A stretch of DNA of 64,000 nucleotides from Miltoncostaea oceani (lineage in GTDB: Bacteria > Actinomycetota > Thermoleophilia > Miltoncostaeales > Miltoncostaeaceae), in assembly GCF_018141545.1 (NCBI RefSeq), contig NZ_CP064356.1:2121001-2185000 (forward strand), read 5' to 3'. Numbering within the stretch: the stretch's first letter is position 1; the number at the start of each line of letters is the position of its first letter. This document shows, one piece after another, positions 1 through 64,000 of this stretch. The notes beneath the pieces were generated by a model. The model saw only the letters and a list, made by a program, of their open reading frames with translations. It did not search any database and was not told the origin of the DNA. A program made the translations under genes and the position numbers.

Positions 1-137
1 GCGTCCTCCGCCAGCTCCCGCCGGCCGCAGACGGCATACGCGACGCGGAGGCACCCGTCCCAGTGGCGGTCGAAGATCTCGGTGGCGGCGTCACCCGACC
101 CCGCCAGCGCGCTCCGGACCAGCTCCTCGTCGGTCAC
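1..137 (-). CDS. RNA polymerase ECF sigma factor, N-terminal part
   Basis: Only the first 45 or so codons lie in the window; the gene runs off the left edge. From the GTG at 137 it reads VTDEELVRSALAGSGDAATE, followed by an aromatic/hydrophobic stretch (FDRHWDGCLRVAYAVCG). This is the usual opening of sigma-70 region 2 in ECF sigma factors, which binds the core polymerase and the -10 element. It lies 73 bp downstream of the PAS/GGDEF/HD-GYP gene on the same strand. GTG was chosen because an in-frame ATG is absent upstream and the family usually starts just before a D-[ED]-[ED]-L motif. Region 4 and any anti-sigma partner are outside the window. Confidence 0.68.
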   Translation of the reverse strand, partial: MTDEELVRSALAGSGDAATEIFDRHWDGCLRVAYAVCGRRELAED

Positions 138-210
138 GTCGTCACCATCTCGCGGACATGACTCCGCACGGCCTCCACATCGTCCCGGCGCCGGAGCCCG
201 GGTCGCGACG

Positions 211-2958
211 TCACCGCTCGTCCGGCAGGCCCCCCTCGACCAGCACGCGCTCCAGTGCCGCCACCGCCGCCGGCCAGAACTGCCCGCCGGAGCACCGGCG
301 GCACTCCGCGATGGCGTCCTCGCGGGACAGCGGCACGCCGTAGGGGCGCGCCGAGGTCATGACGTCCCAGGCGTCGGCGAGGGTGAGGATGCGGGCGCCG
401 ACGGGGATCCCCTCCCCCGCCAGGCCGTCGGGGTAGCCGGCGCCGTCCCAGCGCTCGTGGTGTCCCCGCACCCACGCCACCTGGGCGTTCGACAGCACGT
501 CCGCGACGATCTCGGCGCCGAGGGCCGCGTGGGCGCGGACCCGCTGGAACTCCTCCTCCGTGAGGCGGTCCGGCTTGAAGAGGATCGCGTCGGGGACGGC
601 GATCTTGCCGACGTCGTGGACCAGGCCGGCGTCGCGCAGGGCGGAGGCGTCGTCCGGCGACCACCCGAGGGCGGTCGCGAGGACCTTCGCGACCTCCGAG
701 ACGCGCTCGGAGTGCTGGCGGGTGGAGGGGTCCTTCGCGTCCACCGCGCGGGCGAGGACCCGGATGCTCTGGAGCGCCTGGAGCCGCGTGAGGCGCTCCG
801 CGTGCTCGGCGTCGGACAGCACCTCCACCACCTCGGGCGAGTAGAGGAACGCGACGTCGCGGCCGTGCTGCTTCGCCCAGTAGAGGGCGCCGTCGGCGAG
901 CCGGAAGAGCTCGCTGTGCTGGGGCGCCTGGTCGAGGTCGCAGACCCCCGCCGAGATCGTGAGCTGCCCGACGCCCGTGAACGGCTCCGCCGAGATCGCC
1001 TCGCGGGCGCGGTCCGCGGCCCGCCACGCCTCCATGCCGCCGGTCTCCGGCATCAGCCACGCGAACTCGTCGCCGCCGACGCGGGCCATCAGGTCGCCGG
1101 CGCGGGCGAGCGCCCCCAGGCGCCGCGCCGCCTCGCGGATGACGGCGTCCCCCATCTGGTGGCCGAGGTCGTCGTTGACGCGCTTGAAGTGGTCGAGGTC
1201 GAGCAGCACGAGCGAGAACCGCCGCCCGTGTCGCGCGGCGCGGACGACCTCCTGGGCGAGGCGCTCCTGGAAGGTGCGGTGGTTCGCGAGGCCCGTCAGG
1301 TGGTCGGTCGCCGCCAGGTCGGCGAGGCGCGCGCGGGCCTCGGCGTTGCTGACCGCGATGCCGACGAGCTCCGCGAAGCGGCCGAGGCGCTCCGCGGCGT
1401 CGGGGGCGGCGCGCTCGTGGGCGATGCCGGTCACGCCGATCGCCCCCCACAGCCGCTCCCCGGCCCGCACGGGGGCGGCGACGGCGACGTCGTGGTGGGC
1501 GCCCTCCCCGGACCGGGTGTCGATGCGCGCCGCCCGGGCGGTCCGGGCGACGAGCGCGGCGAGCCCCTCGCCGTCGAGCGACTCCCCGTCGCCGAAGGCG
1601 GGCGGGGCCCCCGCGACCGACCAGGCGCCGACGGCGGAGGCCGTCCGGTTGTCCTCGAAGCGCACGAGCCCGCCGCCGGACGCGCCGATCAGCCGCACCG
1701 CCTCCTCGCACACGAGGTCGAACACCGACTGGGGGTCGTCCTCGAGGGCGACGGCCGTCGCGACCCGCCGCAGCGCGCCCTGCTCGTGGGCGAGGCGGCG
1801 GTTCTCGGCCTCCCGCCCGCGCAGCTCGACCTCGGCGGCGTGACGGGCGGTGATGTCGAGGACGACCGCGGCGATCACCGGCGGCGACTCCGATCCGACG
1901 AGCTGCATGCGCACCTCGACGGGGTAGGTAGTGCCGTCGCGGCGGCGGTGGACGGTCTCGAACTGGACCCGCTCGACGTCGCCGGTGCGGAGCGGCTCGA
2001 CGATCGCGGCGAACGCGTCGGGGTCGAGCTCCGGCAGCAGGTCGAGCGGCGTCATCCGGTGGAGGTCGGCCATCGGGTAGCCGGTGTTGGTCACGGCGGC
2101 GCGGTTGACCTGCACCAGCCGCAGGGTGCGCGAGTCGAAGACGTGGACCTCGTCGCGGGACTGCTCGAGGATGCGCCCGAGGCGGCTGACGAGCTCCTCC
2201 CGCTGGCGTCGGCCGGCGATGTCGGAGAACGTCGCGACGACGGCGGCGACCCCGCCGTCGTCGGCCGGGACCGGCTCGGCGTTGACGGCGATCCAGCGGA
2301 CCTCGCCCTCGGGGGTGCGGATGCCCATGACGACGTCGTTCTGGGGCCGCCCCGTCAGGGCGGCGAGCGTCGACGGGTTCTCGTGGGGCGGGATCGCCGA
2401 GCCGTCCTCGCGGACGGCGTCCCAGTGGGCCCAGTCGCGCCCGACGATCTCGTCCGACGCGACGCGCAGGATCCGCTCGGCGCTGGGGTTGCACGACACG
2501 ATCCGCCCGTCGGGGCCGTGGACGACGACGCCCTCGTGGACGGCGGCGACGACCGCCCGGTAGCTCTCGTCCCCGAGCGGCAGGCCCGGCGCGGACGGGA
2601 CGCGCCCCAGCACCACCACGTTCCCGCCGCCGTCGGGGCCGTCGCCGAGCGCGACGGAGCGCACCACGGCGGGGATGGTGGTCCCGTCGCGGCGCACCAG
2701 GACCGCGGGCGCCTCGCGCGCCCCGGCCGCCGGGAAGCGCCGCGGCGCCGCGGGGAGCATGCCGTCGACCCACCAGGGGTGCGGCGGCGCCCGCCCGATG
2801 ATCTCGTCGCGGGGGTAGCCGAGCATCTCGCACACGGCCTCACTGGCGTCCACCACGACCCCGTCCGCGTCGAGCACCAGCACGCCGTCGGGGATGGCCT
2901 CGAAGAGCGCCCGGGCCAGCGCCCCGGCGGGCAGGTCCGTCAGTCGCCGCAGTGGCAT
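211..2958 (-). CDS. PAS-PAS-PAS-GAF-GGDEF-HD-GYP c-di-GMP turnover protein
   Basis: A soluble protein of about 915 residues. Three PAS-like sensor domains (about 15-385) are followed by a GAF domain (400-550). A diguanylate cyclase domain has an intact GGDEF (VGGDEFAW, near residue 627). A phosphodiesterase HD-GYP domain has HDVGKI near 780 and HHERWDGAGYPDGL near 840. Both catalytic signatures are intact, so the protein could make and hydrolyse c-di-GMP. No membrane segment is seen, so the sensors probably read a cytoplasmic ligand or redox signal. A TAATGT hexamer ends 7 nt before the ATG at 2958, which suggests a leaderless start there rather than at the GTG three codons upstream (2967). 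The domain order recurs in two other proteins in this window. Confidence 0.93.
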   Translation of the reverse strand: MPLRRLTDLPAGALARALFEAIPDGVLVLDADGVVVDASEAVCEMLGYPRDEIIGRAPPHPWWVDGMLPAAPRRFPAAGAREAPAVLVRRDGTTIPAVVRSVALGDGPDGGGNVVVLGRVPSAPGLPLGDESYRAVVAAVHEGVVVHGPDGRIVSCNPSAERILRVASDEIVGRDWAHWDAVREDGSAIPPHENPSTLAALTGRPQNDVVMGIRTPEGEVRWIAVNAEPVPADDGGVAAVVATFSDIAGRRQREELVSRLGRILEQSRDEVHVFDSRTLRLVQVNRAAVTNTGYPMADLHRMTPLDLLPELDPDAFAAIVEPLRTGDVERVQFETVHRRRDGTTYPVEVRMQLVGSESPPVIAAVVLDITARHAAEVELRGREAENRRLAHEQGALRRVATAVALEDDPQSVFDLVCEEAVRLIGASGGGLVRFEDNRTASAVGAWSVAGAPPAFGDGESLDGEGLAALVARTARAARIDTRSGEGAHHDVAVAAPVRAGERLWGAIGVTGIAHERAAPDAAERLGRFAELVGIAVSNAEARARLADLAATDHLTGLANHRTFQERLAQEVVRAARHGRRFSLVLLDLDHFKRVNDDLGHQMGDAVIREAARRLGALARAGDLMARVGGDEFAWLMPETGGMEAWRAADRAREAISAEPFTGVGQLTISAGVCDLDQAPQHSELFRLADGALYWAKQHGRDVAFLYSPEVVEVLSDAEHAERLTRLQALQSIRVLARAVDAKDPSTRQHSERVSEVAKVLATALGWSPDDASALRDAGLVHDVGKIAVPDAILFKPDRLTEEEFQRVRAHAALGAEIVADVLSNAQVAWVRGHHERWDGAGYPDGLAGEGIPVGARILTLADAWDVMTSARPYGVPLSREDAIAECRRCSGGQFWPAAVAALERVLVEGGLPDER

Positions 2959-3004
2959 CCCGGGCACATTAGGGCGAGCCTCGGCCGTCCACCACCGCGG
3001 ATCC

Positions 3005-3349
3005 TCAGGTTCTGGGGGTTTCCGGGCCGTCGGGGTCGGAGGCGTCCGCCAGATCGGCCGCCTCGGAGAGCAGCGTCGCGACCGCGCGGGCCTGCGCGGG
3101 GGTCAGCCGGGCGTAGACGGGGCGCAGCCCCTCGCTGAAGAGGAGGTCGACGTGGGGGCGGTTGCGGAACACCGGGCCCGCCACCACGGCCTGCACCACG
3201 GCCCGGGCGCCCTTCCCGTCGCCGTAGCGCACCGACTGCGGGTCGTCGGTCAGGGTCGTGGACCCCTCCGACAGCACCCGCGTGTCGTCGTCGTGCCGGC
3301 CCAGGCCGTCCTCCCAGATCGACCCGATCCCCTCCGTGCCCTGCGTCAC
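3005..3349 (-). CDS. hypothetical protein, 114 aa
   Basis: A soluble protein that I do not recognise. It starts at a GTG preceded by a purine-rich ribosome-binding site (GAGAAGGGG). A TAGTGT -10-like element lies about 30 nt upstream. The C-terminal half contains a helix-rich stretch (LTPAQARAVATLLSEAADLA) and an acidic tail. It has no signal peptide, membrane segment or cysteine pattern. It sits between the GNAT gene and the c-di-GMP gene on the same strand with short gaps and may be co-transcribed with one of them. Codon use is normal for the window. Confidence 0.6.
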   Translation of the reverse strand: MTQGTEGIGSIWEDGLGRHDDDTRVLSEGSTTLTDDPQSVRYGDGKGARAVVQAVVAGPVFRNRPHVDLLFSEGLRPVYARLTPAQARAVATLLSEAADLADASDPDGPETPRT

Positions 3350-3380
3350 CCCGGTCCCCTTCTCCGTCGACGCGCCAACA

Positions 3381-3932
3381 CTACGCGGGGAGGTCGTCCG
3401 GCAGCAGGGAGAAGAGCGCCATGTCGGTCCGCTCGGGGCTCCGGTACCAGGCGCGCCGCAGCGTCCCCTCGCGGACGTAGCCGCAGCGCTCGGCGGCGCG
3501 GATCGACGCGGTGTTGTCGAGCGCCGCCTGCAGGTCGAGGCGCTGCAGGCCCCCCTGCGTCAGCGCCCACCGGGACATGAGGGCGAGCGACCGTCCCGCG
3601 AGGCCCCTCCCCCGCGCCTCCGGGGCGACCCAGTAGCCGATCTCACCGCGGAGGTCGTCGTGGCGGTCCATCGCGATGCCGACGACGCCGAGCAGCAGGT
3701 CCTCGCCGACGACGGTGATCGCCAGGTCGATCGTCTCGCCCAGCAGGCGCCGCCCCGCCGCTCCGGAGATGAACGCCCGCCCGTCCTCGTGCGTGTACGG
3801 CGACGGGATGCGGGTGTACGCCTGGGTCAGCGGGTCGCTGCACCCCGCGACGATCGCCCGGAGGTCGTCGGAGCGGAACGGGCGCAGGCGCACGAGGTCG
3901 TCCGCGAGGGGGGGATCGGGCAGGGAGAGCAC
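3381..3932 (-). CDS. GNAT-family N-acetyltransferase (RimJ/RimL-like)
   Basis: A 183-residue protein with the fold order of the RimJ/RimL branch of GNAT acetyltransferases. It begins with a short strand (LVRLRPFRSDDL), has an acceptor-side central region (GEIGYWVAPEARGRGLAG) whose ARGRGLAG segment is the acetyl-CoA pyrophosphate-binding R/Q-x-x-G-x-G/A loop, and ends with N..A.R..E..GY..EG, typical of motif B. The family transfers acetyl groups from acetyl-CoA to protein N-termini or small molecules; the substrate cannot be told from sequence. It starts at a GTG. The gene ends 31 bp from the upstream hypothetical gene on the same strand. Confidence 0.88.
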   Translation of the reverse strand: MLSLPDPPLADDLVRLRPFRSDDLRAIVAGCSDPLTQAYTRIPSPYTHEDGRAFISGAAGRRLLGETIDLAITVVGEDLLLGVVGIAMDRHDDLRGEIGYWVAPEARGRGLAGRSLALMSRWALTQGGLQRLDLQAALDNTASIRAAERCGYVREGTLRRAWYRSPERTDMALFSLLPDDLPA

Positions 3933-3947
3933 CCCGCGACCCCGTCG

Positions 3948-4703
3948 TCAGGCGCGGATCGTCACCGGCGTGCCCGGCCCGATGACCCGCGCGAGGCGCA
4001 CGACGTCACGGTTGAGCATCCGGATGCAGCCGTTGCTGGCCGCGGTGCCGATCAGGGCGGGCAGATTGGTGCCGTGGATCGCGACGCGCCCGTTGCCGCC
4101 CGCGAACTCGTTGAGCTTCTCCGAGAAGCCGGTGATCGGCAGGACGTAGGGGCCGAGGAAGGCGTCCGGCAGGTTCGTCCGGATCGTCTCGGCGATCGCG
4201 AACGACCCCCGCGGCGTCGGTGTGGCGGCCTTGCCGACGGCGATGGGCGCGCTGAACGCGCGACGCCCGCCGCGGAGCACCGTCAGGCGCCGGTCGCCCA
4301 GGTCGATCGTGATCCGCATCGGCGTGGTCCGCAGGTCGAGCACGTCGGCGGGCACCCACCCGCGGCTGCCGTTGGGCCGGCGCGGCAGCAGCACCTCGAC
4401 CCACCGGCGGCCGTCGACGAGCGTCGTCCGCGTGACCATGAGCTGGGTCGGGCCGTTCGCGAACGGGGCGATCGGCGAGAGCTTGAAGGCGGCGGCGGCC
4501 CCGGCCCGGGGCGCCCGGCGCGCCATCACCGGGGCGATCAGCCGGCCCGTCCAGGTCGTCGCCTTCGTCGGCGGCGCGGGGACGGGACCCGCGGCGGCCT
4601 CGGGGGTGGCGGGAGGGGGCGTGCCCTGGGCGACGGCCCCCGCCGCGGGCACGAGGCCGGCGGCGGCGATCGCCGCCGCCAGCGCGAGGTGGCGGATGCT
4701 CAC
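3948..4703 (-). CDS. L,D-transpeptidase (YkuD), exported
   Basis: 251 residues with an N-terminal signal sequence (HLALAAAIAAAGLVPAAGAVA), an SH3-like middle and a C-terminal YkuD catalytic domain. The active-site region has a conserved His (AIHGTN) and the Cys of SNGCIRM near residue 223. The family forms 3-3 meso-DAP cross-links in peptidoglycan or attaches proteins to it, outside the membrane. A TAGCCT hexamer ends exactly 7 nt before the GTG start, consistent with a leaderless transcript. It is one of two YkuD proteins in the first 8 kb; the other (6972-7994) has a different N-terminal domain. Confidence 0.92.
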   Translation of the reverse strand: MSIRHLALAAAIAAAGLVPAAGAVAQGTPPPATPEAAAGPVPAPPTKATTWTGRLIAPVMARRAPRAGAAAAFKLSPIAPFANGPTQLMVTRTTLVDGRRWVEVLLPRRPNGSRGWVPADVLDLRTTPMRITIDLGDRRLTVLRGGRRAFSAPIAVGKAATPTPRGSFAIAETIRTNLPDAFLGPYVLPITGFSEKLNEFAGGNGRVAIHGTNLPALIGTAASNGCIRMLNRDVVRLARVIGPGTPVTIRA

Positions 4704-4713
4704 GGCGCCGAGG

Positions 4714-5502
4714 CTAGCGGCGCGGGCGGCGCATGCCCAGGATGAGGGGCACCTCGCCGACCACCACCACCGAGCGCAACGCGACGGCGTCGCGGTCCAG
4801 GGCCTGGCGGCCCCGCAGGGACGCCGTCCGCACCGGGCCGTCGAGGGCGATGCCGCGCGTGAGCCTCAGCGCCCCGCGCGGCCCGAGCTCGCGCATCAGG
4901 TCCCGCTGCTCCGGCAGGTCCAGACGGCCGACGAGCGAGCCGACGACCACGAGGCCGGCCGCCTCGACCTCCGAGCGCCACGCCGCCTCGGTGGCGACGG
5001 CGAGGCCGGTCGCGGCGACGCGCGCCAGGGCCTCCGGGTCGGCGTCGGGGGCCGGTGCCAGCTCGTGGAGCACGACGCGGCCGCCGGGGCGCAGCAGGCG
5101 GCCCGCCTCGCGCAGCACGGCGGCGCGGCCGCCGTCGTCGAGCGTGGTGAGCAGCGCGTCGCAGAACACCAGCGACGCCTCGCCGTCCGGCAGGCCGGTC
5201 GCGTCGACGGGGGCCGTGACGACGTCGCGGCCGGGGCCGCCGACCGCGCGGGTCAGGTGGGCCGCCGCGAGCGGGTCCGGCTCGACGCCCGTCCAGGTGC
5301 GGGGGCGGGCGGCCAGGATCGCCCGGGACGTGAGCCCGAGCCCGGGCGCCAGCTCGACGACGCGGTCGCCCTCGCCGATGCCGGCCCCCTCCAGGGCGCG
5401 GCGCACCATCGCCTCCCCACCGGGGCGGACGACCCCGGTCACGACACGGCGGGCGAGCGACCACGGCGCTGCCACGCGCTCCTGCGGGACCTGCGTGGTC
5501 AT
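4714..5502 (-). CDS. class I SAM-dependent methyltransferase
   Basis: 262 residues. Motif I of the Rossmann fold is seen as VVELAPGLGLTSRA (residues about 47-60), followed by an acidic end of strand 2 (GVEPDP), a motif II/III region (LVFCDALL) and LRPGGRVVLHE, typical of motif IV/post-II. It resembles small-molecule (UbiE/arsenite-type) methyltransferases, but the substrate is unknown. It has a clear ribosome-binding site (GAGGAGG). It ends 10 bp before the L,D-transpeptidase start on the same strand, but that gene appears to have its own promoter. Confidence 0.85.
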   Translation of the reverse strand: MTTQVPQERVAAPWSLARRVVTGVVRPGGEAMVRRALEGAGIGEGDRVVELAPGLGLTSRAILAARPRTWTGVEPDPLAAAHLTRAVGGPGRDVVTAPVDATGLPDGEASLVFCDALLTTLDDGGRAAVLREAGRLLRPGGRVVLHELAPAPDADPEALARVAATGLAVATEAAWRSEVEAAGLVVVGSLVGRLDLPEQRDLMRELGPRGALRLTRGIALDGPVRTASLRGRQALDRDAVALRSVVVVGEVPLILGMRRPRR

Positions 5503-5566
5503 GGGCCTCCTCGACGCGTCACGGACCCGGGTATCGAAGCAGCCGGAGGGGGTGAATCCAAGGCGG

Positions 5567-6829
5567 CTACGGGCGGAGCGTGACGGCGCGCACGCCGCCG
5601 CGGGGCCCGGCCTCGACCCACACGGCGAGGCCGCCGCCGGCCGCGTCGCCCGCCACCACGGGCGCGCCGGTCATGCGCCCCGGCGACACGGGCGCGAGAC
5701 GCCACGCCAGCGCGCCGGGGGCGAGCGCCGCGGCGCCCCCTCCGCCCGTCGAGGCGCCGTCGTCGCGGCGCCAGGCGACCAGGGCGACGCCGGCGCCGTC
5801 GACCGCGGTCGCGGACGCGAGCAGGGTGCAGGCGCAGACGCGCCGCGGCACGACGGTGGTCGCGCGCCAGGGGCCGCGGCCGCCGCGTCGGGTCGCCGCC
5901 TCGATGCCCTGGGGCGCCCCCGTCTCGTCGAGGCTCCACGCCACGACGCCGTCGCCGCGGTCGTTGAGGGCCGCCACCGGCCGCAGGCCGATGCCGACGT
6001 CCTCCGATGCGGCCCAGCCGCCGGTGCCGCGCGCCCGGCCCGCGGCGAGCACGACCGACGAGCCCCCGGGGAGGGCGGCGCTCCAGGCGCCGAGGGCGAC
6101 CCCGCCGGAGCTCATCGCCGCGGTCGGCGCGCCGACGTCGCGCGAGAGCTCGGAGGGCCGCTCGAACGCGCCCGCGACGGTGCGCGCGGCCCGGGTGCCG
6201 TCGTCGTCGGTCCAGGCGACCATCGCGCCGGACCGCGCGAGGGCCAGCGACGGCGGCTGGGGGCCCGGCGTCGAGATCCGCGCCGGCCGCACCGTCCACC
6301 CCGCGCTCGCGGAGGCCCGCGCCGCGACGCGCACGACGAAGCCCGAGCCGGACGTCTCGCTCCACATCGCCGAGGGGCGCCCGACCACGTCGATCGCGGC
6401 GCGCAGGCCCTGCACGGCGCCGCCGGCGTCGGTGACGGTCCCGACGACCCAGTCGCCGTCCGCGCCGCGCCGCACCGCCGCGACGAGCCGACGCCCCGCG
6501 ACCCACACCACCACGGCGTCGCCGCGGGCGTTCAGCGCGGCCCGCGGGGCGTCGGCCCCCGGTGGCGAGAGGGCGACGGCGCGGCTCCACCGCGAGGTCC
6601 GGGTCGCCCGCACCGCGACGTGGACCCGGGCGCGTCCCCGCGTCGCCGCCGGGGCGCGCACCCACGTGGCCACGGCGCGGCCCGACTCGGAGGCCGCGTG
6701 CGGCACGGCGTAGGACGCCCCGTCACGCGGGGTGAGCACCGCGGGGGGCGACCACGTCGCCGCCGACGCGGTGACCGGGGCGAGCGCGGCCAACGCCGAC
6801 CCGGTGAGAGCGAGAGCCCGCAGCCGCAT
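5567..6829 (-). CDS. secreted repeat protein, probable beta-propeller
   Basis: About 420 residues beginning with a signal peptide (MRLRALALTGSALAALA...ASAA). The mature part is built of repeats of about 45-55 residues, each carrying a variant of A-x-G-D/A-x-V-V-x-W (NARGDAVVVW, NDRGDGVVAW, SGAMVAW, VALVAW, GGLAVW). Such repeats are typical of propeller-like exported proteins in Actinobacteria. No catalytic residues are recognised. The ATG at 6829 is preferred over an upstream GTG (6850) because it puts the signal peptide at the N-terminus. Its likely location is the cell surface or outside the cell, and its role is unknown. Confidence 0.72.
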   Translation of the reverse strand: MRLRALALTGSALAALAPVTASAATWSPPAVLTPRDGASYAVPHAASESGRAVATWVRAPAATRGRARVHVAVRATRTSRWSRAVALSPPGADAPRAALNARGDAVVVWVAGRRLVAAVRRGADGDWVVGTVTDAGGAVQGLRAAIDVVGRPSAMWSETSGSGFVVRVAARASASAGWTVRPARISTPGPQPPSLALARSGAMVAWTDDDGTRAARTVAGAFERPSELSRDVGAPTAAMSSGGVALGAWSAALPGGSSVVLAAGRARGTGGWAASEDVGIGLRPVAALNDRGDGVVAWSLDETGAPQGIEAATRRGGRGPWRATTVVPRRVCACTLLASATAVDGAGVALVAWRRDDGASTGGGGAAALAPGALAWRLAPVSPGRMTGAPVVAGDAAGGGLAVWVEAGPRGGVRAVTLRP

Positions 6830-6864
6830 CCGGCCGACGGTACCACGCACCCCGTGCGCCCCCC

Positions 6865-6882
6865 GCCCCGCCCGGGCGGGGC
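6865..6882. repeat. 18-bp perfect GC palindrome
   Basis: GCCCCGCCCGGGCGGGGC reads identically on both strands. It lies between the secreted repeat protein and the second L,D-transpeptidase, downstream of the terminator hairpin at 6927-6951. It may be part of a termination region or a binding site. Confidence 0.5.
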
Positions 6883-6926
6883 CCCTCGACGCGTGGACCC
6901 ACGGGGCGCCGGGTGGTCCCGGTACC

Positions 6927-6951
6927 GGCGGGGGCCCCGCGCGCCCCCGCC
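6927..6951 (-). terminator. hairpin downstream of the L,D-transpeptidase gene
   Basis: An 8-bp perfect stem (GGCGGGGG/CCCCCGCC) with a 9-nt loop, starting about 20 nt past the stop codon at 6972. No T tract follows, as is common in high-GC Actinobacteria. Confidence 0.5.
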
Positions 6952-6971
6952 GTCACGCCGCCCCGCGGGCC

Positions 6972-7994
6972 TCAGGCCAGGTTCCGCACCGGCGTCCCGA
7001 CCGGCACCCGGTCCCACAGCCACAGGATGTTCGCGTTGTAGTTGCGGGTGCAGCCGTGGGAGTAGTACCGCGTCTCGTGGGCGAGGAGGTACTCCTGGTC
7101 GGTCCCGTGGATGCCGTACCCGCGGTGGTACCAGAGGACCCGCGGGCCGAAGGCGGCGCGGGGGCCGTTGGTCTTCGAGTAGACGCGGTAGCTGCCGACG
7201 GGGGTCGGCGTCGAGGGCGCGCCGAAGACCACCGGGAAGACCCGGCGGAGCGTGCCCCGCTGGTAGTAGTAGAGGTGGAACTCGGAGATCTTCTGCACGA
7301 GGTAGTGCTCGGCGGAGGCCGGCACGCCGTGCGGGTTGCGCCCGAAGACCGAGATCCGGCCGGTGGTGTCCGAGCCGCCGGAGTCGGCGCCGGGGCGCGC
7401 CGCGGCGGTCAGCCGGAAGCGCCAGGTGCCGCCGCGCGGCGGCGTGAACGTCGCCCTCACCCGCCCGGCGCGCACCGGCACCTTCGTGATGGTGCGGAAC
7501 GGGCCGCCGTCGACGGAGCCCTGCAGGGCGACGCGCTCGCCGCGGGCGCCGGGCGTGACGGTGCCGACGGCGGTGAACGGGCGGCCGGCGATGCTCTCGA
7601 GCGGCGCCGCCGTCACCGAGAGGTCGACGCGGCGCGTGACGGCGACGAACCGGCGGCGGCTGGAGCTGACGGTGCCGTCGGCGGCGGCGACGCTGACGCG
7701 CAGGTTGCCGGGGCGGCGGAGCGGGAGGTCGGCGGAGAAGGAGCCGTCGCGCCGCGACCGGAGCGTCACCAGGGGCGCCCAGGCGTCTCCCTCGAGGCGC
7801 TCGACGACCACGGGGACGGCGGCGGCGGGCGCCACGCGTCCCGTGATCTCGGCGCGCTGCCCGAGCTCGACGGCCGACGGCGCGCGGAACGCGGCCACGT
7901 GGAGGCCGTCCGGCGCCTGGGCGAGGCCCGCCGCCGGGAGGGCGAGGGCACCGAGTGCCCCCGCGAGGACCGCCTGACGTCGTGCGAGCCGCAT
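6972..7994 (-). CDS. L,D-transpeptidase (YkuD) with N-terminal Ig-like region, exported
   Basis: 340 residues. A signal peptide (RQAVLAGALGALALPAAGLA) is followed by about 190 residues of two beta-sandwich-like repeats (VELGQRAEITGRV..., FTAVGTVTPG...). The C-terminal YkuD domain contains YGIHGTDQ and the catalytic motif YSHGCTRN with Cys near residue 313. A role in peptidoglycan cross-linking is expected. The ATG start has a strong site (AGGGAGAGG). It is divergent from the small plus-strand gene at 8069 and followed by hairpins on its 3' side. Confidence 0.92.
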   Translation of the reverse strand: MRLARRQAVLAGALGALALPAAGLAQAPDGLHVAAFRAPSAVELGQRAEITGRVAPAAAVPVVVERLEGDAWAPLVTLRSRRDGSFSADLPLRRPGNLRVSVAAADGTVSSSRRRFVAVTRRVDLSVTAAPLESIAGRPFTAVGTVTPGARGERVALQGSVDGGPFRTITKVPVRAGRVRATFTPPRGGTWRFRLTAAARPGADSGGSDTTGRISVFGRNPHGVPASAEHYLVQKISEFHLYYYQRGTLRRVFPVVFGAPSTPTPVGSYRVYSKTNGPRAAFGPRVLWYHRGYGIHGTDQEYLLAHETRYYSHGCTRNYNANILWLWDRVPVGTPVRNLA

Positions 7995-8068
7995 GCGCCT
8001 CTCCCTGTCGGAGTGCTTCCAGCGGCCTATTCGACATCCCGCGCGGATTCCTTAGCTACCGTACGCAT

Positions 8069-8341
8069 GTGGCCTCCGACGCCCCGATCCGCCTCTTCGC
8101 CGCGACGAGCGGCTGGGAGGGCCCGTTCCAGCACGAGCAGGTGCTGGTGGCCGCCCACGGGGCCGACGAGGCGCGGCTGCTGGCGGAGGCGGCGTTCGCC
8201 GGCGTCACCCAGCCGGTCTGCCGGGCGAAGATGCGCATCAGCGACCTCGGGCCGGTGGCGCCGGGCGTCGTGGCCGGGCCCCTGCGCGCAGGGGAGTCCC
8301 TCGCCGCGGGCGGCGAGCCGGTCGACCTCCGCTGCGGCTGA
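8069..8341 (+). CDS. small hypothetical protein, 90 aa
   Basis: A compact soluble protein starting at GTG: a beta-strand start (APIRLFAAT), an amphipathic helix (ADEARLLAEAAF) and two cysteines. I do not recognise it. A weak promoter (TTCGAC, 17 bp, TAGCTA) ends about 10 nt before the GTG, and no ribosome-binding site is visible, which fits a near-leaderless message. The GTG was chosen over upstream in-frame codons because those overlap the divergent promoter of the L,D-transpeptidase. Confidence 0.55.
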   Translation: MASDAPIRLFAATSGWEGPFQHEQVLVAAHGADEARLLAEAAFAGVTQPVCRAKMRISDLGPVAPGVVAGPLRAGESLAAGGEPVDLRCG

Positions 8342-8357
8342 GCGACCCCCGCCTGAG

Positions 8358-9749
<1,392 letters not shown>

Positions 9750-9760
<11 letters not shown>

Positions 9761-11801
9761 TGCGCTCGTCCGCCCCGCGGCGCTCGAGGGCGCCCGCCTC
9801 GACCGCGCCGACCGCGTGCAGCTCCCCGAGGGCCTCGACCGCACGCTCCCAGAACTGGGCGCCGGACTGGCGCCGGCACTCCGCGAGCGCGTCCGCGGCG
9901 GACATCGGCGGCACGTAGGGGCGGTTGCTGGTCATGACGTCCCAGGCGTCGGCGAGGTGCAGCACCCGGGCGCCCTCGGGGATCGCCTCGCCGGCCAGGG
10001 CGTCGGGGTAGCCCGACCCGTCCCAGCGCTCGTGGTGGGCGCGCACCCACGCGGCCTGCTCGGCGGTCAGCACGCCCGACACCATCTCCGCGCCGAGCGC
10101 CGAGTGGTGGGCGACCTTCGCCATCTCGGCGGGCGTGAGGCGCACCGGCTTGAACAGGATCGCGTCGGAGACGGCGATCTTGCCGACGTCGTGGACGAGG
10201 GCGGCCTCGTGCAGCAGCGAGATCCGGCGGCGCTCCCAGCCGAGCACCGCGGCGATGCCGGCGGCGAGGCCGGCGACGCGCTCCGAGTGGCGGCGGGTGG
10301 AGGGGTCCTTCGCGTCGACCGCGCGGGCCAGCACCCGGATGCTCTGGAACGCCTGCCCGCGGCGCACCTCCGCGGCGCGCTCCTCCTCGCCCAGCGCCTC
10401 CATGGCCTCGGGGGTGTAGAGGAAGACGACGTCCCGGCCGTGGCGCTTCGCCCAGTAGAGGGCGGCGTCGGCGCGGCGGTAGAGGTCGAGGGGGCCGTCG
10501 GCGCGGATCAGGTCGCAGACGCCGGCGGAGACCGTCACGCGGCCGACCTCCGGGAACGGCGCGCCCGCCATCGAGGCCCGCGCGCGCTCGGCGGCCTGCC
10601 AGCCCTCCATACCGTCGGTCTCGGGCATGAGCCAGCCGAACTCCTCGCCGCCGAGGCGTCCGATGACGTCCCCCTCGCGGGCGAGGGCGGCGAGCCGCAG
10701 GGCGGCCTCGCGCAGCACGGCGTCCCCGACGACGTGACCGTGGGTGTCGTTGACCTGCTTGAAGTCGTCGAGGTCGAGCACCGCGAGCGCCAGGTCGCGC
10801 CCGTGGCGGCGCGAGCGGGAGACCTCCTCGGCGAGGCGCTCCTCGAAGACGTGGCGGTTGACGAGGCCCGTCAGCGGGTCGGTGGCGGCGCGCCACGCGA
10901 GCTCGGCGCGGACCTCGGCCGTCCCGATCGCGAGCGCGACCAGGTCGGCGAAGCGGGCGAGGCGGCCCTCGGTGCCGGTGGGCAGGGCCTCGGGCGCGTC
11001 GGTGGCGACGACGACGGCCCCCCACACCCGCTCGCGCACCCGCACCGGCGCGGCGACGCTCGCCCGGAAGGCGTCGCGGTCGAGGACCCAGGGGACGGCG
11101 CCCGCGAAGGCGCGGAAGTCGTCGGCGCGGCCGTCCCGCGCCGCGCGGGTCGCGTCGGGGTCGGGCAGCGGGCTCGTCAGGGGGACGGTCAGCTCGCGGG
11201 GCGGCCACGAGCCGGGGCGCTGGGACCAGCGCCCGACGAAGGCGGCCTCGCCGTCGTCGAAGCGCACCACGGCGGCGCCCGCGGCGCCGTGGACCATCGC
11301 GATCTCCTCGGCGACCAGGTCGAAGACGTCCTGGGGGCTCGCCTCGCGGGCGACGGCCTCGGCGATGCGCCGCAGGGCGGCCTGCTCGCGGGCGGCGCGG
11401 CGGCGGCCGCCGCGCAGGGAGGCGCTGACGCGCAGCAGCAGGTCATCGGGGGCGGCGGGGAGGATCAGGTGGTCGTCGGCGCCGTCGTCGATGGCCGCGA
11501 GGGCGGTCGCCTCGTCGCCGGGGCGGACCAGGGCGATCACGGCGGGGTCGGGGCCGGACGCCTCCCGCACCGCCAGCGCGACGCTGCGGCCCGCCACGTC
11601 GCGCATCGCGGCGTCGGCGAGCACGAGGCGCACGGGCAGGACGCCGAGGGCGGCGATGACGGCGCCGGCGTCGCGGGCCTCCACCACGCGGTGGCCCGCG
11701 CCTTCGAGGGCCCCGCGGAGGGCGTGCCGGACCGCGGCCTCGTCGTGGGCGACGAGGAGTCGGTCGGCCGTGTCGTCCGAGGCCGGGGGGTTCGCATCCA
11801 T
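9750..11801 (-). CDS. receiver-like-GAF-GGDEF-HD-GYP c-di-GMP protein
   Basis: 683 residues. A CheY-like receiver (about 12-125) is followed by a GAF domain (140-285), GGDEF (LGGEEFGW, near 384) and HD-GYP (HDVGKI near 535, HHERWDGSGYPDAL near 596). Both catalytic domains look intact. The receiver keeps the acidic pair (HDE) and the phospho-acceptor Asp (VLADAAM), but the conserved Lys after strand 5 is replaced (LILPAAP). This may alter or abolish phosphorylation signalling. The ATG start has GGAGGG upstream and the gene is divergent from the PAP2 gene. Confidence 0.92.
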
Positions 11802-11858
11802 GCACCCTCCGAGTCGGCGCTCCGGGGTCCCGACTTGAGGCGACGTAGATTGACGTCC

Positions 11859-12737
11859 ATGCCCCCCGCGCCCTCCCGCCGGCTGCTCGCCGCGCGTTTC
11901 GCCGGTCTGGTCGCGGCCGCGTCCGCGGGCGTCGCGGTGCTGCTGCTCGTCGCCGTCCGGACGGCGACCGGCCAGGGCTGGGACGACGCCGGGCGCGCCG
12001 ACCCGGGGGGCACCGGCTCCGCCGCCGACGCCGCCACCCAGCGGCTCCTGGACACGATCAGCGTGTCGTCGCTCGCCCTGCTGGGGGTGGCGATCATGCT
12101 CGTCGCCGTGCTCCGCGACCGCCCGTGGCTCGCCGCCGGCGCGGGCGCCGTGGTGGCGGGGGCGAACATCACGACCCAGGTCATGAAGCGGGCGATCGAC
12201 CGGCCCGACCTGGCCGTCGACGGCATCGGCCCCGGCGCGGGGGCGTTCCCGAGCGGGCACGTCACCGTCGCGTCGTCGCTGGCGCTCGCCCTGGTGCTGG
12301 TCGCCCCGCCGGCGCTGCGGTGGCCGGCGGCGCTCGTGGGGGGCGCCTATGCGGCGGGCGTCGGCGTGGCGGTGCTCGTGCTCGGCTGGCACCGCCCGAG
12401 CGAGGTGGTGGGCGCCTACCTCGTCGCCGTGGCGTGGACCGCCCTCGTGGCGGCCGTCGTCGTGGCGGCCCGCGGGCCGCGGGAGCTCGCGGCGTCGCCG
12501 GGGCGCCGGGCCCGGGCGGGCGCCGCCGCCGCCGTGCTGCTCGCGGTGGCCTTCGTCGTGGTCGCGGGGGTCGCCGCCCAGCGCCGGCTGGACGTCCGGT
12601 CGGCGGCGGTCGACCGCACCGCCCTCACCTTCGCGTCGGCGACCTGCGTCGCGGCGTGCGCGGCGCTGATCGCCGTGGTCACGGGGATGCTCCAGTCGCT
12701 GCCGGCGGCGCGCACGCGGCGTCGCCGCACCCGGTAA
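11859..12737 (+). CDS. PAP2-family membrane phosphatase
   Basis: 292 residues with about six hydrophobic segments. The PAP2 core is recognisable: KRAIDRP, the PSGH motif (AFPSGHVTVASS) and a downstream His in LGWHRPSEVVGA. The KX6RP and SRX5HX3D motifs are imperfect, with the Arg of the last motif replaced, as in some actinobacterial variants. A role in lipid phosphate or undecaprenyl-PP dephosphorylation is possible. A TAGATT hexamer ends 7 nt before the ATG, so the message may be leaderless. Confidence 0.82.
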   Translation: MPPAPSRRLLAARFAGLVAAASAGVAVLLLVAVRTATGQGWDDAGRADPGGTGSAADAATQRLLDTISVSSLALLGVAIMLVAVLRDRPWLAAGAGAVVAGANITTQVMKRAIDRPDLAVDGIGPGAGAFPSGHVTVASSLALALVLVAPPALRWPAALVGGAYAAGVGVAVLVLGWHRPSEVVGAYLVAVAWTALVAAVVVAARGPRELAASPGRRARAGAAAAVLLAVAFVVVAGVAAQRRLDVRSAAVDRTALTFASATCVAACAALIAVVTGMLQSLPAARTRRRRTR

Positions 12738-12747
12738 CCTGCCGCGC

Positions 12748-13779
12748 ATGCGCGTCGGACTTCTCACCGGTGGGGGCGACTGCCCCGGTCTCAACGCCGT
12801 CATCCGCGGCGCCGTGCGGGTCGGCACGGACCACGGTCACGAGCACGTCGGGCTGCTGGGCGGCTGGCGCGGCCTGCTGCAGCGCGACACGCGCCCGCTC
12901 GACCGCGACGCCGTCGCCGGGATCCTCACGCGGGGCGGCACGATCCTCGGCAGCTCGCGCACCAACCCCTTCAAGTCGGAGGAGGGCGGCCGGGAGTGCG
13001 TCGCCGCCTTCGCCGACCTCGGGCTCGACGCCCTCATCGCCATCGGCGGCGAGGACACGCTCGGCGTCGCCCGCCGCCTGCACGACGAGCTCGGCCTGAA
13101 CGTGATCGGCGTCCCCAAGACGATCGACAACGACCTCTCGGGCACCGACTACACCTTCGGCTTCTGGACCGCGGTGCAGATCGCGGTCGACGCGATCGAT
13201 CGCCTGCACACCACCGGCGAGTCCCACGACCGGGTGATCGTCGTCGAGGTGATGGGCCGCCACGCCGGGTGGATCGCGCTCGAGTCGGGTCTCGCCTCCG
13301 GCGCCCACGTCATCATGATCCCGGAGCAGCCCGCCTCCCTCGACGACGTCTGCGCGCGCATCACCGCGCGGCGCGAGCGCGGGGCGGGGTACGCGATCGT
13401 GGTCATCAGCGAGGGCGTCGTCCTCGACGCGGGGGCCGGCGACGGCGCCGTGGACGAGTTCGGGCACACCCTCCTCGCGAAGGCGAGCGTCGGCGAGACG
13501 CTGGCCGAGCGGATCGAGGCGCAGATCGGCGGCGAGGCCCGCGCGGTCGTCCTCGGGCACGTCCAGCGCGGCGGCACCCCGACGGCCTTCGACCGTTCGC
13601 TCGCCACCCGCTTCGGCGCCCGCGCGGCCCAGCTCGTGAGCGAGGGGTCCTACGGCCGGATGGTGGCGCTGAAGGGCGACACCGTCTCCGACATCCCCCT
13701 CTCGGAGGCCGTGAGCGTCCTGAAGACGGTCCCCGAGGATGTCTACCGCCGCGTCGCGGAAGTGGCCGCCGGCCGCTGA
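12748..13779 (+). CDS. phosphofructokinase, predicted PPi-dependent
   Basis: 343 residues of group A phosphofructokinase, which phosphorylates fructose 6-phosphate in glycolysis. The substrate motifs PKTIDND, MGRHAGW and GHVQRGG are intact. The nucleotide loop reads GGEDT with Asp at 103, and Lys124 is in PKTID. Asp and Lys at the positions equivalent to E. coli Gly104 and Gly124 are the established signature of pyrophosphate-using enzymes. ATP-dependent actinobacterial enzymes have Gly at the first position. A TAACCT hexamer ends 7 nt before the ATG. The gene starts 10 bp after the PAP2 gene. Confidence 0.93.
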   Translation: MRVGLLTGGGDCPGLNAVIRGAVRVGTDHGHEHVGLLGGWRGLLQRDTRPLDRDAVAGILTRGGTILGSSRTNPFKSEEGGRECVAAFADLGLDALIAIGGEDTLGVARRLHDELGLNVIGVPKTIDNDLSGTDYTFGFWTAVQIAVDAIDRLHTTGESHDRVIVVEVMGRHAGWIALESGLASGAHVIMIPEQPASLDDVCARITARRERGAGYAIVVISEGVVLDAGAGDGAVDEFGHTLLAKASVGETLAERIEAQIGGEARAVVLGHVQRGGTPTAFDRSLATRFGARAAQLVSEGSYGRMVALKGDTVSDIPLSEAVSVLKTVPEDVYRRVAEVAAGR

Positions 13780-13827
13780 ACGGGGCCGCGGACGGCGGCG
13801 GCGGGCCCGGTGCTACTGTCCTCCGCC

Positions 13828-16377
13828 ATGCCGTCCCTGGTCATCTGCGAGAAGCCCTCCGTCGCCGCCGACGTGGCCAAGGCCCTGCTCGGGTCGAAGG
13901 CCAAGCGGTCCGGTGACCACTGGGAGGGACCGGACGCGATCGTCGCGTTCGCGGTCGGCCACCTGGTCGAGCAGGTCGACCCGGACAAGTACGACGACAA
14001 GTACAAGAAGTGGAAGTACGACGACCTCCCGATCCTGCCGGAGGCCTTCCGCTACCAGCCCCGCGACGCCCGGGCCGCGAAGACGCTGAAGTCGCTCCAC
14101 GCCCTGATGAAGCGCCCCGACGTGGACCTCATCATCAACGCGTGCGACGCCGGGCGGGAGGGCGAGCTGATCTTCAAGCTCATCCTCGAGACGGCCCCGA
14201 AGGCCGCGCAGGGCAAGCCCGTGAAGCGCGCCTGGTTCAGCTCGATGACCCAGAAGGCGATCCGGGACGCGTTCGACGCGCTCCGCGACGACGAGGTGAT
14301 GCAGCCGCTCGAGGCCGCCGCCCGCGCCCGCAGCGAGGCCGACTGGCTCGTCGGCATGAACGCCACCCGCGCGGCGACCACCAAGGCGGGCTCCATCCGC
14401 AAGGTGCTGTCGCTCGGCCGCGTCCAGACCCCGACCCTCGCGCTGATCGTGAACCGCGACCTCGCGATCGCCGCCTTCGTCCCGGAGGACTTCTGGGAGG
14501 TCGAGGCCGCGTTCGAGGTCGCCGGCGGCGCGCACTACGCCGGCCTGTGGCACGAGGGCTCCACGACGCGCCTGAAGGAGGCCGCCCCGGCCGAGGCGAT
14601 CGCCGCCGCCGCCTCCGGCGCCCCCGGCGTCGTCGAGTCGCTCGAGACGAAGCCGCAGGTCGAGCAGCCCCCGCTGCTGTACGACCTGACGACGCTCCAG
14701 CGCGAGGCGAACGGCCGCTTCGGCTACTCCGCGAGCCGCACCCTCGGCACCGCCCAGGCGCTCTACGACCAGCACAAGCTGCTGACCTATCCGCGTACCA
14801 ACTCGCGGTACCTGTCGGGCGACATGGCGGGCCAGCTGAAGTCGGTCGTGAGCGGCGTGGGCGCCGCGTCCCGCGAGTACGCCGACCCGGCCCGGTACGT
14901 GCTCGGCCTCGACCGGCTGCCGCTCGGCCGCGTGGTCAACGACGCCAAGGTCACGGACCACCACGCGATCATCCCGACCGAGGGCGACCACGACCTCTCG
15001 GGGCTGACCCGCGACGAGCGGCGCATCTACGACATGGTCGCGCGGCGCTTCCTCGCCGTCTTCCACCCCGCCGCCCGCTTCGAGCGCACCGTCGTCGAGA
15101 CGCGCTGCGCCGAGCACCTGTTCCGCAGCCGCGGCAAGGTCATGATCGAGGCCGGCTGGCGCGCCGCCTACGGCGAGTCGGTCGAGAAGGCCTCCGCCCC
15201 GCCCCCCGCCGACGGGGACGCCCCCGCCGTGAAGGCCGACGAGGAGGCCGAGCAGTCGCTGCCGGCCCTCGCCGTCGGGCAGCAGGTCTCCTGCGTGTCC
15301 GCCGAGGCCCTCGCGAAGCGCACGAAGCCGCCGGGCCGCTACTCGGAGGGGACGCTGCTCCGCGCGATGGAGACGGCGGGCAAGCTCGTGGAGGACGACG
15401 AGGCCGCCGAGGCGATGAAGGACGCGGGCATCGGCACGCCGGCGACCCGCGCCGCCACGATCGAGCGCCTGGTGGACGCCGAGTACGTGGAGCGCGAGGG
15501 CCGCAGCCTCCGCGCCACCGAGAAGGGCACCGGGCTCATCAAGATGCTCGGCGACCACGTCCTCACCAGCCCCGAGCTGACGGGCCGGTGGGAGCAGCGC
15601 CTCAACCGCATCGAGCGCGGCGAGGAGAAGGCCGACGTCTTCCGCACCGAGATCGACGGGTTCACGCGCGAGGTGGTCGCGTGGTTCGCCGACAAGGAGC
15701 GCGACGACCTCAAGATCACCCGCGAGCCCCTCGCGCCGTGCCCGACGCCGGGCTGCGAGGGCCAGATCGTCGAGTACCCGAAGAGCTACGGCTGCAACAC
15801 GTACCACGGCAAGGACGACCCGGGCTGCGGGTACACGCTGTGGAAGCAGCAGAACGGCCGCACCATCACGCGCGACGAGGCCCTGGAGCACATCGCCGCG
15901 GGCCGGTCGAGCAAGGACCTCGAGGCGGAGCGCGAGGTGATCGGCGCGTGCCCCACCCCCGGGTGCGGCGGCGAGATCATCGAGCGGACGCGCTCGTTCG
16001 GCTGCACGAGCTGGAAGAGCCGCACCGAGCCGGGCTGCGGGTACGTCATCTGGAAGAAGGTCCGCGGCCAGAAGGGCGAGGTCGACGCGGACGCGGCCCG
16101 CGCGATGGTGGCCCGGGGCGAGACGAACGCCGCGCCCGTCGTCGCGAAGGAGCCGCTCGCCGCCTGCCCGACCCCCGGATGCCCCGGCCACATCCAGGAG
16201 AACAGCCGGGCCTACGGGTGCACGAGCTGGAAGAGCCGCAAGAACCCGGGGTGCGGGTTCGTCATCTGGAAGCGCGAGAAGGGCCACGAGGTGACGCCGG
16301 AGGAGGCGGTCGCCCGCATCGAGGAGGCCCGTGCCGCCGCCGGCGGGGCGCTCGAGGTGCCCGCCCCGACCGCATGA
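13828..16377 (+). CDS. topB: type IA DNA topoisomerase III with three C-terminal zinc-type repeats
   Basis: 849 residues. The TOPRIM domain opens at residue 1 (LVICEKPSVA, with the catalytic Glu) and has DAGREGELIF near 107. The active-site Tyr is in LTYPRTNSRYL near residue 320. The order and the ICEKPS start fit topoisomerase III rather than TopA. The tail has three repeats of about 70 residues, starting near 637, 707 and 779. Each has CPTPGC, a later C and GCG[YF]-[TV]-[LI]WK, and probably binds zinc and single-stranded DNA. It would decatenate DNA and resolve recombination intermediates. The stop overlaps the ArfB start (ATGA). Confidence 0.93.
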   Translation: MPSLVICEKPSVAADVAKALLGSKAKRSGDHWEGPDAIVAFAVGHLVEQVDPDKYDDKYKKWKYDDLPILPEAFRYQPRDARAAKTLKSLHALMKRPDVDLIINACDAGREGELIFKLILETAPKAAQGKPVKRAWFSSMTQKAIRDAFDALRDDEVMQPLEAAARARSEADWLVGMNATRAATTKAGSIRKVLSLGRVQTPTLALIVNRDLAIAAFVPEDFWEVEAAFEVAGGAHYAGLWHEGSTTRLKEAAPAEAIAAAASGAPGVVESLETKPQVEQPPLLYDLTTLQREANGRFGYSASRTLGTAQALYDQHKLLTYPRTNSRYLSGDMAGQLKSVVSGVGAASREYADPARYVLGLDRLPLGRVVNDAKVTDHHAIIPTEGDHDLSGLTRDERRIYDMVARRFLAVFHPAARFERTVVETRCAEHLFRSRGKVMIEAGWRAAYGESVEKASAPPPADGDAPAVKADEEAEQSLPALAVGQQVSCVSAEALAKRTKPPGRYSEGTLLRAMETAGKLVEDDEAAEAMKDAGIGTPATRAATIERLVDAEYVEREGRSLRATEKGTGLIKMLGDHVLTSPELTGRWEQRLNRIERGEEKADVFRTEIDGFTREVVAWFADKERDDLKITREPLAPCPTPGCEGQIVEYPKSYGCNTYHGKDDPGCGYTLWKQQNGRTITRDEALEHIAAGRSSKDLEAEREVIGACPTPGCGGEIIERTRSFGCTSWKSRTEPGCGYVIWKKVRGQKGEVDADAARAMVARGETNAAPVVAKEPLAACPTPGCPGHIQENSRAYGCTSWKSRKNPGCGFVIWKREKGHEVTPEEAVARIEEARAAAGGALEVPAPTA

Positions 16378-16784
16378 CCCCGGAGGAGGTCGCCGGGCTC
16401 CTCGTGGAGCGCGGCGTCTGGACCTACTCCCGCTCCTCGGGCCCCGGCGGCCAGCGGCGCGACCACACCGAGACGCGCGCCGAGTTCACCCTCCGCCCGC
16501 GCGACCTCGACGACCTCCCCCACCCCCTCGCGGCGCGCCTGCGCGACGGCCTGGAGCTCGACCGGCACCCGCTGCGCCTGACGAGCCAGGCCGAGCGCTC
16601 CCGCGAGCGCAACCGCGACGTCGTGATCGGCCGGCTGACGGCGCGCGTCGCCCGGGCGATGGCGCCGCCCGCCCCGCCCCGGCGCCCCACCCGGCCGACC
16701 CGCGGCGCGACGGAGCGGCGCCTGGCCGACAAGGCGCGGCGGTCCGGGGTGAAGGCCGCCCGGCGGCCCCCCGAGCCGGACTGA
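16374..16784 (+). CDS. arfB: ArfB-like peptidyl-tRNA hydrolase (ribosome rescue)
   Basis: 136 residues. The release-factor catalytic GGQ motif is seen in SSGPGGQ (residues about 21-27), and there is no codon-recognition domain. The C-terminal tail is strongly basic (RRLADKARRSGVKAARR), as required in ArfB/YaeJ to enter the empty mRNA channel of stalled ribosomes. It is expected to hydrolyse the peptidyl-tRNA on non-stop complexes. Translational coupling to topoisomerase III is likely because the two overlap by 4 bp. Confidence 0.9.
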   Translation: MTPEEVAGLLVERGVWTYSRSSGPGGQRRDHTETRAEFTLRPRDLDDLPHPLAARLRDGLELDRHPLRLTSQAERSRERNRDVVIGRLTARVARAMAPPAPPRRPTRPTRGATERRLADKARRSGVKAARRPPEPD

Positions 16785-16801
16785 GCCGGGCCGGCGCCGC
16801 C

Positions 16802-17572
16802 CTAGACGACGGCGCGCGTCACCAGGTAGGGGCTGGAGGCGCGGAAGGCGGCGGGGTCGTCGCTGCTCTCCGCGAGCACGGTGAGGGCGTCGGCGCGGAG
16901 CGCGTCCCAGCCCTCGGGCGGCAGCAGGCGCCGCGCCCACCGCCACACCGGGTGGTGCTCCTCCTGCTCGGCGAACCACGACTCCGTCGACTCGGCGGTG
17001 AAGACCAGCGACTCCTCGCGCTGCGCGACGTCGCGCGCACCGGCGGCGGTCAGGAGGTCGCGGACCCATGCGGCGTCGTCCCAGCGCACGCCGTCGGCCT
17101 CGGGCGCCGCGGGGAACGCGCCGCGCAGCACCCGGCCCGCCTCGTGGATCGGGCCGCGCGCGACCCAGCTCGCGATCACGAGGCGCCCCCCGGGCCGCAG
17201 GGCGGAGACCATCTGGCCCACCGCCTCCGCCGGGTCGGGCGCGAAGATGACGCCGAAGACGCTGACGGCGGCGTCGAAGGCGCCGGCCTCGACGGGCAGG
17301 TTGCCGGCGTCGCCGACCACGAACGTCGCGTCCGGCACCTGGGCGAGCCGGGCGCGGGCCCGGGCGGTGTCGACGAGGGACGCGGACAGGTCGACCCCCA
17401 CGACGCTGGCGCCCTGAGCCGCCGCCGTGAGCGCCGCGTTGCCGGTGCCGCACGCGACGTCGAGGAACCAGTCCCCCGGCGCCACCTCGGCCTCGGCGAC
17501 CACGACCTCCGCCGCCGGCGCGAGCACCTCGGCGGTCCGCCCGTAGTCGCCGTCACCCCAGTCGATGTCCAT
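16802..17572 (-). CDS. class I SAM-dependent methyltransferase
   Basis: 256 residues with a UbiE-like Methyltransf_11 core: motif I FLDVACGTGNAAL (about 36-48), GVDLS at the end of strand 2, GDAGNLP and LRPGGRLVIASW. The C-terminal third is divergent, which leaves the substrate open. The gene is convergent with arfB (17-bp gap) and divergent from the nitroreductase gene. No obvious ribosome-binding site precedes the ATG, and GAGACT lies 6 nt upstream, so it may be leaderless. Confidence 0.86.
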   Translation of the reverse strand: MDIDWGDGDYGRTAEVLAPAAEVVVAEAEVAPGDWFLDVACGTGNAALTAAAQGASVVGVDLSASLVDTARARARLAQVPDATFVVGDAGNLPVEAGAFDAAVSVFGVIFAPDPAEAVGQMVSALRPGGRLVIASWVARGPIHEAGRVLRGAFPAAPEADGVRWDDAAWVRDLLTAAGARDVAQREESLVFTAESTESWFAEQEEHHPVWRWARRLLPPEGWDALRADALTVLAESSDDPAAFRASSPYLVTRAVV

Positions 17573-17667
17573 GGCGCCAGTCTCTCAGACGCCGCGGGGG
17601 GAGATCCGGGCGCGGCCGGGCCGTAGAGTCCCGTCCGGCAGGTGATCGACACGCGAAGGGGGACCCG

Positions 17668-18330
17668 ATGGACGCACTCGAGGCGATCCGGCGGCGGCGC
17701 AGCGTTCGCCGCTACACCGACCGCCCGGTCGACGACGCCGACGTCGACGAGCTGCTGCGCCTCGCGCTGCTCGCCCCCACCGGGGGCATGGCGCAGGCGT
17801 GGAGCATCCTCGTCGTCCGCGAGCCGGAGCGGAGGGCGGCGCTCGCCGAGCTGATCATCCGCGGCGGGGCCGAGTACTTCCGGCTGGTGCGCCCCGCGGC
17901 CGCCGGCACGTCACCGGAGGAGCACGCCGAATGGGCGCGCGGCTACGCCCGCCAGGCGCTCGGCACCTACCCCGACGTCCCCGTCTGGATCGTCGGCCTC
18001 CTGGTGCCGCGCGACGTCTTCCCGCCGGACCGGCGGGCCATGGAGCGCGACGCCGACATGGTCTCCGTGGGCTTCATGATCGAGAACCTGATGGTCGCCG
18101 CCCGGGCGAAGGGCCTCGGCACCGTCCCGACGGTCTTCCAGTGGTTCGTGGAGGACGAGTTCCGCGCGCTGCTCGGCCTGCCGCCCGAGGTGGAGGTCCC
18201 CCTCGTCACCCCGCTCGGGTACCCGGAGGAGTTCCCGCAGGGCCTGCCGCCGGCGCTCGCGGCGATCCGCCGGCCGTGGCGGACGCTGGTGCACGACGAG
18301 ACGTGGGGCGCACCCCGCGCGGACGCCTGA
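17668..18330 (+). CDS. nitroreductase-family flavoprotein
   Basis: 220 residues. The N-terminal FMN-binding motif (RRRRSVRRYTDRPV, residues 8-21) is typical of the NfsB/nitroreductase fold, and APTGGMAQAW and the late GLGTV and PLGYP segments match. It would use NAD(P)H and FMN to reduce nitro, quinone or related substrates; the physiological substrate is unknown. A purine-rich site (GAAGGGGGA) precedes the ATG, and a TAGAGT hexamer at 17623 may be its -10. Confidence 0.9.
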   Translation: MDALEAIRRRRSVRRYTDRPVDDADVDELLRLALLAPTGGMAQAWSILVVREPERRAALAELIIRGGAEYFRLVRPAAAGTSPEEHAEWARGYARQALGTYPDVPVWIVGLLVPRDVFPPDRRAMERDADMVSVGFMIENLMVAARAKGLGTVPTVFQWFVEDEFRALLGLPPEVEVPLVTPLGYPEEFPQGLPPALAAIRRPWRTLVHDETWGAPRADA

Positions 18331-18366
18331 CGGGCCGCGCGCGGCGCGGGGCACGAGGATCGCGGC

Positions 18367-19398
18367 ATGTCCGCGGAGACCGCCGTCGTGGTGGCGATCA
18401 CCCTGGTCTGGGCGGTCAGCGGGGGGATCCACGACGCCGGCACCCTGACGGCGAGCGGCATCGCCTCCCGCGCGCTGTCGCCCCGCGCGGCGATCCTGCT
18501 GGTGGGTGTGTTCGGCTTCGCGGGCCCGCTGGTGGTCGGGACCGCCGTGGCGACCACCATCGGCTCCTTCGTCGACCTCGGCGACCTCCCGCCCGAGGCG
18601 GCCCTGCGCACGATCGCCGCCGGCCTCGCCGCCGCGATCACCTGGAACGTCGTCACGTGGCGCCTCGGCATCCCCGCGTCCTCGACGCACGGCCTGGTGG
18701 GGGGACTGGTGGGCGCGACCGTCGTGGTCGCGGGTCCCGACGACGTGGTGTGGGGGCTCGCCGCCCTCGCCGAGGGTCGTGTCGAGGGCGTCACGAAGGT
18801 CCTCGCGGCGCTCGTGCTGTCCCCCCTGGTCGGGCTCGCGCTCGGCGCCGTCGTGCTGCGCACCACCGCCTGGGCGCTGAGCTCGGGATCGGTCGCCTGG
18901 AACCGGCGTCTGCGGAGGGCGCAGGTCCCCGCCGTCGCGGCGCTGTCGTTCGCCCACGGGGCGAACGAGGCCCAGAAGGGCATGGGCATCATCGCCCTCG
19001 CCCTCCTGGCGGGTGGCGCGGCCGACGAGCTCGCGGTGCCGGCCTGGGCCGTCGTGCTGTCCGCCTCAACGATCCCGCTGGGCGCGGTGGTCGGGGGCTG
19101 GCGCATCGTGCGGACCCTCGGGTTCGGCATCTACCGCCTGCGGCCGATGCACGCCGCGGGTGCCCAGGCGACGGCGGCCCTGGTGGTCGCCGCCACCTCC
19201 GCGTGGGGTGGGCCGGTCTCGACGAGCCAGGTCGCCAGCTCCGCCATCATCGGCGTCGGGGCGGCCGAGCGGCCGCGGAGCGTGCGCTGGGAGACGGGGA
19301 AGTCCATCCTTGCGGCATGGGTGCTGACGATCCCGGCGACGGCGGCGCTCGCCGCCCTGCTCGCCGGTCTGCTGCGAACCTCGGGGGCGATGGGGTGA
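18367..19398 (+). CDS. pit: inorganic phosphate transporter, PiT family
   Basis: 343 residues with about nine membrane helices arranged as two inverted halves. The family signature is present in the second half as HGANEAQKGMG (usual GxNDxQKxMG). In the first half it is degenerate (GGIHDAGT), while the companion motif PASSTHGLVGG is intact, with PVSTSQVASSAIIG in the second half. It should be a low-affinity cation-coupled phosphate symporter in the inner membrane. It overlaps the DUF47 gene by 4 bp (GTGA), the classical pit-accessory arrangement. Confidence 0.92.
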   Translation: MSAETAVVVAITLVWAVSGGIHDAGTLTASGIASRALSPRAAILLVGVFGFAGPLVVGTAVATTIGSFVDLGDLPPEAALRTIAAGLAAAITWNVVTWRLGIPASSTHGLVGGLVGATVVVAGPDDVVWGLAALAEGRVEGVTKVLAALVLSPLVGLALGAVVLRTTAWALSSGSVAWNRRLRRAQVPAVAALSFAHGANEAQKGMGIIALALLAGGAADELAVPAWAVVLSASTIPLGAVVGGWRIVRTLGFGIYRLRPMHAAGAQATAALVVAATSAWGGPVSTSQVASSAIIGVGAAERPRSVRWETGKSILAAWVLTIPATAALAALLAGLLRTSGAMG

Positions 19399-20090
19399 TC
19401 GCCCGCATCGCACGGTCGGCGCGCGCGCTCGGCGACCGCGTCGCGCCCCGCGTGCCGGACTTCCACGGCATGCTCATCGACCAGTGCGCCGTGGGGGTCG
19501 ACGCCCTCGACGCGCTCGTCGTGTTCGCCCGCGACGGCGACCCGGAGGCCGGCGCCCGGGTCCGCGAGAGGGAGAAGGAGGGCGACCGGCGGCGGGCGAT
19601 CACGCTCGAGACCCTGGCGCGCGCGTTCGCGACGCCCATCGACCGTGGGGCCATCCACCTCGCGGCGACCTCCATCGACGACGTGCTCAACTACGCGAAG
19701 ACGACGGTCCGCGAGATGGAGATCCTCGGCGTCCCGCCGGACCGCTGGACCGCCGAGCTCGCGGAGCACCTGCAGGCCGGCGGCGTCGCCCTCCTCGACG
19801 GGTTCACCCGGCTCCGTGACGACCCCGCCGGCGCGCACGCCGCGGCGCTCGCCGTCCACAAGTCCGAGCGCAACGCCGAGAAGGCCTACCGCGCCGCCGT
19901 CGCGGACGCGCTGGCGCCCGGTCCCATCGCCGAGATCCGCGTGTTCGACCGCGAGAGCGTGGAGGCCTCCCTCGCCGTCATCCTGCTCGCGCTGCGCCGC
20001 CGCGAGGTCTACCGCCACCTCTCCAACGGCGCGGACCGCCTCGACACCGCCGGCCGCGCCCTGCTCGACATCGTCCTCGCCGACGTCTGA
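19395..20090 (+). CDS. PhoU-like Pit accessory protein (DUF47)
   Basis: 231 residues, almost all helical, related to PhoU (DUF47/TIGR00153). The pattern of Glu/Asp-rich helices (REREKEGDRRR, TSIDDVLNYAKTT, VHKSERNAEKAYR) matches the metal-binding helices of the family. Such proteins accompany and regulate Pit transporters, and the GTG start overlaps the pit stop codon. It is convergent with the next c-di-GMP gene with only 7 bp between stops. Confidence 0.9.
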   Translation: MIARIARSARALGDRVAPRVPDFHGMLIDQCAVGVDALDALVVFARDGDPEAGARVREREKEGDRRRAITLETLARAFATPIDRGAIHLAATSIDDVLNYAKTTVREMEILGVPPDRWTAELAEHLQAGGVALLDGFTRLRDDPAGAHAAALAVHKSERNAEKAYRAAVADALAPGPIAEIRVFDRESVEASLAVILLALRRREVYRHLSNGADRLDTAGRALLDIVLADV

Positions 20091-20097
20091 CCGTCCC

Positions 20098-22443
20098 TCA
20101 GACGGGCGGGGCCGCGACCGGGACCGGGAGTCCCGCGAGGCGCGACAGGTCACCGTCGACCACGAGGTCGTCGGGGGGCGCCACCACGGCGCCCGCCGCG
20201 ACGAGCCGCTCCAGGGCGTCGACGGCCGCCGGCCAGAACTGGGCCCCGGCGCAGCGGCGCACCTCGGCGAGGGCGTCGTCGAGGCCCCGCGCCCGCTTGT
20301 AGCTGCGTGAGCTGACGATGACGTCCCACGAGTCGGCCAGCGCCAGCAGGCGCGCCTCCTCCGGGATGTCGTCGCCGGCGAGGCCGTCGGGGTAGCCGCC
20401 GCCGTCCCAGCGCTCGTGGTGGCCGCGCACCCAGGCGGCCTGCTCGGGTGACAGGACGTCCTCGACGATGCGCGCGCCGATCTCCGCGTGGCGCGACACC
20501 TCCTCGCGCTCGTGCGGCGTGAGGGGGCCGGGCTTGAAGAGGATGGCGTCCGGCACGGCGATCTTGCCGACGTCGTGGACGAGGCCCGCCTCGCGGAGCT
20601 GGGCGGCGCGGGCGACGGTCCAGCCGAGGGCGGTCGCGAGGGCGACCGCGAGGTCGGCGACCCGGGTCGAGTGCCGGTGGGTGTAGGGGTCCTTCGCGTC
20701 GACCGCCCACGCCAGCGCCCGCATCGCCCGCAGGCTGGGCGTCTCGGCACGGTCGCCGCCGCGACGGGCGAAGACCTCCTCGGCGACGGCGAACGAGTAG
20801 GCGACGGCCCGGTTGCGGCCGGACACCTTCGCCCAGTGGAGGGCGACCTCGGCCTGCCGGTAGAGGTCGGCGGCGCCCTCGGCGGATGCGCCCGAGGCGA
20901 TCCCCACCGACACGGTCAGGGGGCCGGCGACGGCGAACGGCGCCTCGGCGAGGGCGCGCCGCAGGCGCGCGGCGGCGTCGTGTGCGGCCCTCTCGTCGGT
21001 CTCGGGCAGCAGCCACGCGAACTCGTCGCCCCCCGTCCGCCCCAGCGCGTCCGGGCCGCGGACGTGGGCGCGCAGGCGTGCCGCCATCTCCCGCAGCACC
21101 CGGTCGCCGCCGTCGTGGCCGTGCGCGTCGTTGACCCGGCGGAAGCCGTCGATGTCGATGAGGACGAGCGCCACGTCGCGGCGGTAGCGGCGGGCCCGCT
21201 CGGCCTCGCGTCCCATCAGGTCCGAGAACGCCTGGGCGTCGGGGAGGCCGGTCACGGGGTCGGCGCCGGCGCTCGCGGCGCGCAGCGCACGCTCCCGATC
21301 GGCGACGATCGCCCCGGCGGCGATCTCGGCCATCGCCTCGAGCACCTCGTCGAGCCCCTCGGGCAGCGCCGCGCCCGGGGAGGGGCCGGTGGCGACGGCG
21401 CCCCACACCTCGTCCGCGATCCGGATCGGGGCCTCGCGCACGAGGACCCCCGCGGTGGGGGCCTCCCCCACCGGCGCCGCCGGGGACGCCGCGGCGACGA
21501 CCGGGCCGGAGGCCCCGGCGCGCAGCACGGCCCCCGCCCCGGCGAGCACCGCCAGCTCCGACGCGACCCGGTCGAGGACGACCTCGGCGGCGAGGCCCGC
21601 GGCGGACAGCCCGGCGAGGCGTCGCAGGGCCGCGCGGACGCGCTCGGCGCGCACCCGTGCGCTGACGTCCTTGACGGTGACGACGTGCCCCGCCACCCGG
21701 CCGTCGCGGCCGCGGGCGGGCGCGACGCCGATGATCGCGGGGAAGCGACCGCCGTCGGCGCGGGGCAGCACCACGTCGCGTTCGCACGCGGCCCCGGCGG
21801 CCGACGCGGCGAGCGCGGCCTCGAGCCGGGGCCGCTCGTCCTCGGGCCAGCCCGGGAAGAGGGAGCGGCGCCCGACCAGGTCGTCCCGGACGAGGCCGGT
21901 CATGGTGCAGAACACCTCGTTGACCTCGATGACGGTGCCGCCACCGGCGAGGATGACGAGGCCGTCGGGCAGCGAGGACAGCACGACCGCCAGCCGGTCG
22001 CGTTCGTGGCGTGCGGCGGCCAGCGCCCCGCGGGCGCCGCGCCGCGCGGCGGAGGCGCGGGTGGCCACCCCGAGGCGGGCGGCGAGGTCGGCGGCGCGGA
22101 CCGGGCGCGCCAGGCAGTCGTCGGCGCCGGCCGCGATCGCGTCGCGGGCAGCCCCGTCCGCGCCGGCGTCGACCAGCGCGACGATGTGGGGCACGCCGTC
22201 GCCCGCGGCGCGCGCGGCCAGCAGCGTCGGCCAGAGGGGCTCGAGGCGGGGCCAGTCGGCGATCACCATGCGGGCGCCGGGGAGCCCGCGCGCGCGCAGC
22301 ACGCCGGCGTCGGCCGCGGTCGGCTCGGCGCGCCACCCGGACTGCTCCAGCAGGGCGCGGATCATCGCCCGCGAGGTGCGGTCGCCGTCCAGCAGCAGGG
22401 CGCGCGGGGCGCCTCCCACCGCGTGGTCGCGTGGGACCGGCAT
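20098..22443 (-). CDS. receiver-like-PAS-GAF-GGDEF-HD-GYP c-di-GMP protein
   Basis: 781 residues. A receiver-like domain (about 10-125) has an Asp in the acceptor position (MVIADWP), but its conserved Lys is Arg (CLARPV). It is followed by PAS (150-280), GAF (290-425), GGDEF (TGGDEFAWLL near 472) and HD-GYP (HDVGKI near 621, HHERWDGGGYPDGL near 682). Both enzymatic signatures are intact. The ATG follows GAGGTG. It is the third protein in the window with the GGDEF-HD-GYP tandem. The upstream small-gene operon is separated from it by a strong hairpin, so it probably has its own promoter. Confidence 0.92.
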   Translation of the reverse strand: MPVPRDHAVGGAPRALLLDGDRTSRAMIRALLEQSGWRAEPTAADAGVLRARGLPGARMVIADWPRLEPLWPTLLAARAAGDGVPHIVALVDAGADGAARDAIAAGADDCLARPVRAADLAARLGVATRASAARRGARGALAAARHERDRLAVVLSSLPDGLVILAGGGTVIEVNEVFCTMTGLVRDDLVGRRSLFPGWPEDERPRLEAALAASAAGAACERDVVLPRADGGRFPAIIGVAPARGRDGRVAGHVVTVKDVSARVRAERVRAALRRLAGLSAAGLAAEVVLDRVASELAVLAGAGAVLRAGASGPVVAAASPAAPVGEAPTAGVLVREAPIRIADEVWGAVATGPSPGAALPEGLDEVLEAMAEIAAGAIVADRERALRAASAGADPVTGLPDAQAFSDLMGREAERARRYRRDVALVLIDIDGFRRVNDAHGHDGGDRVLREMAARLRAHVRGPDALGRTGGDEFAWLLPETDERAAHDAAARLRRALAEAPFAVAGPLTVSVGIASGASAEGAADLYRQAEVALHWAKVSGRNRAVAYSFAVAEEVFARRGGDRAETPSLRAMRALAWAVDAKDPYTHRHSTRVADLAVALATALGWTVARAAQLREAGLVHDVGKIAVPDAILFKPGPLTPHEREEVSRHAEIGARIVEDVLSPEQAAWVRGHHERWDGGGYPDGLAGDDIPEEARLLALADSWDVIVSSRSYKRARGLDDALAEVRRCAGAQFWPAAVDALERLVAAGAVVAPPDDLVVDGDLSRLAGLPVPVAAPPV

Positions 22444-22479
22444 CACCTCAGGTGTCGGCCCGCCGCTGCACGAGTTGAA

Positions 22480-22506
22480 CCCGGCGGCCCCGACGGGGCC
22501 GCCGGG
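22480..22506 (-). terminator. 12-bp perfect hairpin ending the small-gene operon
   Basis: CCCGGCGGCCCC and GGGGCCGCCGGG pair perfectly around a 3-nt loop. It begins 11 nt past the stop of the last small gene (22517) and lies before the start of the c-di-GMP gene. Confidence 0.72.
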
Positions 22507-22516
22507 CACGGCCGGT

Positions 22517-22696
22517 TCAGATGTCCCTCTCGGTCGCGGCGACCGCGCCGACGGGGACGGGGTGCGGGGGCCCGGCGCCCCCCTCGCGGCGCTCGTCGCG
22601 CCCATCGAGCACGGCGCCGTACAGCAGCAGCGCGATCGCGGCGCCGACGATCAGCATCACGACCGCCCCGACGACGAAGAGCCCGGGGGTGTTCAT
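22517..22696 (-). CDS. small one-helix membrane protein, 59 aa
   Basis: One hydrophobic helix (LFVVGAVVMLIVGAAIALLLY) followed by a charged tail rich in Gly/Pro. Family unknown. The ATG overlaps the stop of the preceding gene by 4 bp (ATGA), so it is translated as part of the four-gene operon divergent from the CarH-like regulator. A hairpin terminator follows. Confidence 0.72.
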   Translation of the reverse strand: MNTPGLFVVGAVVMLIVGAAIALLLYGAVLDGRDERREGGAGPPHPVPVGAVAATERDI

Positions 22697-22935
22697 GTGG
22701 CATCCGCCCGGCGCGGGAGCAGGAACGCCCCGAGCGAGATGATCGACGGCACCCAGATGCCGACGAAGATCCCCTCGGGCTCGCTGCCGGCGAACCAGAG
22801 CGACACCGAGAGGACGAACGAGGCGAAGGCGGCGAGCAGGATCAGGCCGCGGGCGATGTCCTCGCGGCGGCGGGCCGCGGCGCGGCGCTCCGTCGATGTG
22901 GCCGTGGCGTGGAGCCCGGCGGTGGTTCCGTCCAT
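22693..22935 (-). CDS. small two-helix membrane protein, 80 aa
   Basis: An Arg-rich N-terminal region, then two hydrophobic segments (LILLAAFASFVLSVSLWFAG and IFVGIWVPSIISLGAFLL). The second contains a GIFVGIWVPSI-type motif that looks conserved, but I cannot name the family. A GGAGG site lies at the right distance from the ATG. It overlaps the 59-aa gene by 4 bp, and the upstream gene ends 1 nt before its start. It is probably an inner-membrane component of the same light- or B12-regulated operon. Confidence 0.72.
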   Translation of the reverse strand: MDGTTAGLHATATSTERRAAARRREDIARGLILLAAFASFVLSVSLWFAGSEPEGIFVGIWVPSIISLGAFLLPRRADAT

Positions 22936-22936
22936 C

Positions 22937-23287
22937 TCATGCCTCCGTGATGGTTGGTGTGTGGCGGGCCGCGGCGCCCCCGACCGCGGCGCGCAGGCCT
23001 CGGACGGTGGGGCGCACGCGCCCCGTGCCGAGCAGCAGCCGGCCGAGGGGGGAACGCACCCCGGGGCCGAGGCGGGCAAGGGGACGGCCGAGGCCGTCGT
23101 GCACGTGGACCTCGACCCCCGAGGCGGCGAGGCGGGCGGCGAGGGGCCGCACCGCCCGCCGGCCGGGGCGGAGCCGCCCCTCGACCACCAGCACCGCGGG
23201 GCCGTCCCCGGCGCCCCGCAGGCGCGCCGAGACCCCCGGACCGGTGATCGCGAGGCTGCCGGCGACGATGAGCGGCGCAGGGGGCAC
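22937..23287 (-). CDS. hypothetical protein, 116 aa
   Basis: Begins at a GTG that shares its first base with the stop of the preceding gene (TAGTG). The N-terminal half is beta-rich (LIVAGSLAITG, GPAVLVVEGRL). The middle (VRPLAARLAASGVEVHVHDG) looks like an alpha/beta unit, and the C-terminus is basic and Gly/Arg-rich. No family was recognised. It is the second gene of the operon divergent from the CarH-like regulator. Confidence 0.65.
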   Translation of the reverse strand: MPPAPLIVAGSLAITGPGVSARLRGAGDGPAVLVVEGRLRPGRRAVRPLAARLAASGVEVHVHDGLGRPLARLGPGVRSPLGRLLLGTGRVRPTVRGLRAAVGGAAARHTPTITEA

Positions 23288-23481
23288 TACGCCGGCTCGG
23301 AGGTCCGGATGCTCAGGGTCCCGTGCAGTCGCCAGGTGGCGCGCGGGGCGTCGGGGCCCGTGTGGTCGGGGACCTCGACGACCATGTCCTCGAACGCGTA
23401 CGAGATCGTCGCGCCCCGTCCGGTGAGCCGCTCGTAGAGGCCCTCGGCGAAGTCGGGCCAGGTGGTGGTGGCGTCGCTCAT
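23287..23481 (-). CDS. hypothetical protein, 64 aa
   Basis: The first gene of the operon, with GGAGG 7 nt before the ATG. It is small and acidic with aromatic residues (WPDFAEGLYERL, ISYAFEDMVVEVP); a helix followed by beta strands is likely. I do not recognise it. Its promoter lies in the same 150-bp region as that of the divergent B12-type regulator. Confidence 0.68.
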   Translation of the reverse strand: MSDATTTWPDFAEGLYERLTGRGATISYAFEDMVVEVPDHTGPDAPRATWRLHGTLSIRTSEPA

Positions 23482-23632
23482 GTCGTGCCTCCGTCGGTGG
23501 AACACAAGATGAACAGAACCTAGACGAACGCTGACGCCGGGCGTGGGGCATCGGTGGATAAATCCCGGAAAAGAGACCATCTGCTGCGCCAGCTAATTGG
23601 ACAAATCTGTTGATGTCGCCGATACTGCGGGG
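23482..23632. promoter_or_regulatory. divergent promoter region of the CarH-like regulator and small-gene operon
   Basis: Plus side: TTGGAC (23597-23602), 18-bp spacer, GATACT (23621-23626), 6 nt, then the regulator ATG, so a leaderless transcript is predicted. Minus side: a TAGGTT -10-like element (23521-23516) lies upstream of the first small gene. Two GAACA boxes at 23500-23504 and 23511-23515 are spaced by exactly one 11-bp period, next to that -10. CarH proteins are known to bind 11-bp direct repeats over promoters, so these are candidate operator half-sites. The operator is an inference. Confidence 0.5.
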
Positions 23633-24526
23633 ATGGATGAGGACGACGCCGGCAGGATCCGGATCGGTGAGCTGGCACGGCGCACCGGCGTGGCGGCGCC
23701 CCTGCTGCGGGCGTGGGAGCGCCGGTACGGGCTGCTCCGGCCGGAGCGCACCGCGGGCGGGGCCCGTGCCTACGGACCCGACGACGAGCGGCGCGTGGCC
23801 GAGATGACGCGCCGGCGCGCCGAGGGCATGTCGGCCTCGCTCGCCGCCGCCGCCGTGCTCGCCGCCGAGGACGCGGTCGCGACCGCCGGCGGACCGGCCG
23901 TCGCCGGGATCGTGTCCGAGCTCGACGCCGCCCTCCGAGGCTTCGACGAGGCGGCCGCCCACGAGGCGCTCGACCGGCTCCTCGGCGGCTTCAGCCTCGG
24001 GACCGCGCTCGCCGAGGGCGTCCTGCCGTACCTGAGCGGCCTCGGAGCGCGCTGGGAGGCCGGCGAGGTCAGCATCGCCGAGGAGCACTTCGCCACCACC
24101 ATCGTCCGCGGGCGGCTGCTGGCGCTGGCCCGCAACTGGGGCACCGGGCGGGGACCGCGGGCGCTGCTGGCCTGCCCCCCGGGCGAGATGCACGACCTCG
24201 GCCTGGTGTGCTTCGGCCTCGCCCTGCGGGAGCGCGGCTGGCGGATCACCATGCTGGGCCCGAACACGCCGGTCGCGACCGTCGCCGAGGCCGCCGACCG
24301 CCTCCACCCCACCCTCGTCGTGATCGCGGCCATGCAGGACGGGGCGCTGCACGACGCCCGGGCGGAGCTCGGCGCCCTCGCCCGCGCCCACCGGGTGGGA
24401 CTCGCCGGGGCGGGCGCGCCGGCCGACCTGGTGCGGGCGGTCGGGGCGTGGTCGCTCGAGGGCGATCCGGTGCGTGCGGCGCGGTGGGCCGACGCGGCGG
24501 TGGAGGCGGGCGGGCCGCCGGGCTGA
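23633..24526 (+). CDS. CarH/LitR-type MerR regulator with B12-binding photoreceptor domain
   Basis: 297 residues. An N-terminal MerR helix-turn-helix (IRIGELARRTGVAAPLLRAWERRYGLL) is followed by a helical B12 cap and a cobalamin-binding domain. The cap carries the Wx9EH signature (Trp141, Glu151, His152). The B12 fold has ExHxxG with His187 as the likely lower cobalt ligand. The distance from His152 to His187 (35) equals that between His142 and His177 of Thermus CarH. These features define adenosylcobalamin photoreceptors that repress genes in the dark and release DNA in light. The ATG at 23633 is chosen because a promoter ends 6 nt before it. Confidence 0.92.
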   Translation: MDEDDAGRIRIGELARRTGVAAPLLRAWERRYGLLRPERTAGGARAYGPDDERRVAEMTRRRAEGMSASLAAAAVLAAEDAVATAGGPAVAGIVSELDAALRGFDEAAAHEALDRLLGGFSLGTALAEGVLPYLSGLGARWEAGEVSIAEEHFATTIVRGRLLALARNWGTGRGPRALLACPPGEMHDLGLVCFGLALRERGWRITMLGPNTPVATVAEAADRLHPTLVVIAAMQDGALHDARAELGALARAHRVGLAGAGAPADLVRAVGAWSLEGDPVRAARWADAAVEAGGPPG

Positions 24527-24548
24527 CGACCGGGGGGACGCGTGGTCC

Positions 24549-25133
24549 TCAGCCGGACCGGGCCTCGGCCATCGCCTCCTCGCGGGTCAGCCCGCCCAGG
24601 CGCGCATGCAGCCGGCCGCGGGACGCGACCGCCGCGACGACCACGATCTCGTCGGGACCGGGGGCGTCGGGGACGCGGACGGTCATGGCGTCGTAGTGCG
24701 AGCCGACCCAGAGCTCGTCCTTGAAGGCCAGGGGGACGTCCACCGGATCGCCGGCGGTGCAGCGCTTGGTGACGGACGGTAGCCACGCCAGCCCTCCCCC
24801 GACGCATTCGCGGAACGCGTCGCCGAAGCCCCCCGCGAGGCAGGCGGCGGCGTGCTCCTGCTCGCCGGCGAGGCCGACGAGCGCGGCCTGCCCGTAGCTC
24901 TCGACGGGAGCGCCGAGCGCGGCGACGGCGCGCTCGCCGAGGAGCGTCCCGATGGCCCCCGAGGGCGCGACGAGCTCCTCCAGCTCGGCGGTCAGCGGGC
25001 GACCGACGTAGGGGTTCGCGATGACGGCGATCGCCGCCGCCTTCACGAGGGGGTCTCCGCGGTCCGCGCTCCCGCCCTCGGTGAGGATGTCCTCGCGCAC
25101 GGTGACGAGCTTGCGGACCGCGATGTCGGACAT
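24549..25133 (-). CDS. amino acid synthesis family protein (DUF1185)
   Basis: 194 residues matching the DUF1185/AA_synth family: VRKLVTVREDILTEGG at the start, AAAIAVIANPYVGR, SYGQAALVGLAGEQEH, LPSVTKR and VPLAFKDE. The family is widely annotated as amino acid synthesis, but its reaction is not firmly established. The ATG has GAGGAC upstream at a long spacing. It is divergent from imuB; the 140-bp intergenic region contains the LexA box, so damage control of this gene is possible but not shown. Confidence 0.82.
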   Translation of the reverse strand: MSDIAVRKLVTVREDILTEGGSADRGDPLVKAAAIAVIANPYVGRPLTAELEELVAPSGAIGTLLGERAVAALGAPVESYGQAALVGLAGEQEHAAACLAGGFGDAFRECVGGGLAWLPSVTKRCTAGDPVDVPLAFKDELWVGSHYDAMTVRVPDAPGPDEIVVVAAVASRGRLHARLGGLTREEAMAEARSG

Positions 25134-25238
25134 GATGGCCAATGGTCGTCCTCCTCCGCGTGGGTTGGCGATACCGGGATTGCACCACGCTCGGAGGAGG
25201 GCGCCAAGGCTCGCCGCGACGGGACCCGGCGGCCGTCC

Positions 25239-25274
25239 TTGATGCCGTCCGGGCGATGGGCGAACATGTGTTCG
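25239..25274 (+). promoter_or_regulatory. imuB promoter with LexA (SOS) box
   Basis: The box CGAACATGTGTTCG (25261-25274) is a perfect palindrome matching the Gram-positive/actinobacterial LexA consensus. A -35-like TTGATG (25239-25244), 17-bp spacer and GAACAT (25262-25267) place the -10 inside the box. Transcription would begin at or next to the ATG at 25275, giving a leaderless mRNA repressed by LexA. The same layout precedes dnaE2. Confidence 0.85.
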
Positions 25275-26459
25275 ATGATCGTCGCCGTCCACATCCCCCG
25301 CCTCCCGCTCCTCGTCGCGCTGCTGCGGGCGCGGCGCCCGCTCGACGCGCCGGTGGCCCTGGGACCGGCCCCCGGCGGGCCCCAGGTCGTCGGCCTCTGC
25401 ACCCCGGCGGCGGAGGCCGCGGGGGTGCGGCCGGGCCTGCGGGTGGGCGAGGCGCTCGCCCGCTGCCCCACCCTCGACCTCGTGCTGGCCGACCCCGACG
25501 CGGCGTCCGACGCCTCCGAGCGCATGCTCGAGCGCCTCGAGGCGGCGGGGTTCGCGGTCGAGCCGTGCGGCCTCGAGGGCGCCGCCTTCGACGTGCGCGG
25601 CACGCTGCGGATGCACGGCGGGCTCGAGGGCGTGCTGCGGCGCGTCCGCGGCGCGCTGCCGGTGGGCGCGGGAGGGCGCGTCGGCGCCGCCCCCGCCCTG
25701 TTCGCCGCCCGGCAGGCGGCGCACGAGGCGGCGCCGGGACGGCCCCTGGTGCTCGACGCGGACGAGGTGCCGGAGTTCCTCGCGCCCCTCCCCGCCGACC
25801 GCCTGCCGCTCACCCCCGCGCTGGTGGCGGCGCTCCACGACCTGGGCCTCCGCACGATCGGCCAGGTGACCGGCCTGCCGCGGGCGGCGGCGCTCGACCG
25901 GCTCGGCTTCCCGGGCCTCGAGGCGTGGCGGCTCGCGCGCGGCGAGGCGGGCCGCGCGCCCCGCCCGCGCGTGCCCCCGCGCCCCCTGCGCGCCTCGATC
26001 GGCTTCCCGGAGCCGGTGGCCGCGCTGCCCGCGCTCGAGGCCGCGGCGCGGCTGCTGCTCGGCGAGCTGGCGTCGGCCGCCCACGGCCGCGGCGCCGCCC
26101 TGCGCACCCTCACGCTGCGCGCGCGGCTGGCCGACGGCGGCTCGTGGGCGCGCGACGTCACGCTGCGCGAGGCCACGAGCGACCGCGCCCGGCTCGCGCT
26201 CTCGGCCCTGCCGCGGCTGGGCGAGATCCCGGCGCCCGTCACCGAGCTGTGGATCGGCGGCGACGCGTCGGGCGCGCTCGGCGGGCACCAGCTGACCGCG
26301 ATCCCCTCCCCCGCCGAGGAGCGGCGCACGCGGGCCGGCGAGGCGGTGCGCCAGGTGCGCGCCGCCCAGGGCGACGGCGCGATGCTGCGCGTGGTCGAGA
26401 TCGAGCCCTGGTCGCGCCTGCCCGAGCGCCGCTGGGCCCTGACCCCCCTCGAGCCGTGA
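25275..26459 (+). CDS. imuB: ImuB-like Y-family polymerase homologue, mutasome subunit
   Basis: 394 residues. The N-terminus MIVAVHIPRLPLLVALLR aligns with Y-family polymerases, but the metal-binding acidic residues of Pol IV (HVDMDAFF) are missing, as in ImuB. Other ImuB-like features are GLRVGEALARCP, GLEGAAFDVRGTLR and a little-finger region with PLRASIGFPEPV. ImuB bridges DnaE2 and the beta clamp during mutagenic translesion synthesis. The start lies right after a LexA box. No ImuA is seen. The DUF6504 gene overlaps its stop (GTGA). Confidence 0.9.
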   Translation: MIVAVHIPRLPLLVALLRARRPLDAPVALGPAPGGPQVVGLCTPAAEAAGVRPGLRVGEALARCPTLDLVLADPDAASDASERMLERLEAAGFAVEPCGLEGAAFDVRGTLRMHGGLEGVLRRVRGALPVGAGGRVGAAPALFAARQAAHEAAPGRPLVLDADEVPEFLAPLPADRLPLTPALVAALHDLGLRTIGQVTGLPRAAALDRLGFPGLEAWRLARGEAGRAPRPRVPPRPLRASIGFPEPVAALPALEAAARLLLGELASAAHGRGAALRTLTLRARLADGGSWARDVTLREATSDRARLALSALPRLGEIPAPVTELWIGGDASGALGGHQLTAIPSPAEERRTRAGEAVRQVRAAQGDGAMLRVVEIEPWSRLPERRWALTPLEP

Positions 26460-26707
26460 CGCTCCGCGCACTGGGCGTCCCACGGCGGGCGCATGTCCGC
26501 GCCGGCCCCGACGGGGTGCCGCGCGCGGTCGAGATCCGGGGCTCCGCGCGGGCGGTGTCCGGAATCCGCGACGACTGGCTCGTCCAGGACCTGTGGTGGA
26601 CCGACCGGCCGGTCGACCGCCACTACCACGAGGTGGTGCTGGAGTCGGGCCGGGTCGTCCTCACCTACCGCGACCATGTGGACGGTTCCTGGTACGTCCA
26701 CGGTTGA
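26456..26707 (+). CDS. DUF6504-like protein of the mutasome operon
   Basis: 83 residues: a strand-rich start (VPRRAHVRAGPDGVPRAVEI) and an aromatic core (DDWLVQDLWWTDRPVDRHYH) followed by VVLESGRVVLTYRDHVDGSWY. Proteins of this shape are commonly encoded right after imuB in Actinobacteria. The GTG start overlaps the imuB stop by 4 bp, so it should be SOS-induced with it. Its biochemical role is unknown. A strong hairpin follows. Confidence 0.82.
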   Translation: MTLRALGVPRRAHVRAGPDGVPRAVEIRGSARAVSGIRDDWLVQDLWWTDRPVDRHYHEVVLESGRVVLTYRDHVDGSWYVHG

Positions 26708-26716
26708 CGGTGCGGT

Positions 26717-26746
26717 GCGCGCCGGGGCCTCCCGGCCCCGGCGCGC
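26717..26746. terminator. 13-bp perfect hairpin between convergent genes
   Basis: GCGCGCCGGGGCC and GGCCCCGGCGCGC pair around a TCCC loop, 10 nt past the DUF6504 stop and ahead of the convergent amidase stop (26804). It is probably a bidirectional terminator. Confidence 0.8.
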
Positions 26747-26803
26747 CCGCGATCACCTCAGGCGGCCGCGGCGCGCCACCGTCGGCGCGTCACTGTCGGC
26801 GCG

Positions 26804-27829
26804 TCACCGGCGCCCCGCGGTCGAGGCCGGCGTCGCGGCGGCCGCCGTGCTCAGGACCGCGAGCCACCCCCCGCGGCCCACCGGGTTGCCGCGACCGCTC
26901 TTCACGAGGCGGTACCCCGCCGGCACCCGCCCGGGCCGGGTGCGCCACGGGCCGATCGTCGCCGGCAGCGCCGCGTCGCCCGCGGGCTGCCGGAAGCCCG
27001 CGATCACCGCGAGCCATCCGCCACGCCCGATGGGGTTGGTGCGCCCCGTCCTCACCAGCCGGTAGCCGGCGGGCACGCTCGCCGGCCGGGTGCGCCACGG
27101 GCCGATCGTCGGCGGCAGGCGCGGGGGCGCCACCACGGAGCGGGCGGCGAAGCGGGCCACGCCCCGCCCGACGGCCTCGGCGATGCGCTGGCGCACCGCG
27201 GGGTCGGCCAGCATTAGCGCCTCCGCCGGGTTCGTGAGGAACCCGCCCTCCACGAGGATCGCGGGCATGCGAGTGTTGCGCAGCACGTAGAAGCCGGCCG
27301 TCTTCACGCCGCGGTCGGGCAGGCGGAGCGCCGCAACGACCTCCGCCTGGACGTCCTGCGCCAGCAGCCGCGACGCGGCGCTCGAGTAGTAGTAGTGGAA
27401 CGTCTCCGTGCCACTCGTCGTCGGGCCGAGGGCGTTGTTGTGGATCGAGACGAAGAGCTCGACGCCGGCCTCGTTCGCGGCCTCGACGCGGGCCCGCAGG
27501 TCCGCCCCCACGGTGGTGTAGGCGCGGTCCCCGCCCGCGAGGTCCGTCGTGCGGGTCAGCAGCGTCCGGGCGCCCTGGGCGCGCAGCCACGCGTCGAGGC
27601 GCAGCCCGATGTCGAGGTTGACGTCCTTCTCGTACAGCAGGGTCCGGCCGGCGGCGTCGATGCGCGGCGGGAGCCCCGTCACCGTCCCCGCCGGCAGCTC
27701 GCCGACGGCGCCGGTGTCGCCGCCCCCGTGGCCCGGATCCACCGCCGTGTACGGCAGGGCGCCGACGGCCGCGGCGGGGGCGAGGGCCCCGGCGAGGAGG
27801 GCGATCAGCAGCGTCGGGCGGAGACGGAT
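26804..27829 (-). CDS. N-acetylmuramoyl-L-alanine amidase (Amidase_3) with C-terminal repeats; apparent ATC start
   Basis: About 341 residues. A signal peptide (RLRPTLLIALLAGALAPAAA) is followed by the Amidase_3 domain with the expected zinc/catalytic residues: His in DPGHGG (34), Glu in YEKDVNLD, His in SIHNNA and Glu in VEGGFLTN. It would cleave the amide between muramic acid and the stem peptide outside the cell. Two copies of a repeat of about 40 residues (TIGPWRTRP...PAGYRLV...GRGGWLAV; 50-residue period) form the C-terminus. No ATG/GTG/TTG occurs near the signal peptide; an ATC codon lies 7 nt after a perfect AGGGAGGT site and is the likely start. An upstream GTG (27952) would add about 40 implausible residues. 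Confidence 0.85.
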   Translation of the reverse strand: MRLRPTLLIALLAGALAPAAAVGALPYTAVDPGHGGGDTGAVGELPAGTVTGLPPRIDAAGRTLLYEKDVNLDIGLRLDAWLRAQGARTLLTRTTDLAGGDRAYTTVGADLRARVEAANEAGVELFVSIHNNALGPTTSGTETFHYYYSSAASRLLAQDVQAEVVAALRLPDRGVKTAGFYVLRNTRMPAILVEGGFLTNPAEALMLADPAVRQRIAEAVGRGVARFAARSVVAPPRLPPTIGPWRTRPASVPAGYRLVRTGRTNPIGRGGWLAVIAGFRQPAGDAALPATIGPWRTRPGRVPAGYRLVKSGRGNPVGRGGWLAVLSTAAAATPASTAGRR

Positions 27830-27867
27830 GGCGCGGACCTCCCTCGGGGGTGCGGCGGGCGCGGGGG

Positions 27868-27897
27868 ATCGTAGACCCGGCTCGCCACGTCGCCCAA
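27868..27897 (-). promoter_or_regulatory. probable promoter of the amidase gene
   Basis: On the minus strand: TTGGGC (27897-27892), 18-bp spacer, TACGAT (27873-27868). It predicts a leader of about 32 nt containing the AGGGAGGT site before the ATC start. Confidence 0.45.
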
Positions 27898-27994
27898 CGA
27901 CGCCGGGTCCCCGGGCGACGCCCGTGTGTTTCGCATCCGCCCCCGTGGGCACGATCTCTATGCGTCCTCGGGGGCCACGGCCTCCGGTCGATGC

Positions 27995-28129
27995 ATGTGG
28001 TGCAGGACGGACCCACCACATAGAGCGACACCCGGCGGGCACCCGGGTATCGCGATCACACAGAGAGAGCGCCGCGGGCACCGGCGCTCTCTCGCCGTTT
28101 AAGGACGCGCCTTGCCGGTGCCCGGCGCG
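27995..28129. other. cluster of four hairpins with complementary loops, possible structured RNA
   Basis: Between two divergent promoters lie four hairpins: 27995-28021 (8-bp stem), 28031-28047 (5 bp), 28063-28093 (11 bp, GAGAGAGCGCC/GGCGCTCTCTC) and 28106-28129 (6 bp). The loops of the last two contain GGGCACC (28076-28082) and GGTGCCC (28117-28123), which are perfectly complementary and could form a kissing interaction. No open reading frame or known riboswitch core is recognised. It could be a small RNA or a bidirectional terminator. The DNA also carries the -35 of the DUF4389 promoter. Confidence 0.35.
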
Positions 28130-28140
28130 CTCCGTAGAGT
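28112..28140 (+). promoter_or_regulatory. promoter of the DUF4389 gene
   Basis: TTGCCG (28112-28117), 17-bp spacer, TAGAGT (28135-28140), then 6 nt to the ATG at 28147. There is no ribosome-binding site, so the transcript is probably leaderless. Confidence 0.5.
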
Positions 28141-28146
28141 CGCCCG

Positions 28147-28716
28147 ATGGGCCATCCGATCGTCCTCACGCTCGACGACGACCTGCGGCGCAACCGGCTC
28201 ACGGTCGCGTTCCGCATGATCCTCGTCATCCCGCACCTCGTCTGGCTGAGCCTCTGGGGCATCGTCACGGGCCTCGCGGTGATCGTGAGCTGGTTCGTCA
28301 CGCTCGTCGCCGGGCGGACGCCCGACGGGCTCCACGGGTTCATCGCGCAGTACCTGCGCTACAGCACCCAGGTCTCGGGATACCTCCTGTTCCTCGCGGA
28401 CCCGTACCCCGGGTTCCTCGGCGACCGGCCGTACCCCGCGGACCTCGCGATCGCCCCGCCCGCGCCGCAGAACCGCTGGAAGACGGCGTTCCGCGGGATC
28501 CTCGCGATCCCGGCGCTGGTCGTCTCGCAGATCCTCGGCTACCTGGTGTACGCCCTCGCGATCATCTCCTGGTTCGCCTGCCTGTTCACGGGGGCCATCC
28601 CCCTCGGGCTGCGCAACCTGACGGCGTGGATCGTCCGGTTCACCGCGCAGACGAACGCCTACGTGATGCTCCTCACCGAGCGGTACCCCGACTTCTCGCC
28701 GGACGCGCCCCGGTAG
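28147..28716 (+). CDS. DUF4389 membrane protein
   Basis: 189 residues with two similar halves. Each has a pair of hydrophobic helices ending in a Trp-Phe segment (MILVIPHLVWLSLWGI...VIVSWFVTLV and GILAIPALVVSQILGYLVY...AIISWFACLF) and a following RY/RF motif, the pattern of tandem DUF4389 repeats. The function of the family is unknown. It lies downstream of a leaderless promoter and near genes for cell-wall hydrolysis and stress-induced mutagenesis. Confidence 0.87.
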   Translation: MGHPIVLTLDDDLRRNRLTVAFRMILVIPHLVWLSLWGIVTGLAVIVSWFVTLVAGRTPDGLHGFIAQYLRYSTQVSGYLLFLADPYPGFLGDRPYPADLAIAPPAPQNRWKTAFRGILAIPALVVSQILGYLVYALAIISWFACLFTGAIPLGLRNLTAWIVRFTAQTNAYVMLLTERYPDFSPDAPR

Positions 28717-28804
28717 GACGGCGGCACCGGCGCGCGCCGGCTTGACCTCGACCACGGTTGAAGGTGCAGCATCCCCTCCCACGCACCACGACCGAGGAGG
28801 GGAC

Positions 28805-29161
28805 ATGACGGACCGCACCGCCACCGCCGGGGCCGCCGGCCGCATCGCCGAGGAGGTCGCCCGCTGGCCCGGGGTGACCGTCGAGCCCGGGTCCTTCGGC
28901 TCCCTCGCGTTCGTGCACGGCCGCCGCGAGATCGCCCACCTGCACGGTGACCACGCCGCGCACTTCGCGTTCCCCCGGGCGATGCGGGCCGAGCTGCTCG
29001 CCGCCGGCCGCGTCGCCCCGCACCCCGCGCTTCCGAACTCGCCGGGCCTCGCGGCCCGCCGCATCGACGGCGAGGAGGACGAGCGGGACGTGATCGCGAT
29101 GATGCGGATGAACTACGACCGGATCGTCGCGCGCCACGGGGTGGTCGCCGGGCGCACCTGA
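28805..29161 (+). CDS. DUF5519-like small protein
   Basis: 118 residues resembling the luciferase-like DUF5519 family: GSLAFVHGRREIAHLHGDHAAH, FPRAMRAELLAAGRV, PHPALPNSPG. The His-rich centre could bind a metal, but the activity is not known. It has a good ribosome-binding site (GAGGAGGGG). A perfect hairpin 6 nt after its stop separates it from dnaE2. Confidence 0.78.
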   Translation: MTDRTATAGAAGRIAEEVARWPGVTVEPGSFGSLAFVHGRREIAHLHGDHAAHFAFPRAMRAELLAAGRVAPHPALPNSPGLAARRIDGEEDERDVIAMMRMNYDRIVARHGVVAGRT

Positions 29162-29167
29162 CGGGCG

Positions 29168-29199
29168 GGGGCGTCGGCGCGGTCGTGCGCCGACGCCCC
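29168..29199 (+). terminator. 13-bp perfect hairpin upstream of dnaE2
   Basis: GGGGCGTCGGCGC and GCGCCGACGCCCC pair around a 6-nt loop, starting 6 nt past the DUF5519 stop. It insulates the SOS promoter of dnaE2 from upstream transcription. Confidence 0.8.
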
Positions 29200-29201
29200 G
29201 G

Positions 29202-29237
29202 TTGCATCCCGGCCCCGTGGACACGAACATGTGTTCG
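29202..29237 (+). promoter_or_regulatory. dnaE2 promoter with LexA (SOS) box
   Basis: TTGCAT (29202-29207), 17-bp spacer, GAACAT (29225-29230) inside the box CGAACATGTGTTCG (29224-29237). The ATG of dnaE2 follows the box directly. The box and spacing are identical to those at imuB, so both genes should be co-induced as leaderless mRNAs. Confidence 0.86.
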
Positions 29238-32200
29238 ATGGGGGTCCCCTACGTCGAGCTCCACGCGCATTCGGCCTTCAGCTTCCTGGACGGGGCGTCC
29301 GCCCCCGAGGAGATGGCGGGCGCCGCCGCGGAGATGGGCCACGCGGCCCTCGCGCTCACCGACCACGACGGCCTGAGCGGGTCGCTGGCCTTCGCCCACG
29401 CCGCCCGGGCCGCCGGGGTGCGCCCCATCACCGGGGCCGAGGTGACGTTGCGCGACGGGTCGCACCTCACCCTGCTGGCGGCCGACGCCACCGGCTACGC
29501 CAACCTCTGCCGGCTGATCACGACCGCCCACGCCGGCACCCGCCCCCCTCCCGACCGGCGGGCGCTGCCCCCGGCCCTCGACCGCGAGGAGATCGGGCCG
29601 CGGGCCGAGGGGCTCGTGTGCCTGACCGGATGCGCGCGGCACGGCCTGATCCCGCGCCTCGTGGCGGCCGGTGAACGGCGGGCGGCGCTCGAGGCGCTGC
29701 GCGGACTCGTCCGCGACTTCGGCCCCGGCGACGTCCACGTCGAGATCCAGCGCCCCCAGTCGCGCGGCGACCGGCGCCTCGCCCGCGACCTGGAGCGGCT
29801 CGCCGAGGCGGCGGGGGTGCCGTGCGTCGCCACCGGCGACCCCCACGCGCACACCGACGAGCGCGCACTCCTGCAGGACGCCTTCGTCGCGATCCGCAAC
29901 CGCCTGACCCTGGACGGGTCGGAGGACGCTCGACGCGGCAACCGGCGGGCGGTGATGCGCCCGCCGGCCGAGACGGCGGCGATGTTCGCCGACCACCCGC
30001 AGGCCGTCACCCAGACCCTGCGGATCGCGGAGCGGATCGAGTTCGACCTGACCCGCGACCTCGGGTACCGCTTCCCCGACTTCACCGGCTCGCACCCCGG
30101 CGAGACGGCCCAGCAGGCGCTCGCCGCCCTCTGCATCCACCAGCTCGGGGCGCGTTACCCCAACGCGGGGAGGCGCGCCGCCGCCCGCGCCCGGCTCGAC
30201 GAGGAGCTGGCGCTGATCGACCACCACGACCTCGCCGGGTTCTTCCTGCTGCACCGCGACATCCTCGAGCTGGCGCGCGAGGTGGCCCTGCAGGTGCGCC
30301 CCGCCGGGTCGGCGCGCCGCTGGCTGCCCCCCGGCCGCGGACGGGGGTCGTCGGTCGGATCGATCGTCTGCTACCTGAGCGGCCTCTCCCACATCGACCC
30401 CGTCGCGAACGACCTCTTCCTCGGGCGGTTCCTCAACCGCGACATGGCCTCGGTGCCCGACATCGACCTCGACTTCCCGCGCGACGTCCGCGAACGCCTG
30501 ATCGAGGAGGTGATCCGCCGGTACGGCCCCGAGCACGCCGCCCTCGTCGCCGCCTTCCCCACCTTCCGCATCCGCATGGCCATCCGCCAGCTCGGTGCGG
30601 CCCTCGCCCTGCCCGAGGCCGACCTCGAGCGCCTCGCCCGCCTCTCGGACGGCTGGTCGTCGGCGACGGCCGTCGAGGAGGAGATGCTGCGGCTGCCCGA
30701 CGGCGAGGCGAAGATGGCCTCGCCGCGGTGGAGGGCGCTGGCGTTCCTCTCCCGCGAGGCCGCCGGCCTGCCCCGCCACCTCTCCCAGCACTCGGGGGGC
30801 ATGGTCGTGAGCGCCCGGCCGCTGGTCGAGCTGGTGCCGGTGGTCCCGGCCGCCTTCCCCGGCCGCCAGATCTGCCAGTGGGACAAGGACTCCTGCGCCG
30901 ACGCCGGGTTCGTGAAGATCGACCTGCTCGGGCTGGGGATGCTGTCGTCGGTCGAGGAGTGCATCGACCTGATCGCCCGCGGACGCGGCGAGAGCGTCGA
31001 CCTGTCGCGGATCGGCTTCACCGACCCGGCGGTCTACGCCGAGATCCAGGACGCCGACACCGTCGGCGTGTTCCAGATCGAGAGCCGCGCCCAGATGCAG
31101 AGCCTGCTGCAGACGCGTCCCGAGAACCTCGACGACCTCACGATCCAGGTGGCCCTCATCCGCCCGGGACCGGTCAGTGGCGGCGCGGTCCACCCCTACG
31201 TGGCGCACCGCCGCGCACGCCGGGAGGACCCGGCGTTCGAGCCGCCCTACGACCACCCCCTCCTCGCCGACGTGCTGCGCGAGACCCTCGGCGTGGTCGT
31301 CTTCCAGGAGCAGGTGCTGGAGGTCGCGATGGCGCTGGCGGGCTTCACCCCCGGGCAGGCCGAGGCCCTGCGCCGCGCCATGAGCCGCAAGCGGAGCCGC
31401 GAGGCGATGATCGCCCTCTGGCGCGACTTCCGCGACGGCGCCCGGGAGCGGGGCGTCGACGACGAGACGATCCGCCTCGTCTTCACCAAGCTGATCGGCT
31501 TCTCCAACTTCGGCTTCCCCAAGGCGCACTCCTCGGCGTTCGCGGTCCTCGCCTACCAGAGCGCCTGGTTGCGGCAGCGGTACCCGGCGGAGTTCCTGGC
31601 GTCCCTGCTGAACGCCCAGCCGATGGGCTTCTACCCCCCGGCGAGCCTGGTGAGGGACGCCCAGCGGCGGGGCGTCCGGGTGCTGCCGCCCTGCATCGCC
31701 CGCTCCGAGCCGGGGTGCACGATGGAGGACGGCGCGGTGCGGATCGGGCTCGGCTACGTGCGGGGCGTCCGCGACGAGGCGGCGGGGCGCCTGGTGGCCG
31801 AGCGCGCCGAGGGGGGCCGCTTCCGCGACATCGCCGACCTCGCGGCCCGCGCCGACCTGCGCCGCGAGCAGCTCGCCCAGCTCGTGCGCGCCGGGGCCTG
31901 CGACGTGCTCGAACGCCCGCGACGGGCGATGCTCTGGGAGCTCGGCGTGCTGTCGCGCCCGCACGCCGGCGCCGGCGGCACCCAGCTCGCCCTGCCGATC
32001 CCCGCGGGCGACGCCCCGCCGCTGCCCGAGCTCGGCCGCTTCGAGCGGACCATCACCGACTACGAGACGACCGGCCTGTCGACGGGCTGGCACCTGATCA
32101 CCCTGGTGCGCCCCGGCCTGCCGCCCGGCACCCTGACCGCCGCCCGGCTGCGCGAGACCCCCGACGGCACGCAGGTGCACGTCGCGGGCCTCGTGGTGGC

Positions 32201-32504
32201 CCGCCAGCGCCCCGCCACCGCCCACGGCATCGTCTTCCTGCTGCTGGAGGACGAGACGGGCATGGTCAACTGCATCGTGAAGCCCGAGGTCTACGAGCGG
32301 TACCGCGCGGTGGTGCGCGCCGACCCGCTCGTCCTCGCCTGGGGGCGCCTGGAGCGACGCGACCGCAACCACAACGTCCTGGTCACCCGGCTCGAGCGCA
32401 TCGCGCCCCCCGACGACACCGCCGTCCCGGAGCAGGCGACCGGCATGGCACGGGTCCGCGCGGCGGCCCCGGAGGGCCAGCACTTCGGCCGGGGACGCCG
32501 CTGA
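29238..32504 (+). CDS. dnaE2: error-prone DNA polymerase DnaE2
   Basis: 1088 residues of C-family polymerase. An N-terminal PHP domain begins at YVELHAHSAFSFLDGAS. The palm has the catalytic acidic residues in VPDIDLDFPRD (near residue 407). FGFPKAHSSAFAVLAYQSAW and GFYPPASLVRDAQRRG are typical of DnaE2, and the C-terminus has an OB fold (VHVAGLVVARQRPATAHGIV). The length fits DnaE2 rather than replicative DnaE1. It performs damage-induced translesion synthesis with ImuB. An in-frame ATG at 29229 lies inside the LexA box, but 29238 is preferred from the promoter spacing. Confidence 0.95.
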   Translation: MGVPYVELHAHSAFSFLDGASAPEEMAGAAAEMGHAALALTDHDGLSGSLAFAHAARAAGVRPITGAEVTLRDGSHLTLLAADATGYANLCRLITTAHAGTRPPPDRRALPPALDREEIGPRAEGLVCLTGCARHGLIPRLVAAGERRAALEALRGLVRDFGPGDVHVEIQRPQSRGDRRLARDLERLAEAAGVPCVATGDPHAHTDERALLQDAFVAIRNRLTLDGSEDARRGNRRAVMRPPAETAAMFADHPQAVTQTLRIAERIEFDLTRDLGYRFPDFTGSHPGETAQQALAALCIHQLGARYPNAGRRAAARARLDEELALIDHHDLAGFFLLHRDILELAREVALQVRPAGSARRWLPPGRGRGSSVGSIVCYLSGLSHIDPVANDLFLGRFLNRDMASVPDIDLDFPRDVRERLIEEVIRRYGPEHAALVAAFPTFRIRMAIRQLGAALALPEADLERLARLSDGWSSATAVEEEMLRLPDGEAKMASPRWRALAFLSREAAGLPRHLSQHSGGMVVSARPLVELVPVVPAAFPGRQICQWDKDSCADAGFVKIDLLGLGMLSSVEECIDLIARGRGESVDLSRIGFTDPAVYAEIQDADTVGVFQIESRAQMQSLLQTRPENLDDLTIQVALIRPGPVSGGAVHPYVAHRRARREDPAFEPPYDHPLLADVLRETLGVVVFQEQVLEVAMALAGFTPGQAEALRRAMSRKRSREAMIALWRDFRDGARERGVDDETIRLVFTKLIGFSNFGFPKAHSSAFAVLAYQSAWLRQRYPAEFLASLLNAQPMGFYPPASLVRDAQRRGVRVLPPCIARSEPGCTMEDGAVRIGLGYVRGVRDEAAGRLVAERAEGGRFRDIADLAARADLRREQLAQLVRAGACDVLERPRRAMLWELGVLSRPHAGAGGTQLALPIPAGDAPPLPELGRFERTITDYETTGLSTGWHLITLVRPGLPPGTLTAARLRETPDGTQVHVAGLVVARQRPATAHGIVFLLLEDETGMVNCIVKPEVYERYRAVVRADPLVLAWGRLERRDRNHNVLVTRLERIAPPDDTAVPEQATGMARVRAAAPEGQHFGRGRR

Positions 32505-32579
32505 GGGTCCCCGCGCGGAGTCCTACGTTCCGCGGCCCCGCTGCCGACAGGAGGCACGAGACCCCTTCGAGGAGGCCCC

Positions 32580-33866
32580 GTGCCACGCGTCGTCGACGAC
32601 CTGCCGATCCGTCGCACCATCGTGCTGTCGGTCGGCGCCCTGCTCGCCGCGGCCGTGACCGCCCTCGCCGTCGCGTTCGCCATGCTCGGCCGCGCCGGTG
32701 ACCCGGTCGCCGCCGCGCGCCTCGCCCTGGTGGTGGGCGGCGCCGCCGTCCTCGTGCTCGGCGTCGCGGTCGCGCTCCTCCTCGCCCGCGCCGTCACGCG
32801 GCCCCTGGCCGCGCTGCGGGCGCAGGTGGAGGGGATCGCCGACGACGGCGACCTCACCCGGCGGGTCGACGCGACGCGCCGCGACGAGATCGGACGCCTC
32901 GGCGTCGCCGTCAACCGCGTCGTCGCCGGCGTCCACGACACGTGCCGCCAGGTCGACGCGTCCGCCCGGTCTCTCGCGGTCACCGCGCGGGACATGGCGG
33001 CCACCACCGGGACCACGGGCGTCGCCGTGGCGGAGATCGCGGCGACGATCGAGCAGGTGGCGCGGGGCTCCGCGGCGCAGTCGTCCGCGACGGTCGAGGT
33101 GGGCGCGGCACTGGCGGGCATCGGCGACGGCGCGGTCCGCGTCGCCGGCGCGGGTCGCGCGGCCGCCGAGGCCGCCGGCGCCGCCGACGACGCCGCCGAG
33201 GGCGGAGCGGACGCCGTCCGCGAGGTCGCCGACGCGATGCGGCGGATCGAGGACCGCGTCGGGAACGCGGCCGTCGCCGTCCGCGGCCTCGGTGAGCGGG
33301 GTGAGGCGATCGGCGACATCGTCCGCACGATCACGGCGATCTCGGCGCAGACCAACCTGCTCGCCCTGAACGCCGCCATCGAGGCGGCGCGCGCGGGCGA
33401 GCAGGGCCGCGGCTTCGCCGTCGTCGCCGCGGAGGTCCGCACCCTCGCCGAGGAGAGCCGGGCGGCCGCCGGGTCGATCGCGGCGATCGTCGGCGAGATC
33501 CAGGCCGACACCCGCCTCGCGGTGGAGGCGATGGAGGCCGGCGGCGCCGAGGTGGCGGAGGGCGGCCGCCGGGTCGCCGCCGCCGGCGAGGCGTTCGGCG
33601 CCGTACGGACGCAGGTCGCCGCCGTCGCCGGGGAGGTCCGCGAGGTCGCGGACATCGCCGGGGGCCTCGCGGAGGGCGCCGCCGGCGCGCGGGACGCGAT
33701 GTCCGACGTGACCGCGGTGAGCGAGTCGAACGCGGCGGCGGCCCAGCAGGTGGCGGCGACGACGCAGGAGACCTGTGCGACGGTCGCGACGGTCGGCCAC
33801 TCGGCCGACGAGGTCGCACGCGCGGCGCAGGACCTGGCGGCGCTGATGGGGCGCTTCCGGGTCTGA
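32580..33866 (+). CDS. methyl-accepting chemotaxis protein, short form
   Basis: 428 residues. Two membrane helices (about 12-38 and 45-68) are joined by a very short loop, so there is no extracytoplasmic sensor domain. HAMP ([19 protein letters not shown]) and a cytoplasmic coiled-coil domain follow, with the strictly conserved tip [20 protein letters not shown] and [20 protein letters not shown]. It binds CheA/CheW at the tip, but no che or flagellar genes are in the window. The GTG start has GAGGAGG. Confidence 0.93.
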
Positions 33867-33878
33867 CGTCCCCCTCGT

Positions 33879-33900
33879 GGGCCGCCCCCCGGCGCGGCCC
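33879..33900 (+). terminator. hairpin after the chemoreceptor gene
   Basis: A 7-bp stem (GGGCCGC/GCGGCCC) with an 8-nt loop, 13 nt past the stop at 33866. Confidence 0.55.
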
Positions 33901-33931
33901 GCGGCCGTCGGCGCCCCGCTAGCCTCGCGGC

Positions 33932-34525
33932 GTGGCGTACCTGCTCGCCGCGGCGATCGTCCTCGGCATGACCGTGACGCCGGTGCCGCTCCCCCCGTCC
34001 TGGCTCGTGCTGGCGTACCTCAGCATCGAGCTCGACGCCCATCCGGCGGGGATCGTGCTGGCCGGCGCCCTCGGCGCGACCGCGGGCCGCACCCTGCTGG
34101 TGCTCGGTACACGGGCCCTCGGCCCCCGGGTGCTCCGGCGCGGCGGCCGCGAGAACGTGGAGTACCTGGCGGGCCGCCTGCGGGGGCGTAACTCCGCGCT
34201 CGGGGTGGGCGTGCTGCTCGCCGCCTCCCCGCCCCCCGCCGGGGCGCTCTACACCGCCGCCGGGCTGCTGCGCATCAACCTGGCGCTGGTCGCGGTGTCG
34301 TGCTTCGCCGGGCGGCTCGTCTCGTACGGCCTCGGGGTGGCCCTGGTGGGTGGCGCCGCCGACGAGGTCGCCGACCGGGTGCGCGGCACCGTCGGCCCGT
34401 GGTCCGTCGCGCTCGGCCTCGCGGCCGTCGCCGCCGTCCTCTGGCTCCTCACGCGGCTCGACTGGCGGGCGCTGCTCGAGGAGCGGCGCCTGCGGCTGCG
34501 GCCGATGTCGCCCGCGCGCGGATGA
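33932..34525 (+). CDS. multi-pass membrane protein, unknown
   Basis: 197 residues with about five hydrophobic segments. It starts MAYLLAAAIVLGMTVTPVPLPPSW and has a basic middle (VLRRGGRENVEYLAGRLRGR) followed by GVLLAASPPPAGALYTAAGLL. The general shape recalls small DedA/VTT-type or multidrug-efflux-like proteins, but no diagnostic motif was seen. The GTG start is preceded by TAGCCT with a 6-nt gap and no ribosome-binding site, so it is probably leaderless. It is convergent with the two-component operon. Confidence 0.65.
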   Translation: MAYLLAAAIVLGMTVTPVPLPPSWLVLAYLSIELDAHPAGIVLAGALGATAGRTLLVLGTRALGPRVLRRGGRENVEYLAGRLRGRNSALGVGVLLAASPPPAGALYTAAGLLRINLALVAVSCFAGRLVSYGLGVALVGGAADEVADRVRGTVGPWSVALGLAAVAAVLWLLTRLDWRALLEERRLRLRPMSPARG

Positions 34526-34530
34526 CGACC

Positions 34531-34550
34531 CCGGTCGTTATCGCGACCGG
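34531..34550. terminator. hairpin between convergent genes
   Basis: A 7-bp stem (CCGGTCG/CGACCGG) with a TTATCG loop, between the membrane-protein stop (34525) and the response-regulator stop (34567). Confidence 0.6.
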
Positions 34551-34566
34551 ATAACAGCTCGGCGGC

Positions 34567-35226
34567 TCAGTCGCCCACGAAGCGGTATCCGACGCCGCGG
34601 ACGGTCTCGATGCGGTCGTCGCCGACCTTCTTGCGCAGGTAGCCGACGTAGACGTCGACGACGTTCGACCCGGGGTCCCAGTCGAGCTCCCAGACCTGCG
34701 AGAGGATCTGCTCCCGGCTCAGGACCTGGCCCGGCCGGCGCAGGAACACCTGCAGAAGGGAGAACTCCCGCGCCGTCAGGTCGTGCCGGACGTCCCCCAC
34801 CCGCACCCGGCGCGTCGGGATGTCGAGCTCGACGTCCCCCACCGACAGGACGGTCACGGGGCCGCCGTCCTGGTCGCGGATCCGGGCGCGGATGCGGGCG
34901 AGCAGCTCGTCGAAGGCGAACGGCTTGGTGAGGTAGTCGTCCGCGCCGAGGTCGAGGCCCTCCACGCGGTCGGTGACGTCGCCACGCGCCGTGAGGACGA
35001 CGATCGGCAGGCGGGAGCCCCCGTCGCGCAGGCGGCGCAGGACCTCGGTCCCGTCCATGTCGGGCAGGCCGAGGTCGAGGATCATCAGGTCGAGCTCGGG
35101 GTCGCGGGCGCCCCGCAGGGCCTCCTCCCCCGTCGCGACGTGGTCGACGGCGTACCCCTGGGCACGCAGACCGCGGATCAGGAACGAGGCGATCCGTGCC
35201 TCGTCCTCGACGACGAGCACCTTCAT
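34567..35226 (-). CDS. OmpR/PhoB-type response regulator
   Basis: 219 residues. The receiver has the acidic pair (EDE, 7-9), phospho-acceptor Asp51 (MILDLGLPDMDG) and the Lys of LTKPF. A winged-helix DNA-binding domain follows (DLTAREFSLLQVFLRRPGQV, VVDVYVGYLRKKV, ETVRGVGYRF). It overlaps the histidine kinase stop region by 4 bp (ATGA), so it is the third cistron of a transcript from about 37155. The target genes are unknown; autoregulation is common for this family. Confidence 0.95.
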   Translation of the reverse strand: MKVLVVEDEARIASFLIRGLRAQGYAVDHVATGEEALRGARDPELDLMILDLGLPDMDGTEVLRRLRDGGSRLPIVVLTARGDVTDRVEGLDLGADDYLTKPFAFDELLARIRARIRDQDGGPVTVLSVGDVELDIPTRRVRVGDVRHDLTAREFSLLQVFLRRPGQVLSREQILSQVWELDWDPGSNVVDVYVGYLRKKVGDDRIETVRGVGYRFVGD

Positions 35227-36647
35227 CCGGGCACCTCGATCCAGAACGTGGCCCCGTCACCGGGGCGGTTGTCGACGCCGGCGGCGCCGCCGTGGGCCTC
35301 CGCGATGCCGCGGACGATCGCGAGCCCGAGACCCGAGCCCGGGCTGCGGGTGCGCCCGCGGTTGAACGGACGGAACAGCCGCTCCTCCTCCCCGGCGGGG
35401 ATCCCGCCTCCCGAGTCGGCGACCTCGATGCGCCAGACGTCCCGCCCGCGGGCGAGGCGCAGCTCGACGGGGGCGTCGCCCTCCGAGTGCAGGGCGGCGT
35501 TCTGGACGAGGTTCACGATCGCCTGGGTGAGGCGCTGGGGGTCGGCGACGACCACCGCCCCGGCGGGGGCGGGCCCGACGCGCAGCCGCCCCCCCAGCAG
35601 GGGCTCGACGGCGCGGGAGACGTCGGACAGGAAGGACTCGAGCGCGACGGGCTCCATCCGCAGGAACCCGGGGTCCTCCATCCGCGACAGCATCGTCATG
35701 TCCTCGACGATCCGGCCCATGCGGCCGAGCTCCTCGATGACGATGCCGATGGCCTCGCGGACGTCCTCGGGTGCGGGGTCGTCGCCGAGCACCTCGAGGT
35801 GGCCGCGGCAGATCGTGATGGGGGTCCGCAGCTCGTGCGACGCCTCGCGGATGAAGCGCTGCTCCCGCGTGAACGACGCCTCGAGGCGCCCGAGCATCGT
35901 GTTGAAGGTGGCGGCGAGGTCGCCGATCTCGTCGGTGCGCGGGGGGATCTGGATCCGCTGCGTCAGGTCCCCCTCGCGGGCGATCGCGTCGGCCGTGGTC
36001 GCCATGTCCTTCACGGGGCGCAGCAGGCGCCCGAGGATGAACCACGCGATCCCCGACGCGAGGAGGAAGGCGACGCCGGTCGCGACGAACACCGCGGCCC
36101 GGCGCTCGAACAGGGCGTCGCGGTCGGCCTGCGTCAGGCGCGCCGCGGCGACGCCGCCGACCCGCCGGCCCCCGATGGTGATGAGGGTCCGCAGCACCCG
36201 GGCCTCGCCCTGGCCGGTGCGGACGGAGAGGATCCCCGGGGAGCGGACGTCCTCCACGAGCGGGCCGAGCACCGCCTCCGCGGCGAGGGGCCCCTCGGCG
36301 CGGAGCGGCGCGGCGCCGATCCGGACGACGATCGTGTCGCGGTCGCCGGCGGGCCAGGCGTCGAGGTACGACGACACGGCCTCCCGCGGCGTGAGGCCGT
36401 CGTTGCGTCCCGCCTGGATCGCGGCCTGGAAGTCGACGACCTCCTCGCGCAGCTCGTCGTCGACGGACCGCTGCTGCGACTGCTCCGCCTGCTGGAACGT
36501 CACGATGGACGTCAGGGCGAGCGCGAGGCCGAGCAGCAGCGCGTAGACGCCGAGCACGCGTGGACGCAGGCCGAGGGCGGGTCCACGGCGGTCGTCGCCG
36601 GCTCCGCGCGGACGGCGGCCGCGGCGGGCGGGTTCAGTCGTCGCCAT
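35223..36647 (-). CDS. sensor histidine kinase
   Basis: About 474 residues. A membrane helix (VYALLLGLALALTSIVTF), an extracytoplasmic region of about 120 residues, a second helix (AAVFVATGVAFLLASGIAWFI) and HAMP are followed by HisKA with FIREASHELRTPI (His near 270) and HATPase_c with NLVQNAALHS, DSGGGIP and GSGLGLAIV. It phosphorylates the adjacent regulator. The ATG at 36647 overlaps the preceding poly-Asp gene by 14 bp and has GAGG upstream. An earlier in-frame ATG (36707) would add a Thr-rich stretch inside that gene and is less likely. Confidence 0.92.
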   Translation of the reverse strand: MATTEPARRGRRPRGAGDDRRGPALGLRPRVLGVYALLLGLALALTSIVTFQQAEQSQQRSVDDELREEVVDFQAAIQAGRNDGLTPREAVSSYLDAWPAGDRDTIVVRIGAAPLRAEGPLAAEAVLGPLVEDVRSPGILSVRTGQGEARVLRTLITIGGRRVGGVAAARLTQADRDALFERRAAVFVATGVAFLLASGIAWFILGRLLRPVKDMATTADAIAREGDLTQRIQIPPRTDEIGDLAATFNTMLGRLEASFTREQRFIREASHELRTPITICRGHLEVLGDDPAPEDVREAIGIVIEELGRMGRIVEDMTMLSRMEDPGFLRMEPVALESFLSDVSRAVEPLLGGRLRVGPAPAGAVVVADPQRLTQAIVNLVQNAALHSEGDAPVELRLARGRDVWRIEVADSGGGIPAGEEERLFRPFNRGRTRSPGSGLGLAIVRGIAEAHGGAAGVDNRPGDGATFWIEVPG

Positions 36648-37155
36648 CGTCGGCCTCGTCGTCGTCGTCGACCTCGTCGTCGGCTCCGTCGTCGTCGTCA
36701 TCGTCATCGTCGTCGTCGGGTGCCGGCGCCGGGGCGGGCGCGGGGGCCGGCGCCGGGGCGGGCGCGGCGGGCGCGGCGGGCGCCGGCGCCGCGGGTCGCG
36801 GCGGCGACGGTCGCGGGCGGGGGGCCGCGGGGGTCGCGGGGGCCGGGGTGGCGCGCGGGGTCGGCGCGGGCGCCACGGACGCGGGTGCCGCCGGGGCCGG
36901 GGCCGCGGGCGCCGGGTCCGGGGGCGCGGGGACGGTGGCCGGCCGGGACGGCCTCGGTCGCGGTCGCGCCGGGGGGTCCCCCGCGCTCGTGGTGCCCATC
37001 GGGACCTCCACGACGGGCAGGTCCTCGGGGCCGATGGTCGCGCGGTCCTGGGTCCAGCGGCCCACCAGCACGCTGGCGACGACGCCGATCAGGACGGCGA
37101 CGGCCACCACCAGGAGCGGTCCGCGGCCACCCACGAGGTCGCGGAGGGTCCCCAT
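36634..37155 (-). CDS. membrane-anchored Pro/Ala-rich protein with poly-Asp tail
   Basis: 173 residues: one membrane helix (GPLLVVAVAVLIGVVASVLV, about 12-31), a linker, about 85 residues of Pro/Ala repeats (PAPAPAPAP) and a C-terminal run of ten Asp followed by mixed Asp/Glu. The topology is probably N-in with an extended extracytoplasmic stalk ending in a dense negative charge. No family was recognised. It overlaps the kinase gene by 14 bp and starts the operon, so it may modulate the sensor or bind cations for it; that role is an inference. Confidence 0.7.
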   Translation of the reverse strand: MGTLRDLVGGRGPLLVVAVAVLIGVVASVLVGRWTQDRATIGPEDLPVVEVPMGTTSAGDPPARPRPRPSRPATVPAPPDPAPAAPAPAAPASVAPAPTPRATPAPATPAAPRPRPSPPRPAAPAPAAPAAPAPAPAPAPAPAPAPDDDDDDDDDDGADDEVDDDDEADDGDD

Positions 37156-37236
37156 GCGGCGATGGTGGCACAGGCCCCCCGCCGTCCCCGCCGGTATGAG
37201 GAAAGTCTCATGGCCGGCGACCCGGCCCCGGGGGCG

Positions 37237-38139
37237 CTACGGCTGGGTGAACAGCATCCCGAGGAGGAGGCCGACCCCCCACAGCGACAGGGAGACGATG
37301 CCGAGGATGATCCCCGCCTTCGCCAGGCCGCGGTTGCCGAGCCGCCCGTCGGTGACGGTGTCGTCGTCGAGGGCGAACAGTCCGAGACCGACGGCCGGGG
37401 CCGCCGTGAACGGGATCAGGACGCCGACGATGCCGAGGACCAGCGACGAGACCGCCTTGCCCTGGGCGGGGTTTCGGGAGGGGTCGGGGCCGCGGGCCGG
37501 GACCCGCAGGCCCACGAGGGCGGCGGCCGTCCCGGCGAACAGCAGCAGCGACCCGAAGAGCATGAGGTAGCCGGCGGGGCCGAGGCTGATGTCCACGCCC
37601 GGCGTCAGGTCGTCGGACGAGCGGAAGCCGATCAGGGCGAAGGCCACGATGAGCGCGAAGAGGGCCGAGACCGTGACGCCGGCGATGCGCGCCCACGCCC
37701 ACGGCGCGGCGGCCGCGGCGACGCACAGCACCGCGGCGACGACGCCGATCCACGACCCGCCGGCGACGGAGATGGTGACGAACCCCTGGTCCACGGCGGT
37801 CGAGCCCGCGGACGAGGCGACGAGGACGCCGCCGATCGCGGCGAGCACGAACCCGGCGCGGCCCAGCACGGTCGGGTCGTACGCCCGGCCGGTGCCACCG
37901 CCGAGGACGCCGCCGAGGAGCCCCGTGGGCGCCTCGGAGCCGCCGTCGGCGGGCGCGCCGGCCCCGGCCGCCGGGCTCGCGCCCGCGGGGGCGGCCGACG
38001 GCGGCGCCGGCGGGATGCCCGCGATGGGGTCGGTCGCCGTGCCGCCGCCCTCGCTGACGTGCTCGGTCCACGCGGAGCCGTCCCAGTACCGCAGCCGCCC
38101 CGTGCGCGTCGGATCCCCGTACCAGCCCGCGCTCGCCAT
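37237..38139 (-). CDS. DUF2510/DUF4190-like membrane protein
   Basis: 300 residues. The N-terminus is a DUF2510 module (AGWYGDPTRTGRLRYWDGSAW), followed by a Pro/Ala-rich linker, about four membrane helices (residues about 90-210), and a C-terminal DUF4190-like part with a helix pair (AVSSLVLGIVGVLIPFTAAPAVG, GIILGIVSLSLWGVGLLLG). DUF2510 is typical of actinobacterial membrane proteins and is thought to bind partners or ligands; no activity is known. The ATG follows GAAGGGAG. Confidence 0.85.
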   Translation of the reverse strand: MASAGWYGDPTRTGRLRYWDGSAWTEHVSEGGGTATDPIAGIPPAPPSAAPAGASPAAGAGAPADGGSEAPTGLLGGVLGGGTGRAYDPTVLGRAGFVLAAIGGVLVASSAGSTAVDQGFVTISVAGGSWIGVVAAVLCVAAAAAPWAWARIAGVTVSALFALIVAFALIGFRSSDDLTPGVDISLGPAGYLMLFGSLLLFAGTAAALVGLRVPARGPDPSRNPAQGKAVSSLVLGIVGVLIPFTAAPAVGLGLFALDDDTVTDGRLGNRGLAKAGIILGIVSLSLWGVGLLLGMLFTQP

Positions 38140-38169
38140 GCGCTCTCCCTTCGGTCGCCGGGCCGAACG

Positions 38170-39294
38170 CTACCCGGCGCGCCGGACGCGCGTCAGCGGG
38201 AGGCCCTCGCAGGACCCGCCGCCGGCGAGCCGGTGGCGCGCGGCCCGCGCCACGTCCGCGATGAGGCGGTCGCCGACGGCGTCCGTCACCCCCGACGCGC
38301 TCCAGGTCATGACGACGGCGACGACCGGCCCCGACCGGAGGTAGAGGACGCCCGCGTCGTGCTTGACCTCCTCGGTGTAGCCGGTCTTGTGGGCGACGGG
38401 GACGTCCCCCGGCAGGCCGGCGACGAGCTTGGTGCGGTCCCGCACGTCGAGGAGTCGGGCGAGCACCTCGCCGCGCGCGGCGTCCGCGCCGATGCCGAGG
38501 CGCCCGATGCCCCCGCGCCCGATGGCGCCCCGGTGGACGGCCACCATCAGCCGTGCCAGCTCGTAGGGCGTCGCGATGAAGTTGGTGAAGAGGGCGGGGC
38601 TCGCGGTGGTCGTCACGGGGAGCGGCCGGCGGGCGTCCTCGATGATGTAGGGCCGCCGCACCAGGGAGCGCGCGAGCCCCAGCGCCCGCAGGGTGTCGGT
38701 CACCGACGCCGCGCCGCGGTCGCCGGAGCCGCCCCCGAGCGCCGCCAGCACGGCGTTGGCGGCGACGTCGTCCGAGTCGATGACCATCCGGTCGAGCAGG
38801 CCGTCGAGCTCGCCGGCGCGGCCACGGCGGACCGCGTCGACGAGGATCGCCGCCTTCAGCGTGCTGGCCGCCGGGAACTGCGCGTCGGCGTTCCGGCTCG
38901 CCCCGCAACCCGTGACCAGGTGCTGCACGTAGACGCCCGAGACGGCCCCGACGCGGCCGGTGAGGGCGTCGACGTCCGCCTGGAGCCGCCGGTCGATGAA
39001 GCCCGGCAGGCGCCCGGCGCGCCGCGCCGAGGCCGGCAGCACGCGCAGGCGCACCGTCGCGGACCACCGCGACCCGCCGGGCCCGATCGCACGGACCCGC
39101 ACGGGGGCCACCCCCACCGGCACCGGCACCGACACCCGCCGCGGCCCCGACGGCACCGTGAGGCGGGCGGTGATGCGCCCGTCGGCCTGCACCTCGACGC
39201 GGCGCACCCCGGGGCCGAGGCGCACCGCGATGCGCCCGTAGCTGACCGCCGGCGCCGACAGCACCGGGGGCGGGGGCGGGGCGTGGGCGATCAC
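38170..39294 (-). CDS. class A beta-lactamase-like serine hydrolase
   Basis: 374 residues. The C-terminal 260 residues are a Beta-lactamase2-type domain: SxxK in AASTLKAAIL (Ser near 142), SDD in place of SDN (VIDSDDVAAN) and KTG in AHKTGYTEE (near 300). A beta-rich domain of about 100 residues precedes it. The SDN deviation and lack of a clear signal peptide leave open whether it acts on beta-lactams or another ester/amide. The GTG overlaps the acyltransferase stop by 4 bp. Confidence 0.82.
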   Translation of the reverse strand: MIAHAPPPPPVLSAPAVSYGRIAVRLGPGVRRVEVQADGRITARLTVPSGPRRVSVPVPVGVAPVRVRAIGPGGSRWSATVRLRVLPASARRAGRLPGFIDRRLQADVDALTGRVGAVSGVYVQHLVTGCGASRNADAQFPAASTLKAAILVDAVRRGRAGELDGLLDRMVIDSDDVAANAVLAALGGGSGDRGAASVTDTLRALGLARSLVRRPYIIEDARRPLPVTTTASPALFTNFIATPYELARLMVAVHRGAIGRGGIGRLGIGADAARGEVLARLLDVRDRTKLVAGLPGDVPVAHKTGYTEEVKHDAGVLYLRSGPVVAVVMTWSASGVTDAVGDRLIADVARAARHRLAGGGSCEGLPLTRVRRAG

Positions 39295-39971
39295 GCCGGC
39301 ACGCCCGGCATGCGCGCCAGCATCCCCTCGATGGCAGCCCGCGCCCGCCGGGTCACCTCGGCGGCGCGTTCGCGCGGGGACCCCTCCCCCGGCACCTCGA
39401 GCGGTTCGCCGAAGGCGATCAGCACGGGGCCGCGCCCCACCGGGCGCCACCCCCGGAGCACGTGCTGCGTGCCGTGGACCGCCGCCGGGACCACCGTGAC
39501 ACCGGGTGTCAGGGCCAGGTGGCCCGCCCCGTCGCGGAACGGCCCGGGGGTGGCGCTCCACCCCGCGACGCCCTCGGGGAACACCACCAGCAGGCGCCCG
39601 GCCGCGAGCTGGGCGCGGGCGTGCCGCATGGCCCGGAGGTCGGGGCGGCCGGAGCGGATGGGGAACGCCCCGAGGGCGAAGAGCAGCGTCGCGAGCGCCC
39701 GGCTCCGGAAGTGGCGGTCGAGCGCCATGTACTGGGCGCGACGCGGCACGCACGCGAGCCCGACGGCGGCCGGGTCGATGTCGGCGGGGTGGTTCGCGAT
39801 GACGAGCACGCCGCCCTCGCGGGGGATCCGCCGCCTCCCCGCGACCCGGAAGCCCAGCAGGGGCGGGGCGATCGCCCCGAGCAGCAGACGGCCGAACCAC
39901 CAGACGGGGGCGCGCACGCCCCCCGGCGCGGGACGCCAGTGCACGTCGGGCGCGTCCCGGTCTCCGGTCAC
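39291..39971 (-). CDS. PlsC-type 1-acylglycerol-3-phosphate acyltransferase
   Basis: 226 residues. Both catalytic/binding motifs of the family are present: NHPADID (HX4D, motif I) and VFPEGVAGW (FPEG, motif III), with AFPIRSG between them. The enzyme transfers an acyl group from acyl-CoA or acyl-ACP to lysophosphatidate or a similar acceptor at the membrane. It overlaps both neighbours (thiolase stop, beta-lactamase-like start) by 4 bp, so the three genes form one operon. Confidence 0.9.
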   Translation of the reverse strand: MTGDRDAPDVHWRPAPGGVRAPVWWFGRLLLGAIAPPLLGFRVAGRRRIPREGGVLVIANHPADIDPAAVGLACVPRRAQYMALDRHFRSRALATLLFALGAFPIRSGRPDLRAMRHARAQLAAGRLLVVFPEGVAGWSATPGPFRDGAGHLALTPGVTVVPAAVHGTQHVLRGWRPVGRGPVLIAFGEPLEVPGEGSPRERAAEVTRRARAAIEGMLARMPGVPA

Positions 39972-41158
39972 GCCGTGGACGCCGGCCTCTCGACGACCAT
40001 CGCGATCCCCTGTCCCCCGCCGATGCAGAGCGAGGCGAGCCCGAGCCGGGCCTGCTCCCGGCCCATCGAGTGCAGGAGCGTGGTCAGCACCCGCGCCCCG
40101 GAGGCCCCGATGGGGTGGCCGAGGGCGATCGCCCCGCCGTGGACGTTGGTGCGCTCCGGGTCGAGCCCGAGGCGGCGGCAGACGGCGAGCGACTGGGCGG
40201 CGAACGCCTCGTTCAGCTCGATGAGGTCGAGGTCGGCGAGGGTCACGCCCGCCCGGGTCATCGCGGTGCGGACGGCGTCGACGGGGCCGAGCCCCATCAC
40301 CCGCGGCGCGACCCCGACGGACGCGTACCCCCGGATGATCCCGAGGACCGGGGCGCCGGCCTCCCGCGCCGCGTCGGCGCTCATCACGACGGTGGCGGCC
40401 GCGCCGTCGTTGATCCCCGACGACGAGCCCGCCGTGACGGTGCCCGCCGGGTCGAACGCGGGGCGCAGGCGGCCGAGTGCCTCGAGGGTCGTGTCGGGGC
40501 GGGGGTTCTCGTCGCGGTCGACCACGACGGCGGGGCCGCGGCGCGCGGGGACGGTCACGGGCAGGATCTCGCCGGCGAAGACGCCGTCGGCGATGGCGCG
40601 GGACGCCCGCTGCTGGCTGCGCAGCGCGAACGCGTCCTGGTCCTCGCGGGTGATGCCGTCCTCGGCGGCGATGTTCTCCGCGGTGATCCCCATGTGCACG
40701 TCGCACATCGCGCACCACAGGCCGTCGTGGACCATCGCGTCGACGACGGTCGCGTCGCCCATCCGCTGCCCGGCGCGGAGGGCGGGCAGCAGGTGCGGTG
40801 CGGCGCTCATGTTCTCCATGCCGCCGGCCACGACGACCTCGGCGTCGCCGGCGCGGATCGCCTGCGCCGCGAGGGCGACGGCCCGCAGCCCCGACCCGCA
40901 GACCATGTTCACGGTGGTCGCCGGGACCGTCTCCGGCACCCCGGCGCGGAGGGCGGCCTGGCGCGCCGGGTTCTGGCCGAGGCCCGCCGAGAGCACGTTG
41001 CCCATCAGCACCTCGTCGACCCGGCCGGGGGGCGTGCCGGCCCGCCGGAGGGCCTCCGCGACGACGAGCGCCCCGAGCTCGGTGGCGGGGACGGGGGCGA
41101 GCGCCCCCATGAAGCCCCCGATGGGGGTGCGCACCGCGCTGGCGATCACGACGTCCAT
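39968..41158 (-). CDS. acetyl-CoA C-acyltransferase (thiolase)
   Basis: 396 residues with all thiolase signatures: the acyl-accepting Cys in NMVCGSGLRA (near 89), NEAFAAQ, GGAIALGHPIGASG with the catalytic His, and CIGGGQG with the second Cys near the end. It condenses or cleaves acetyl-CoA/3-ketoacyl-CoA, either in beta-oxidation or in acetoacetyl-CoA formation. The operon with an acyltransferase points to lipid metabolism. A TAGGTT hexamer about 35 nt upstream may be the -10. Confidence 0.95.
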   Translation of the reverse strand: MDVVIASAVRTPIGGFMGALAPVPATELGALVVAEALRRAGTPPGRVDEVLMGNVLSAGLGQNPARQAALRAGVPETVPATTVNMVCGSGLRAVALAAQAIRAGDAEVVVAGGMENMSAAPHLLPALRAGQRMGDATVVDAMVHDGLWCAMCDVHMGITAENIAAEDGITREDQDAFALRSQQRASRAIADGVFAGEILPVTVPARRGPAVVVDRDENPRPDTTLEALGRLRPAFDPAGTVTAGSSSGINDGAAATVVMSADAAREAGAPVLGIIRGYASVGVAPRVMGLGPVDAVRTAMTRAGVTLADLDLIELNEAFAAQSLAVCRRLGLDPERTNVHGGAIALGHPIGASGARVLTTLLHSMGREQARLGLASLCIGGGQGIAMVVERPASTA

Positions 41159-41247
41159 CGGGCCGTCCCGGTTCGGGGTCGAGGGGCCCCGGAACCTACC
41201 GGGACGGAACCCGCCCGGCCCTGTTCAGGCCGCGGCCGGACCGGCCG

Positions 41248-41784
41248 ATGACAGGGGGGATGCCCGCCCGCTCCTCCGTGCTGGCCGTGACGGCCGTCGC
41301 CCTCGCGTGCGCCGGTCCCCTCGCCGGGGCCGCCCTCGCCCAGGACGACGCCGAGCCGCCGGCGCCCGTCGCGGCGCCGGCCCCGGTGAAGATCGAGAAC
41401 GCCCTGCTCGCCGAGATGAACCGCGTCCGGGTGCAGCGCGGCCGGGTGGCCCTGCGCCCCCACGCGAGCCTCCGCCGCCCCGCGCGGGAGCAGAGCCGGT
41501 ACCTGCTGGCCATCGGCGACCTGTCCCACGAGGGCCCCGACGGCGCGCCGTTCTGGACCCGCCTCGTCGCGGCCGGCTTCCCCCGCACCCGCCTCATGGC
41601 GGAGAACCTCGCCATGGTGTCCGGCTGCGAGATCTCGGGCGCCCGGCGGACGGTGGACATGTGGATGCGCAGCCCCGGGCACCGCGCCAACCTGCTCAAC
41701 CCGCGGTTCCGCTGGGTCGGCCCCGGCGTCGCCGTCGGCCGCGACTGCTCGGCGACCTACCTCACGGCCGACTACGGGTCCTGA
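41248..41784 (+). CDS. secreted CAP-domain (SCP/PR1-like) protein
   Basis: 178 residues. A signal peptide (VLAVTAVALACAGPLAGAALA) and short Pro/Ala linker are followed by a CAP domain: LLAEMNRVRVQRG, LRPHASLRRPAREQSRYL, LSHEGPDG, MAENLAM, MWMRSPGHRANLLNPRFRWVGPGVA. These are the standard CAP1/CAP2 motifs with the His/Glu cleft residues. The function of bacterial CAP proteins is mostly unknown. The ATG at 41248 has no clear ribosome-binding site; 41260 is an alternative. Confidence 0.9.
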   Translation: MTGGMPARSSVLAVTAVALACAGPLAGAALAQDDAEPPAPVAAPAPVKIENALLAEMNRVRVQRGRVALRPHASLRRPAREQSRYLLAIGDLSHEGPDGAPFWTRLVAAGFPRTRLMAENLAMVSGCEISGARRTVDMWMRSPGHRANLLNPRFRWVGPGVAVGRDCSATYLTADYGS

Positions 41785-41797
41785 CGACCCCGCGCCG

Positions 41798-41817
41798 CCG
41801 CGGCCCGCGGGCCGCGG
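41798..41817. terminator. 20-bp perfect palindrome between convergent genes
   Basis: CCGCGGCCCGCGGGCCGCGG is self-complementary and lies between the CAP stop (41784) and the ErpA stop (41830). It is a likely bidirectional terminator. Confidence 0.55.
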
Positions 41818-41829
41818 CCGGTCACGCGG

Positions 41830-42153
41830 TCAGGCCTGGAAGCTCTTCCCGCAGCCGCACGAGGCGGAGGCGTTCGGGTTGTTGATGAGGAACCCGGCCC
41901 CCTGGAAGCCCTCCTCGTAGTCGAGCTCGACGCCGAGCAGGTAGGGGACGCTGAACCGGTCGATGATGACCCGGACGCCCTCGTCCTCTTCGAGCACCTC
42001 GTCGCCGTCGGCCGGCGGGGCCAGCGACAGGTCGTACTCGAACCCCGAGCAGCCGCCCGGGACCACCTGGACGCGCAGACCCGTGTGGGGATCCGCCTCC
42101 TCGGCGATCAGGGTGCGGAGCTTGTCCTTGGCCTCCTGCGTGAGCGTGACCAT
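41830..42153 (-). CDS. erpA: A-type Fe-S cluster carrier (ErpA/IscA)
   Basis: 107 residues starting MVTLTQEAKDKLRTL. It has the three ligand cysteines of the family, Cys35 (GGCSGFEYDL), Cys99 and Cys101 (SCGCGKSF). It accepts Fe-S clusters from the assembly scaffold and delivers them to apo-proteins. It appears monocistronic here and convergent with the CAP gene. A GGAAGGA site precedes the ATG. Confidence 0.94.
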   Translation of the reverse strand: MVTLTQEAKDKLRTLIAEEADPHTGLRVQVVPGGCSGFEYDLSLAPPADGDEVLEEDEGVRVIIDRFSVPYLLGVELDYEEGFQGAGFLINNPNASASCGCGKSFQA

Positions 42154-42231
42154 CGCGTGGATCCTTCCGACGACACCGGACCGGTACCGAGTGTGGCAGA
42201 GCACGCGGCCGGACGGCAACTCGTTCTCCGA

Positions 42232-43497
42232 TTAACGACCACCGGCGACGACCCGCCACCGCACCGTCGCCGCGTTGCCCGCCCGGTCCGCGAGGGACAG
42301 CCGCACGCGGACGTCCCCCGGGGGCACCGCCGCGGGCGGGAGGACGATGGTGCTCGACGTCACCGCGGCGCGTGCGGTGACGTCCCGTCCGGCGACCCGG
42401 AGCGTGACCGACGCCGGGTCGACGCCGGTGCCGCCGTCATCGTCCACGAACCGCGCGACGAGGGCGCCGTTGAGGCGTCCGCCGCCGAGGGGCTCGCGCC
42501 CCACGACGCGCGGCGCGCGGTCGGGCGGCGGGCCCGACGACGCGGGGCGCAGGGGCAGCGGACGGCCCGCGAACGCGAGCGCCGCCTGGCTGGTGGCCCA
42601 CACGGAGGGCGGCGCCGGGACGTCCGAGTTGCGCACGCCGCCGTCGGCCCCCTGGAGGCGCGCGAGCAGGGCGAGCGGGCCGCCGGACCGGTTCCACGGG
42701 GGCCGGCTCGACCGCTCGCCCAGCGCCCGGATGGCGAGGGTCACCCACGCCGTCGTCAGGGCGGTGCTGTCGCCGCCGACGACGGTCGGGAACCCCCCGT
42801 CGGGGTTCTGGGCCCGCAGCAGGAACGCCCGGGCCCGCGCCAGCGACGGGGCGGTCGCGGCGGGGCGTCCCGCCGCGACGAGCGCCTGCACGGCGTCGGC
42901 GGTGGTGATCGGGGCGGAGTCCGCGACGTCCCCGAGCGTCGACCACCCCCCGTCGGGGCGCTGGGCCCGCTCGAGGGCCCGGCAGGCGCGGGCGACGGCG
43001 GGCGATCCGGGCGCGAACCCGGCGGCGGTGAGGGCGAGCACGCCCCAGGCGGTCGTGGACGCGTCGCCGCCGATGCTCCCGTCGCCGCGCTGGGCGGCGA
43101 GCACCTGGCGGAGCAGGTTGCGCCCGCCCACCGCACGCGGGTCCCCGCCGACGGCGACGGCCGCGACGGCCCGCCGGGCGGCCTCGCCGGTGGCGAGGGG
43201 GCCGGACGGCGCGAGCAGCGCGTCGCGGAGCGATGGCCCACCGGACCGCCACGCGTCGGCGCGCTCCCCGGCGGCGGCGACGGCGAGGGCCGCCCAGCCC
43301 GTCACGAACGGGTCGGTGCCGGACACGGAGGCGAACCCGCCGCCCGCCGGGTCCTGCCGCGCGCTCAGGTGGTCGAGGGCCCGCGCAAGGGGGCCGGCGG
43401 CGGCGGTCGCCGGCACGCCGAGCACCACGCAGGCGGCCACGACGGCGGCGGGGAGCGACCGCCCCGGGCGGCGGCGCCCCGTGGGACGGGTCGACAT
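42232..43497 (-). CDS. exported alpha/alpha-toroid (prenyltransferase/squalene-oxidase repeat) protein
   Basis: 421 residues. A signal peptide (RSLPAAVVAACVVLGVPATAAA) is followed by at least six repeats of the type L..AQ..DGG[FWS]...D...TAW..LAL (AQRPDGGWSTLGD, AQNPDGGFPTVVG, LQGADGGVRNSD). These form the alpha/alpha toroid seen in terpene cyclases, transcobalamin-like and complement-like proteins. A beta-sandwich of about 100 residues closes the C-terminus. No cyclase DxDD or prenyltransferase zinc ligands were noticed, so a binding rather than catalytic role is more likely. Confidence 0.8.
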   Translation of the reverse strand: MSTRPTGRRRPGRSLPAAVVAACVVLGVPATAAAGPLARALDHLSARQDPAGGGFASVSGTDPFVTGWAALAVAAAGERADAWRSGGPSLRDALLAPSGPLATGEAARRAVAAVAVGGDPRAVGGRNLLRQVLAAQRGDGSIGGDASTTAWGVLALTAAGFAPGSPAVARACRALERAQRPDGGWSTLGDVADSAPITTADAVQALVAAGRPAATAPSLARARAFLLRAQNPDGGFPTVVGGDSTALTTAWVTLAIRALGERSSRPPWNRSGGPLALLARLQGADGGVRNSDVPAPPSVWATSQAALAFAGRPLPLRPASSGPPPDRAPRVVGREPLGGGRLNGALVARFVDDDGGTGVDPASVTLRVAGRDVTARAAVTSSTIVLPPAAVPPGDVRVRLSLADRAGNAATVRWRVVAGGR

Positions 43498-43601
43498 CGG
43501 CGTCAGGTCTACCGGCGCCCCACGGCCGCGGCAACTGGTCGGTCGACGGGGTGGGCGCCACCCGAAGGCCGCAAGCCTCACGGAGGTTGTAGCCTCGGTG
43601 C

Positions 43602-44141
43602 ATGGCCTCACCCCCCGGAGACGGTCCGCGCCGGCGCTCGCCGTTCGCGCGCGCGTTCTCCGACCGCGACGGCAACCTCCGCACGGGGCTCCTCCTCTCC
43701 CTCACGGCCGCCGCGGTCGCGGTGCTGGCGATCGGGATGTTCGCGTCGCTGCTCGCCGCGGGCGCCGGCAGCCCCGCGACCCTCGCGGCATGGGTGACGG
43801 CGGCGTTCATCTTCGTGAAGCTGCCGTTCCTCGCCGTGGTGTGGTGGATCCTGTCCCGCCGGCGCGACCCCCCGGGGGGCGGCGGCTGGACGGGTGGCGA
43901 GACCGACGAGATCCTGGCCTACCTCGAGACCCAGGCCCGCGACAGCGTGGGACGGCCGGACGCCGCCGCCCGGCTCGCGTACTTCGCCCGTGAGGCGTGG
44001 TTCGTGGCGGACACCGCCGACGACGCCCACACCCCGGCCGCCGTCGACACCGCGGTCATGATCGAGGCGATGGCGACCGAGGCGGGCGCCCCGGTCGACC
44101 GGTCGCCGGCGCGCGGGAGGGTGGAGCCGGGCACCGCCTGA
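43602..44141 (+). CDS. two-helix membrane protein, unknown
   Basis: 179 residues: a basic start (GPRRRSPFARAFSDRDG), two membrane helices (GLLLSLTAAAVAVLAIGMFASLL and LAAWVTAAFIFVKLPFLAVVWWIL), and a cytoplasmic helical tail with Asp/Glu (TDEILAYLETQARDSVG, LAYFAREAWFVADTADD). No family was recognised. TAGCCT ends 6 nt before the ATG, so a leaderless transcript is likely. It is divergent from the toroid gene. Confidence 0.68.
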   Translation: MASPPGDGPRRRSPFARAFSDRDGNLRTGLLLSLTAAAVAVLAIGMFASLLAAGAGSPATLAAWVTAAFIFVKLPFLAVVWWILSRRRDPPGGGGWTGGETDEILAYLETQARDSVGRPDAAARLAYFAREAWFVADTADDAHTPAAVDTAVMIEAMATEAGAPVDRSPARGRVEPGTA

Positions 44142-44219
44142 CGCGGCGGGCGCCGGTGCGTCGCCCCGCGGCCCGGCGGGTATCACCGCGGTCCCGCCGT
44201 CCGTCACAGGAGGCCCGCC

Positions 44220-44567
44220 ATGGGCACCACGCCACCCCCCGAAGGCCCGCTCGACGACATCGACCCCGAGGACCTGCCGGTGGAGCCGCCCCTCGAGCTG
44301 GAGGAGCTCGACGACCTGGTCGACCGCACCATCGGCGACGCCCGGTCCGACGACCCCCTCGACCCCGCGCGGATCGCCGCGGAGGACGCCGGCGGCGGCG
44401 TCGCCGAGGGCTTCGAGCAGTCCGAGGCCCAGCTCATCGCGAACGCGACCGGCTTCGACGGCGGCGGCACCGAGCGCATCCTCGAGGACGCGTTCCCGGC
44501 CGAGGCGGAGCCCGACGAGGCCGTCTACGGCGAGGCCGACGAGGAGGACGTCTCGGAGGACGAGTAA
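44220..44567 (+). CDS. small highly acidic protein
   Basis: 115 residues with very high Asp/Glu content at both ends (DDIDPEDLPVEPPLELEELDD; EADEEDVSEDE) around a helical centre (EQSEAQLIANATGFDGGGTERILEDAF). It is soluble with no known domain. A strong GGAGG site precedes the ATG. It opens a run of small plus-strand stress-type proteins. Confidence 0.72.
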   Translation: MGTTPPPEGPLDDIDPEDLPVEPPLELEELDDLVDRTIGDARSDDPLDPARIAAEDAGGGVAEGFEQSEAQLIANATGFDGGGTERILEDAFPAEAEPDEAVYGEADEEDVSEDE

Positions 44568-44616
44568 CGCCCCGTCTCGCATGACGAGAGGCCTCCGCCG
44601 CGTCCGCGCCCATGCG

Positions 44617-44646
44617 TTGACAGCCGTCGGCACGTGGGCGTAGACC
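44617..44646 (+). promoter_or_regulatory. promoter of the DUF1059 gene
   Basis: A consensus TTGACA (44617-44622), 18-bp spacer and TAGACC (44641-44646). The leader then forms the hairpin annotated next. Confidence 0.5.
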
Positions 44647-44651
44647 GGACT

Positions 44652-44674
44652 CCCCCGTCCCCTCCGGACGGGGG
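44652..44674 (+). other. 5' leader hairpin before the DUF1059 gene
   Basis: CCCCCGTCC and GGACGGGGG pair perfectly (9 bp, 5-nt loop), about 20 nt before the ATG and just before the AAGGAGG site. It may stabilise or control translation of the message. Confidence 0.5.
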
Positions 44675-44693
44675 AACGTGAAGGAGGCATCGG

Positions 44694-44918
44694 ATGGCCC
44701 GGAAGATGGCGGACTGCCGTCGCTTCGAGAGCGATTCGGACTGCACGCTGACCATCATCGGCGACGAGGAGGAGGTCGTCCGCACCGCGGCCGAGCACGC
44801 CTCCTCGGTGCACGGTCACCACGACACGCCCGATCTGCGGGAACAGATCCGGGCGATGCTCGAGGACGAGGGCGCGTACGTGCCCGGCACGCGCGTGGCG
44901 GAGCCCTTCCCGGGCTGA
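44694..44918 (+). CDS. DUF1059 family protein
   Basis: 74 residues: MADCRRFESDSDCTLTIIGDEEEVVRTAAEHASSVHG followed by an acidic helix. This matches DUF1059 (C-R/D-x4-C...G.....AAEHA...H). The two cysteines and the AEHA/HGHH histidines could bind metal; the function is unknown. It has its own promoter and a leader hairpin, and a terminator hairpin follows. Confidence 0.85.
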   Translation: MARKMADCRRFESDSDCTLTIIGDEEEVVRTAAEHASSVHGHHDTPDLREQIRAMLEDEGAYVPGTRVAEPFPG

Positions 44919-44990
44919 CGTCCGCGACCCGCGTCGCACCGGGGCCGCGTCGCGGCCGCCGGGAGCGGGGAGCGGCCCCCTCATGACCGC

Positions 44991-45019
44991 GGTGGGCGCC
45001 CGGGGCTCGGGCGCCCACC
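44991..45019 (+). terminator. 11-bp perfect hairpin after the DUF1059 gene
   Basis: GGTGGGCGCCC and GGGCGCCCACC pair around a 7-nt loop, 72 nt past the stop, followed by CCTCCTCTC. Confidence 0.65.
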
Positions 45020-45151
45020 CCTCCTCTCGCCGCCCGCCGCCGGGAGGCGTACCATCGACGGTGGGAGCGTCTTCGCTGCGCGGCCGCCGAGGCGGGCCGC
45101 CCACCGCGGCCGGTCACGACGGCGGCCGGGAGGCCCGGGCCCATCCAGTCC

Positions 45152-46417
45152 ATGCTGGACTTCAGCAGGCGCGAGTGGTCGGTGCTCGCGCCGCTCGCCA
45201 CGGCGGGCTTCTTCGAGGTCTACGACGTCGCGCTGCTCACCCTCGCCGCGCCCCGCATCGCCCAGGGCCTCGGCGTCTCGATCGCGGCGTTCGGCATCGG
45301 CGTCGCGATCATCCGGCTCGCGACCCTCGGGAGCCTCCCGCTGCTGCGGCTCGCGGACCGCTTCGGCCGCCGGACCATGCTCATCGCCTCCCTCGCGCTC
45401 TTCACCCTCCTGACGGGCGCGACCGCGCTCGCATGGGGCCTCGTCGCGTTCGTCGTGCTGCAGAGCGGTGCCCGCGTCTTCCTCGCCTCGGAGGCGGCGC
45501 TCGCGAACCTCGTCGTCGCCGAGGAGCTCCGGCCCGACCGGCGCGGGACCGGCATCGCGACCCTCGGGATCATCTCGGGGCTGGGGTACGGCGCCGTCGC
45601 GGGGCTGCTGCTCGTCGTCCCCCTCACCCCCCTCGACTGGCGCCTCTTCTACGTGGTGGCGCTCGCCCCCCTCGCGGTCGCCGCGGTGCTGCGGCGCCGG
45701 CTGCCGGAGACCCGCTGCTTCGAGGTGGCGCGGGAGGAGTCCCGGGTGCAGACCTCGCTGTGGCCGCGGATCGCCCCGGACCTCCGCCGGCGGTTGTGGC
45801 GCGTCGTCGCCGTCGTCGGCGCGTTCGGCGCCGTCCAGACGAGCGGGTTCTTCTACGCCTCGGAGCTGGCGCAGACCGAGTACGGCTGGAACGGGGTCTT
45901 CACGGCGCTGATCCTCGCGGCCGCGGTCTTCGGGGTCCTGGGCTTCTGGCTGGGCGGGCGGATCGGGGACGTCGTCGGGCGCCGGCCGATGATCGCCCTC
46001 GCGATCGTGATGGGCGCCGCCGGGACGGTGCTGGTGTTCACGGAGGTCCGGGGCCTCTTCGCGCCGGGGTTCTTCCTGCTGGCGGCGGCGGGGTCGTGCT
46101 TCATCGCGTCGTCGGTGGCCTACATCGCGGAGCTGTTCCCCACCGAGGTCCGCGCGACGACGACGGCGTTCGTGCTGGCGTGCCAGGTCGCCGCCGGCTC
46201 GGTCGGCCTCGCCGTCCTCGGCGCCCTGTCGGGCGTGGTGGGCAGCTCGCTGCTCATGGTCGTCCTCGGCGCATGCCTCGCCCCGGCGGTGCTCTGCCTG
46301 CGGGGACTGCCGGAGACGGCGGGACGCGACCTCCTCCACGCGGCCCCCGCGGAGCCGCCGGTCGCCTCCGACGGCGGCGCGGGCGCGGCCGGCCCGGAGC
46401 CGCTCACGGCGCCGTGA
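45152..46417 (+). CDS. MFS transporter, sugar/metabolite-proton type
   Basis: 421 residues with 12 predicted membrane helices. MFS signature motifs are seen: LADRFGRR between helices 2 and 3, LGGRIGDVVGRRP in the second half, and FPTEVRATTTAFV, typical of the sugar/aromatic acid porter branch. The substrate is unknown. AGTCCA and TGGACT (6 bp, 3-nt loop) form a small hairpin that includes the ATG, which might reduce initiation. No regulator is adjacent. Confidence 0.9.
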   Translation: MLDFSRREWSVLAPLATAGFFEVYDVALLTLAAPRIAQGLGVSIAAFGIGVAIIRLATLGSLPLLRLADRFGRRTMLIASLALFTLLTGATALAWGLVAFVVLQSGARVFLASEAALANLVVAEELRPDRRGTGIATLGIISGLGYGAVAGLLLVVPLTPLDWRLFYVVALAPLAVAAVLRRRLPETRCFEVAREESRVQTSLWPRIAPDLRRRLWRVVAVVGAFGAVQTSGFFYASELAQTEYGWNGVFTALILAAAVFGVLGFWLGGRIGDVVGRRPMIALAIVMGAAGTVLVFTEVRGLFAPGFFLLAAAGSCFIASSVAYIAELFPTEVRATTTAFVLACQVAAGSVGLAVLGALSGVVGSSLLMVVLGACLAPAVLCLRGLPETAGRDLLHAAPAEPPVASDGGAGAAGPEPLTAP

Positions 46418-46488
46418 CGGGCGGGTGACGGCGGCCTGACGGCGGCGACCCAGACTCCCATGCGTCCACACCGACCGGGAGGGGTCCC

Positions 46489-46812
46489 CTGCACATCGTC
46501 ATCGTCACGTTCCGCCTGCAGGGCATCACGCACGAGGAGTTCACGGGGTTCACGACGGGCGTCGCGCCCGCGTTCGCCGACGTCCCCGGCCTGGTGGCGA
46601 AGGTCTGGCTCGCGGACGCCCACACCGGCGCCTACGGCGGCGTCCACCTCTTCGAGGACGCCGACGCGGCGGTCGCCTACCTGCGGTCGGACCTCTTCGA
46701 CCAGGCGGTGACGACGAACCCGCTGTTCACGGAGGTCGCGGTGCGGCGGGCGGCGGTGGTCGACGCGGCCACCGCGATCACCACGCCGGGACTCGCGGTC
46801 CCCGTCGGCTAG
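46489..46812 (+). CDS. YdhR-like (dimeric alpha/beta barrel) protein with apparent CTG start
   Basis: 107 residues reading, after the initiator, HIVIVTFRLQGITHEEF, then ...APAFADVPGLVAKVWL and YGGVHLFEDADAAVAYL. This is the layout of YdhR/ABM monooxygenase-like proteins. The family-conserved first strand (HIVIVTFRL) lies upstream of the first GTG (46594), so the true start must be near 46489. No ATG/GTG/TTG is available there, but a CTG follows GGGAGGGG by 4 nt. The reaction is unknown. Confidence 0.75.
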   Translation: MHIVIVTFRLQGITHEEFTGFTTGVAPAFADVPGLVAKVWLADAHTGAYGGVHLFEDADAAVAYLRSDLFDQAVTTNPLFTEVAVRRAAVVDAATAITTPGLAVPVG

Positions 46813-46967
46813 AGGAGGGCGGCGACGGCGAGCGCGACGCCGACCCAGAACGCGATGCACCCGCCGAAGGCGACGGCCCACACGGCGATCCTCGGCCAGT
46901 CGAGCCGGAGGGACGGCAGCGTGCGGGGTGCGGCCGCGGGGCGGGCGGTCGCGGCATACGGGGCCAT
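46809..46967 (-). CDS. small one-helix membrane protein, 52 aa
   Basis: An Ala/Pro-rich N-terminus and one C-terminal membrane helix (IAVWAVAFGGCIAFWVGVALAVAALL). The stop codon shares the palindrome CTAG with the stop of the convergent YdhR-like gene. The ribosome-binding site is weak, so this is a tentative call. Confidence 0.45.
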   Translation of the reverse strand: MAPYAATARPAAAPRTLPSLRLDWPRIAVWAVAFGGCIAFWVGVALAVAALL

Positions 46968-47081
46968 GCCGGGGATACTGGCCCTCCGCGGCCCCCGTGT
47001 GAACGGAGGTTTCCGGAGGTTCGTCCACATCCGCACGAACACCGGATCGCCTGAATCCGCGATACCGGGGCCCGGGGTGCC

Positions 47082-47528
47082 TCAGGGCGGGCTCCACCCC
47101 TCGAGGGGCGCCCGGGCCTCGTCGTGGAGGGCGGGTCCGTCCCAGCGGGTCGCGGGTGGGTCGCCGGGTGGGCGGACGGCGTCGTGCTGCCCGGTGGAGA
47201 GCGCGTACACGACCCGCCCGAGGCCGGCGTAGCCGATGGCGGTGGCGCACATCGCGCACGGCCGGCAGCTCGTGTACATCGTGGTGCCGCGCACGACCCC
47301 GGGTGCCAGCTCGCGCGCAGCCCAGCGGGCGAGCACGAGCTCGGGGTGGGCGGTCACGTCGCGCGCGGTGACGGTGCGGTTGCGGTCCTCGGCGAGGACG
47401 CGCCCGTCGGGTCCGACGAGGAGCGCCCCGTAGGGCTCGTCACCGGCGGCACGGGCCTCGTGCGCGAGGGCGATCGCCCGGCGCAGGTGCGCCACGTCGG
47501 TCTCCCCGATCCCTCCCGCCCCGCCCAT
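47082..47528 (-). CDS. nucleoside/guanine deaminase-like protein (CDA fold)
   Basis: 148 residues. The zinc-site motifs of the cytidine deaminase superfamily are seen as HPE (VTAHPELVLAR, in place of HAE) and SCRPCAMC (PCxxC). LVGPDGRVLAEDRNR and the C-terminal part resemble guanine deaminases and tRNA adenosine deaminase relatives. It would hydrolytically deaminate a base; which one cannot be told. No neighbour suggests a pathway. Confidence 0.87.
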   Translation of the reverse strand: MGGAGGIGETDVAHLRRAIALAHEARAAGDEPYGALLVGPDGRVLAEDRNRTVTARDVTAHPELVLARWAARELAPGVVRGTTMYTSCRPCAMCATAIGYAGLGRVVYALSTGQHDAVRPPGDPPATRWDGPALHDEARAPLEGWSPP

Positions 47529-47641
47529 CGCCCGACTCTACGAGACGGCGTCCTGATCGTCCCGTCCGGGCGATGGCGCCGGCCGTGCGGGCGGGCATAG
47601 GGTCGGACTCCGAGAGCGCGACTCCACCGCAGGGGGAACCC

Positions 47642-47926
47642 ATGTACGCGACCATCCGGATCTACGCGGACGCCGAGGGCCTGGCGGACGCGGTCGCCGA
47701 GCACCGGGAGGAGATCATCGGCCTCTTCATGCAGATCGAGGGCTTCCGGAGCTACCACATCGTGAAGACCGGCCCCGTCAGCGCGACCTCCGTCACGGTC
47801 TGCGACGACCGGGCCGGCGCGGAGGCCTCGAACCAGATCGCCCGGGACTACATCGCCGCGAATCTCGCGGACCTGACGATCGGTGCGCCCGAGGTGCACG
47901 TCGGCGAGGTGGCGATGTCCTCCTGA
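47642..47926 (+). CDS. small alpha/beta-barrel (ABM-like) protein, 94 aa
   Basis: MYATIRIYADAEGLADAVAEHREEI, then ...FMQIEGFRSYHIVKTG and SVTVCDDRAGAEASN. The beta-alpha-beta pattern with the GFRSY strand is typical of dimeric ferredoxin-like/ABM monooxygenase proteins. The function is unknown. TAGGGT at 47597-47602 may be its -10. It is similar in size and fold to the genes at 46489 and 47986, suggesting a local set of small barrel proteins. Confidence 0.78.
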   Translation: MYATIRIYADAEGLADAVAEHREEIIGLFMQIEGFRSYHIVKTGPVSATSVTVCDDRAGAEASNQIARDYIAANLADLTIGAPEVHVGEVAMSS

Positions 47927-47985
47927 CCACGGCCTACGGAACGGCCCGGACCGGTCCCCGGGCCGGGCGGACGAGGGGGACGACG

Positions 47986-48315
47986 ATGCCGCTCTACCTG
48001 TCGCAGTTCAGCTACACGCCCGAGACCTGGGCCCGGCTGATCGAGAACCCGGAGGACCGCGCGGCGGCCGCCCGGTCGTACATCGAGTCGGTCGGCGGGA
48101 CCCTCCACGGGTTCTGGTACGGGTTCGGCACCCACGACGGCCACACGCTGTGGGAGGCGCCGGACGACGTCTCCATGGCCGCGGTCGCCCTGGCGATCGG
48201 CGCGGGAGGTGCGGTCCACTCGTTCGAGACGACGGTGCTGCTGACGGTCGACGAGACGCTCGACGCCCTCCGCCGGGCCGGGGAGATCCGCTACCGCCCA
48301 CCGGGGACCGCGTAG
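47986..48315 (+). CDS. GYD-domain protein
   Basis: 109 residues: PLYLSQFSYTPETWARLIENPEDR, SVGGTLHGFWYGFGTHDGHTLWEAPDD, and a helix-strand ending in TVLLTVDETLDALRRAG. These match the GYD family (usually with a G-Y-D motif; here GTHDG). The family is uncharacterised and forms an alpha/beta-barrel-like fold. The ATG follows a GAGGGGGA site. Confidence 0.85.
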   Translation: MPLYLSQFSYTPETWARLIENPEDRAAAARSYIESVGGTLHGFWYGFGTHDGHTLWEAPDDVSMAAVALAIGAGGAVHSFETTVLLTVDETLDALRRAGEIRYRPPGTA

Positions 48316-48347
48316 CGCGGCCGGCGCCCCCTGGCCGGGCCCGCCGG

Positions 48348-48377
48348 TTGACAGGGGCGCGGCGCCGCGCGCATCCT
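48348..48377 (+). promoter_or_regulatory. promoter of the DUF4177 gene
   Basis: TTGACA (48348-48353), 18-bp spacer, CATCCT (48372-48377), 6 nt, then the ATG at 48384. It predicts a leaderless message. Confidence 0.5.
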
Positions 48378-48383
48378 CCGGGC

Positions 48384-48569
48384 ATGCAGAAGTGGGAGTA
48401 CCTCGTCGTCCCCCTGCAGGAGGCCGGTGGACTCAGGAAGTCCGGCGACATGACGCCCGACCGCCTCAACGAGCTCGGTTCGGAGGGGTGGGAGGCGGTC
48501 GGACTGACGCTGAAGAAGGGCGATCTGGTCGCGTGGCCGGTCGTCCTGCTCAAGCGCCCCGTCGACTGA
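48384..48569 (+). CDS. DUF4177 small protein
   Basis: 61 residues: MQKWEYLVVPLQE, LNELGSEGWEAVGL and VLLKRP. This is the compact beta-alpha-beta DUF4177 pattern (KWEYKVV...LN..G.EGWEL). The function is unknown. It is preceded by a consensus -35 and has no ribosome-binding site. Confidence 0.88.
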   Translation: MQKWEYLVVPLQEAGGLRKSGDMTPDRLNELGSEGWEAVGLTLKKGDLVAWPVVLLKRPVD

Positions 48570-48801
48570 GGGCGGTGACGCCCGGCCGGGCGCGCGCCGG
48601 CCTGGGGCACGAACGGCCGTAGTACCCCGCAGCCGGCCTCCGGGCGCGCGCGAATGGCGGACGGCCCCACGCGGTGATGTGGTGGCCGCATGCCCGGTCC
48701 CCTCGTCGGAGGCGGCGACCCGGGTCGTCGTCGATCGGTCGGGCGGGGCTCCGAGCTCCCGGCGCATCCAATGCGTCCCCCACGAGCTGAAGGAGGTCCC
48801 C

Positions 48802-49056
48802 ATGAACAGGCTCGTCCTCGCCGGCGTCGTGATCGCCGGCGTCGCGATCGCCGCGAGGCGCTTCGCGCCGCGGCTCCCCGAGGTGGACATCGGCAGGGCC
48901 ATCGCGGCGATGCCCGACAGCGCGCCGCCCAAGTGGGTGTTCAACAACGTCACCGCGATCCGCGAGAACACCGAGCGCATCCTGGAGATCCTGGAGGGAC
49001 GCGCGGCGTCGCCCGGGGGCGAGCCCCCCGGGGCCGGGCCCTCGTCCCCCGTGTGA
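48802..49056 (+). CDS. small protein with N-terminal membrane helix, 84 aa
   Basis: A short N-terminal hydrophobic helix (LVLAGVVIAGVAIAA), a Pro/Arg segment (RRFAPRLPEVDIGRAIAAMPDSAPPKW) and a helix (AIRENTERILEILEG). It has a strong AAGGAGG site. No family was recognised. The MPDSAPPKW..FNN..AIREN pattern may be a conserved helical hairpin. Confidence 0.68.
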   Translation: MNRLVLAGVVIAGVAIAARRFAPRLPEVDIGRAIAAMPDSAPPKWVFNNVTAIRENTERILEILEGRAASPGGEPPGAGPSSPV

Positions 49057-49232
49057 GCCGGCCGGGTCGGCGGCGCGCCCCTGATGAGCGGCCGGCGAGC
49101 CGATCCGGGGCCGGGTCGACAGTGCGCTTCTCGACACCTCGCCGCATGCGGGGGGATCTTGCAGACGGGGGGCGGGAGCGACGTCGCGCCCTCCCGCGGT
49201 GCGTTCGACCACCGGGTCACTCCCTGAGAGGA

Positions 49233-49269
49233 CCCCGTCCCCACCGGCGACCCCGCACGGGGGACGGGG
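49233..49269. terminator. 10-bp hairpin between convergent genes
   Basis: CCCCGTCCCC and GGGGACGGGG pair around a 17-nt loop, between the small membrane gene (stop 49056) and the SnoaL-like gene (stop 49302). Confidence 0.5.
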
Positions 49270-49301
49270 CGCCGGGGGGCGGGGCACGCGCACGACTCCG
49301 T

Positions 49302-49739
49302 CTACCTGGCCGGGCCGGCCGTCACCCCGCCGATGCTCAGCATGAGGGCGAGCGAGTCGAAGTAGTGGTCCATGACGGCGATCCGCCCGTCCGCCATCGT
49401 CATCGCCATGCAGGCGGGCGTGGCGACGGGGCGGTTCGTCGGCGCGATCATCGACCCGTCGGGGGCCGGCATGGGCCCGACGTGGTGGGCGCGCCACACG
49501 ACCTGCAGGGCGCACCGCTCCCCGCACGCCACCACGTCGACCAGCTCGCCGTGGTGCTCGGGCCCGAGGCCGTCCTTCCAGCCCCTGATGAGCTCGACGG
49601 CCGCGTCCGCCCCCGACGCGTCCCGGCCCGTGCCGTGCTCGCGGTAGACGAAGCCGTCCGCGAGCGTCGCGCGGAAGGCCTCCCAGTCGTTCTCGTTGAA
49701 GGCCCGGAGCATCTCCCGGGCGACTGCCTCAGAGTCCAT
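49302..49739 (-). CDS. SnoaL/NTF2-like protein
   Basis: 145 residues: AREMLRAFNENDWEAFRATLADGFVYREHGTGRD, VELIRGWKDGLGP, CALQVVWRAHHVG and MADGRIAVMDHYFD. This matches the ester cyclase/SnoaL branch of the NTF2 fold, which catalyses polyketide cyclisation or serves as a small-molecule binding fold. The substrate is unknown. The ATG is set by GGAGG 9 nt upstream. Confidence 0.85.
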   Translation of the reverse strand: MDSEAVAREMLRAFNENDWEAFRATLADGFVYREHGTGRDASGADAAVELIRGWKDGLGPEHHGELVDVVACGERCALQVVWRAHHVGPMPAPDGSMIAPTNRPVATPACMAMTMADGRIAVMDHYFDSLALMLSIGGVTAGPAR

Positions 49740-50075
49740 TGCGATGACCTCCCGCCGTGTGTGCCGTGCTCCATCCATACGGCCTGCCACCCGACGACGT
49801 CATCGGAGGCGATCCGACCGTCTCCTGCGGTTCGTCCGCAGCGGCCGCGGCGTCGATGCCGAGTCGTCGGGTCGCGTCCCTGCCGTCCCACGCATGCGTC
49901 GGGCGGCCCGGGGACGACGACGGTCCCCCACGCGAACGGGCCGATGGCCACACCGCCCACCGGCGTCCCCCACCCCCCACCGACCCCGCCACGGCGCCGG
50001 CGATGGCAGCCGGGAACCGGGGGGAGCGCCGCCGCCGCGACCGAGACGTCCGCGTGCCGCGCGAGCCCGCTCGGC
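49740..50075. other. intergenic stretch with nothing recognised
   Basis: About 340 bp between the SnoaL-like gene and the DUF72 gene fragment. No convincing coding frame, RNA gene or strong hairpin was seen on either strand. Confidence 0.5.
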
Positions 50076-50168
50076 CTAGCGGTTCAGCAGCTCCGTGAAC
50101 CGCGCGGCATTCCGCAGCGCGTAGTCGCGTGCGTTGTTGTTGAACTGCAACGCGACGTCCGCAGCCAT
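50076..50168 (-). pseudogene. orphan 3' fragment of a DUF72 gene
   Basis: 31 codons ending at a TAG. It reads ADVALQFNNNARDYALRNAA followed by RFTELLNR, matching the C-terminus of the intact DUF72 protein at 52507-53424 (VAVVFNNNARDYALRNASRF). The rest of the gene is absent here. At the DNA level a 59-bp block is 54/59 identical to the 3' end of the intact gene. It marks the outer edge of the island 50.1-52.6 kb. Confidence 0.8.
50086..50144 (-). repeat. 59-bp direct repeat, left copy (att-like)
   Basis: 54 of 59 positions are identical to 52538-52596, in the same orientation. It lies inside the DUF72 3' fragment. The longest exact block is 20 bp. It is interpreted as an old attachment-site duplication at the end of the DUF72 gene. 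Confidence 0.75.
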
Positions 50169-50184
50169 GCGGCTTTCCGGCGCG

Positions 50185-50220
50185 TGGACAACGTCTTGGA
50201 CAACCGCTTGGACAAGACAC
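50185..50220 (+). repeat. three tandem 12-bp repeats
   Basis: TGGACAACgtct, TGGACAACcgct and TGGACAAGacac follow one another just inside the left island edge. A two-copy version (TGGACAACgccc, TGGACAAatcc) occurs inside the right edge at 52419-52441. Read in plus they encode LDN/LDK repeats. Confidence 0.7.
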
Positions 50221-50346
50221 TCGGTCGCGCTCTCTGCTTCATCTGGACTTCCGCGCGCATCAACCGGGCCAACAGCGACCCTGAACCGACTTGCTTGGCG
50301 ATGCCCGTATGGGATTGGGTGGCCAGGACCCGAAGCGGAGGGCACG

Positions 50347-50784
50347 ATGGGTTCGCTAAGACTCGCCGACCTGCCAACAGACGAGAGTGCGCGCCTTTCT
50401 GCTGGCGTCATAATCAAGACGAAGCAGCTCGTGTTGGACCACATGACGTCTCACGCGATCGCGGCCAATAGCCCGGTTCGGAGTGAGCGTCGCGCCGCCA
50501 AGAAGGCGTCCAAGCACGAGTTGTCGGAGTTGCTCGACACGCTCAAGGCACTCGGACTTGGCGAAGGGGAGGCAAGAGAGCTGGCGCTTGGGGCCTACCG
50601 CGATGCTTCGGCGGGGCGGCCCCCCATCAGCGATCTGGTCAGCCTCGAAGCGGTTGCCGAAGACGCTTGGTCGCGAATCATCGACACGCTGGACTCGGGT
50701 GGCTACATCCATCGTGCCGATGCGATCGCCTTCATGAGGAGTCACGAAGCTGGCCGAACGGCGAGCCCCTCGGCAGGCGCGTGA
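50347..50784 (+). CDS. island hypothetical protein A, 145 aa
   Basis: A soluble, helix-rich protein: DLPTDESARLSAGVIIKTKQ, RSERRAAKKASKHELSELLD, LGLGEGEARELALGAYRDA. No family was recognised. The ATG has GGAGG 5 nt upstream. Codon use has clearly more A/T-containing codons than the rest of the window, as for the other island genes. The next gene starts 6 nt after its stop, so the two form a pair. Confidence 0.65.
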   Translation: MGSLRLADLPTDESARLSAGVIIKTKQLVLDHMTSHAIAANSPVRSERRAAKKASKHELSELLDTLKALGLGEGEARELALGAYRDASAGRPPISDLVSLEAVAEDAWSRIIDTLDSGGYIHRADAIAFMRSHEAGRTASPSAGA

Positions 50785-50790
50785 CGGTCC

Positions 50791-51171
50791 GTGGGCATAT
50801 TCCGACGCAAGCCCCCTAAGCCGCCTTGGCACCAGTGGGTTGCTCAGGCCAAGGGACAGCAGACCACCGCCTCCAACCTCATCGAGGAAAACGCCGCGCA
50901 TCCCAGTGTTCGCAGGGCCTCGGAAGAGGGAAAGCTCGCCAAGGCCATGACCCGTCTGGACTTCGCAGCGAAGTCCTTGCACGGGGCCTACCGCGCTGGC
51001 GCGTCCTGCGAAGAGATCGCGCGCGAATGGCTGGGCGACGACGACCCAGGAAGCGTCGAGCGAGTGCGGGCCGTTCTCGAAGACGGTGCTGCCCTCCGGC
51101 AGGGGTACGCCGACGCCTTGCCTGACATGGCCCTGCCCGACACAGGCTGGCACGAGAGCGCCCTCTCCTAA
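50791..51171 (+). CDS. island hypothetical protein B, 126 aa
   Basis: It starts at a GTG 6 nt after gene A: MGIFRRKPPKPPWHQWVAQA, a Pro/Lys-rich head, then helices (SNLIEENAAHPSVRRASEEG, CEEIAREWLGDD). No catalytic motif or membrane segment is seen. Paired with gene A it could be a two-gene accessory module, but I cannot assign a function. Confidence 0.62.
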   Translation: MGIFRRKPPKPPWHQWVAQAKGQQTTASNLIEENAAHPSVRRASEEGKLAKAMTRLDFAAKSLHGAYRAGASCEEIAREWLGDDDPGSVERVRAVLEDGAALRQGYADALPDMALPDTGWHESALS

Positions 51172-51274
51172 CTTCGCTGCGCCGCCCGCCAGGCGTCCAT
51201 CCGGTCCCCGGCGGACGGGAGTAGGTGGTGGCCTGAGCGTTCACGAGGGCCCCCGGCCCCCCACCGTGATCCGA

Positions 51275-51904
51275 TCACAGCTTCGGCAGAAGGGCGGCCA
51301 CCTCTATCTCGGCGCCGAAGAGGAGGTCTCGGAATTCCTCTCGCGTCGGCGGGGGGCGACCTCCGAAAGCATCGAGGGGGAGCACCACAGCATTCAGCGC
51401 GGACACCAGCGCCTCACACGCGGGGAGATCAAGGCTCCCCTTGAAGTGGAGGGCTTGCTCCAGGTCCGCCTTCTGCGTCCATATCTCCTCGCATCTGAGC
51501 GGCTTATCGGCGGGTTTCGGGTACCGGCTCGGCACGACCGGCACGACCAATGCGGGACCTCGGGAAAGACGTTCCAGGGGCTCCTGGATCCTGCGGAGGC
51601 GATCGAGGCGATCAAGGTCAGACAGGCTCCTGGCCGTCGTCTGGAGATCGTCGAGAGCCGACTTCGCGTCGGCGAGAACCTCATGGAGTTGACGGCTGTC
51701 TTCAGTCGCTGCGACCGCCACGAAGATGGCCCAGACCCCGAGGAGCGTTCCGATGATCGCAAGCGCATAGCTCACCCCTGAACCGCGCCAGAGCCCGAAG
51801 GAGAAGGCGACGGCCAGTACGGTCGGGACGATGAGGAACGCGGCCGCCTCCCAGGTCTTCTGATCGAACCTGCGCCAGGAGTAGGGAGGGGGCCGCTCGC
51901 TCAC
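51275..51904 (-). CDS. island membrane protein with cytoplasmic coiled coil, 209 aa
   Basis: Two membrane helices (AAAFLIVPTVLAVAFSFGLW and VSYALAIIGTLLGVWAIFVAV, about 20-68) are followed by a probable coiled coil (LHEVLADAKSALDDLQTTAR, DLDRLDRLRRIQEPLERL) and a C-terminal helical domain. No family was recognised. The GTG start has AGGA immediately before it. The gene is convergent with the gene pair A/B and lies in the lower-GC island. Confidence 0.65.
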   Translation of the reverse strand: MSERPPPYSWRRFDQKTWEAAAFLIVPTVLAVAFSFGLWRGSGVSYALAIIGTLLGVWAIFVAVAATEDSRQLHEVLADAKSALDDLQTTARSLSDLDRLDRLRRIQEPLERLSRGPALVVPVVPSRYPKPADKPLRCEEIWTQKADLEQALHFKGSLDLPACEALVSALNAVVLPLDAFGGRPPPTREEFRDLLFGAEIEVAALLPKL

Positions 51905-51941
51905 TCCTGCGGAGCGTAACGGCGCCGGGGGACGCCTTCGC

Positions 51942-52217
51942 TCACAGCCCCGCCGCAGCTCGCACCAGCTCGTCCCGCACTCGCGCCAGCACGGCTAGGC
52001 GCTCGGGGTCGTCACCGGCTGCGTCGATGTCCCTGGCCAGGTCGTCGCGCATGGCGACCAGCCGCTCCGGGTTGGCGCGCAGGTCCGCACGGATGGCGGC
52101 CAGCTCCTCCCGCCCTGCCATGAGGCCGTCGCCGAGGGCGGCCCACGGCCCCGCGTGGACGGTGTCGCGGGCAGTCAGGTAGTCGGTGCAGGCGGCGGCC
52201 ACGCTCGCGCCGTGCAC
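51942..52217 (-). CDS. small helical protein, probably 5'-frameshifted
   Basis: 91 residues, very helical (EELAAIRADLRANPERLVAM, RDDLARDIDAAG, LAVLARVRDELVRAA). A GTG at 52217 is the first start in frame, but the same frame reads sensible protein upstream (TIAGCGDPHDLTPAIEA). A strong GAGGAGG-ATG at 52292 begins an 18-codon peptide (MTEHDRPAPSRAAATRTT) in another frame. The most likely history is one gene of about 115 codons starting at 52292 that suffered a frameshift. No family was recognised. Confidence 0.55.
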   Translation of the reverse strand: MHGASVAAACTDYLTARDTVHAGPWAALGDGLMAGREELAAIRADLRANPERLVAMRDDLARDIDAAGDDPERLAVLARVRDELVRAAAGL

Positions 52218-52418
52218 GGCCTCGATCGCGGGGGTCAGGTCGTGCGGGTCGCCGCAGCCCGCGATGGTGCGGGTCGGTCGTGCTCGGTCATCACATCCTC
52301 CTCATTGGTGGTCCGGGCACAGGTCGGCGCGGCCGAGCCTTGGCCGTGCGGCACGGCGCGCCAAAGACGGCTCGTCCGCCGAAACAGACCCGCACGGCGG
52401 CCATTCAGTCCACCGCGC

Positions 52419-52441
52419 TGGACAACGCCCTGGACAAATCC
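52419..52441 (+). repeat. two tandem TGGACAA repeats at the right island edge
   Basis: TGGACAACgccc and TGGACAAatcc repeat with a 12-bp spacing and match the repeats at 50185-50220. Confidence 0.55.
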
Positions 52442-52506
52442 TGGTCCGGAATGCCCCGATTTGCCGACTCTTGCGTCCCGCGGGAAACCGGGACCGCGGC
52501 GATCTC

Positions 52507-53424
52507 CTAGCCCGAGATCCCTTTCCCTGATTGAGAAAGCAGCTCCGAGAACCGCGACGCGTTCCGCAGCGCGTAGTCGCGCGCGTTGTTGTTGAAGACG
52601 ACGGCGACCTCCTGGGCGCGTTCGGCCATGTCGAGGACGGGTCCGACCCACTCCTCCATCTCGTCGTCCGTGTAGACGTGGTCGAATCGCTCGGCGACGC
52701 TGCGGCCCGTGTTCCACGTCGCCGCGTTGCGGCCGTGGAGGCGGAGGTACGCGAGGGCGGGGCTCGTGACCTCGACGATCGGTGGCATCAGGTTCTTCGC
52801 GTCGCTCCGGGGGGCGTCAACGCACACCCACGCCGCGTCGCGCTCGCCGAGCATCTCGGCGGTGGCACGCCGCTCCTCCGGCTCCGCCCACGACCGGTGC
52901 CGGAACTCGACGGCGGTGCGCGCCGGCTTCAAGCGGTCCACGATCCGGGCGATCTCCCGCCGCTGGGCGTCGCCCGCCACCACGTACGGCGGCAACTGCA
53001 GGAGGATCGCGCCGAGCTTGTCGCCGAGGGGACCGCACGCCTCCAGCAGCGAGTCGATGACGGCGTCCCGCAGCTCGCGGCTCGGCTTGCGGATCCGTCC
53101 CCGCCGGTCCGGCTCGTACGGCAGGTCCCGCAGCGGCGGCGGCAGCCGGCCCGGCTCCGACGGGTGGCCCGAGATCACCTGGTGGGCCTTCACGTGGAAG
53201 CGGAAGCCGTCCGGTGTCCGGTCCGCCCACGCCTCCGTCGTCGGGACGGTCGGCAGCGCGTAGAAGCTCGCGTTCACCTCGACCATCGGGAAGCGCTCCG
53301 CGTAGTACCGGAGCCTCCCCTCCGCGTCGTCCTTCACGCCGGCCGGGTACCAGCCCGCCTTGATGAACTCGGGGTCGGTCCAGGAGGCCGTCCCCACGCG
53401 TACGCCGCTCGCCATTCCCGGCAT
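52507..53424 (-). CDS. DUF72 (YecE-like) protein
   Basis: 305 residues with a TIM-barrel-like DUF72 pattern: VRVGTASWTDPEF, GWYP, LRYYAERFPMVEVNASFYALP, FRFHVKAHQVISGH, LQLPPYV, TAVEFRHRSW, AYLRLHGRN, and a C-terminal FNNNARDYALRNA. The function is unknown. The 3' 59 bp are duplicated at 50086-50144. The tail (SQSGKGISG) differs from the displaced copy (NR), as expected if an integrated element supplied a new 3' end. Confidence 0.9.
   Translation of the reverse strand: MPGMASGVRVGTASWTDPEFIKAGWYPAGVKDDAEGRLRYYAERFPMVEVNASFYALPTVPTTEAWADRTPDGFRFHVKAHQVISGHPSEPGRLPPPLRDLPYEPDRRGRIRKPSRELRDAVIDSLLEACGPLGDKLGAILLQLPPYVVAGDAQRREIARIVDRLKPARTAVEFRHRSWAEPEERRATAEMLGERDAAWVCVDAPRSDAKNLMPPIVEVTSPALAYLRLHGRNAATWNTGRSVAERFDHVYTDDEMEEWVGPVLDMAERAQEVAVVFNNNARDYALRNASRFSELLSQSGKGISG
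52538..52596 (-). repeat. 59-bp direct repeat, right copy (att-like)
   Basis: The partner of 50086-50144, inside the 3' end of the intact DUF72 gene. Confidence 0.75.
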
Positions 53425-53428
53425 TGGA

Positions 53429-54835
53429 TCACGCCGTGACGCTCCCGGCGACCACCCTGTTGCGTCCCCCCTCCTTCGCCGCGTAGAGCGCGCGGTCGGC
53501 CGCCTCGATCAACAGCTCCGGCGAGCAGCCGCCGGTCGTCACGGCGACGCCGACGCTGACGCTCACCGCCCGGTCGCCGACCGGCGTCGCCGCGATCGCC
53601 GCCCGCAGCCGCTCCGCCGCGAGCAGGGCGCTCGCCTCGTCCGCCCCCGGCATGATCACCGCCATCTCCTCGCCCCCGTACCGCGCCGGCACGTCCACCG
53701 CGCGGCACGTGCCGCGCAACGTCGCCGCCACGGCGGCGATCGCGTCGTCGCCGGCCTGGTGGCCGAACGTGTCGTTGAACGACTTGAAGAAGTCGATGTC
53801 GAGCAGGCACAGGCCGAGCGAGCCGCCGTTGCGCGCCACCTCCGCCACCCGCCGCTCCAGCTCCACGTCGAACGCCCGCCGGTTCGCGATCCCCGTCAGG
53901 CCGTCGGTGAGGCTCAGGCGCTCCGCATCGTCCACGAGCCGTGCCCTCCAGAGGGCGCTGCCGAGGCTCGCCGTGAGGGTCTCGAGGGCGCGGACGTCGC
54001 GCAGCAGGCGCACGCGGTGCCCCCCGCCCGTCCGGCGGCCCGCGGCGCGGCGCCGGCACTCGATGCGACCCGCCGGCGCCCCCGCCACCACCACCGGGAC
54101 CACCACGACGCCCTCGTCCCCCTCCCGGCCGACCCGCACGTCGCCGGGACCGGGACCCCGGACGACCGTCACCCGCCAGCCGGGCATCAGCTCCGCCCCC
54201 GCCGCGCGCGCCACGTCGGTCATGTCCGCCGCCGTCGGCGCGGCCAGCAGGGCCAGGGCCGCCTCGTGGAGCACGCCGAGGCGGACCGCCCGCAGGCGCA
54301 GCTCCCGCTCCCCCGTCGCGGCCCCCGCCACCGCCGCCACCAGCACCCCCCAGAAGAGGGTCAGCCGCCCCAGCGACGCCGCGCTCCACAGGTGGCCGTC
54401 GTCGGTCCAGACGAGCGTCAGGAAGCCCAGCGACGCGAGCACGCCGCCCTTCACCCCCGTGCGCGCCGAGTACCCGAGGGCCGCCCACAACGCCGTCACC
54501 AGGAACAGGCCGACCACCGGCGACCGCGACCCCCCCGCCGCGGCCGCGAGGGCGGTCACCCACAGCGCGTCGACGACCAGACCCACGTCGACCGCGACGC
54601 GCAGGCGCCGCGGCCACCGGGCGGGCACGAACCACAGGAGCGCGTGCAGCAGCACGAAGACCACGCAGGCCGCGGCCATCGCCCACCGGTCGCGGGCGAG
54701 GGCGCCCGCCGGCGCCGCCACCGTGGCGACGCCCACCACGACGGCCGCCCCGAGACGGCCCGCGAGAACGCCCGAGTGGCGGGCCTCCAGCTGGAACCAG
54801 GGACGACGGGACCGCTCGCCGGCGAGCGCGTCCAT
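53429..54835 (-). CDS. membrane diguanylate cyclase (GGEEM)
   Basis: 468 residues. About five to six membrane helices (residues 30-195) are followed by a GAF-like region (200-290) and a GGDEF domain with LLDIDFFKSFNDTFGHQ and RYGGEEMAVI (near 387). The last motif residue is Met instead of Phe, a conservative change that often keeps activity. Its ATG overlaps the stop of the upstream anchor gene (TGATG), making it the last gene of the WxL-like surface operon. It ends 4 bp from the DUF72 start. Confidence 0.9.
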   Translation of the reverse strand: MDALAGERSRRPWFQLEARHSGVLAGRLGAAVVVGVATVAAPAGALARDRWAMAAACVVFVLLHALLWFVPARWPRRLRVAVDVGLVVDALWVTALAAAAGGSRSPVVGLFLVTALWAALGYSARTGVKGGVLASLGFLTLVWTDDGHLWSAASLGRLTLFWGVLVAAVAGAATGERELRLRAVRLGVLHEAALALLAAPTAADMTDVARAAGAELMPGWRVTVVRGPGPGDVRVGREGDEGVVVVPVVVAGAPAGRIECRRRAAGRRTGGGHRVRLLRDVRALETLTASLGSALWRARLVDDAERLSLTDGLTGIANRRAFDVELERRVAEVARNGGSLGLCLLDIDFFKSFNDTFGHQAGDDAIAAVAATLRGTCRAVDVPARYGGEEMAVIMPGADEASALLAAERLRAAIAATPVGDRAVSVSVGVAVTTGGCSPELLIEAADRALYAAKEGGRNRVVAGSVTA

Positions 54836-55655
54836 CAGAAGTCGATCATCGTGTCGTCGGGTGTCCCGCGGCCGCGCCACGCGAGCTTCTGGCCGCCGTC
54901 GATGAACCGCTGCAGCAGCGCGTAGGCCGCCGCGGCGATCACCAGCAGCAGCGGGAACGCGACGGTCCACGCCACCCGCTCCGGGTCGGCCAGCAGGCGC
55001 CCGAGGGCCGCGAGCGGTCCGCCGCGACCGTCGTCGTCGCGGGGGGCCGGGCCGGCGGCCGCCCCCCCACCCCCGCCCGCCTGCGCGGGCGCACCACCCG
55101 GTGACGCCGCGGCGGGCCGCGGGGCCCCGTCGCCGCCGCGGCCCCCGCGGGTGGGGCCGGGTCGCCGATGCCGCCCCCGAGGACCGGTCCGCCCGGGGCC
55201 ACGGCGTCGCCGGGCGCCCCCGGGGTGCCGGCGGCGGGGGTCGGCGGGGCCGGGGGCGTGGGCTCGCCGGGCGCGGCGGGGCCCGCGGGCACGGCGACCA
55301 CGTCGACCCGCGCCACGGCGTCCGGCGCGCCGTCGCGGTGGGCGACGGCGACGAGGCGGTGCGGCCCCGGCGCCGGGGTCCACGGGCCCGCGAGCTCCGC
55401 GGTCGTCCCGCTCCACGTCGGCGTGCCGTCGACCGCCATCGCGACCCCGTCGGCGTCGACCGTCTCGACCCGGACCACGATCTCGTCGCCCGCCACGAGG
55501 CGCGCCCCGTCGCGGGGCGCGACGATCCGCACCGTCGGGGCGGCGTCGTTCACGACGCGCACCTCGACACGGGTGGCGAGCGCCGGGGCCGGGGCGGCGG
55601 AGAGCAGGGCCACGACGGCCCCCGCGCTCACGAGGCGGAGAGCGTGATGTCGCAT
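54835..55655 (-). CDS. exported Ig-like protein with C-terminal membrane anchor, split by a frameshift
   Basis: The 5' part (from ATG 55655) encodes a signal peptide (LRLVSAGAVVALLSAAPAPALA), an Ig-like domain (TVRIVAPRDGARLVAGDEIV) and a Pro/Gly/Ala linker. The 3' part, in the -1 frame, encodes the rest of the linker and a membrane anchor (VAWTVAFPLLLVIAAAAYALL) followed by a basic tail. The shift maps to a run of five G near 55147. The downstream cyclase start overlaps the second frame's stop, and the start overlaps the upstream gene by 28 bp, so one gene of about 273 codons is intended. It could be an assembly indel, a real mutation or slippage. Confidence 0.7.
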
Positions 55656-57100
55656 CGGTAGACGCCGGAGAGCGCCGTGACGGGGATCGTGAGGGACAGG
55701 GACGGGTTCTCGCGGAAGGTGCCGATGCCGGCCCCCGGCGACGCGCCCATCAGGACGATCGGCGTCGAGGTGTGGAAGGTCCCCCCGGCCCCCGCCCACA
55801 CCCCCGTCATGTCCGACCCGTCGGGGGTCGTCGGGGCGGCCGGGGTGGCGGTGAACGCGTCCGCCGGGAGCATCTGCGCGGGCGCGCCGTCGAGGACCCA
55901 CCGGGTCGCCGTCGCCCGCAGCTCCCACCCGGACGCGGCGCCGCCACCGTCGACGACCTCGACGGTCCCCAGGGGACCCGAGCTCACCGCCGGCGCGAGG
56001 GGGTCGATGGCGACGGGCGGGAGGGTGACGGAGGTCGGGCCCGACACCGACGCGCCGCCGGTCGCGACGACCCGCAGGTACTCCACCGAGAGGACGTCGG
56101 CGGTCGCGTCGGCCCCCGTCCCCGTCGCCGCGAACCTCACGCGGACGGTGCCGCCGTTCCGCTGGGCGGCGGTCAGGCCGAGCGAGGCCGTGGCGTACGA
56201 CGCGCCGGACACCGTCGTCCACGGCGTCCACGTCGTCCCGTCCCAGACCTGGGCGGTGAACGACTCCCCGCTCGTGCGCGCCCGCATCTCGAGGGTGTGG
56301 GTCGTGCCCGCCGGGACCGACGTCACCCGCAGCTCGCCGTCGGCGTGCGACGCCCTCGGGGTGACGTCGAGGGTGACGTCGTCGTAGTTGACGCCGAGCC
56401 CGCCGACGAGGCTGAGGACGGAGCTGAACGACGAGTCGATCCGCAGGTGGTAGGTGTGGCCCGACACGATGTCGGACGGCCCGACCGTCGCCGAGGTCAC
56501 CGTGCCCCACGGCGTGTCCGCCGATGCGCTGCCCGACACCAGGACCTTCGTGCCGGGGGCGGTCTCGTCGACGAGCACGACCTGCCACGTCGTCGTGACC
56601 ACCCCCACCAGGCCGTTCGCGTCGACCATGCGGTCCATCGAGAACGCGACCGCCGCGGGGGTGCCCCCGGACCACGTGAACGAGGGGCTCGTCCACGTGC
56701 TGCCGCACGCCGCGAGCAGCCCCGCCAGGTTGAGGAGGGTGGCGTAGGTCGTGCGGATCGACCCCGCCGGGCTGCCGGTGCCCGCGTCGTGGGCGCTCGA
56801 CGCCGAGCAGAGCACGGCGCTGGTGTCCGCGGGCGTCCACCCCGCGGCGTTCGTCGCGAAGGTGCGGTTCGACGGGTACGAGGTCGCCGCGACGCCGCCG
56901 GCGTCGGTCTCGGTGAGGGTGGCGGCGGCGTCGGCGTCCGACGCGCTCCCCGCCCCCGCCAGCCCGGCCCACGTGCCGGGAGGAGTCCCCGCCGACTGGG
57001 ATGCGTAGGTGGTGGAGGTGCCGTAGCCGAGGGCGGTGCCGCACGCGACCGCCAGAACGACCAGCACCGCCGCGCACGCGGCGGTCACACGGCGCCTCAC
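55628..57100 (-). CDS. large exported surface protein with WxL-like C-terminus
   Basis: 490 residues. A signal peptide (RVTAACAAVLVVLAVACGTALG) is followed by long Thr/Ser/Gly-rich beta domains (TTYATLLNLAGLLAACGSTW, DVTPRASHADGELRVTS, SFTAQVWDGTTWTPWTT). The C-terminal domain of about 120 residues starts with GWELRATATRW and ends SLTIPVTALSGVYRCDITLS. The same kind of ending occurs in two other proteins of this operon and resembles WxL domains that bind cell walls. It overlaps the lipoprotein gene by 4 bp (GTGA). Confidence 0.78.
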   Translation of the reverse strand: MRRRVTAACAAVLVVLAVACGTALGYGTSTTYASQSAGTPPGTWAGLAGAGSASDADAAATLTETDAGGVAATSYPSNRTFATNAAGWTPADTSAVLCSASSAHDAGTGSPAGSIRTTYATLLNLAGLLAACGSTWTSPSFTWSGGTPAAVAFSMDRMVDANGLVGVVTTTWQVVLVDETAPGTKVLVSGSASADTPWGTVTSATVGPSDIVSGHTYHLRIDSSFSSVLSLVGGLGVNYDDVTLDVTPRASHADGELRVTSVPAGTTHTLEMRARTSGESFTAQVWDGTTWTPWTTVSGASYATASLGLTAAQRNGGTVRVRFAATGTGADATADVLSVEYLRVVATGGASVSGPTSVTLPPVAIDPLAPAVSSGPLGTVEVVDGGGAASGWELRATATRWVLDGAPAQMLPADAFTATPAAPTTPDGSDMTGVWAGAGGTFHTSTPIVLMGASPGAGIGTFRENPSLSLTIPVTALSGVYRCDITLSAS

Positions 57101-57570
57101 GGCGTCCCCTCCACGGCGACGGCGACCTCGACCGACGACTCGTAGCTGACCGACACGGCCGCGGCGGCGTCGCCCTCGGCGCGCGCGACGACCCGGCCGC
57201 GCAACGTCCCCGTCGCCCCCGGGGGCACGACGGCGCGGGCGGCGACGGGGACGCTCTGGCGGGCGGGGATCACGACCGCCGGGGGGACCTCGAGCCACCC
57301 CGGCTCGGCGGTGAGGGCGAGGGTCCTCTCCGCGTCGGATGCGTTCGCGAGGCGCAGCGCTACGGTCGCGGCGGCACCGGGCGGCGCGGTCGCGCGCGCG
57401 ACCGCGTCGGCGCCGTCGGCGACCAGCGCGAACCCGCCCGACCGCGCGGGCGGCGCGACGGTCGCGGCGGCCCCCGCCGGCGGCGCCGCGGGGGCCGGGG
57501 GGTCGCCCCCGCAGCCGGCCAGGGCCACGGCGACGCACGCCGCGACGAGGGCGACGGGACGACGCGTCAC
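57097..57570 (-). CDS. lipoprotein with Ig-like domain
   Basis: 157 residues. A lipobox signal peptide (ALVAACVAVALAGCGG) indicates a lipidated Cys at about position 20. An Ala/Pro linker and one beta-sandwich follow (VALRLANASDAERTLALTA, EVPPAVVIPARQSVPVAARA). This is similar in style to DUF916/NPCBM-like accessory domains. It overlaps both neighbours by 4 bp and is probably anchored to the outer face of the membrane. Confidence 0.8.
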   Translation of the reverse strand: MTRRPVALVAACVAVALAGCGGDPPAPAAPPAGAAATVAPPARSGGFALVADGADAVARATAPPGAAATVALRLANASDAERTLALTAEPGWLEVPPAVVIPARQSVPVAARAVVPPGATGTLRGRVVARAEGDAAAAVSVSYESSVEVAVAVEGTP

Positions 57571-58073
57571 GAGATCGTCGCCACGAGCACCGTGTCGTAG
57601 ACGCCGCTCGCCGCGTCGCCCGGGACGGTGAGCGACACCTCGATCTCGACCTCCGTCAGGCCCGCGCCGGCGCCGGGGGGCGCGGCGAGGATCGCCCGCG
57701 GCGTGCCGAGCGCCCCGGGCGACCCGGGGACCGTCCCGAGCCCGCCCACGGGCACGCGCGTCGCCTCGACGACGAGCGGGGCGCCGATCGACCGCCCCCG
57801 CGCGTCGGCGGGCGGCGGCGCGGTGACGACGAGCGTCCACCCCGACGGCGGGCTGCGGGTGTCGGCCACCCGGAAGGGGCCCACGGGTCCGCGGACGGTG
57901 ACGGGCTCCCCGCTCACCCGGGCGTCCGGCAGCTCCACGTCGCCGGGGGACCGGGCCGAGAGGCCGCCGCTGTGCACGTCGACCACGGCCTGCGCCCCCG
58001 ACCCCGCGGGGACCGCCGGGACCAGGAGCGCGATGGCCACCAGCGCCGTGACGAGCACCGCGTCACCGTTCAC
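57567..58073 (-). CDS. exported WxL-like domain protein, 168 aa
   Basis: A signal peptide (AVLVTALVAIALLVPAVPAG) and one beta domain: PVTVRGPVGPFRVADTR, SGWTLVVTAP (a W-x-L motif), IEVSLTVPGDAASGVYDTVL. The ending is homologous to those of the proteins at 55628 and 58980. It is a probable surface protein bound non-covalently to the wall or to the DUF916-like partner. GTG start; it overlaps the upstream gene by 11 bp and the downstream gene by 4 bp. Confidence 0.76.
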   Translation of the reverse strand: MNGDAVLVTALVAIALLVPAVPAGSGAQAVVDVHSGGLSARSPGDVELPDARVSGEPVTVRGPVGPFRVADTRSPPSGWTLVVTAPPPADARGRSIGAPLVVEATRVPVGGLGTVPGSPGALGTPRAILAAPPGAGAGLTEVEIEVSLTVPGDAASGVYDTVLVATIS

Positions 58074-58983
58074 GCCGCCTCCGGCTGCGGAACCCCGCTC
58101 CGACCACCGCGAGGAGGAGGACGCCGGTCGCAGCGGGCCGGATGGGGCTCACCGGCACGTCGGCGCGCCCCTGCGCCCCGGTGGCGTCGCCCATCCTCAC
58201 CACCACCTCGTACCCCCCCGGCGTCCACGGGAGGGCGATGCGCATCGCCACCGGCCGGCGCTGCCCCGGCAGCACGGTGCCGAGGTCGACGGTGCGGCGG
58301 GCCCGGACCTCGCCGCCCCGCACCAGGTCGACCGTGCCCGTCAGGTCGTCGAAGCGGACGTTGCCGGCGTGGCGCACGGTGAACGCGACGTCCACGGCGT
58401 CGGGGAGGCCGAGGACGTCCCGGGCGCCGCCCCGCACCGTCAGGGTGGAGAGGTCGTCGACCACGACGGTCCCGTCGCGCTCACCGGCGACGGTCACGTA
58501 GACGCGCAGCCCGACGCGCTCCACGACCCGGACGGCGACACCGGCCCCGGCGGGTGCCCGCGCCGCCGACGCCGACTGCACCACCACCCCGCCGGCGTGG
58601 TCGCCGGGCTCGGCGTCGGCGGGCACCCGCACCGTGAAGCGGAGGGTGCGGCGCTCACCCGGCGCGAGGGTGACGCGGCGCGGCGGCAGCCCGATCCAGG
58701 CGCCGACGCCCGTCGGGGCGTCGCCCGATCCCGCGAGGGTGAAGACGCCGTCGGCGGTCGTGACGCCGTCGGCGGTGGCGACCTCGACCGTCTGGGGGGC
58801 GTCGGTCAGGTTCACGAGGACGGCGCCCGTCCGCGCCGACGCCCCGGGCTCCACCTCGAGCTCGACCCAGCTCTCGTCACCCGCGAGGGGGTGGACGCCG
58901 ACGAGCGAGCCCGTGGCGCCCGTGGCCGTGCCCGCGAGGGAGAGCAGCACGAGCAGCGCGGCCGCGGCCGCCCACCGGATCAC
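58063..58983 (-). CDS. DUF916 (WxLIP)-like exported protein with C-terminal anchor
   Basis: 306 residues: a signal peptide (AAAALLVLLSLAGTATG) and a first beta domain (WVELEVEPGASARTGAVLVN, VTLAPGERRTLRFTVRVPAD, GDHAGGVVVQS), which matches the peptidoglycan/WxL-interacting DUF916 pattern. A second beta domain follows (VDVAFTVRHAGNVRFDDLTG). A C-terminal membrane helix and Arg tail (GVLLLAVVGAGFRSRRRR) complete it. In Firmicutes such proteins pair with WxL proteins on the surface, as they appear to here. It overlaps the upstream gene by 4 bp (GTGA). Confidence 0.82.
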   Translation of the reverse strand: MIRWAAAAALLVLLSLAGTATGATGSLVGVHPLAGDESWVELEVEPGASARTGAVLVNLTDAPQTVEVATADGVTTADGVFTLAGSGDAPTGVGAWIGLPPRRVTLAPGERRTLRFTVRVPADAEPGDHAGGVVVQSASAARAPAGAGVAVRVVERVGLRVYVTVAGERDGTVVVDDLSTLTVRGGARDVLGLPDAVDVAFTVRHAGNVRFDDLTGTVDLVRGGEVRARRTVDLGTVLPGQRRPVAMRIALPWTPGGYEVVVRMGDATGAQGRADVPVSPIRPAATGVLLLAVVGAGFRSRRRRER

Positions 58984-59564
58984 GAGATCGTGACGGTGAT
59001 CGTCGTGGTGTAGGGGGCGCCGACGTACGAGGCGAGGGCCGTCGCCGGGATGGTGATCCCGAGGCTCGGGGTGAAGGTGTACGCCCCGCGGTGCGGCCCC
59101 GACGTCGACAGGAGGCTGACGTTGGTCTGCCCCGGTCCGCTCGGAGTGGTGAAGGCCGCGCCGGTCGCCGTGGCGATGCCGGACGCGGCGTCGGCGCCGG
59201 TGCCGGCCGTGACGGTCCCCGTCGTGATCGCGAGGGCGCTCGACGGGATCACGCGGTTCGGCGTCCCCGCCGAGACGAGGTCGGTCGCCGAGGCGACGAC
59301 GCTCCAGGCGGCGCCGGTGCCGCGGGCGTCGGTCGCCGTCCACGGGCCGGCCGGGGTCGTGGTGAGCGTCTGGTCGACCCCGGTGAGCGCCGCGCTACGC
59401 GCCGCGAAGTCCGACGCCACGAGTGACAGCGAGCCGGCGGTCACCGTGACCTCGGCCCCCGACGTCGCGGCGTGGGCCGCCGGCGCGAGCACGGCCAGCG
59501 CGACCGCCCCCCCGCAGGCGACGACGCGCATCCGTGCGCGTGACCTGCTCCTGACCCGCTCCAT
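58980..59564 (-). CDS. exported WxL-like domain protein, 194 aa (first gene of surface operon)
   Basis: A signal peptide (RVVACGGAVALAVLAPAAHAA) and one beta domain (GAEVTVTAGSLSLVASDF, GTGAAWSVVASATDL, LGITIPATALASYVGAPYTT, then TITVTIS). The W-x-V and terminal strand pattern match the other two WxL-like proteins of the operon. The ATG follows GGATGGAG. It is the first gene of a seven-gene, fully overlapping operon running to 53429. Confidence 0.78.
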   Translation of the reverse strand: MERVRSRSRARMRVVACGGAVALAVLAPAAHAATSGAEVTVTAGSLSLVASDFAARSAALTGVDQTLTTTPAGPWTATDARGTGAAWSVVASATDLVSAGTPNRVIPSSALAITTGTVTAGTGADAASGIATATGAAFTTPSGPGQTNVSLLSTSGPHRGAYTFTPSLGITIPATALASYVGAPYTTTITVTIS

Positions 59565-59668
59565 GACCGCACTCCATCCATAGGTAAATACGTCTCACGG
59601 GTGGTATCGAATCATCAGAGCAGGACTTGAGGCTCCGTGGCCACGATGCCCGGTGTCGCGTGATGGCC
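59565..59668 (-). promoter_or_regulatory. A/T-rich promoter region of the surface operon
   Basis: This is unusually A/T-rich for the window. On the minus strand a TATTTA (59590-59585) can serve as -10, giving a leader of about 13 nt with the GGATGGAG site. No good -35 is present, which fits an activator-dependent promoter; the LuxR-type regulator encoded just upstream is a candidate. Confidence 0.45.
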
Positions 59669-60700
59669 CTAGACCCAGCCCTTCTCACGGGCGAGGAGGA
59701 GGGCCTGCGACTGGCCGGACACACCGAGCTTGCGGTACACGTGGTGCAGGTGGTTGTGGACCGTCGACGCGGAGCAGCCGAGCTCGTGGGCGACCTGCTT
59801 CGCCGCGGACCCGCGGGCGAGCAGCCGCAGCACCTGGACCTCGCGGTCCGTGAGGCCGGGGGGCCGGCGCGGGCCGTCGGTGTCGGGCGACGACATGAGC
59901 AGGGTCTCGAGGGCGTCCGGGGCGAGGCCGCACTCGGCCGCGGCGAGCGGCAGGCGGGCGATCGCCTCCTCGTCGCCGCCGGACGCGCGCACCGCGATGT
60001 CGGCGAGCCAGACGGGCCGCGCGACGGCCTCGGCCGGCGGCGCGGCGTCGTGGTGGCGCTCCATGGCGAGGCAGAGGTCCTCGGGGAGCCCCCACCGCCG
60101 GGCGATCCAGGCGGCCACGCGGGTGTGGTCCGTGCCGAACAGCTCGCGCTCGCGGGCGACCGAGGTGACGACCTCCTCCCCGACGTCCATCCCGCGGTCC
60201 TCGGCGATGGTCGCGAGGATCGGCTTGCCGAGGTCGTGCAGCAGGCCGGCGAGGTAGACCTGGGACGCGAGCGCCGCCGGGCCGAGCCGCGCCAGCGACT
60301 GGGCCATCACCGCCACCTCGCCGCAGTGCCGCAGCAGGTAGAGGCGCGGGTAGCCGTAGGCGGTGAGCGGCCCCTCGAGCAGGCGGTACGTCGTGGCGGC
60401 CAGGAGCAGCCCCCGCAGGGTCCGCTCGCCGATCCGCACGATGGCGCGCTCGATCGTGTCCACCGGCTCGCTGAAGAGGGCGGAGTTGCCGAGGCGCAGC
60501 ACCTGGGCCGCCACCTCGGGGCTCTGCGACACCCGCGCGCCGATGAGGCGCACGGGGGCCGAGCCCTCGTCGAGCAGCTGCAGCACGCCGGCGACGACGG
60601 GCGAGGGGGCGGCCAGGCGGTCCGCCGCCTCCGCGACAGCCCGGGCCGTGACGCGGGGCGCCTCGGGCGCGGTGACGGTGTCGGGGGAGGTCGTGCTCAC
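59669..60700 (-). CDS. HDOD domain-LuxR HTH regulator
   Basis: 343 residues. The N-terminal 200 residues are an HDOD domain (PSPVVAGVLQLLDEG, GARVSQSPEVAAQVLRLGNS, AGLLHDLGKPILATI, MERHHDAAPP). The C-terminus is a LuxR-type helix-turn-helix (LTDREVQVLRLLARGSAAKQ, STVHNHLHHVYRKLGVSG). HDOD domains occur in signal transduction and share ancestry with HD/HD-GYP domains, and direct fusion to a LuxR HTH is uncommon. The GTG start has AAGGAG. It lies 11 bp from the HD-GYP gene and next to the surface operon it may control. Confidence 0.9.
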   Translation of the reverse strand: MSTTSPDTVTAPEAPRVTARAVAEAADRLAAPSPVVAGVLQLLDEGSAPVRLIGARVSQSPEVAAQVLRLGNSALFSEPVDTIERAIVRIGERTLRGLLLAATTYRLLEGPLTAYGYPRLYLLRHCGEVAVMAQSLARLGPAALASQVYLAGLLHDLGKPILATIAEDRGMDVGEEVVTSVARERELFGTDHTRVAAWIARRWGLPEDLCLAMERHHDAAPPAEAVARPVWLADIAVRASGGDEEAIARLPLAAAECGLAPDALETLLMSSPDTDGPRRPPGLTDREVQVLRLLARGSAAKQVAHELGCSASTVHNHLHHVYRKLGVSGQSQALLLAREKGWV

Positions 60701-60711
60701 AGGGGGCTCCT

Positions 60712-62667
60712 TCAGCCAGCCGGTCGCGTGACGTCCGCCGCGCCCCTGCCGACCAGGGACCGCAGCGCCGCCACGACGACGGGATCGAACTCGTCGCCCG
60801 AGCGCCGCTCGAGCTCGTTCATGACATCGGCGGGACGCAGCGGGAATCGCGTCGGCCCCCCGTTCGAGAGACGGTCGAAGGCGTTCGCGACGGCGAGGAT
60901 GCGGGCCTCGAGGGGGATCTCCTCACCGTGGAGTCCCGCCGGGTACCCCGTGCCGTCCATCCGCTCGTGGTGGTGCAGGACCCAGGGCCCGACCGTCTCG
61001 AGCCGGCTGCCCGCGAGCATCCGCTCCCCGATCTCGGGGTGGCGGCGCAGCTCCTGCTCCTCGTCCTCGGTGAGCTCGTGGTCGGGCACGACGATCTCGT
61101 CGCTGACGCCGATCTTGCCGACGTCGTGCAGCAACCCCGCGACGCGGACGTCCTCGGCCCGGTCGGGCGGCAGCCCGAGCTCCGCGGCGAGGAGGGCGCC
61201 GACGCGACCGACGTTCTCGGAGTGGTGGATCGTCGCCGGGTGCCGGGCGTCGATGGCGGCCGCGATCGACGCGACCGTCGTCAGCACGGCCTCGTCGTCG
61301 GTCTCGGCGCCGCGCTCCTCGCCGCGGAGGATCTCGGCGGTGTCGGCGGAGTAGAGGAACGTGCGGTCGCCGCCGTGGGCCCGGGCCCACGCGAGCGCGC
61401 TCATGGCGTTCTCGACCAGCGACTCGGGACGCCCCGCCTGCGTCGGGAAGCTCGCCACGCCGATCGACAGCGTGAAGCCGTCCTCGAGGCCCGCGACGCC
61501 GGGGAGGGAGGCGCGCAGGCGCTCACCGACGCGCAGGGCGTCGATCCCCTCGACCTCCGGCAGGATCGCCGCGAGCTCGTCGGGACCGAGGCGGCAGCCG
61601 ACGTCCATCGCGCGGAGGCGGTCGGCGAGGTGGCCGGCGAGCGCCTCGACGGCGGCCTCCGCGGCGACCTCGCGCCCCTGGGCGCGCAGCTCCTCGAGTC
61701 CGTCGAGCGACAGGACCGCGATGCTCACCGGGACGCCCGCGCGGAGGGCGCGCTGGCACTCCTGGTCGAGGCGGCCGTGGAAGTAGCGGGAGTTGAAGAA
61801 CCGGGTGAGCGGGTCGACCGCCCCGAGATCCCGGATCTCCTGCTGGAGGACGGACATCGTCAGCGACGCGGCGGCGTGCGCGGCGAGCTGGGCGAGGGCC
61901 TCCAGGTCGGGGACCCGCAGGGGGTCGTCGGAGACGCCGAACACGGCGAGGATGCCGAGCGACGCGCCCTCGCCGACGCCGACGAGCGCGACGCTGGCGA
62001 GGCCGCGGTCGCGGAGGGGGCCGTCGGCGAGGGGGCCGGTCCACCCGGCCCCGTCGAGGATCGCGGCGCGGCGGTCCGGCGGCACGAGCGCGGCCAGGTC
62101 CGCGGGCGACAGCGGCTCCATGCCGTCGTAGGCGGCGACCTCGGGGCTCGGGGAGCCGGCGGCGAGCAGGGCGGCCGCCGGCGCGTCGACCAGGGTCCGC
62201 GCCTCGGAGAGCACGCGGGCGACGGCCTCGCGGGGCTCCCGCGACCCGTGGACGGCGCTGGCGGCGGCGCCGAGGCGGCGTGCGCGCTCGCGCTCGTCGG
62301 CCTGCTCGCGCTGCAGGGACAGGTGCTCCAGGCCACGGGCGCAGACGGCGGCGACGAGCCGGAGGGCGGCCTCGGCCTCGGCCTCGTCGGCGGCGCCCCA
62401 GATCTCCACGTGCCCGATGAGTCCGTCCCGGCCGACGAGGTCGGCGCGGACGGTCCCGCCCTCGGACCCGTCGCCCTCACGGGCGAGGACGGCCCCGGAG
62501 GGGTGCGCGACGATGCGGCCACCGCGTGCGCCGGTCGCGGCGAGGGCCGCGTCGAGGGCGGCCGGGGCCACCCGCTCGGGCCGCCGCTCGGCGGACATGC
62601 GCTCGATGATCTCGGCCAGCCGCGCAGGGCTGACGACACTCCAGGAACTCCGCTTCCATGCGGGCAC
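60712..62667 (-). CDS. GAF-(degenerate GGDEF)-HD-GYP protein
   Basis: 651 residues. N-terminal GAF-like sensor regions (about 20-280) are followed by a GGDEF-like domain in which the active site reads LGPDEL (near 361) instead of GGDEF. An intact HD-GYP domain has HDVGKIGV near 514 and HHHERMDGTGYPAGL near 573. The cyclase is probably inactive and may bind GTP as a regulatory site, leaving c-di-GMP hydrolysis as the activity. The GTG start follows GGGAGG. It probably forms a transcript with the HDOD-LuxR gene. Confidence 0.9.
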   Translation of the reverse strand: MPAWKRSSWSVVSPARLAEIIERMSAERRPERVAPAALDAALAATGARGGRIVAHPSGAVLAREGDGSEGGTVRADLVGRDGLIGHVEIWGAADEAEAEAALRLVAAVCARGLEHLSLQREQADERERARRLGAAASAVHGSREPREAVARVLSEARTLVDAPAAALLAAGSPSPEVAAYDGMEPLSPADLAALVPPDRRAAILDGAGWTGPLADGPLRDRGLASVALVGVGEGASLGILAVFGVSDDPLRVPDLEALAQLAAHAAASLTMSVLQQEIRDLGAVDPLTRFFNSRYFHGRLDQECQRALRAGVPVSIAVLSLDGLEELRAQGREVAAEAAVEALAGHLADRLRAMDVGCRLGPDELAAILPEVEGIDALRVGERLRASLPGVAGLEDGFTLSIGVASFPTQAGRPESLVENAMSALAWARAHGGDRTFLYSADTAEILRGEERGAETDDEAVLTTVASIAAAIDARHPATIHHSENVGRVGALLAAELGLPPDRAEDVRVAGLLHDVGKIGVSDEIVVPDHELTEDEEQELRRHPEIGERMLAGSRLETVGPWVLHHHERMDGTGYPAGLHGEEIPLEARILAVANAFDRLSNGGPTRFPLRPADVMNELERRSGDEFDPVVVAALRSLVGRGAADVTRPAG

Positions 62668-62757
62668 TCGCGGCCTCCCCGCCGTCGCTCGGGGTGGATA
62701 TCGGCGCGTGGGGGGGCGAAGTGAAGCGACGGGGGGCCGACGGGCCGCTCCGCGGAC

Positions 62758-63195
62758 CTACCCGAGGCGGCGGAGCTCGTCCTCCAGGCGACGGGCCTCG
62801 TCGGGCGTCGGTTCGGCGACGGGCGCCTCACGCGCCCCGGGGCGTGCCCAGGTGCGGGCGATCACCGGGATCGCGGCGAGCCCGACGAGCACGGCGAGGG
62901 CCGGCACGAGCCACGCGATCAGGTCGAACCCCGATTTCGGCGGGGTCGCGAGCACCCCCTGGCCGAACTCGTCGACGAGGCCGTCGATGATCCGGTCCTT
63001 GTCCCAGCCGGCCTCGATGCGCTGGGCGATGTAGCGCTTCATGTCCTGCGCCACCGGCGCGCTCGACGTGTCGAGCGGCGTGTTGCAGGTCGGGCAGCGG
63101 ACCTCGCGGGCGACCTCGTTGACCGTCAGCCCGAGCGCGGTCGCCGGCAGCGCCGCCAGGAGCACCAGCAGCACCAGGGCGACCCGGCGGATCAC
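62758..63195 (-). CDS. ccmH: cytochrome c maturation protein CcmH/CycL
   Basis: 145 residues. A signal/anchor (RRVALVLLVLLAALPATALG), the redox motif CPTC at 34-37 (VRCPTCNTPLD), a helical region (DMKRYIAQRIEAGWDKDRII), the FGQGVLATPP segment typical of CcmH, and a second membrane helix (LIAWLVPALAVLVGLAAIPV). It reduces the apocytochrome c CXXCH thiols for haem attachment on the outer face of the membrane. It overlaps the thioredoxin-like gene by 4 bp (GTGA). Confidence 0.92.
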   Translation of the reverse strand: MIRRVALVLLVLLAALPATALGLTVNEVAREVRCPTCNTPLDTSSAPVAQDMKRYIAQRIEAGWDKDRIIDGLVDEFGQGVLATPPKSGFDLIAWLVPALAVLVGLAAIPVIARTWARPGAREAPVAEPTPDEARRLEDELRRLG

Positions 63196-63818
63196 CGCGA
63201 CTCCGCCAGGATCTGGTCGATGGCGGTCGTCAGCTGGTCGGGCTGCTGCACGACGCCCCGGATCTTGAGGCCGATCCGGCCCTCCGGGTCGATCACGAAG
63301 GTCTCCGGCAGGGCGGGGACCTGGAACGCGTTCTTGGCGTCGTCCTCGCCATCGCGCAGCGTCGGGTACGTGAGGCCGTTGCGGTCGACGAAGCCGAGGG
63401 CGCTCTCGCGGAGGTCCTGCACGTCGACGCCGAGCACCACCACCTCGCCGTCGCCGCGGTACCGGCGGGCGACCTCCTCGAGCACGGGCGCCTCGACCTC
63501 GCACGGCTCGCACCAGGAGGCCCAGAAGTTGAGCACGACGGTCTTGCCGCGCAGGGACGAGAGCGACACCTCGGAGTCGACGGGACCGATCCCGTCGGCG
63601 GCCACCAGCACGGGCAGGCTGATCTCGGGCGCCTCGGGCCGCTCGCCCGCGTCGAGGGCGTCCTGGATCGAGGTGCCGATCGCGTCCTTGTTGACGAGGC
63701 CCACCACCAGCAGGCCGATCACCCCGAGCACGACGATCGCGCCGACGACCGCGGCGATCGTGCGGCGCCGGTCCCATCCGCTCTCGGGGGGCGTCGTCGG
63801 GTCGGGAGGGGCGTCCAC
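63192..63818 (-). CDS. TlpA/CcmG-type membrane thioredoxin
   Basis: 208 residues: one membrane helix (IAAVVGAIVVLGVIGLLVVGL, about 21-42) and an exported thioredoxin domain with WCEPC in VVLNFWASWCEPCEVEAP (near 103) and PETFVIDPEGRI with the cis-Pro region. It is expected to pass electrons to CcmH or directly to apocytochrome c. TACCCT ends 6 nt before the GTG start, so the transcript may be leaderless. Confidence 0.92.
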   Translation of the reverse strand: MDAPPDPTTPPESGWDRRRTIAAVVGAIVVLGVIGLLVVGLVNKDAIGTSIQDALDAGERPEAPEISLPVLVAADGIGPVDSEVSLSSLRGKTVVLNFWASWCEPCEVEAPVLEEVARRYRGDGEVVVLGVDVQDLRESALGFVDRNGLTYPTLRDGEDDAKNAFQVPALPETFVIDPEGRIGLKIRGVVQQPDQLTTAIDQILAESR

Positions 63819-63893
63819 CCCCCCAGGGTAGCGTGGCGCGCGACGGCGGCCGGGGGCCGAACGCCCGTGATCGGCGTGGCCGATCGACGCGCG

Positions 63894-64000
63894 TCAGTCC
63901 TCCGGGGTGGCCTCGCCCTCGTCCCCGGTCCCGCGCTCCTTCTCACGCCGGCGGGCGATCGACTCCTCGACCCGGTTGATCACCCAGTCGGGGACGGGGC
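63894..64000 (-). CDS. C-terminal end of an unidentified gene
   Basis: The last 35 codons before a TGA at 63896-63894, reading PVPDWVINRVEESIARRREK followed by an acidic tail. The rest lies beyond the right edge. The frame is open to the edge and has typical codon use. The product cannot be named; its position upstream of the cytochrome c maturation genes makes a biogenesis role possible. Confidence 0.5.
   Translation of the reverse strand, partial: PVPDWVINRVEESIARRREKERGTGDEGEATPED

Follow-up and report, generated by a model that had tools for sequence, protein, structure and literature searches.

A 2.4-kb insert at the 3′ end of a DUF72 gene in Miltoncostaea oceani is probably the relic of a small integrative element

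How did a block of low-GC DNA come to lie between two copies of the end of a single protein gene? The question arises in a 64-kb stretch of the Miltoncostaea oceani chromosome (the window), in which a DUF72 gene is followed by 2.4 kb of inserted low-GC DNA with orphan genes and then by a second copy of its own tail. An earlier note, made from the letters alone, proposed that an element had integrated in the gene end and rebuilt it. Our analysis supports this proposal through the tail duplication, the rebuilt frame and paired end repeats, although what remains is a relic that lacks an integrase. We consider it highly probable (roughly 0.92) that the insert is a decayed small integrative element that entered by tyrosine-recombinase-mediated, site-specific recombination at the DUF72 3′ end.

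The duplicated DUF72 tail and the DNA between its copies

The target gene and the two copies of its end are arranged as follows.

52507..53424, minus strand: DUF72 gene, the integration target (Pfam DUF72, E=1.1e-60), with the tail FNNNARDYALRNASRFSELLSQSGKGISG
52538..52596, minus strand: putative attachment repeat, gene-end copy (54/59 identical to 50086-50144), with the 5′ side of the host gene joined to the element side
50086..50144, minus strand: putative attachment repeat, distal copy, in which the original DUF72 tail follows the element side

The repeat itself was as first described, since 52538-52596 and 50086-50144 are 91.5% identical over 59 nt (54/59), in the same orientation and with a spacing of 2,452 bp. 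The distal copy, said to encode a plausible C-terminus with its own stop, translates as FNNNARDYALRNAARFTELLNR and terminates at 50076-50078. The target reading frame has been rebuilt, as the gene copy and the distal copy are each in frame and each have their own stop, and the attachment core falls within the last 30 codons of the gene. Six codons differ between the copies in the first 60 nt, four of them synonymously. The 30 nt just before the gene-end copy match the corresponding gene of genome G002 at 27/30 positions and that of the same-genus genome G003 at 25/30, but the distal copy at only 12/30. Tail copies that are 91% rather than 100% identical must either have diverged or been different at the outset; the repeats of tRNA islands in the same genome, in contrast, are exact matches.

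These features suggest how the locus may have arisen. The attachment site of the element would have included a version of the final DUF72 codons, so that the gene would have gained a new in-frame ending (52507-52596); the last codons of the present gene would thus come from the inserted element, and the original ending would have been left stranded at 50076-50144. The presumed position of the crossover and the past mobility of the element are our reading of these junctions.

Five features were located in the DNA between the copies.

50347..50784, plus strand: gene X, 145 aa with an all-helical structure predicted, the sole gene common to the window and G003 islands
50791..51171, plus strand: gene Y, a 126-aa orphan with no family above cut-off
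51168..51227, minus strand: probable integrase C-terminal vestige of about 19 codons and a stop, found by tblastn with the G003 integrase fragment
51275..51904, minus strand: gene Z, a 209-aa orphan with a possible membrane segment and sub-cut-off Pfam matches only
51942..52217, minus strand: small ORF with no family above cut-off, in DNA of near-host GC

The expectation of lower GC between the copies held for 50145-51920 (65.7%, against 76.5% for the whole window; 0 of 1174 equal-length windows outside were as low) and failed for the 0.6 kb adjoining the DUF72 gene (51921-52537), which at 72.4% is close to the host value; the drop therefore spans about three-quarters of the insert. The genes were described as being of unknown kind, and Y, Z and the small ORF indeed match no family above cut-off. 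Gene X is 55% identical to a stretch of G003 (L042:12687-13187), and near-full-length matches to it were confined to these two genomes in searches of 399 class and 396 phylum genomes. Gene X-like stretches in other genomes were set aside as weak, partial matches, and three such loci from the class search (L054-L056), read more widely, contained no match to the query integrases. The structural model of gene X (pLDDT 86) matched nothing at E≤0.001 in the two structure libraries searched. Neither phages nor plasmids yielded a copy, and none of 29 pattern matches in viral contigs was confirmed. Gene Y occurs in this genome only, among 42 family genomes, and was not found in phages. Outside its own genome, gene Z was matched once and weakly (E=3.6e-4, 25%) among 149 class genomes; no copy was found in plasmids, and PADLOC returned one weak match (E=0.03).

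A conjugative element (ICE or IME) was rejected as an identity for the island, as the ORFs tested included no relaxase or conjugation gene. Phage structural or packaging genes were likewise absent from the island beyond a weak terminase-small-subunit hint in gene X (E=0.033). A tRNA target was also rejected; the 64-kb window contains no tRNA gene.

Paired repeats at the island ends and the lost integrase

Each end of the island carries a short tandem array.

52419..52437, minus strand: two tandem TTGTCCA copies with a 12-bp period, putative arm-type sites on the gene side (2173419-2173437 of chromosomal contig C1)
50185..50215, minus strand: three tandem TTGTCCA copies with a 12-bp period, putative arm-type sites on the distal side (2171185-2171215)

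In the whole 4.54-Mb genome the exact motif TTGTCCA-N5-TTGTCCA occurs three times, against 0.002 expected, and each occurrence lies at an end of the island. None of 400 random flank pairs scored as well as these end repeats, and no 7-mer with five copies appeared in 2000 shuffles. A one-mismatch version of the paired motif on contig C2 was dismissed as chance, as a backward control gave four such matches. Judged by sequence alone, the tandem repeats likely represent the layout of integrase arm-type sites, at which the element's own integrase would have bound.

The repeats also bear on an alternative, namely that the DUF72 3′ end was simply duplicated locally and the DNA between the copies acquired separately. 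Such an event would account for an island without a working integrase and for tail copies that are just 91% identical. We nevertheless regard it as extremely improbable: the paired repeats are unique in the genome to the two island ends, the low-GC orphan genes occupy just the space between the copies, and this layout is found again at the same codons in G003, where the repeat differs, and in a genome of another actinobacterial class (G614), beside an integrase.

Integration with rebuilding of a gene end has close parallels in the same genome, where three of the seven integrase regions examined are islands with 43-55 bp tRNA-end duplications. These islands, at tRNA-Gly, tRNA-Arg and tRNA-Cys (10.1, 3.6 and 3.6 kb), resemble the window island in being small and in having a gene end duplicated at both borders; they differ in their tRNA targets and in the exactness of their repeats. 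The tRNA-Gly and tRNA-Cys islands share with it clear paired end repeats (end-repeat score 0 in both), whereas the score of 2 for tRNA-Arg is at chance level. The first two encode full-length integrases and the tRNA-Arg island a truncated one, compared with a vestige in the window island.

No integrase gene was detected in the window island beyond this vestige of about 19 codons. It matches the G003 integrase fragment at 28.9 bits without composition adjustment and at 27.3 bits with adjustment (E=0.001 over 64 kb); the best of 200 shuffled queries reached 21.9 bits. The island is therefore classed as a relic rather than an active member. The integrase would have been deleted later except for its last codons, so that the island probably cannot move without help in trans. 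Continued movement of a non-autonomous, satellite-like element by an integrase encoded elsewhere would fit the observation that all five TTGTCCA copies are exact while the core copies differ. This is very unlikely, however, as exact paired TTGTCCA sites occur nowhere else in the genome and no resident integrase therefore displays this type of attachment site; the C-terminal vestige, moreover, suggests an integrase of the element's own that was lost.

DUF72 loci in other genomes

The earlier note called for comparison of the DUF72 locus in relatives, as empty sites or with other cargo, and both were found. Apart from G003, all 19 other family loci for which 2.5 kb or more of downstream sequence was covered had no second tail, a comparison at family rather than same-species level. 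One listing of matches extended only to E of about 0.145, such that weaker second tails would escape it. In many of these unoccupied loci DUF72 is followed by one and the same gene, which in the window lies about 9 kb from DUF72. The G002 contig stops 1.8 kb past its DUF72 gene, and G001 has no close DUF72 ortholog. Weak tail repeats at three loci (L083, L098 and L119; 64-84% over 25-81 nt) were attributed to chance.

In G003, too, the DUF72 tail is present twice, with the duplication at the same codons as in the window (67 nt, 88%). The G003 island contains an excisionase-like HTH gene (TIGR01764, E=2.1e-9) and a broken tyrosine integrase, a fragment of which matches PF00589 (E=2.8e-7); for the G003 gene, PADLOC returned no more than an HTH resemblance. 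A repeat pair unlike that of the window occurs twice in the 3.37-Mb G003 chromosome, both times at the island ends, with an end-repeat score of 1, which was also attained by 25 of 400 random flank pairs.

The two Miltoncostaea islands may descend from a single ancestral insertion in the genus that later diverged, a variant of the preferred explanation rather than a competitor to it, or from separate insertions. Gene X occupies the same place and orientation in both, and the distal flanks share an element-side TGCAG just before the core, as a single insertion would predict. That history is nonetheless doubtful: the tails match at 54/60 positions within each genome and at 48-52/60 between them (although gene conversion could have the same effect), the end repeats differ in both sequence and period, and the common cargo is limited to gene X and the integrase vestige.

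The suggested search for integrases linked to the DUF72 end elsewhere led to G614, where a 310-aa tyrosine integrase starts 64 bp after the DUF72 stop. The order is DUF72, integrase, terminase small subunit, tape measure, WhiB and a DUF72 tail copy, the last with a 38-nt identical core 14.1 kb further on. As in the window, the RDY..RNA codons are duplicated and the element lies directly 3′ of DUF72. It differs from the 2.4-kb window island in its 14.1-kb length, its 310-aa integrase and its phage genes, and no paired end repeats were found in it. A decayed second integrase follows the distal copy, and the exact borders of the element are therefore uncertain. Three further DUF72-linked recombinases had no second tail within the sequence covered.

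With a second tail in the window, G003 and G614 alike, the DUF72 3′ end emerges as a site of repeated integration. We lean slightly towards a broader proposition, that across actinobacterial classes the RDY..RNA codons serve repeatedly as an attachment site for at least two integrase groups, one associated with paired arm-type repeats in Miltoncostaeaceae and the other a 304-310 aa recombinase lineage that lies behind DUF72 in four genomes from three families, with tandem stacking in one.

Relation to known integration sites

Elements that rebuild protein-gene 3′ ends are already known. According to the portion of the source available, the e14 prophage replaces the 3′ end of Escherichia coli icd in frame and leaves the old end as a 163 bp duplicate (PMC6379469). 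In the same account e14, like the window island, uses a protein-gene 3′ end, supplies an in-frame replacement and retains the old end as a duplicate; it differs in its gene, its longer duplication and its size, a 15-kb prophage against a 2.4-kb relic.

The gene family is also a known phage target: the accessible parts of several reports describe the E. coli DUF72 gene yecE as a site of Stx and other phages (PMC9431244, PMC8705337, PMC10675304, PMC8112680, PMC5592225). As far as these extracts show, the window element has in common with the yecE phages a target in the DUF72 family, which in yecE is used by a phage integrase. The att sequence given in the available text of PMC5592225, however, maps to bases 86-96 of the 819-bp K-12 yecE, near the 5′ end, while the window core lies near the DUF72 3′ end and is not a yecE-type site. 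No description of the DUF72 3′ end as an integration site was found in the literature within reach, subscription journals and supplements being outside its scope. As a DNA pattern, the DUF72 tail had 0 matches in viral contigs, and a single match of the tail peptide in phages (E=1) was discarded as chance. The suggestion that DUF72 would be a non-tRNA integration site is borne out, and to the extent of the sources cited what is new is the 3′ end as the site.

A protein-gene 3′ end can thus be added to the known integration sites, and the presence of a second DUF72 tail offers a cheap marker for finding small islands. For little-studied Actinobacteria, the result also provides candidate integrases whose target is predicted. 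Since the same codons are used in two classes, conserved 3′ coding ends may act much like tRNA ends as attachment sites.

Duplicated DUF72 tail and the DNA it encloses

An earlier note proposed that the 3′ end of a DUF72 gene is duplicated around lower-GC DNA, and this was borne out. The last 59 bp of the gene recur in the same orientation at a spacing of 2,452 bp (54/59 identical), and the distal copy reads FNNNARDYALRNAARFTELLNR, then a stop. GC content is 67.4% for all DNA between the copies and 65.7% in its first 1.8 kb, vs. 76.5% for the window.

Features of the window island
50086-50144, distal copy of the DUF72 tail
50185-50215, three tandem TTGTCCA repeats, 12-bp period, just inside the distal copy
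50347-50784, plus strand, gene X
50791-51171, plus strand, gene Y
51275-51904, minus strand, gene Z
52419-52437, two tandem TTGTCCA repeats, 12-bp period, just inside the gene-end copy
52538-52596, gene-end copy of the DUF72 tail
52507-53424, minus strand, DUF72 gene

All five TTGTCCA repeats share one orientation. Across the 4.54-Mb genome, TTGTCCA-N5-TTGTCCA is matched exactly three times, against 0.002 expected from composition, and every match is at the island: an overlapping pair at one end, a single match at the opposite end. When both island flanks were shuffled 2000 times, five copies of a 7-mer never arose, and 0/400 random flank pairs equalled the island's flank score. Lambda-like tyrosine integrases have arm-type sites arranged in this way, and the repeats are putative sites of that type.

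A tyrosine recombinase most likely joined an attP bearing a DUF72-like 3′ end to a chromosomal attB within the gene. On this reading the gene-end copy would combine host gene and element tail, and the distal copy element and original tail. The 30 nt preceding the gene-end copy match other genus members at 25-27 positions, whereas those preceding the distal copy match the gene at 12/30 and are unrelated to it.

Related island in the same genus

In a same-genus genome, G003, a GGDEF gene and then DUF72 precede the island, after which come genes in common with the window. The second DUF72 tail of G003 matches at 88% over 67 nt, without a mismatch in the first 44.

Features of the G003 island (L042:10647-13353), bordered by the second DUF72 tail
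Excisionase-like HTH gene (TIGR01764, E=2.1e-9)
PIN-domain gene
Truncated tyrosine integrase, broken frame (PF00589, E=2.8e-7)
Homologue of gene X, 55% identical, adjoining the distal border

At L042:12140-12487 the broken integrase frame follows a ribbon-helix-helix-like stretch, which could reflect fusion of an antitoxin-like gene to the integrase. The G003 end repeats resemble TTGGCCC and recur every 11 bp, and the pair occurs twice in the 3.37-Mb chromosome, both times at island ends; their flank score was equalled by 25/400 random pairs and is by this measure less striking. The differing end repeats suggest that the two islands may be separate insertions, as does the closer match of DUF72 tails within a genome (54/60) than between the two genomes (48-52/60), but gene X is common to both. 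Between the window island and a conserved gene at 44220, some 5 kb (44600-50000) lack a counterpart in G003; genes there have host-like GC, e.g. a SnoaL-like gene (49302-49790).

Among 21 loci of the family where sequence extends 2.5 kb or more past DUF72, a second tail was present in these two and absent from the other 19. Across 399 genomes sampled from the class, the matches listed placed one beside DUF72 only in the same two genomes.

None of the genome's ten Phage_integrase matches falls in the window island. A C-terminal fragment of the G003 integrase nonetheless matches 51171-51227 on the minus strand, with a stop at 51168-51170, at 28.9 bits (27.3 with composition adjustment) vs. ≤21.9 in 200 shuffled queries, and in the same orientation relative to gene X as in G003. 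This vestige suggests that the island most likely once carried a related integrase, since lost. Gene X is confidently predicted to encode a five-helix protein, for which structure searches gave no fold match; its conserved place prompts the guess of a role in element upkeep. Genes Y and Z are orphans.

DUF72-linked recombinases outside the family

A scan of 90 DUF72 loci turned up one outside the family (L112) where the gene is directly followed by a tyrosine recombinase of 304 aa. DUF72 lies upstream on the same strand in 4/25 loci with relatives of this recombinase (L112's own genome counted), in three families.

Recombinase loci behind DUF72
L112/L164, L165, L166, L185, tyrosine recombinase lineage, 304-310 aa
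L189:2515-17045 and 19749-19869 (genome G614), tandem-element locus: DUF72, integrase, 14.1-kb phage-like element, second tail, decayed integrase

Thirteen further loci and stretches yielded no additional linked case, only G614 again. At two of the four linked loci the contig stops before any element end is visible; no second DUF72 tail was found in the available sequence of genomes G399, G438 and G411. The G614 integrase begins 64 bp past the DUF72 stop; behind it lie genes for an excisionase-like HTH protein, terminase small subunit, tape-measure protein and WhiB. A tail copy lies 14.1 kb on (38 nt identical at the core), reading NCYRDYGVRNAQQMMRLLTSENTST to the stop. Beyond it is the decayed remnant of another integrase (52% over 63 aa), which suggests that two elements arrived one after the other. 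The same codons are duplicated as in the window, and in a 39-nt in-register comparison the G614 gene has 32 matches to the window gene and 30 to that of G003.

Comparison with known integration sites

Seven integrase regions were examined in the window's own genome; three of them are islands with an exactly duplicated tRNA end at their borders, and two of these islands are as short as 3.6 kb.

tRNA-bordered islands
L154:8901-19008, tRNA-Gly, 45-bp duplication, 10.1 kb
L155:5537-9132, tRNA-Arg, 43-bp duplication, 3.6 kb
L156:6815-10429, tRNA-Cys, 55-bp duplication, 3.6 kb

Paired end repeats stand out in the tRNA-Gly and tRNA-Cys islands (score 0), but those of the tRNA-Arg island do not exceed chance (score 2). 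The last also holds three tandem paralogous ORFs (L155:6070-8462), which we assume resemble SUKH-type immunity proteins. The DUF72 island is built likewise, except that its target is a protein gene instead of a tRNA.

The element e14 rebuilds the icd 3′ end (PMC6379469), the same kind of arrangement as here, a protein-gene 3′ end rebuilt. Stx phages are well known to target yecE, a DUF72 gene (PMC9431244, PMC8705337, PMC10675304, PMC8112680 and PMC5592225). The yecE att sequence given in PMC5592225 maps to bases 86-96 of 819 in the K-12 gene, the end opposite to that of the DUF72 island site. Searches of open-access papers gave no description of integration at the DUF72 3′ end, and the site appears to be new. 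The window island is judged to be a real relic, and it belongs to a known kind of element.

Follow-up and report, generated by a model that had tools for sequence, protein, structure and literature searches.

A WxL-like surface operon of Miltoncostaea oceani joined to a putative transmembrane signalling pair

The window that we have analysed, a stretch of 64,000 nucleotides from the genome of Miltoncostaea oceani, contains a block of seven genes, here called A to G (table 1), that encodes relatives of the WxL surface proteins together with a predicted membrane diguanylate cyclase. The comparative evidence inclines us, if by a modest measure, to consider the last two genes as members of a so far undescribed family of two-protein systems that signal across the membrane in Actinomycetota and Chloroflexota. 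In these, a single-pass exported protein, whose outer domain is interchangeable while its C-terminal helix and tail are conserved, would work with a PilS-like six-helix-GAF receptor having an interchangeable c-di-GMP or histidine-kinase output, often behind a promoter of the flagellar sigma-28 type; in this genus the pair would be attached to a WxL/WxLIP complex. Judging from sequence comparisons, the tail gene and the six-helix sensor appear to be a separate recurring pair that is joined here to a WxL cluster. Our literature search found no paper on the tail motif and none linking WxL with a diguanylate cyclase in one operon.

Table 1. Features of the operon and its surroundings (positions in the window)
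Feature	Position	Strand	Description
GGDEF-HD_5 protein	60712..62667	-	weak GAF; upstream; adjoins operon in congener too
HDOD-LuxR regulator	59669..60700	-	upstream; adjoins operon in congener too
Sigma-28 (FliA/WhiG)-type promoter match	59605..59630	-	TCAA-N16-TCGATA; 40 nt before gene A
Gene A	58980..59564	-	small exported WxL-like protein, 194 aa
Gene B	58063..58983	-	WxLIP (DUF916): signal peptide, two Ig-like domains, C-terminal TM helix
Gene C	57567..58073	-	small exported WxL-like protein, 168 aa, GWTL
Gene D	57097..57570	-	lipoprotein, 157 aa, lipobox LAGC
Gene E	55628..57100	-	large WxL-like protein, 490 aa, C-terminal WxL-like end (GWEL)
Gene F, front frame	54939..55655	-	signal peptide, bacterial Ig domain, Pro/Gly/Ala-rich linker
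G7 run	55060..55070	-	in-frame slippery heptamer G_GGG_GGG in gene F linker; candidate frame-change site
Gene F, tail frame	54835..55023	-	TM helix and conserved cytoplasmic tail YALLQRFIDGGQKLAWRGRGTPDDTMIDF; -1 relative to front
Gene G	53429..54835	-	PilS-like multi-helix membrane domain and GGDEF
Presumed DUF72-like gene	52507..53424	-	downstream

The gene set and its WxL character

The block spans positions 53429 to 59564 of the minus strand, and its genes abut or overlap each other (A/B -4 nt, B/C -11, C/D -4, D/E -4, E/F -28, F/G -1); the gene limits of an earlier sequence-only reading proved exact or nearly so. That reading had also proposed six exported or anchored proteins, in agreement with the N-terminal hydrophobic segment present in each of A to F and, for gene D, with a lipobox read from the sequence; family searches with gene D gave no match, while its orthologue is present in the congener. 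Indeed, all seven genes are kept in the congener at approximately 48-68% identity with dN lower than dS, and on this account the block is more than a chance assembly. Synteny extends to two upstream genes and one downstream gene; the latter, whose product we take to be DUF72-like, is 79% identical and occupies the same place in the congener. It starts only 4 nt after gene G and possibly shares the transcript of A-G, so that the operon does contain a membrane GGDEF protein but need not end with it.

Gene B is firmly a WxLIP (DUF916) protein by both sequence and fold, as had been suspected. In the Pfam search it scores 35.3 bits with PF06030 (cut-off 27.3), a family matched also by 15 of 16 relatives, and its profile finds in the PDB the EfmWxLIP1 entries 9i1y/9i25 (E 8.6e-13) along both EfmWxLIP1 domains. 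The AF2 model (pLDDT 86) has beta domains at 28-141 and 151-278 followed by a helix at 284-305, and the first three ranks of its Foldseek search (9i25_C, 9i1y_A and 9i1y_B, E ~1e-11) are crystal structures of the WxLIP of E. faecium. PF11797 (HBD, the second Ig-like domain) matches only 3 of the 16 relatives, and gene B carries GDESWVELEV roughly where WxLIPs have, near the N-terminus, the non-identical NQIDKxxxYFDLK.

The C-terminal homology shared by A, C and E was recovered by profiles: that of C and its congener orthologue detects the C-terminal part of E (6e-10), and that of A detects C (1e-3). Their WxL character needs to be qualified. In the Pfam search gene A scores 17.5 bits with PF13731, below the cut-off of 25, and C and E do not match this family, gene C having no Pfam match at all; in the family alignment of gene A, 20 of 24 members match PF13731 (best 1.1e-14). 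A first WxL motif can be recognized in all three proteins (WSV in A, WTL in C, WEL in E), whereas the second is absent, none of the 24 aligned sequences having a tryptophan in its C-terminal columns. Since only the first motif is kept, A, C and E look like relatives of WxL proteins rather than textbook members, and the proposed WxL assignment stands in this restricted sense. A scan of the M. oceani genome with PF13731 returned nothing at E <= 0.001, because gene A falls below the reporting level. The AF2 model of gene A (pLDDT 80.8) is beta-rich and matches only generic beta folds such as pilins and GH123 domains (Foldseek E > 0.03, VIA Z <= 7.5), and no PDB sequence matched. The WxL-like domain is C-terminal and encoded beside a WxLIP gene; other Thermoleophilia proteins also contain the N-terminal domain of E, for which family searches gave no match.

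The csc clusters of Firmicutes combine a small WxL, a large WxL and a WxLIP protein (PMC10599100, PMC9772566, PMC1534035), and the present operon resembles them in placing exported small and large WxL-type proteins beside a single WxLIP, which carries a TM helix besides its two Ig domains. It differs by the missing second motif and by sequences that fall under the Pfam cut-off, as well as by the lipoprotein, the Ig tail protein and the diguanylate cyclase added to the same operon. What is known of WxL-type surface complexes concerns chiefly their part in adhesion or virulence of Firmicutes. Their presence in a high-GC actinobacterium had been regarded as exceptional, a view that does not hold, as PF06030 occurs in 27 of 299 Thermoleophilia genomes. 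It is joined to the tail/sensor pair in only three of these 27 (G000, G003, G235), and we have consequently rejected the idea of GGDEF as a regular partner of WxL clusters. Most WxL/WxLIP sets of the class are without cyclase and without the pair; hence, the WxL complex does not need it.

The tail protein and its six-helix sensor

The membrane GGDEF nature of gene G is borne out by a PF00990 score of 135.7 bits, an intact I-site (RAVD) and at least five hydrophobic segments, and the protein is a predicted cyclase; its signature is GGEEM, not GGEEF, and GGEEF/M together with an RxxD I-site was found in all 14 cyclases examined. With PF25323 (6TM_PilS) gene G reaches 19.4 bits, under the cut-off of 27; one relative (L134) attains 33.4 bits, while gene G and four other relatives lie at 17-20 bits. 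In these sensors the PilS-like six-helix membrane domain and a GAF domain are combined with an output that is GGDEF at some loci and histidine kinase at others. The front of gene F matches PF17957 (Big_7) at 30.3 bits (cut-off 24.1), and its TM helix and cytoplasmic tail belong, by HMM, to a family of tails of exported proteins with the consensus FPLxLxxxVxxFLxVQxRIDRxDPKLALAP... The tail is conserved under outer domains as varied as Ig, NHL propeller, WxLIP and low complexity.

The tail gene and the gene for the six-helix sensor are near-obligate neighbours, with GGDEF and kinase outputs swapped between loci. Outside the genus, the tail HMM retrieved 13 tail proteins from families of Actinomycetota, and after 11 of them the next gene has the same six-helix domain, seven times with GGDEF and four times with GAF-HisKA_3-HATPase. 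In the reverse test, a tail gene (one of them weak, 9e-6) accompanies 18 of the 19 strong six-helix matches with loci, on the same strand and ending 5-89 nt before the domain. An independent scan of GTDB contigs found it directly upstream in 25/25 sensor loci from the phyla Actinomycetota and Chloroflexota, Cellulomonas marina and Geodermatophilus obscurus, both isolates, being among the hosts. About 20 of the pair loci had no part in building either profile. Within the genus, paralogous tail genes divergently adjoin full-length relatives of gene G. Orphan tail genes also occur (L100, L140, L142). The contig scan with two sensors of the genus as queries retrieved no relative, and A6 was too divergent for the pattern search. 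Weak matches beyond the genus and G235 in the first class-wide scan with the tail HMM turned out to be unrelated proteins, and two further candidates (L143/L144) were false, corresponding to a transporter.

Promoter and proposed role

The sigma-28-type match before gene A is repeated in the congener, 32 nt before its own gene A. In three genomes there are 10, 11 and 10 such sites against 0 for the reversed-pattern control, and in both genomes they precede flagellin, MotA, CheA, CheY, FliM and this operon; each genome has one sigma factor of the FliA/WhiG family over the cut-off. The local form is TCAA-N16-YCGATA, compared with a sigma-28 promoter of TAAA-N15-GCCGATAA type; the operon has TCGATA, not CCGATA, as -10, and its motif deviates from the E. 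coli consensus at 4/12 positions. On the basis of this motif, the site probably functions as a promoter. Scans for sigma-70 promoters and terminators found nothing, nor was a c-di-GMP riboswitch or other known RNA detected upstream, only two sub-threshold matches occurring in the whole window. A parallel is offered by the (RsiG)2-(c-di-GMP)2-WhiG switch of Rubrobacter (PMC8325347), in which actinobacterial sigma-28-family promoters likewise stand before genes for surface appendages and DGC/PDE genes; there the appendages are type IV pili, whereas the operon described here encodes a WxL-like complex that has a cyclase of its own.

Starting from the observed gene set, WxLIP fold, tail family and sigma-28-type motif, we favour, with a probability of roughly 0.57, a reading in which a WxL/WxLIP complex is connected through F to cyclase G, for surface or envelope sensing by motile cells. 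The WxL-like proteins would be held by WxLIP B in a complex facing the cell wall, with lipoprotein D and the large protein E as outer parts. Gene F, comprising an exported Ig protein, a membrane helix and a short conserved cytoplasmic tail, would be the transmembrane connector, its helix and tail pairing with the PilS-like six-helix domain of G. Binding, contact or the assembly state outside would then be relayed by F to G, altering the synthesis of c-di-GMP, a lifestyle signal, which would more probably be raised than lowered. Adjacency is not contact, and we infer the physical interaction of F with G, the stimulus or ligand and the sign of the effect. Because of the sigma-28-type promoter, the complex would be made by motile cells and its likely role would be to sense the surface or envelope when cells change from swimming to attachment.

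Alternative readings and significance

What else could the six-helix domain of G be reading? It might gauge free tail protein or unassembled complex in the membrane, much as PilS measures unassembled PilA, and tune c-di-GMP to assembly status. PilS of P. aeruginosa is a six-TM sensor kinase that senses and binds the single-pass pilin PilA via its six TM segments (PMC6058289); the present pairs share with it a PilS-like six-helix domain encoded beside a single-pass exported protein and, in one branch, a histidine-kinase output, and the presence of one tail under very different outer domains would fit such an inventory. The partner here is not a pilin: its TM helix is C-terminal, its ectodomain variable and its cytoplasmic tail conserved, and the sensors have an intervening GAF and mostly a GGDEF output. 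What speaks against an inventory is that at many loci the only exported gene nearby is that of the tail protein, and that the outputs include cyclases, not just regulators acting on transcription of the surface gene itself; we deem this alternative unlikely.

In the opposite direction, the cyclase would act via c-di-GMP on the surface complex, the tail being a receiver or regulated anchor. The predicted common transcript and the conservation of the cytoplasmic tail are in line with this, but the Pfam search found no c-di-GMP binding domain in gene F, and in several lineages the partner of the same tail is not a cyclase but a histidine kinase, making the tail an improbable c-di-GMP receptor. 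Control of the surface by the messenger is therefore the less likely direction, and quite doubtful. The original suggestion of surface proteins under c-di-GMP control thus survives as a functional link between surface and cyclase, supported by comparative genomics; the link lies in the tail/six-helix pair and not in WxL proteins governed by c-di-GMP. Still more doubtful is a mere co-transcription of the cyclase for the sake of timing, with no partnership: GGDEF genes are indeed common (40 in the genome) and clustered in the window, but the near-obligate pairing spans two phyla and holds with kinase outputs and in divergent orientation.

The last alternative stems from gene F being divided over two frames. 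The Ig part, which starts at 55655, and the membrane tail, which ends at 54835, both assigned by codon statistics, lie in different frames with an identical -1 offset in the congener, where the heptamer has the counterpart G_GGG_GGT (L008 13560); the codon-usage optimum for the frame change is somewhat off the G7 heptamer. We infer a restored frame joining the two parts, the best explanation requiring a frame change. The least credible reading is that F gives two products instead, a secreted Ig protein plus a very small TM-tail protein started at an internal GTG, or that the anchor is phase-variable through the G7 run; the tail would then be produced on its own or in only part of the cells. 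In its favour, both genomes share the offset, a G7 run in the linker and GTG codons right before the TM segment. Against it, these codons are at non-homologous positions, the other tail proteins examined are all single-frame (signal peptide, linker, tail), and a homopolymer base-count error is possible in either assembly, G003 carrying another broken frame nearby.

To our knowledge, the mechanism by which surface touch is converted into c-di-GMP in Gram-positive cells is largely unknown. The pair constitutes a testable candidate for this conversion, with a defined outer protein, a membrane receptor and a short mutable tail, and offers natural swaps of outer domain and output in cultured hosts. 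It suggests a route by which a cell reads its WxL-type surface complexes, and may report to swimming cells what their surface touches.

Layout of the operon and its WxL part

The sequence-only reading had described six genes linked by overlapping stop and start codons and a seventh for a membrane GGDEF protein, and the overlaps held throughout, all six junctions from A to G being negative (-4, -11, -4, -4, -28, and -1 nt). Upstream of A, in the same direction and 104 nt away, lies an HDOD-LuxR regulator, before which a gene for a GGDEF-HD_5 protein ends at a distance of 11 nt; a DUF72-like gene, named after the family to which we take it to belong, starts 4 nt downstream of G. The entire block is kept in identical order in one complete congener genome (G003, locus L008), with identities over aligned stretches of 73% for A, 56% for B, 50% for C, 60% for D, 55% for E, 64% for G, and 69% for the HDOD gene, and 79% for the DUF72-like gene. 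Computed across whole genes, dN is lower than dS from A to G, the dS values of 0.5-0.8 being rough estimates because GC is extreme. Genes B and E are missing from two draft congeners.

Features of the operon and of related loci (window or locus coordinates)
Feature	Location	Coordinates	Remarks
Window	contig C1	2121001-2185000	genome 4.54 Mb
A, WxL-like	window	58980-59564	minus
B, WxLIP	window	58063-58983	minus
C, WxL-like	window	57567-58073	minus
D, lipoprotein	window	57097-57570	minus
E, WxL-like	window	55628-57100	minus
F, Ig and tail	window	55655-54835	minus; two frames, -1 change in linker
F of G003	L008	12976-13805	-1 change in linker
G, membrane GGDEF	window	53429-54835	minus
GGDEF proteins	window	214-3102, 8357-9757, 9753-12836, 20101-22650, 53432-54835, 60712-62667	approximate
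Sigma-28 type sites before or near WxL/WxLIP genes	L052	10146, 8561	
Same	L108	9478	
Same	L061, L106		

With six GGDEF proteins in 64 kb versus 40 in the 4.54-Mb genome, the window looks like a c-di-GMP hot spot. Its GC drops to 0.71 at about 48000-52000. A short second match to the DUF72-like C-terminus lies at L008 18748-18912, and fragments read by eye suggest a partial duplicate near window 50100 too.

Gene B proved to be the DUF916/WxLIP-like partner that had been proposed: it scores above the cut-off for WxLIP_PGBD (PF06030), and a profile built from B together with 15 relatives matches both domains of the solved WxLIP1 of E. faecium (8.6e-13). In the AlphaFold2 model of B (pLDDT 86), a signal helix precedes two beta domains, and another helix closes the C-terminus; the top Foldseek matches are three WxLIP chains (9i25_C, 9i1y_A, 9i1y_B). 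The WxL-like C-termini proposed for A, C, and E stood only in part. In an alignment of 24 sequences (A and C with the C-terminal part of E and their Thermoleophilia relatives), 20 members match WxL, the best at 1.1e-14, and the first motif is retained as W-x-[LV]; however, the second WxL tryptophan is found in none of the 24, and A reaches only 17.5 bits against a cut-off of 25. On these sequence features we label the three proteins WxL-like rather than WxL. The N-terminal domain of the large protein E, which matches no family, recurs among other Thermoleophilia proteins (L066-L074).

WxL/WxLIP sets are present in 27 of the 299 genomes of the class Thermoleophilia, typically with between one and four WxL-like genes adjoining a WxLIP, and related DUF916 proteins are annotated on plasmids of Clavibacter and Cellulosimicrobium. 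The WxL part of the operon thus represents a new offshoot of an already known type and, taken alone, is unsurprising.

The frame change in gene F

Gene F presents a puzzle of its own: What does its change of frame represent? In both genomes, codon statistics strongly indicate that coding leaves the front frame for the -1 frame within the linker, best placed at window 55163-55091 and L008 13610-13634; a control gene gave no switch. The candidates are recoding, phase variation, two genes, or a homopolymer/assembly error. Both linkers contain a run of seven G (G7) that includes a slippery heptamer in frame (window near 55068, L008 near 13560), a candidate position for the shift, but the statistical optimum does not fall exactly at this run and such runs are frequent at this GC. 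Assembly error is a live option, since G003 has a second broken frame nearby: the GGDEF-HD gene that precedes the operon is interrupted there by a frame change at a GCGCGCGCGC repeat (L008 about 6420-6477), whereas it is unbroken in the window.

The tail and its six-helix sensor

The last 60 residues of F, a transmembrane helix followed by YALLQRFIDGGQKLAWRGRGTPDDTMIDF, resemble the C-termini of two exported proteins, one of them a WxLIP protein, of another Thermoleophilia genome (G235). There, a membrane GGDEF gene is followed by a tail-bearing WxLIP, another WxLIP, a further membrane GGDEF gene, and a tail-bearing exported protein. A profile of the tail recovered paralogues from every one of the four genomes of the genus; apart from an extra copy in G003 (L100), they all adjoin a GGDEF gene, and at L097, L099, and L101 this neighbor, divergently placed, is a full-length relative of G. 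Among 396 Actinomycetota genomes, 13 more tail proteins were found outside the genus. Directly after the tail gene in 11 of these cases comes a gene for the six-helix, PilS-like membrane domain that G also has, with GGDEF (seven) or GAF-HisKA_3-HATPase (four) as output, the other two being orphans. The outer parts of tail proteins are mutually unrelated, encompassing an NHL propeller with Ig, Ig repeats, WxLIP, fn3, and low-complexity stalks. Some profile matches, L143 and L144 among them, were discarded as false and are not counted here; in the other loci searched, including about 30 WxLIP loci, there was no further match at E <= 0.05.

In the reverse test, the same 396 genomes were searched with a six-helix-domain profile. 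In 18 of the 19 strong loci (L145-L163), a same-strand tail gene terminates 5-89 nt ahead of the domain, the tail of L163 being weak; at L155, which has only 1,065 nt of upstream sequence, no tail was recognized. When 84,980 species genomes were queried with a subset of this domain, a same-strand upstream tail gene was present in 25/25 loci (gap 6-240 nt; outputs 19 GGDEF, 6 histidine kinase), from Actinomycetota and Chloroflexota, including a Limnocylindrales bin and the isolates Cellulomonas marina and Geodermatophilus obscurus. The two scans overlap in some loci, and about 20 loci entered neither profile. Against PF25323 6TM_PilS (cut-off 27), one relative scored 33.4 bits, and G with four others 17-20, which suggests that the domain belongs near this family. 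The inhibitory site of G is intact, with RAVD ahead of GGEEM.

In G. obscurus (L197 186-4416), an exported protein, a SipW-like signal peptidase, a tail protein, and a six-helix GGDEF sensor lie in a row, a surface-fibre type operon carrying its own cyclase in a surface-protein setting; C. marina (L196) looks similar by eye.

Putative flagellar-type promoters and a possible receptor pair

The 104-nt gap upstream of A contains, in both genomes, the conserved block TCAA-N16-TCGATA. Three genomes of the genus have 10, 11, and 10 sites of the form TCAA-N16-YCGATA and 0 of its reversed control. Most sites lie before flagellar genes, among which are flagellin, MotA, CheA, a CheY-like receiver, and FliM (families confirmed), as well as FliO, FliJ, and FlaG (read by eye). 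The consensus for FliA/WhiG-family sigma factors is TAAA / GCCGATAA (PMC8325347), and one such factor scores above cut-off in each of the host and G003. Sites of this sigma-28 type also occur shortly before tail genes (L099, L101, L135, L138, L141) and, in other Thermoleophilia, sometimes immediately before WxL or WxLIP genes (L052, L108). A spacing scan peaked at 16-17 nt in module loci and other WxLIP loci alike, this spacing being clearly enriched in WxLIP loci. Because these motif matches precede flagellar, tail, and WxL/WxLIP genes, the surface genes probably belong more widely to the flagellar sigma regulon. In two congeners (L213, L227), a site precedes a conserved small protein without assigned function (MKGYRTKKIALPGGKVIEIVYFSEP...).

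In Pseudomonas aeruginosa, the six transmembrane segments of PilS directly contact the single-pass pilin PilA (PMC6058289), an interaction that we have adopted, by analogy, as the model for the tail and six-helix pair. Motile cells would assemble the WxL-like complex facing the cell wall, and F would span the membrane, linking this complex to the inside; its helix and tail may influence G at the PilS-like domain, and G would then alter c-di-GMP. The stimulus, the contact, and the sign of the c-di-GMP effect are the inferred parts of this scheme. Varied outer domains and two kinds of output, joined by one tail and one membrane domain, are as expected for a receptor pair.

PilS-like domains, like WxL clusters and GGDEF proteins, are already known; of their combination, and of the near-obligate pairing of tail and sensor, we found no description in open-access papers. 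There is a fair chance that the pair merits a family name of its own.
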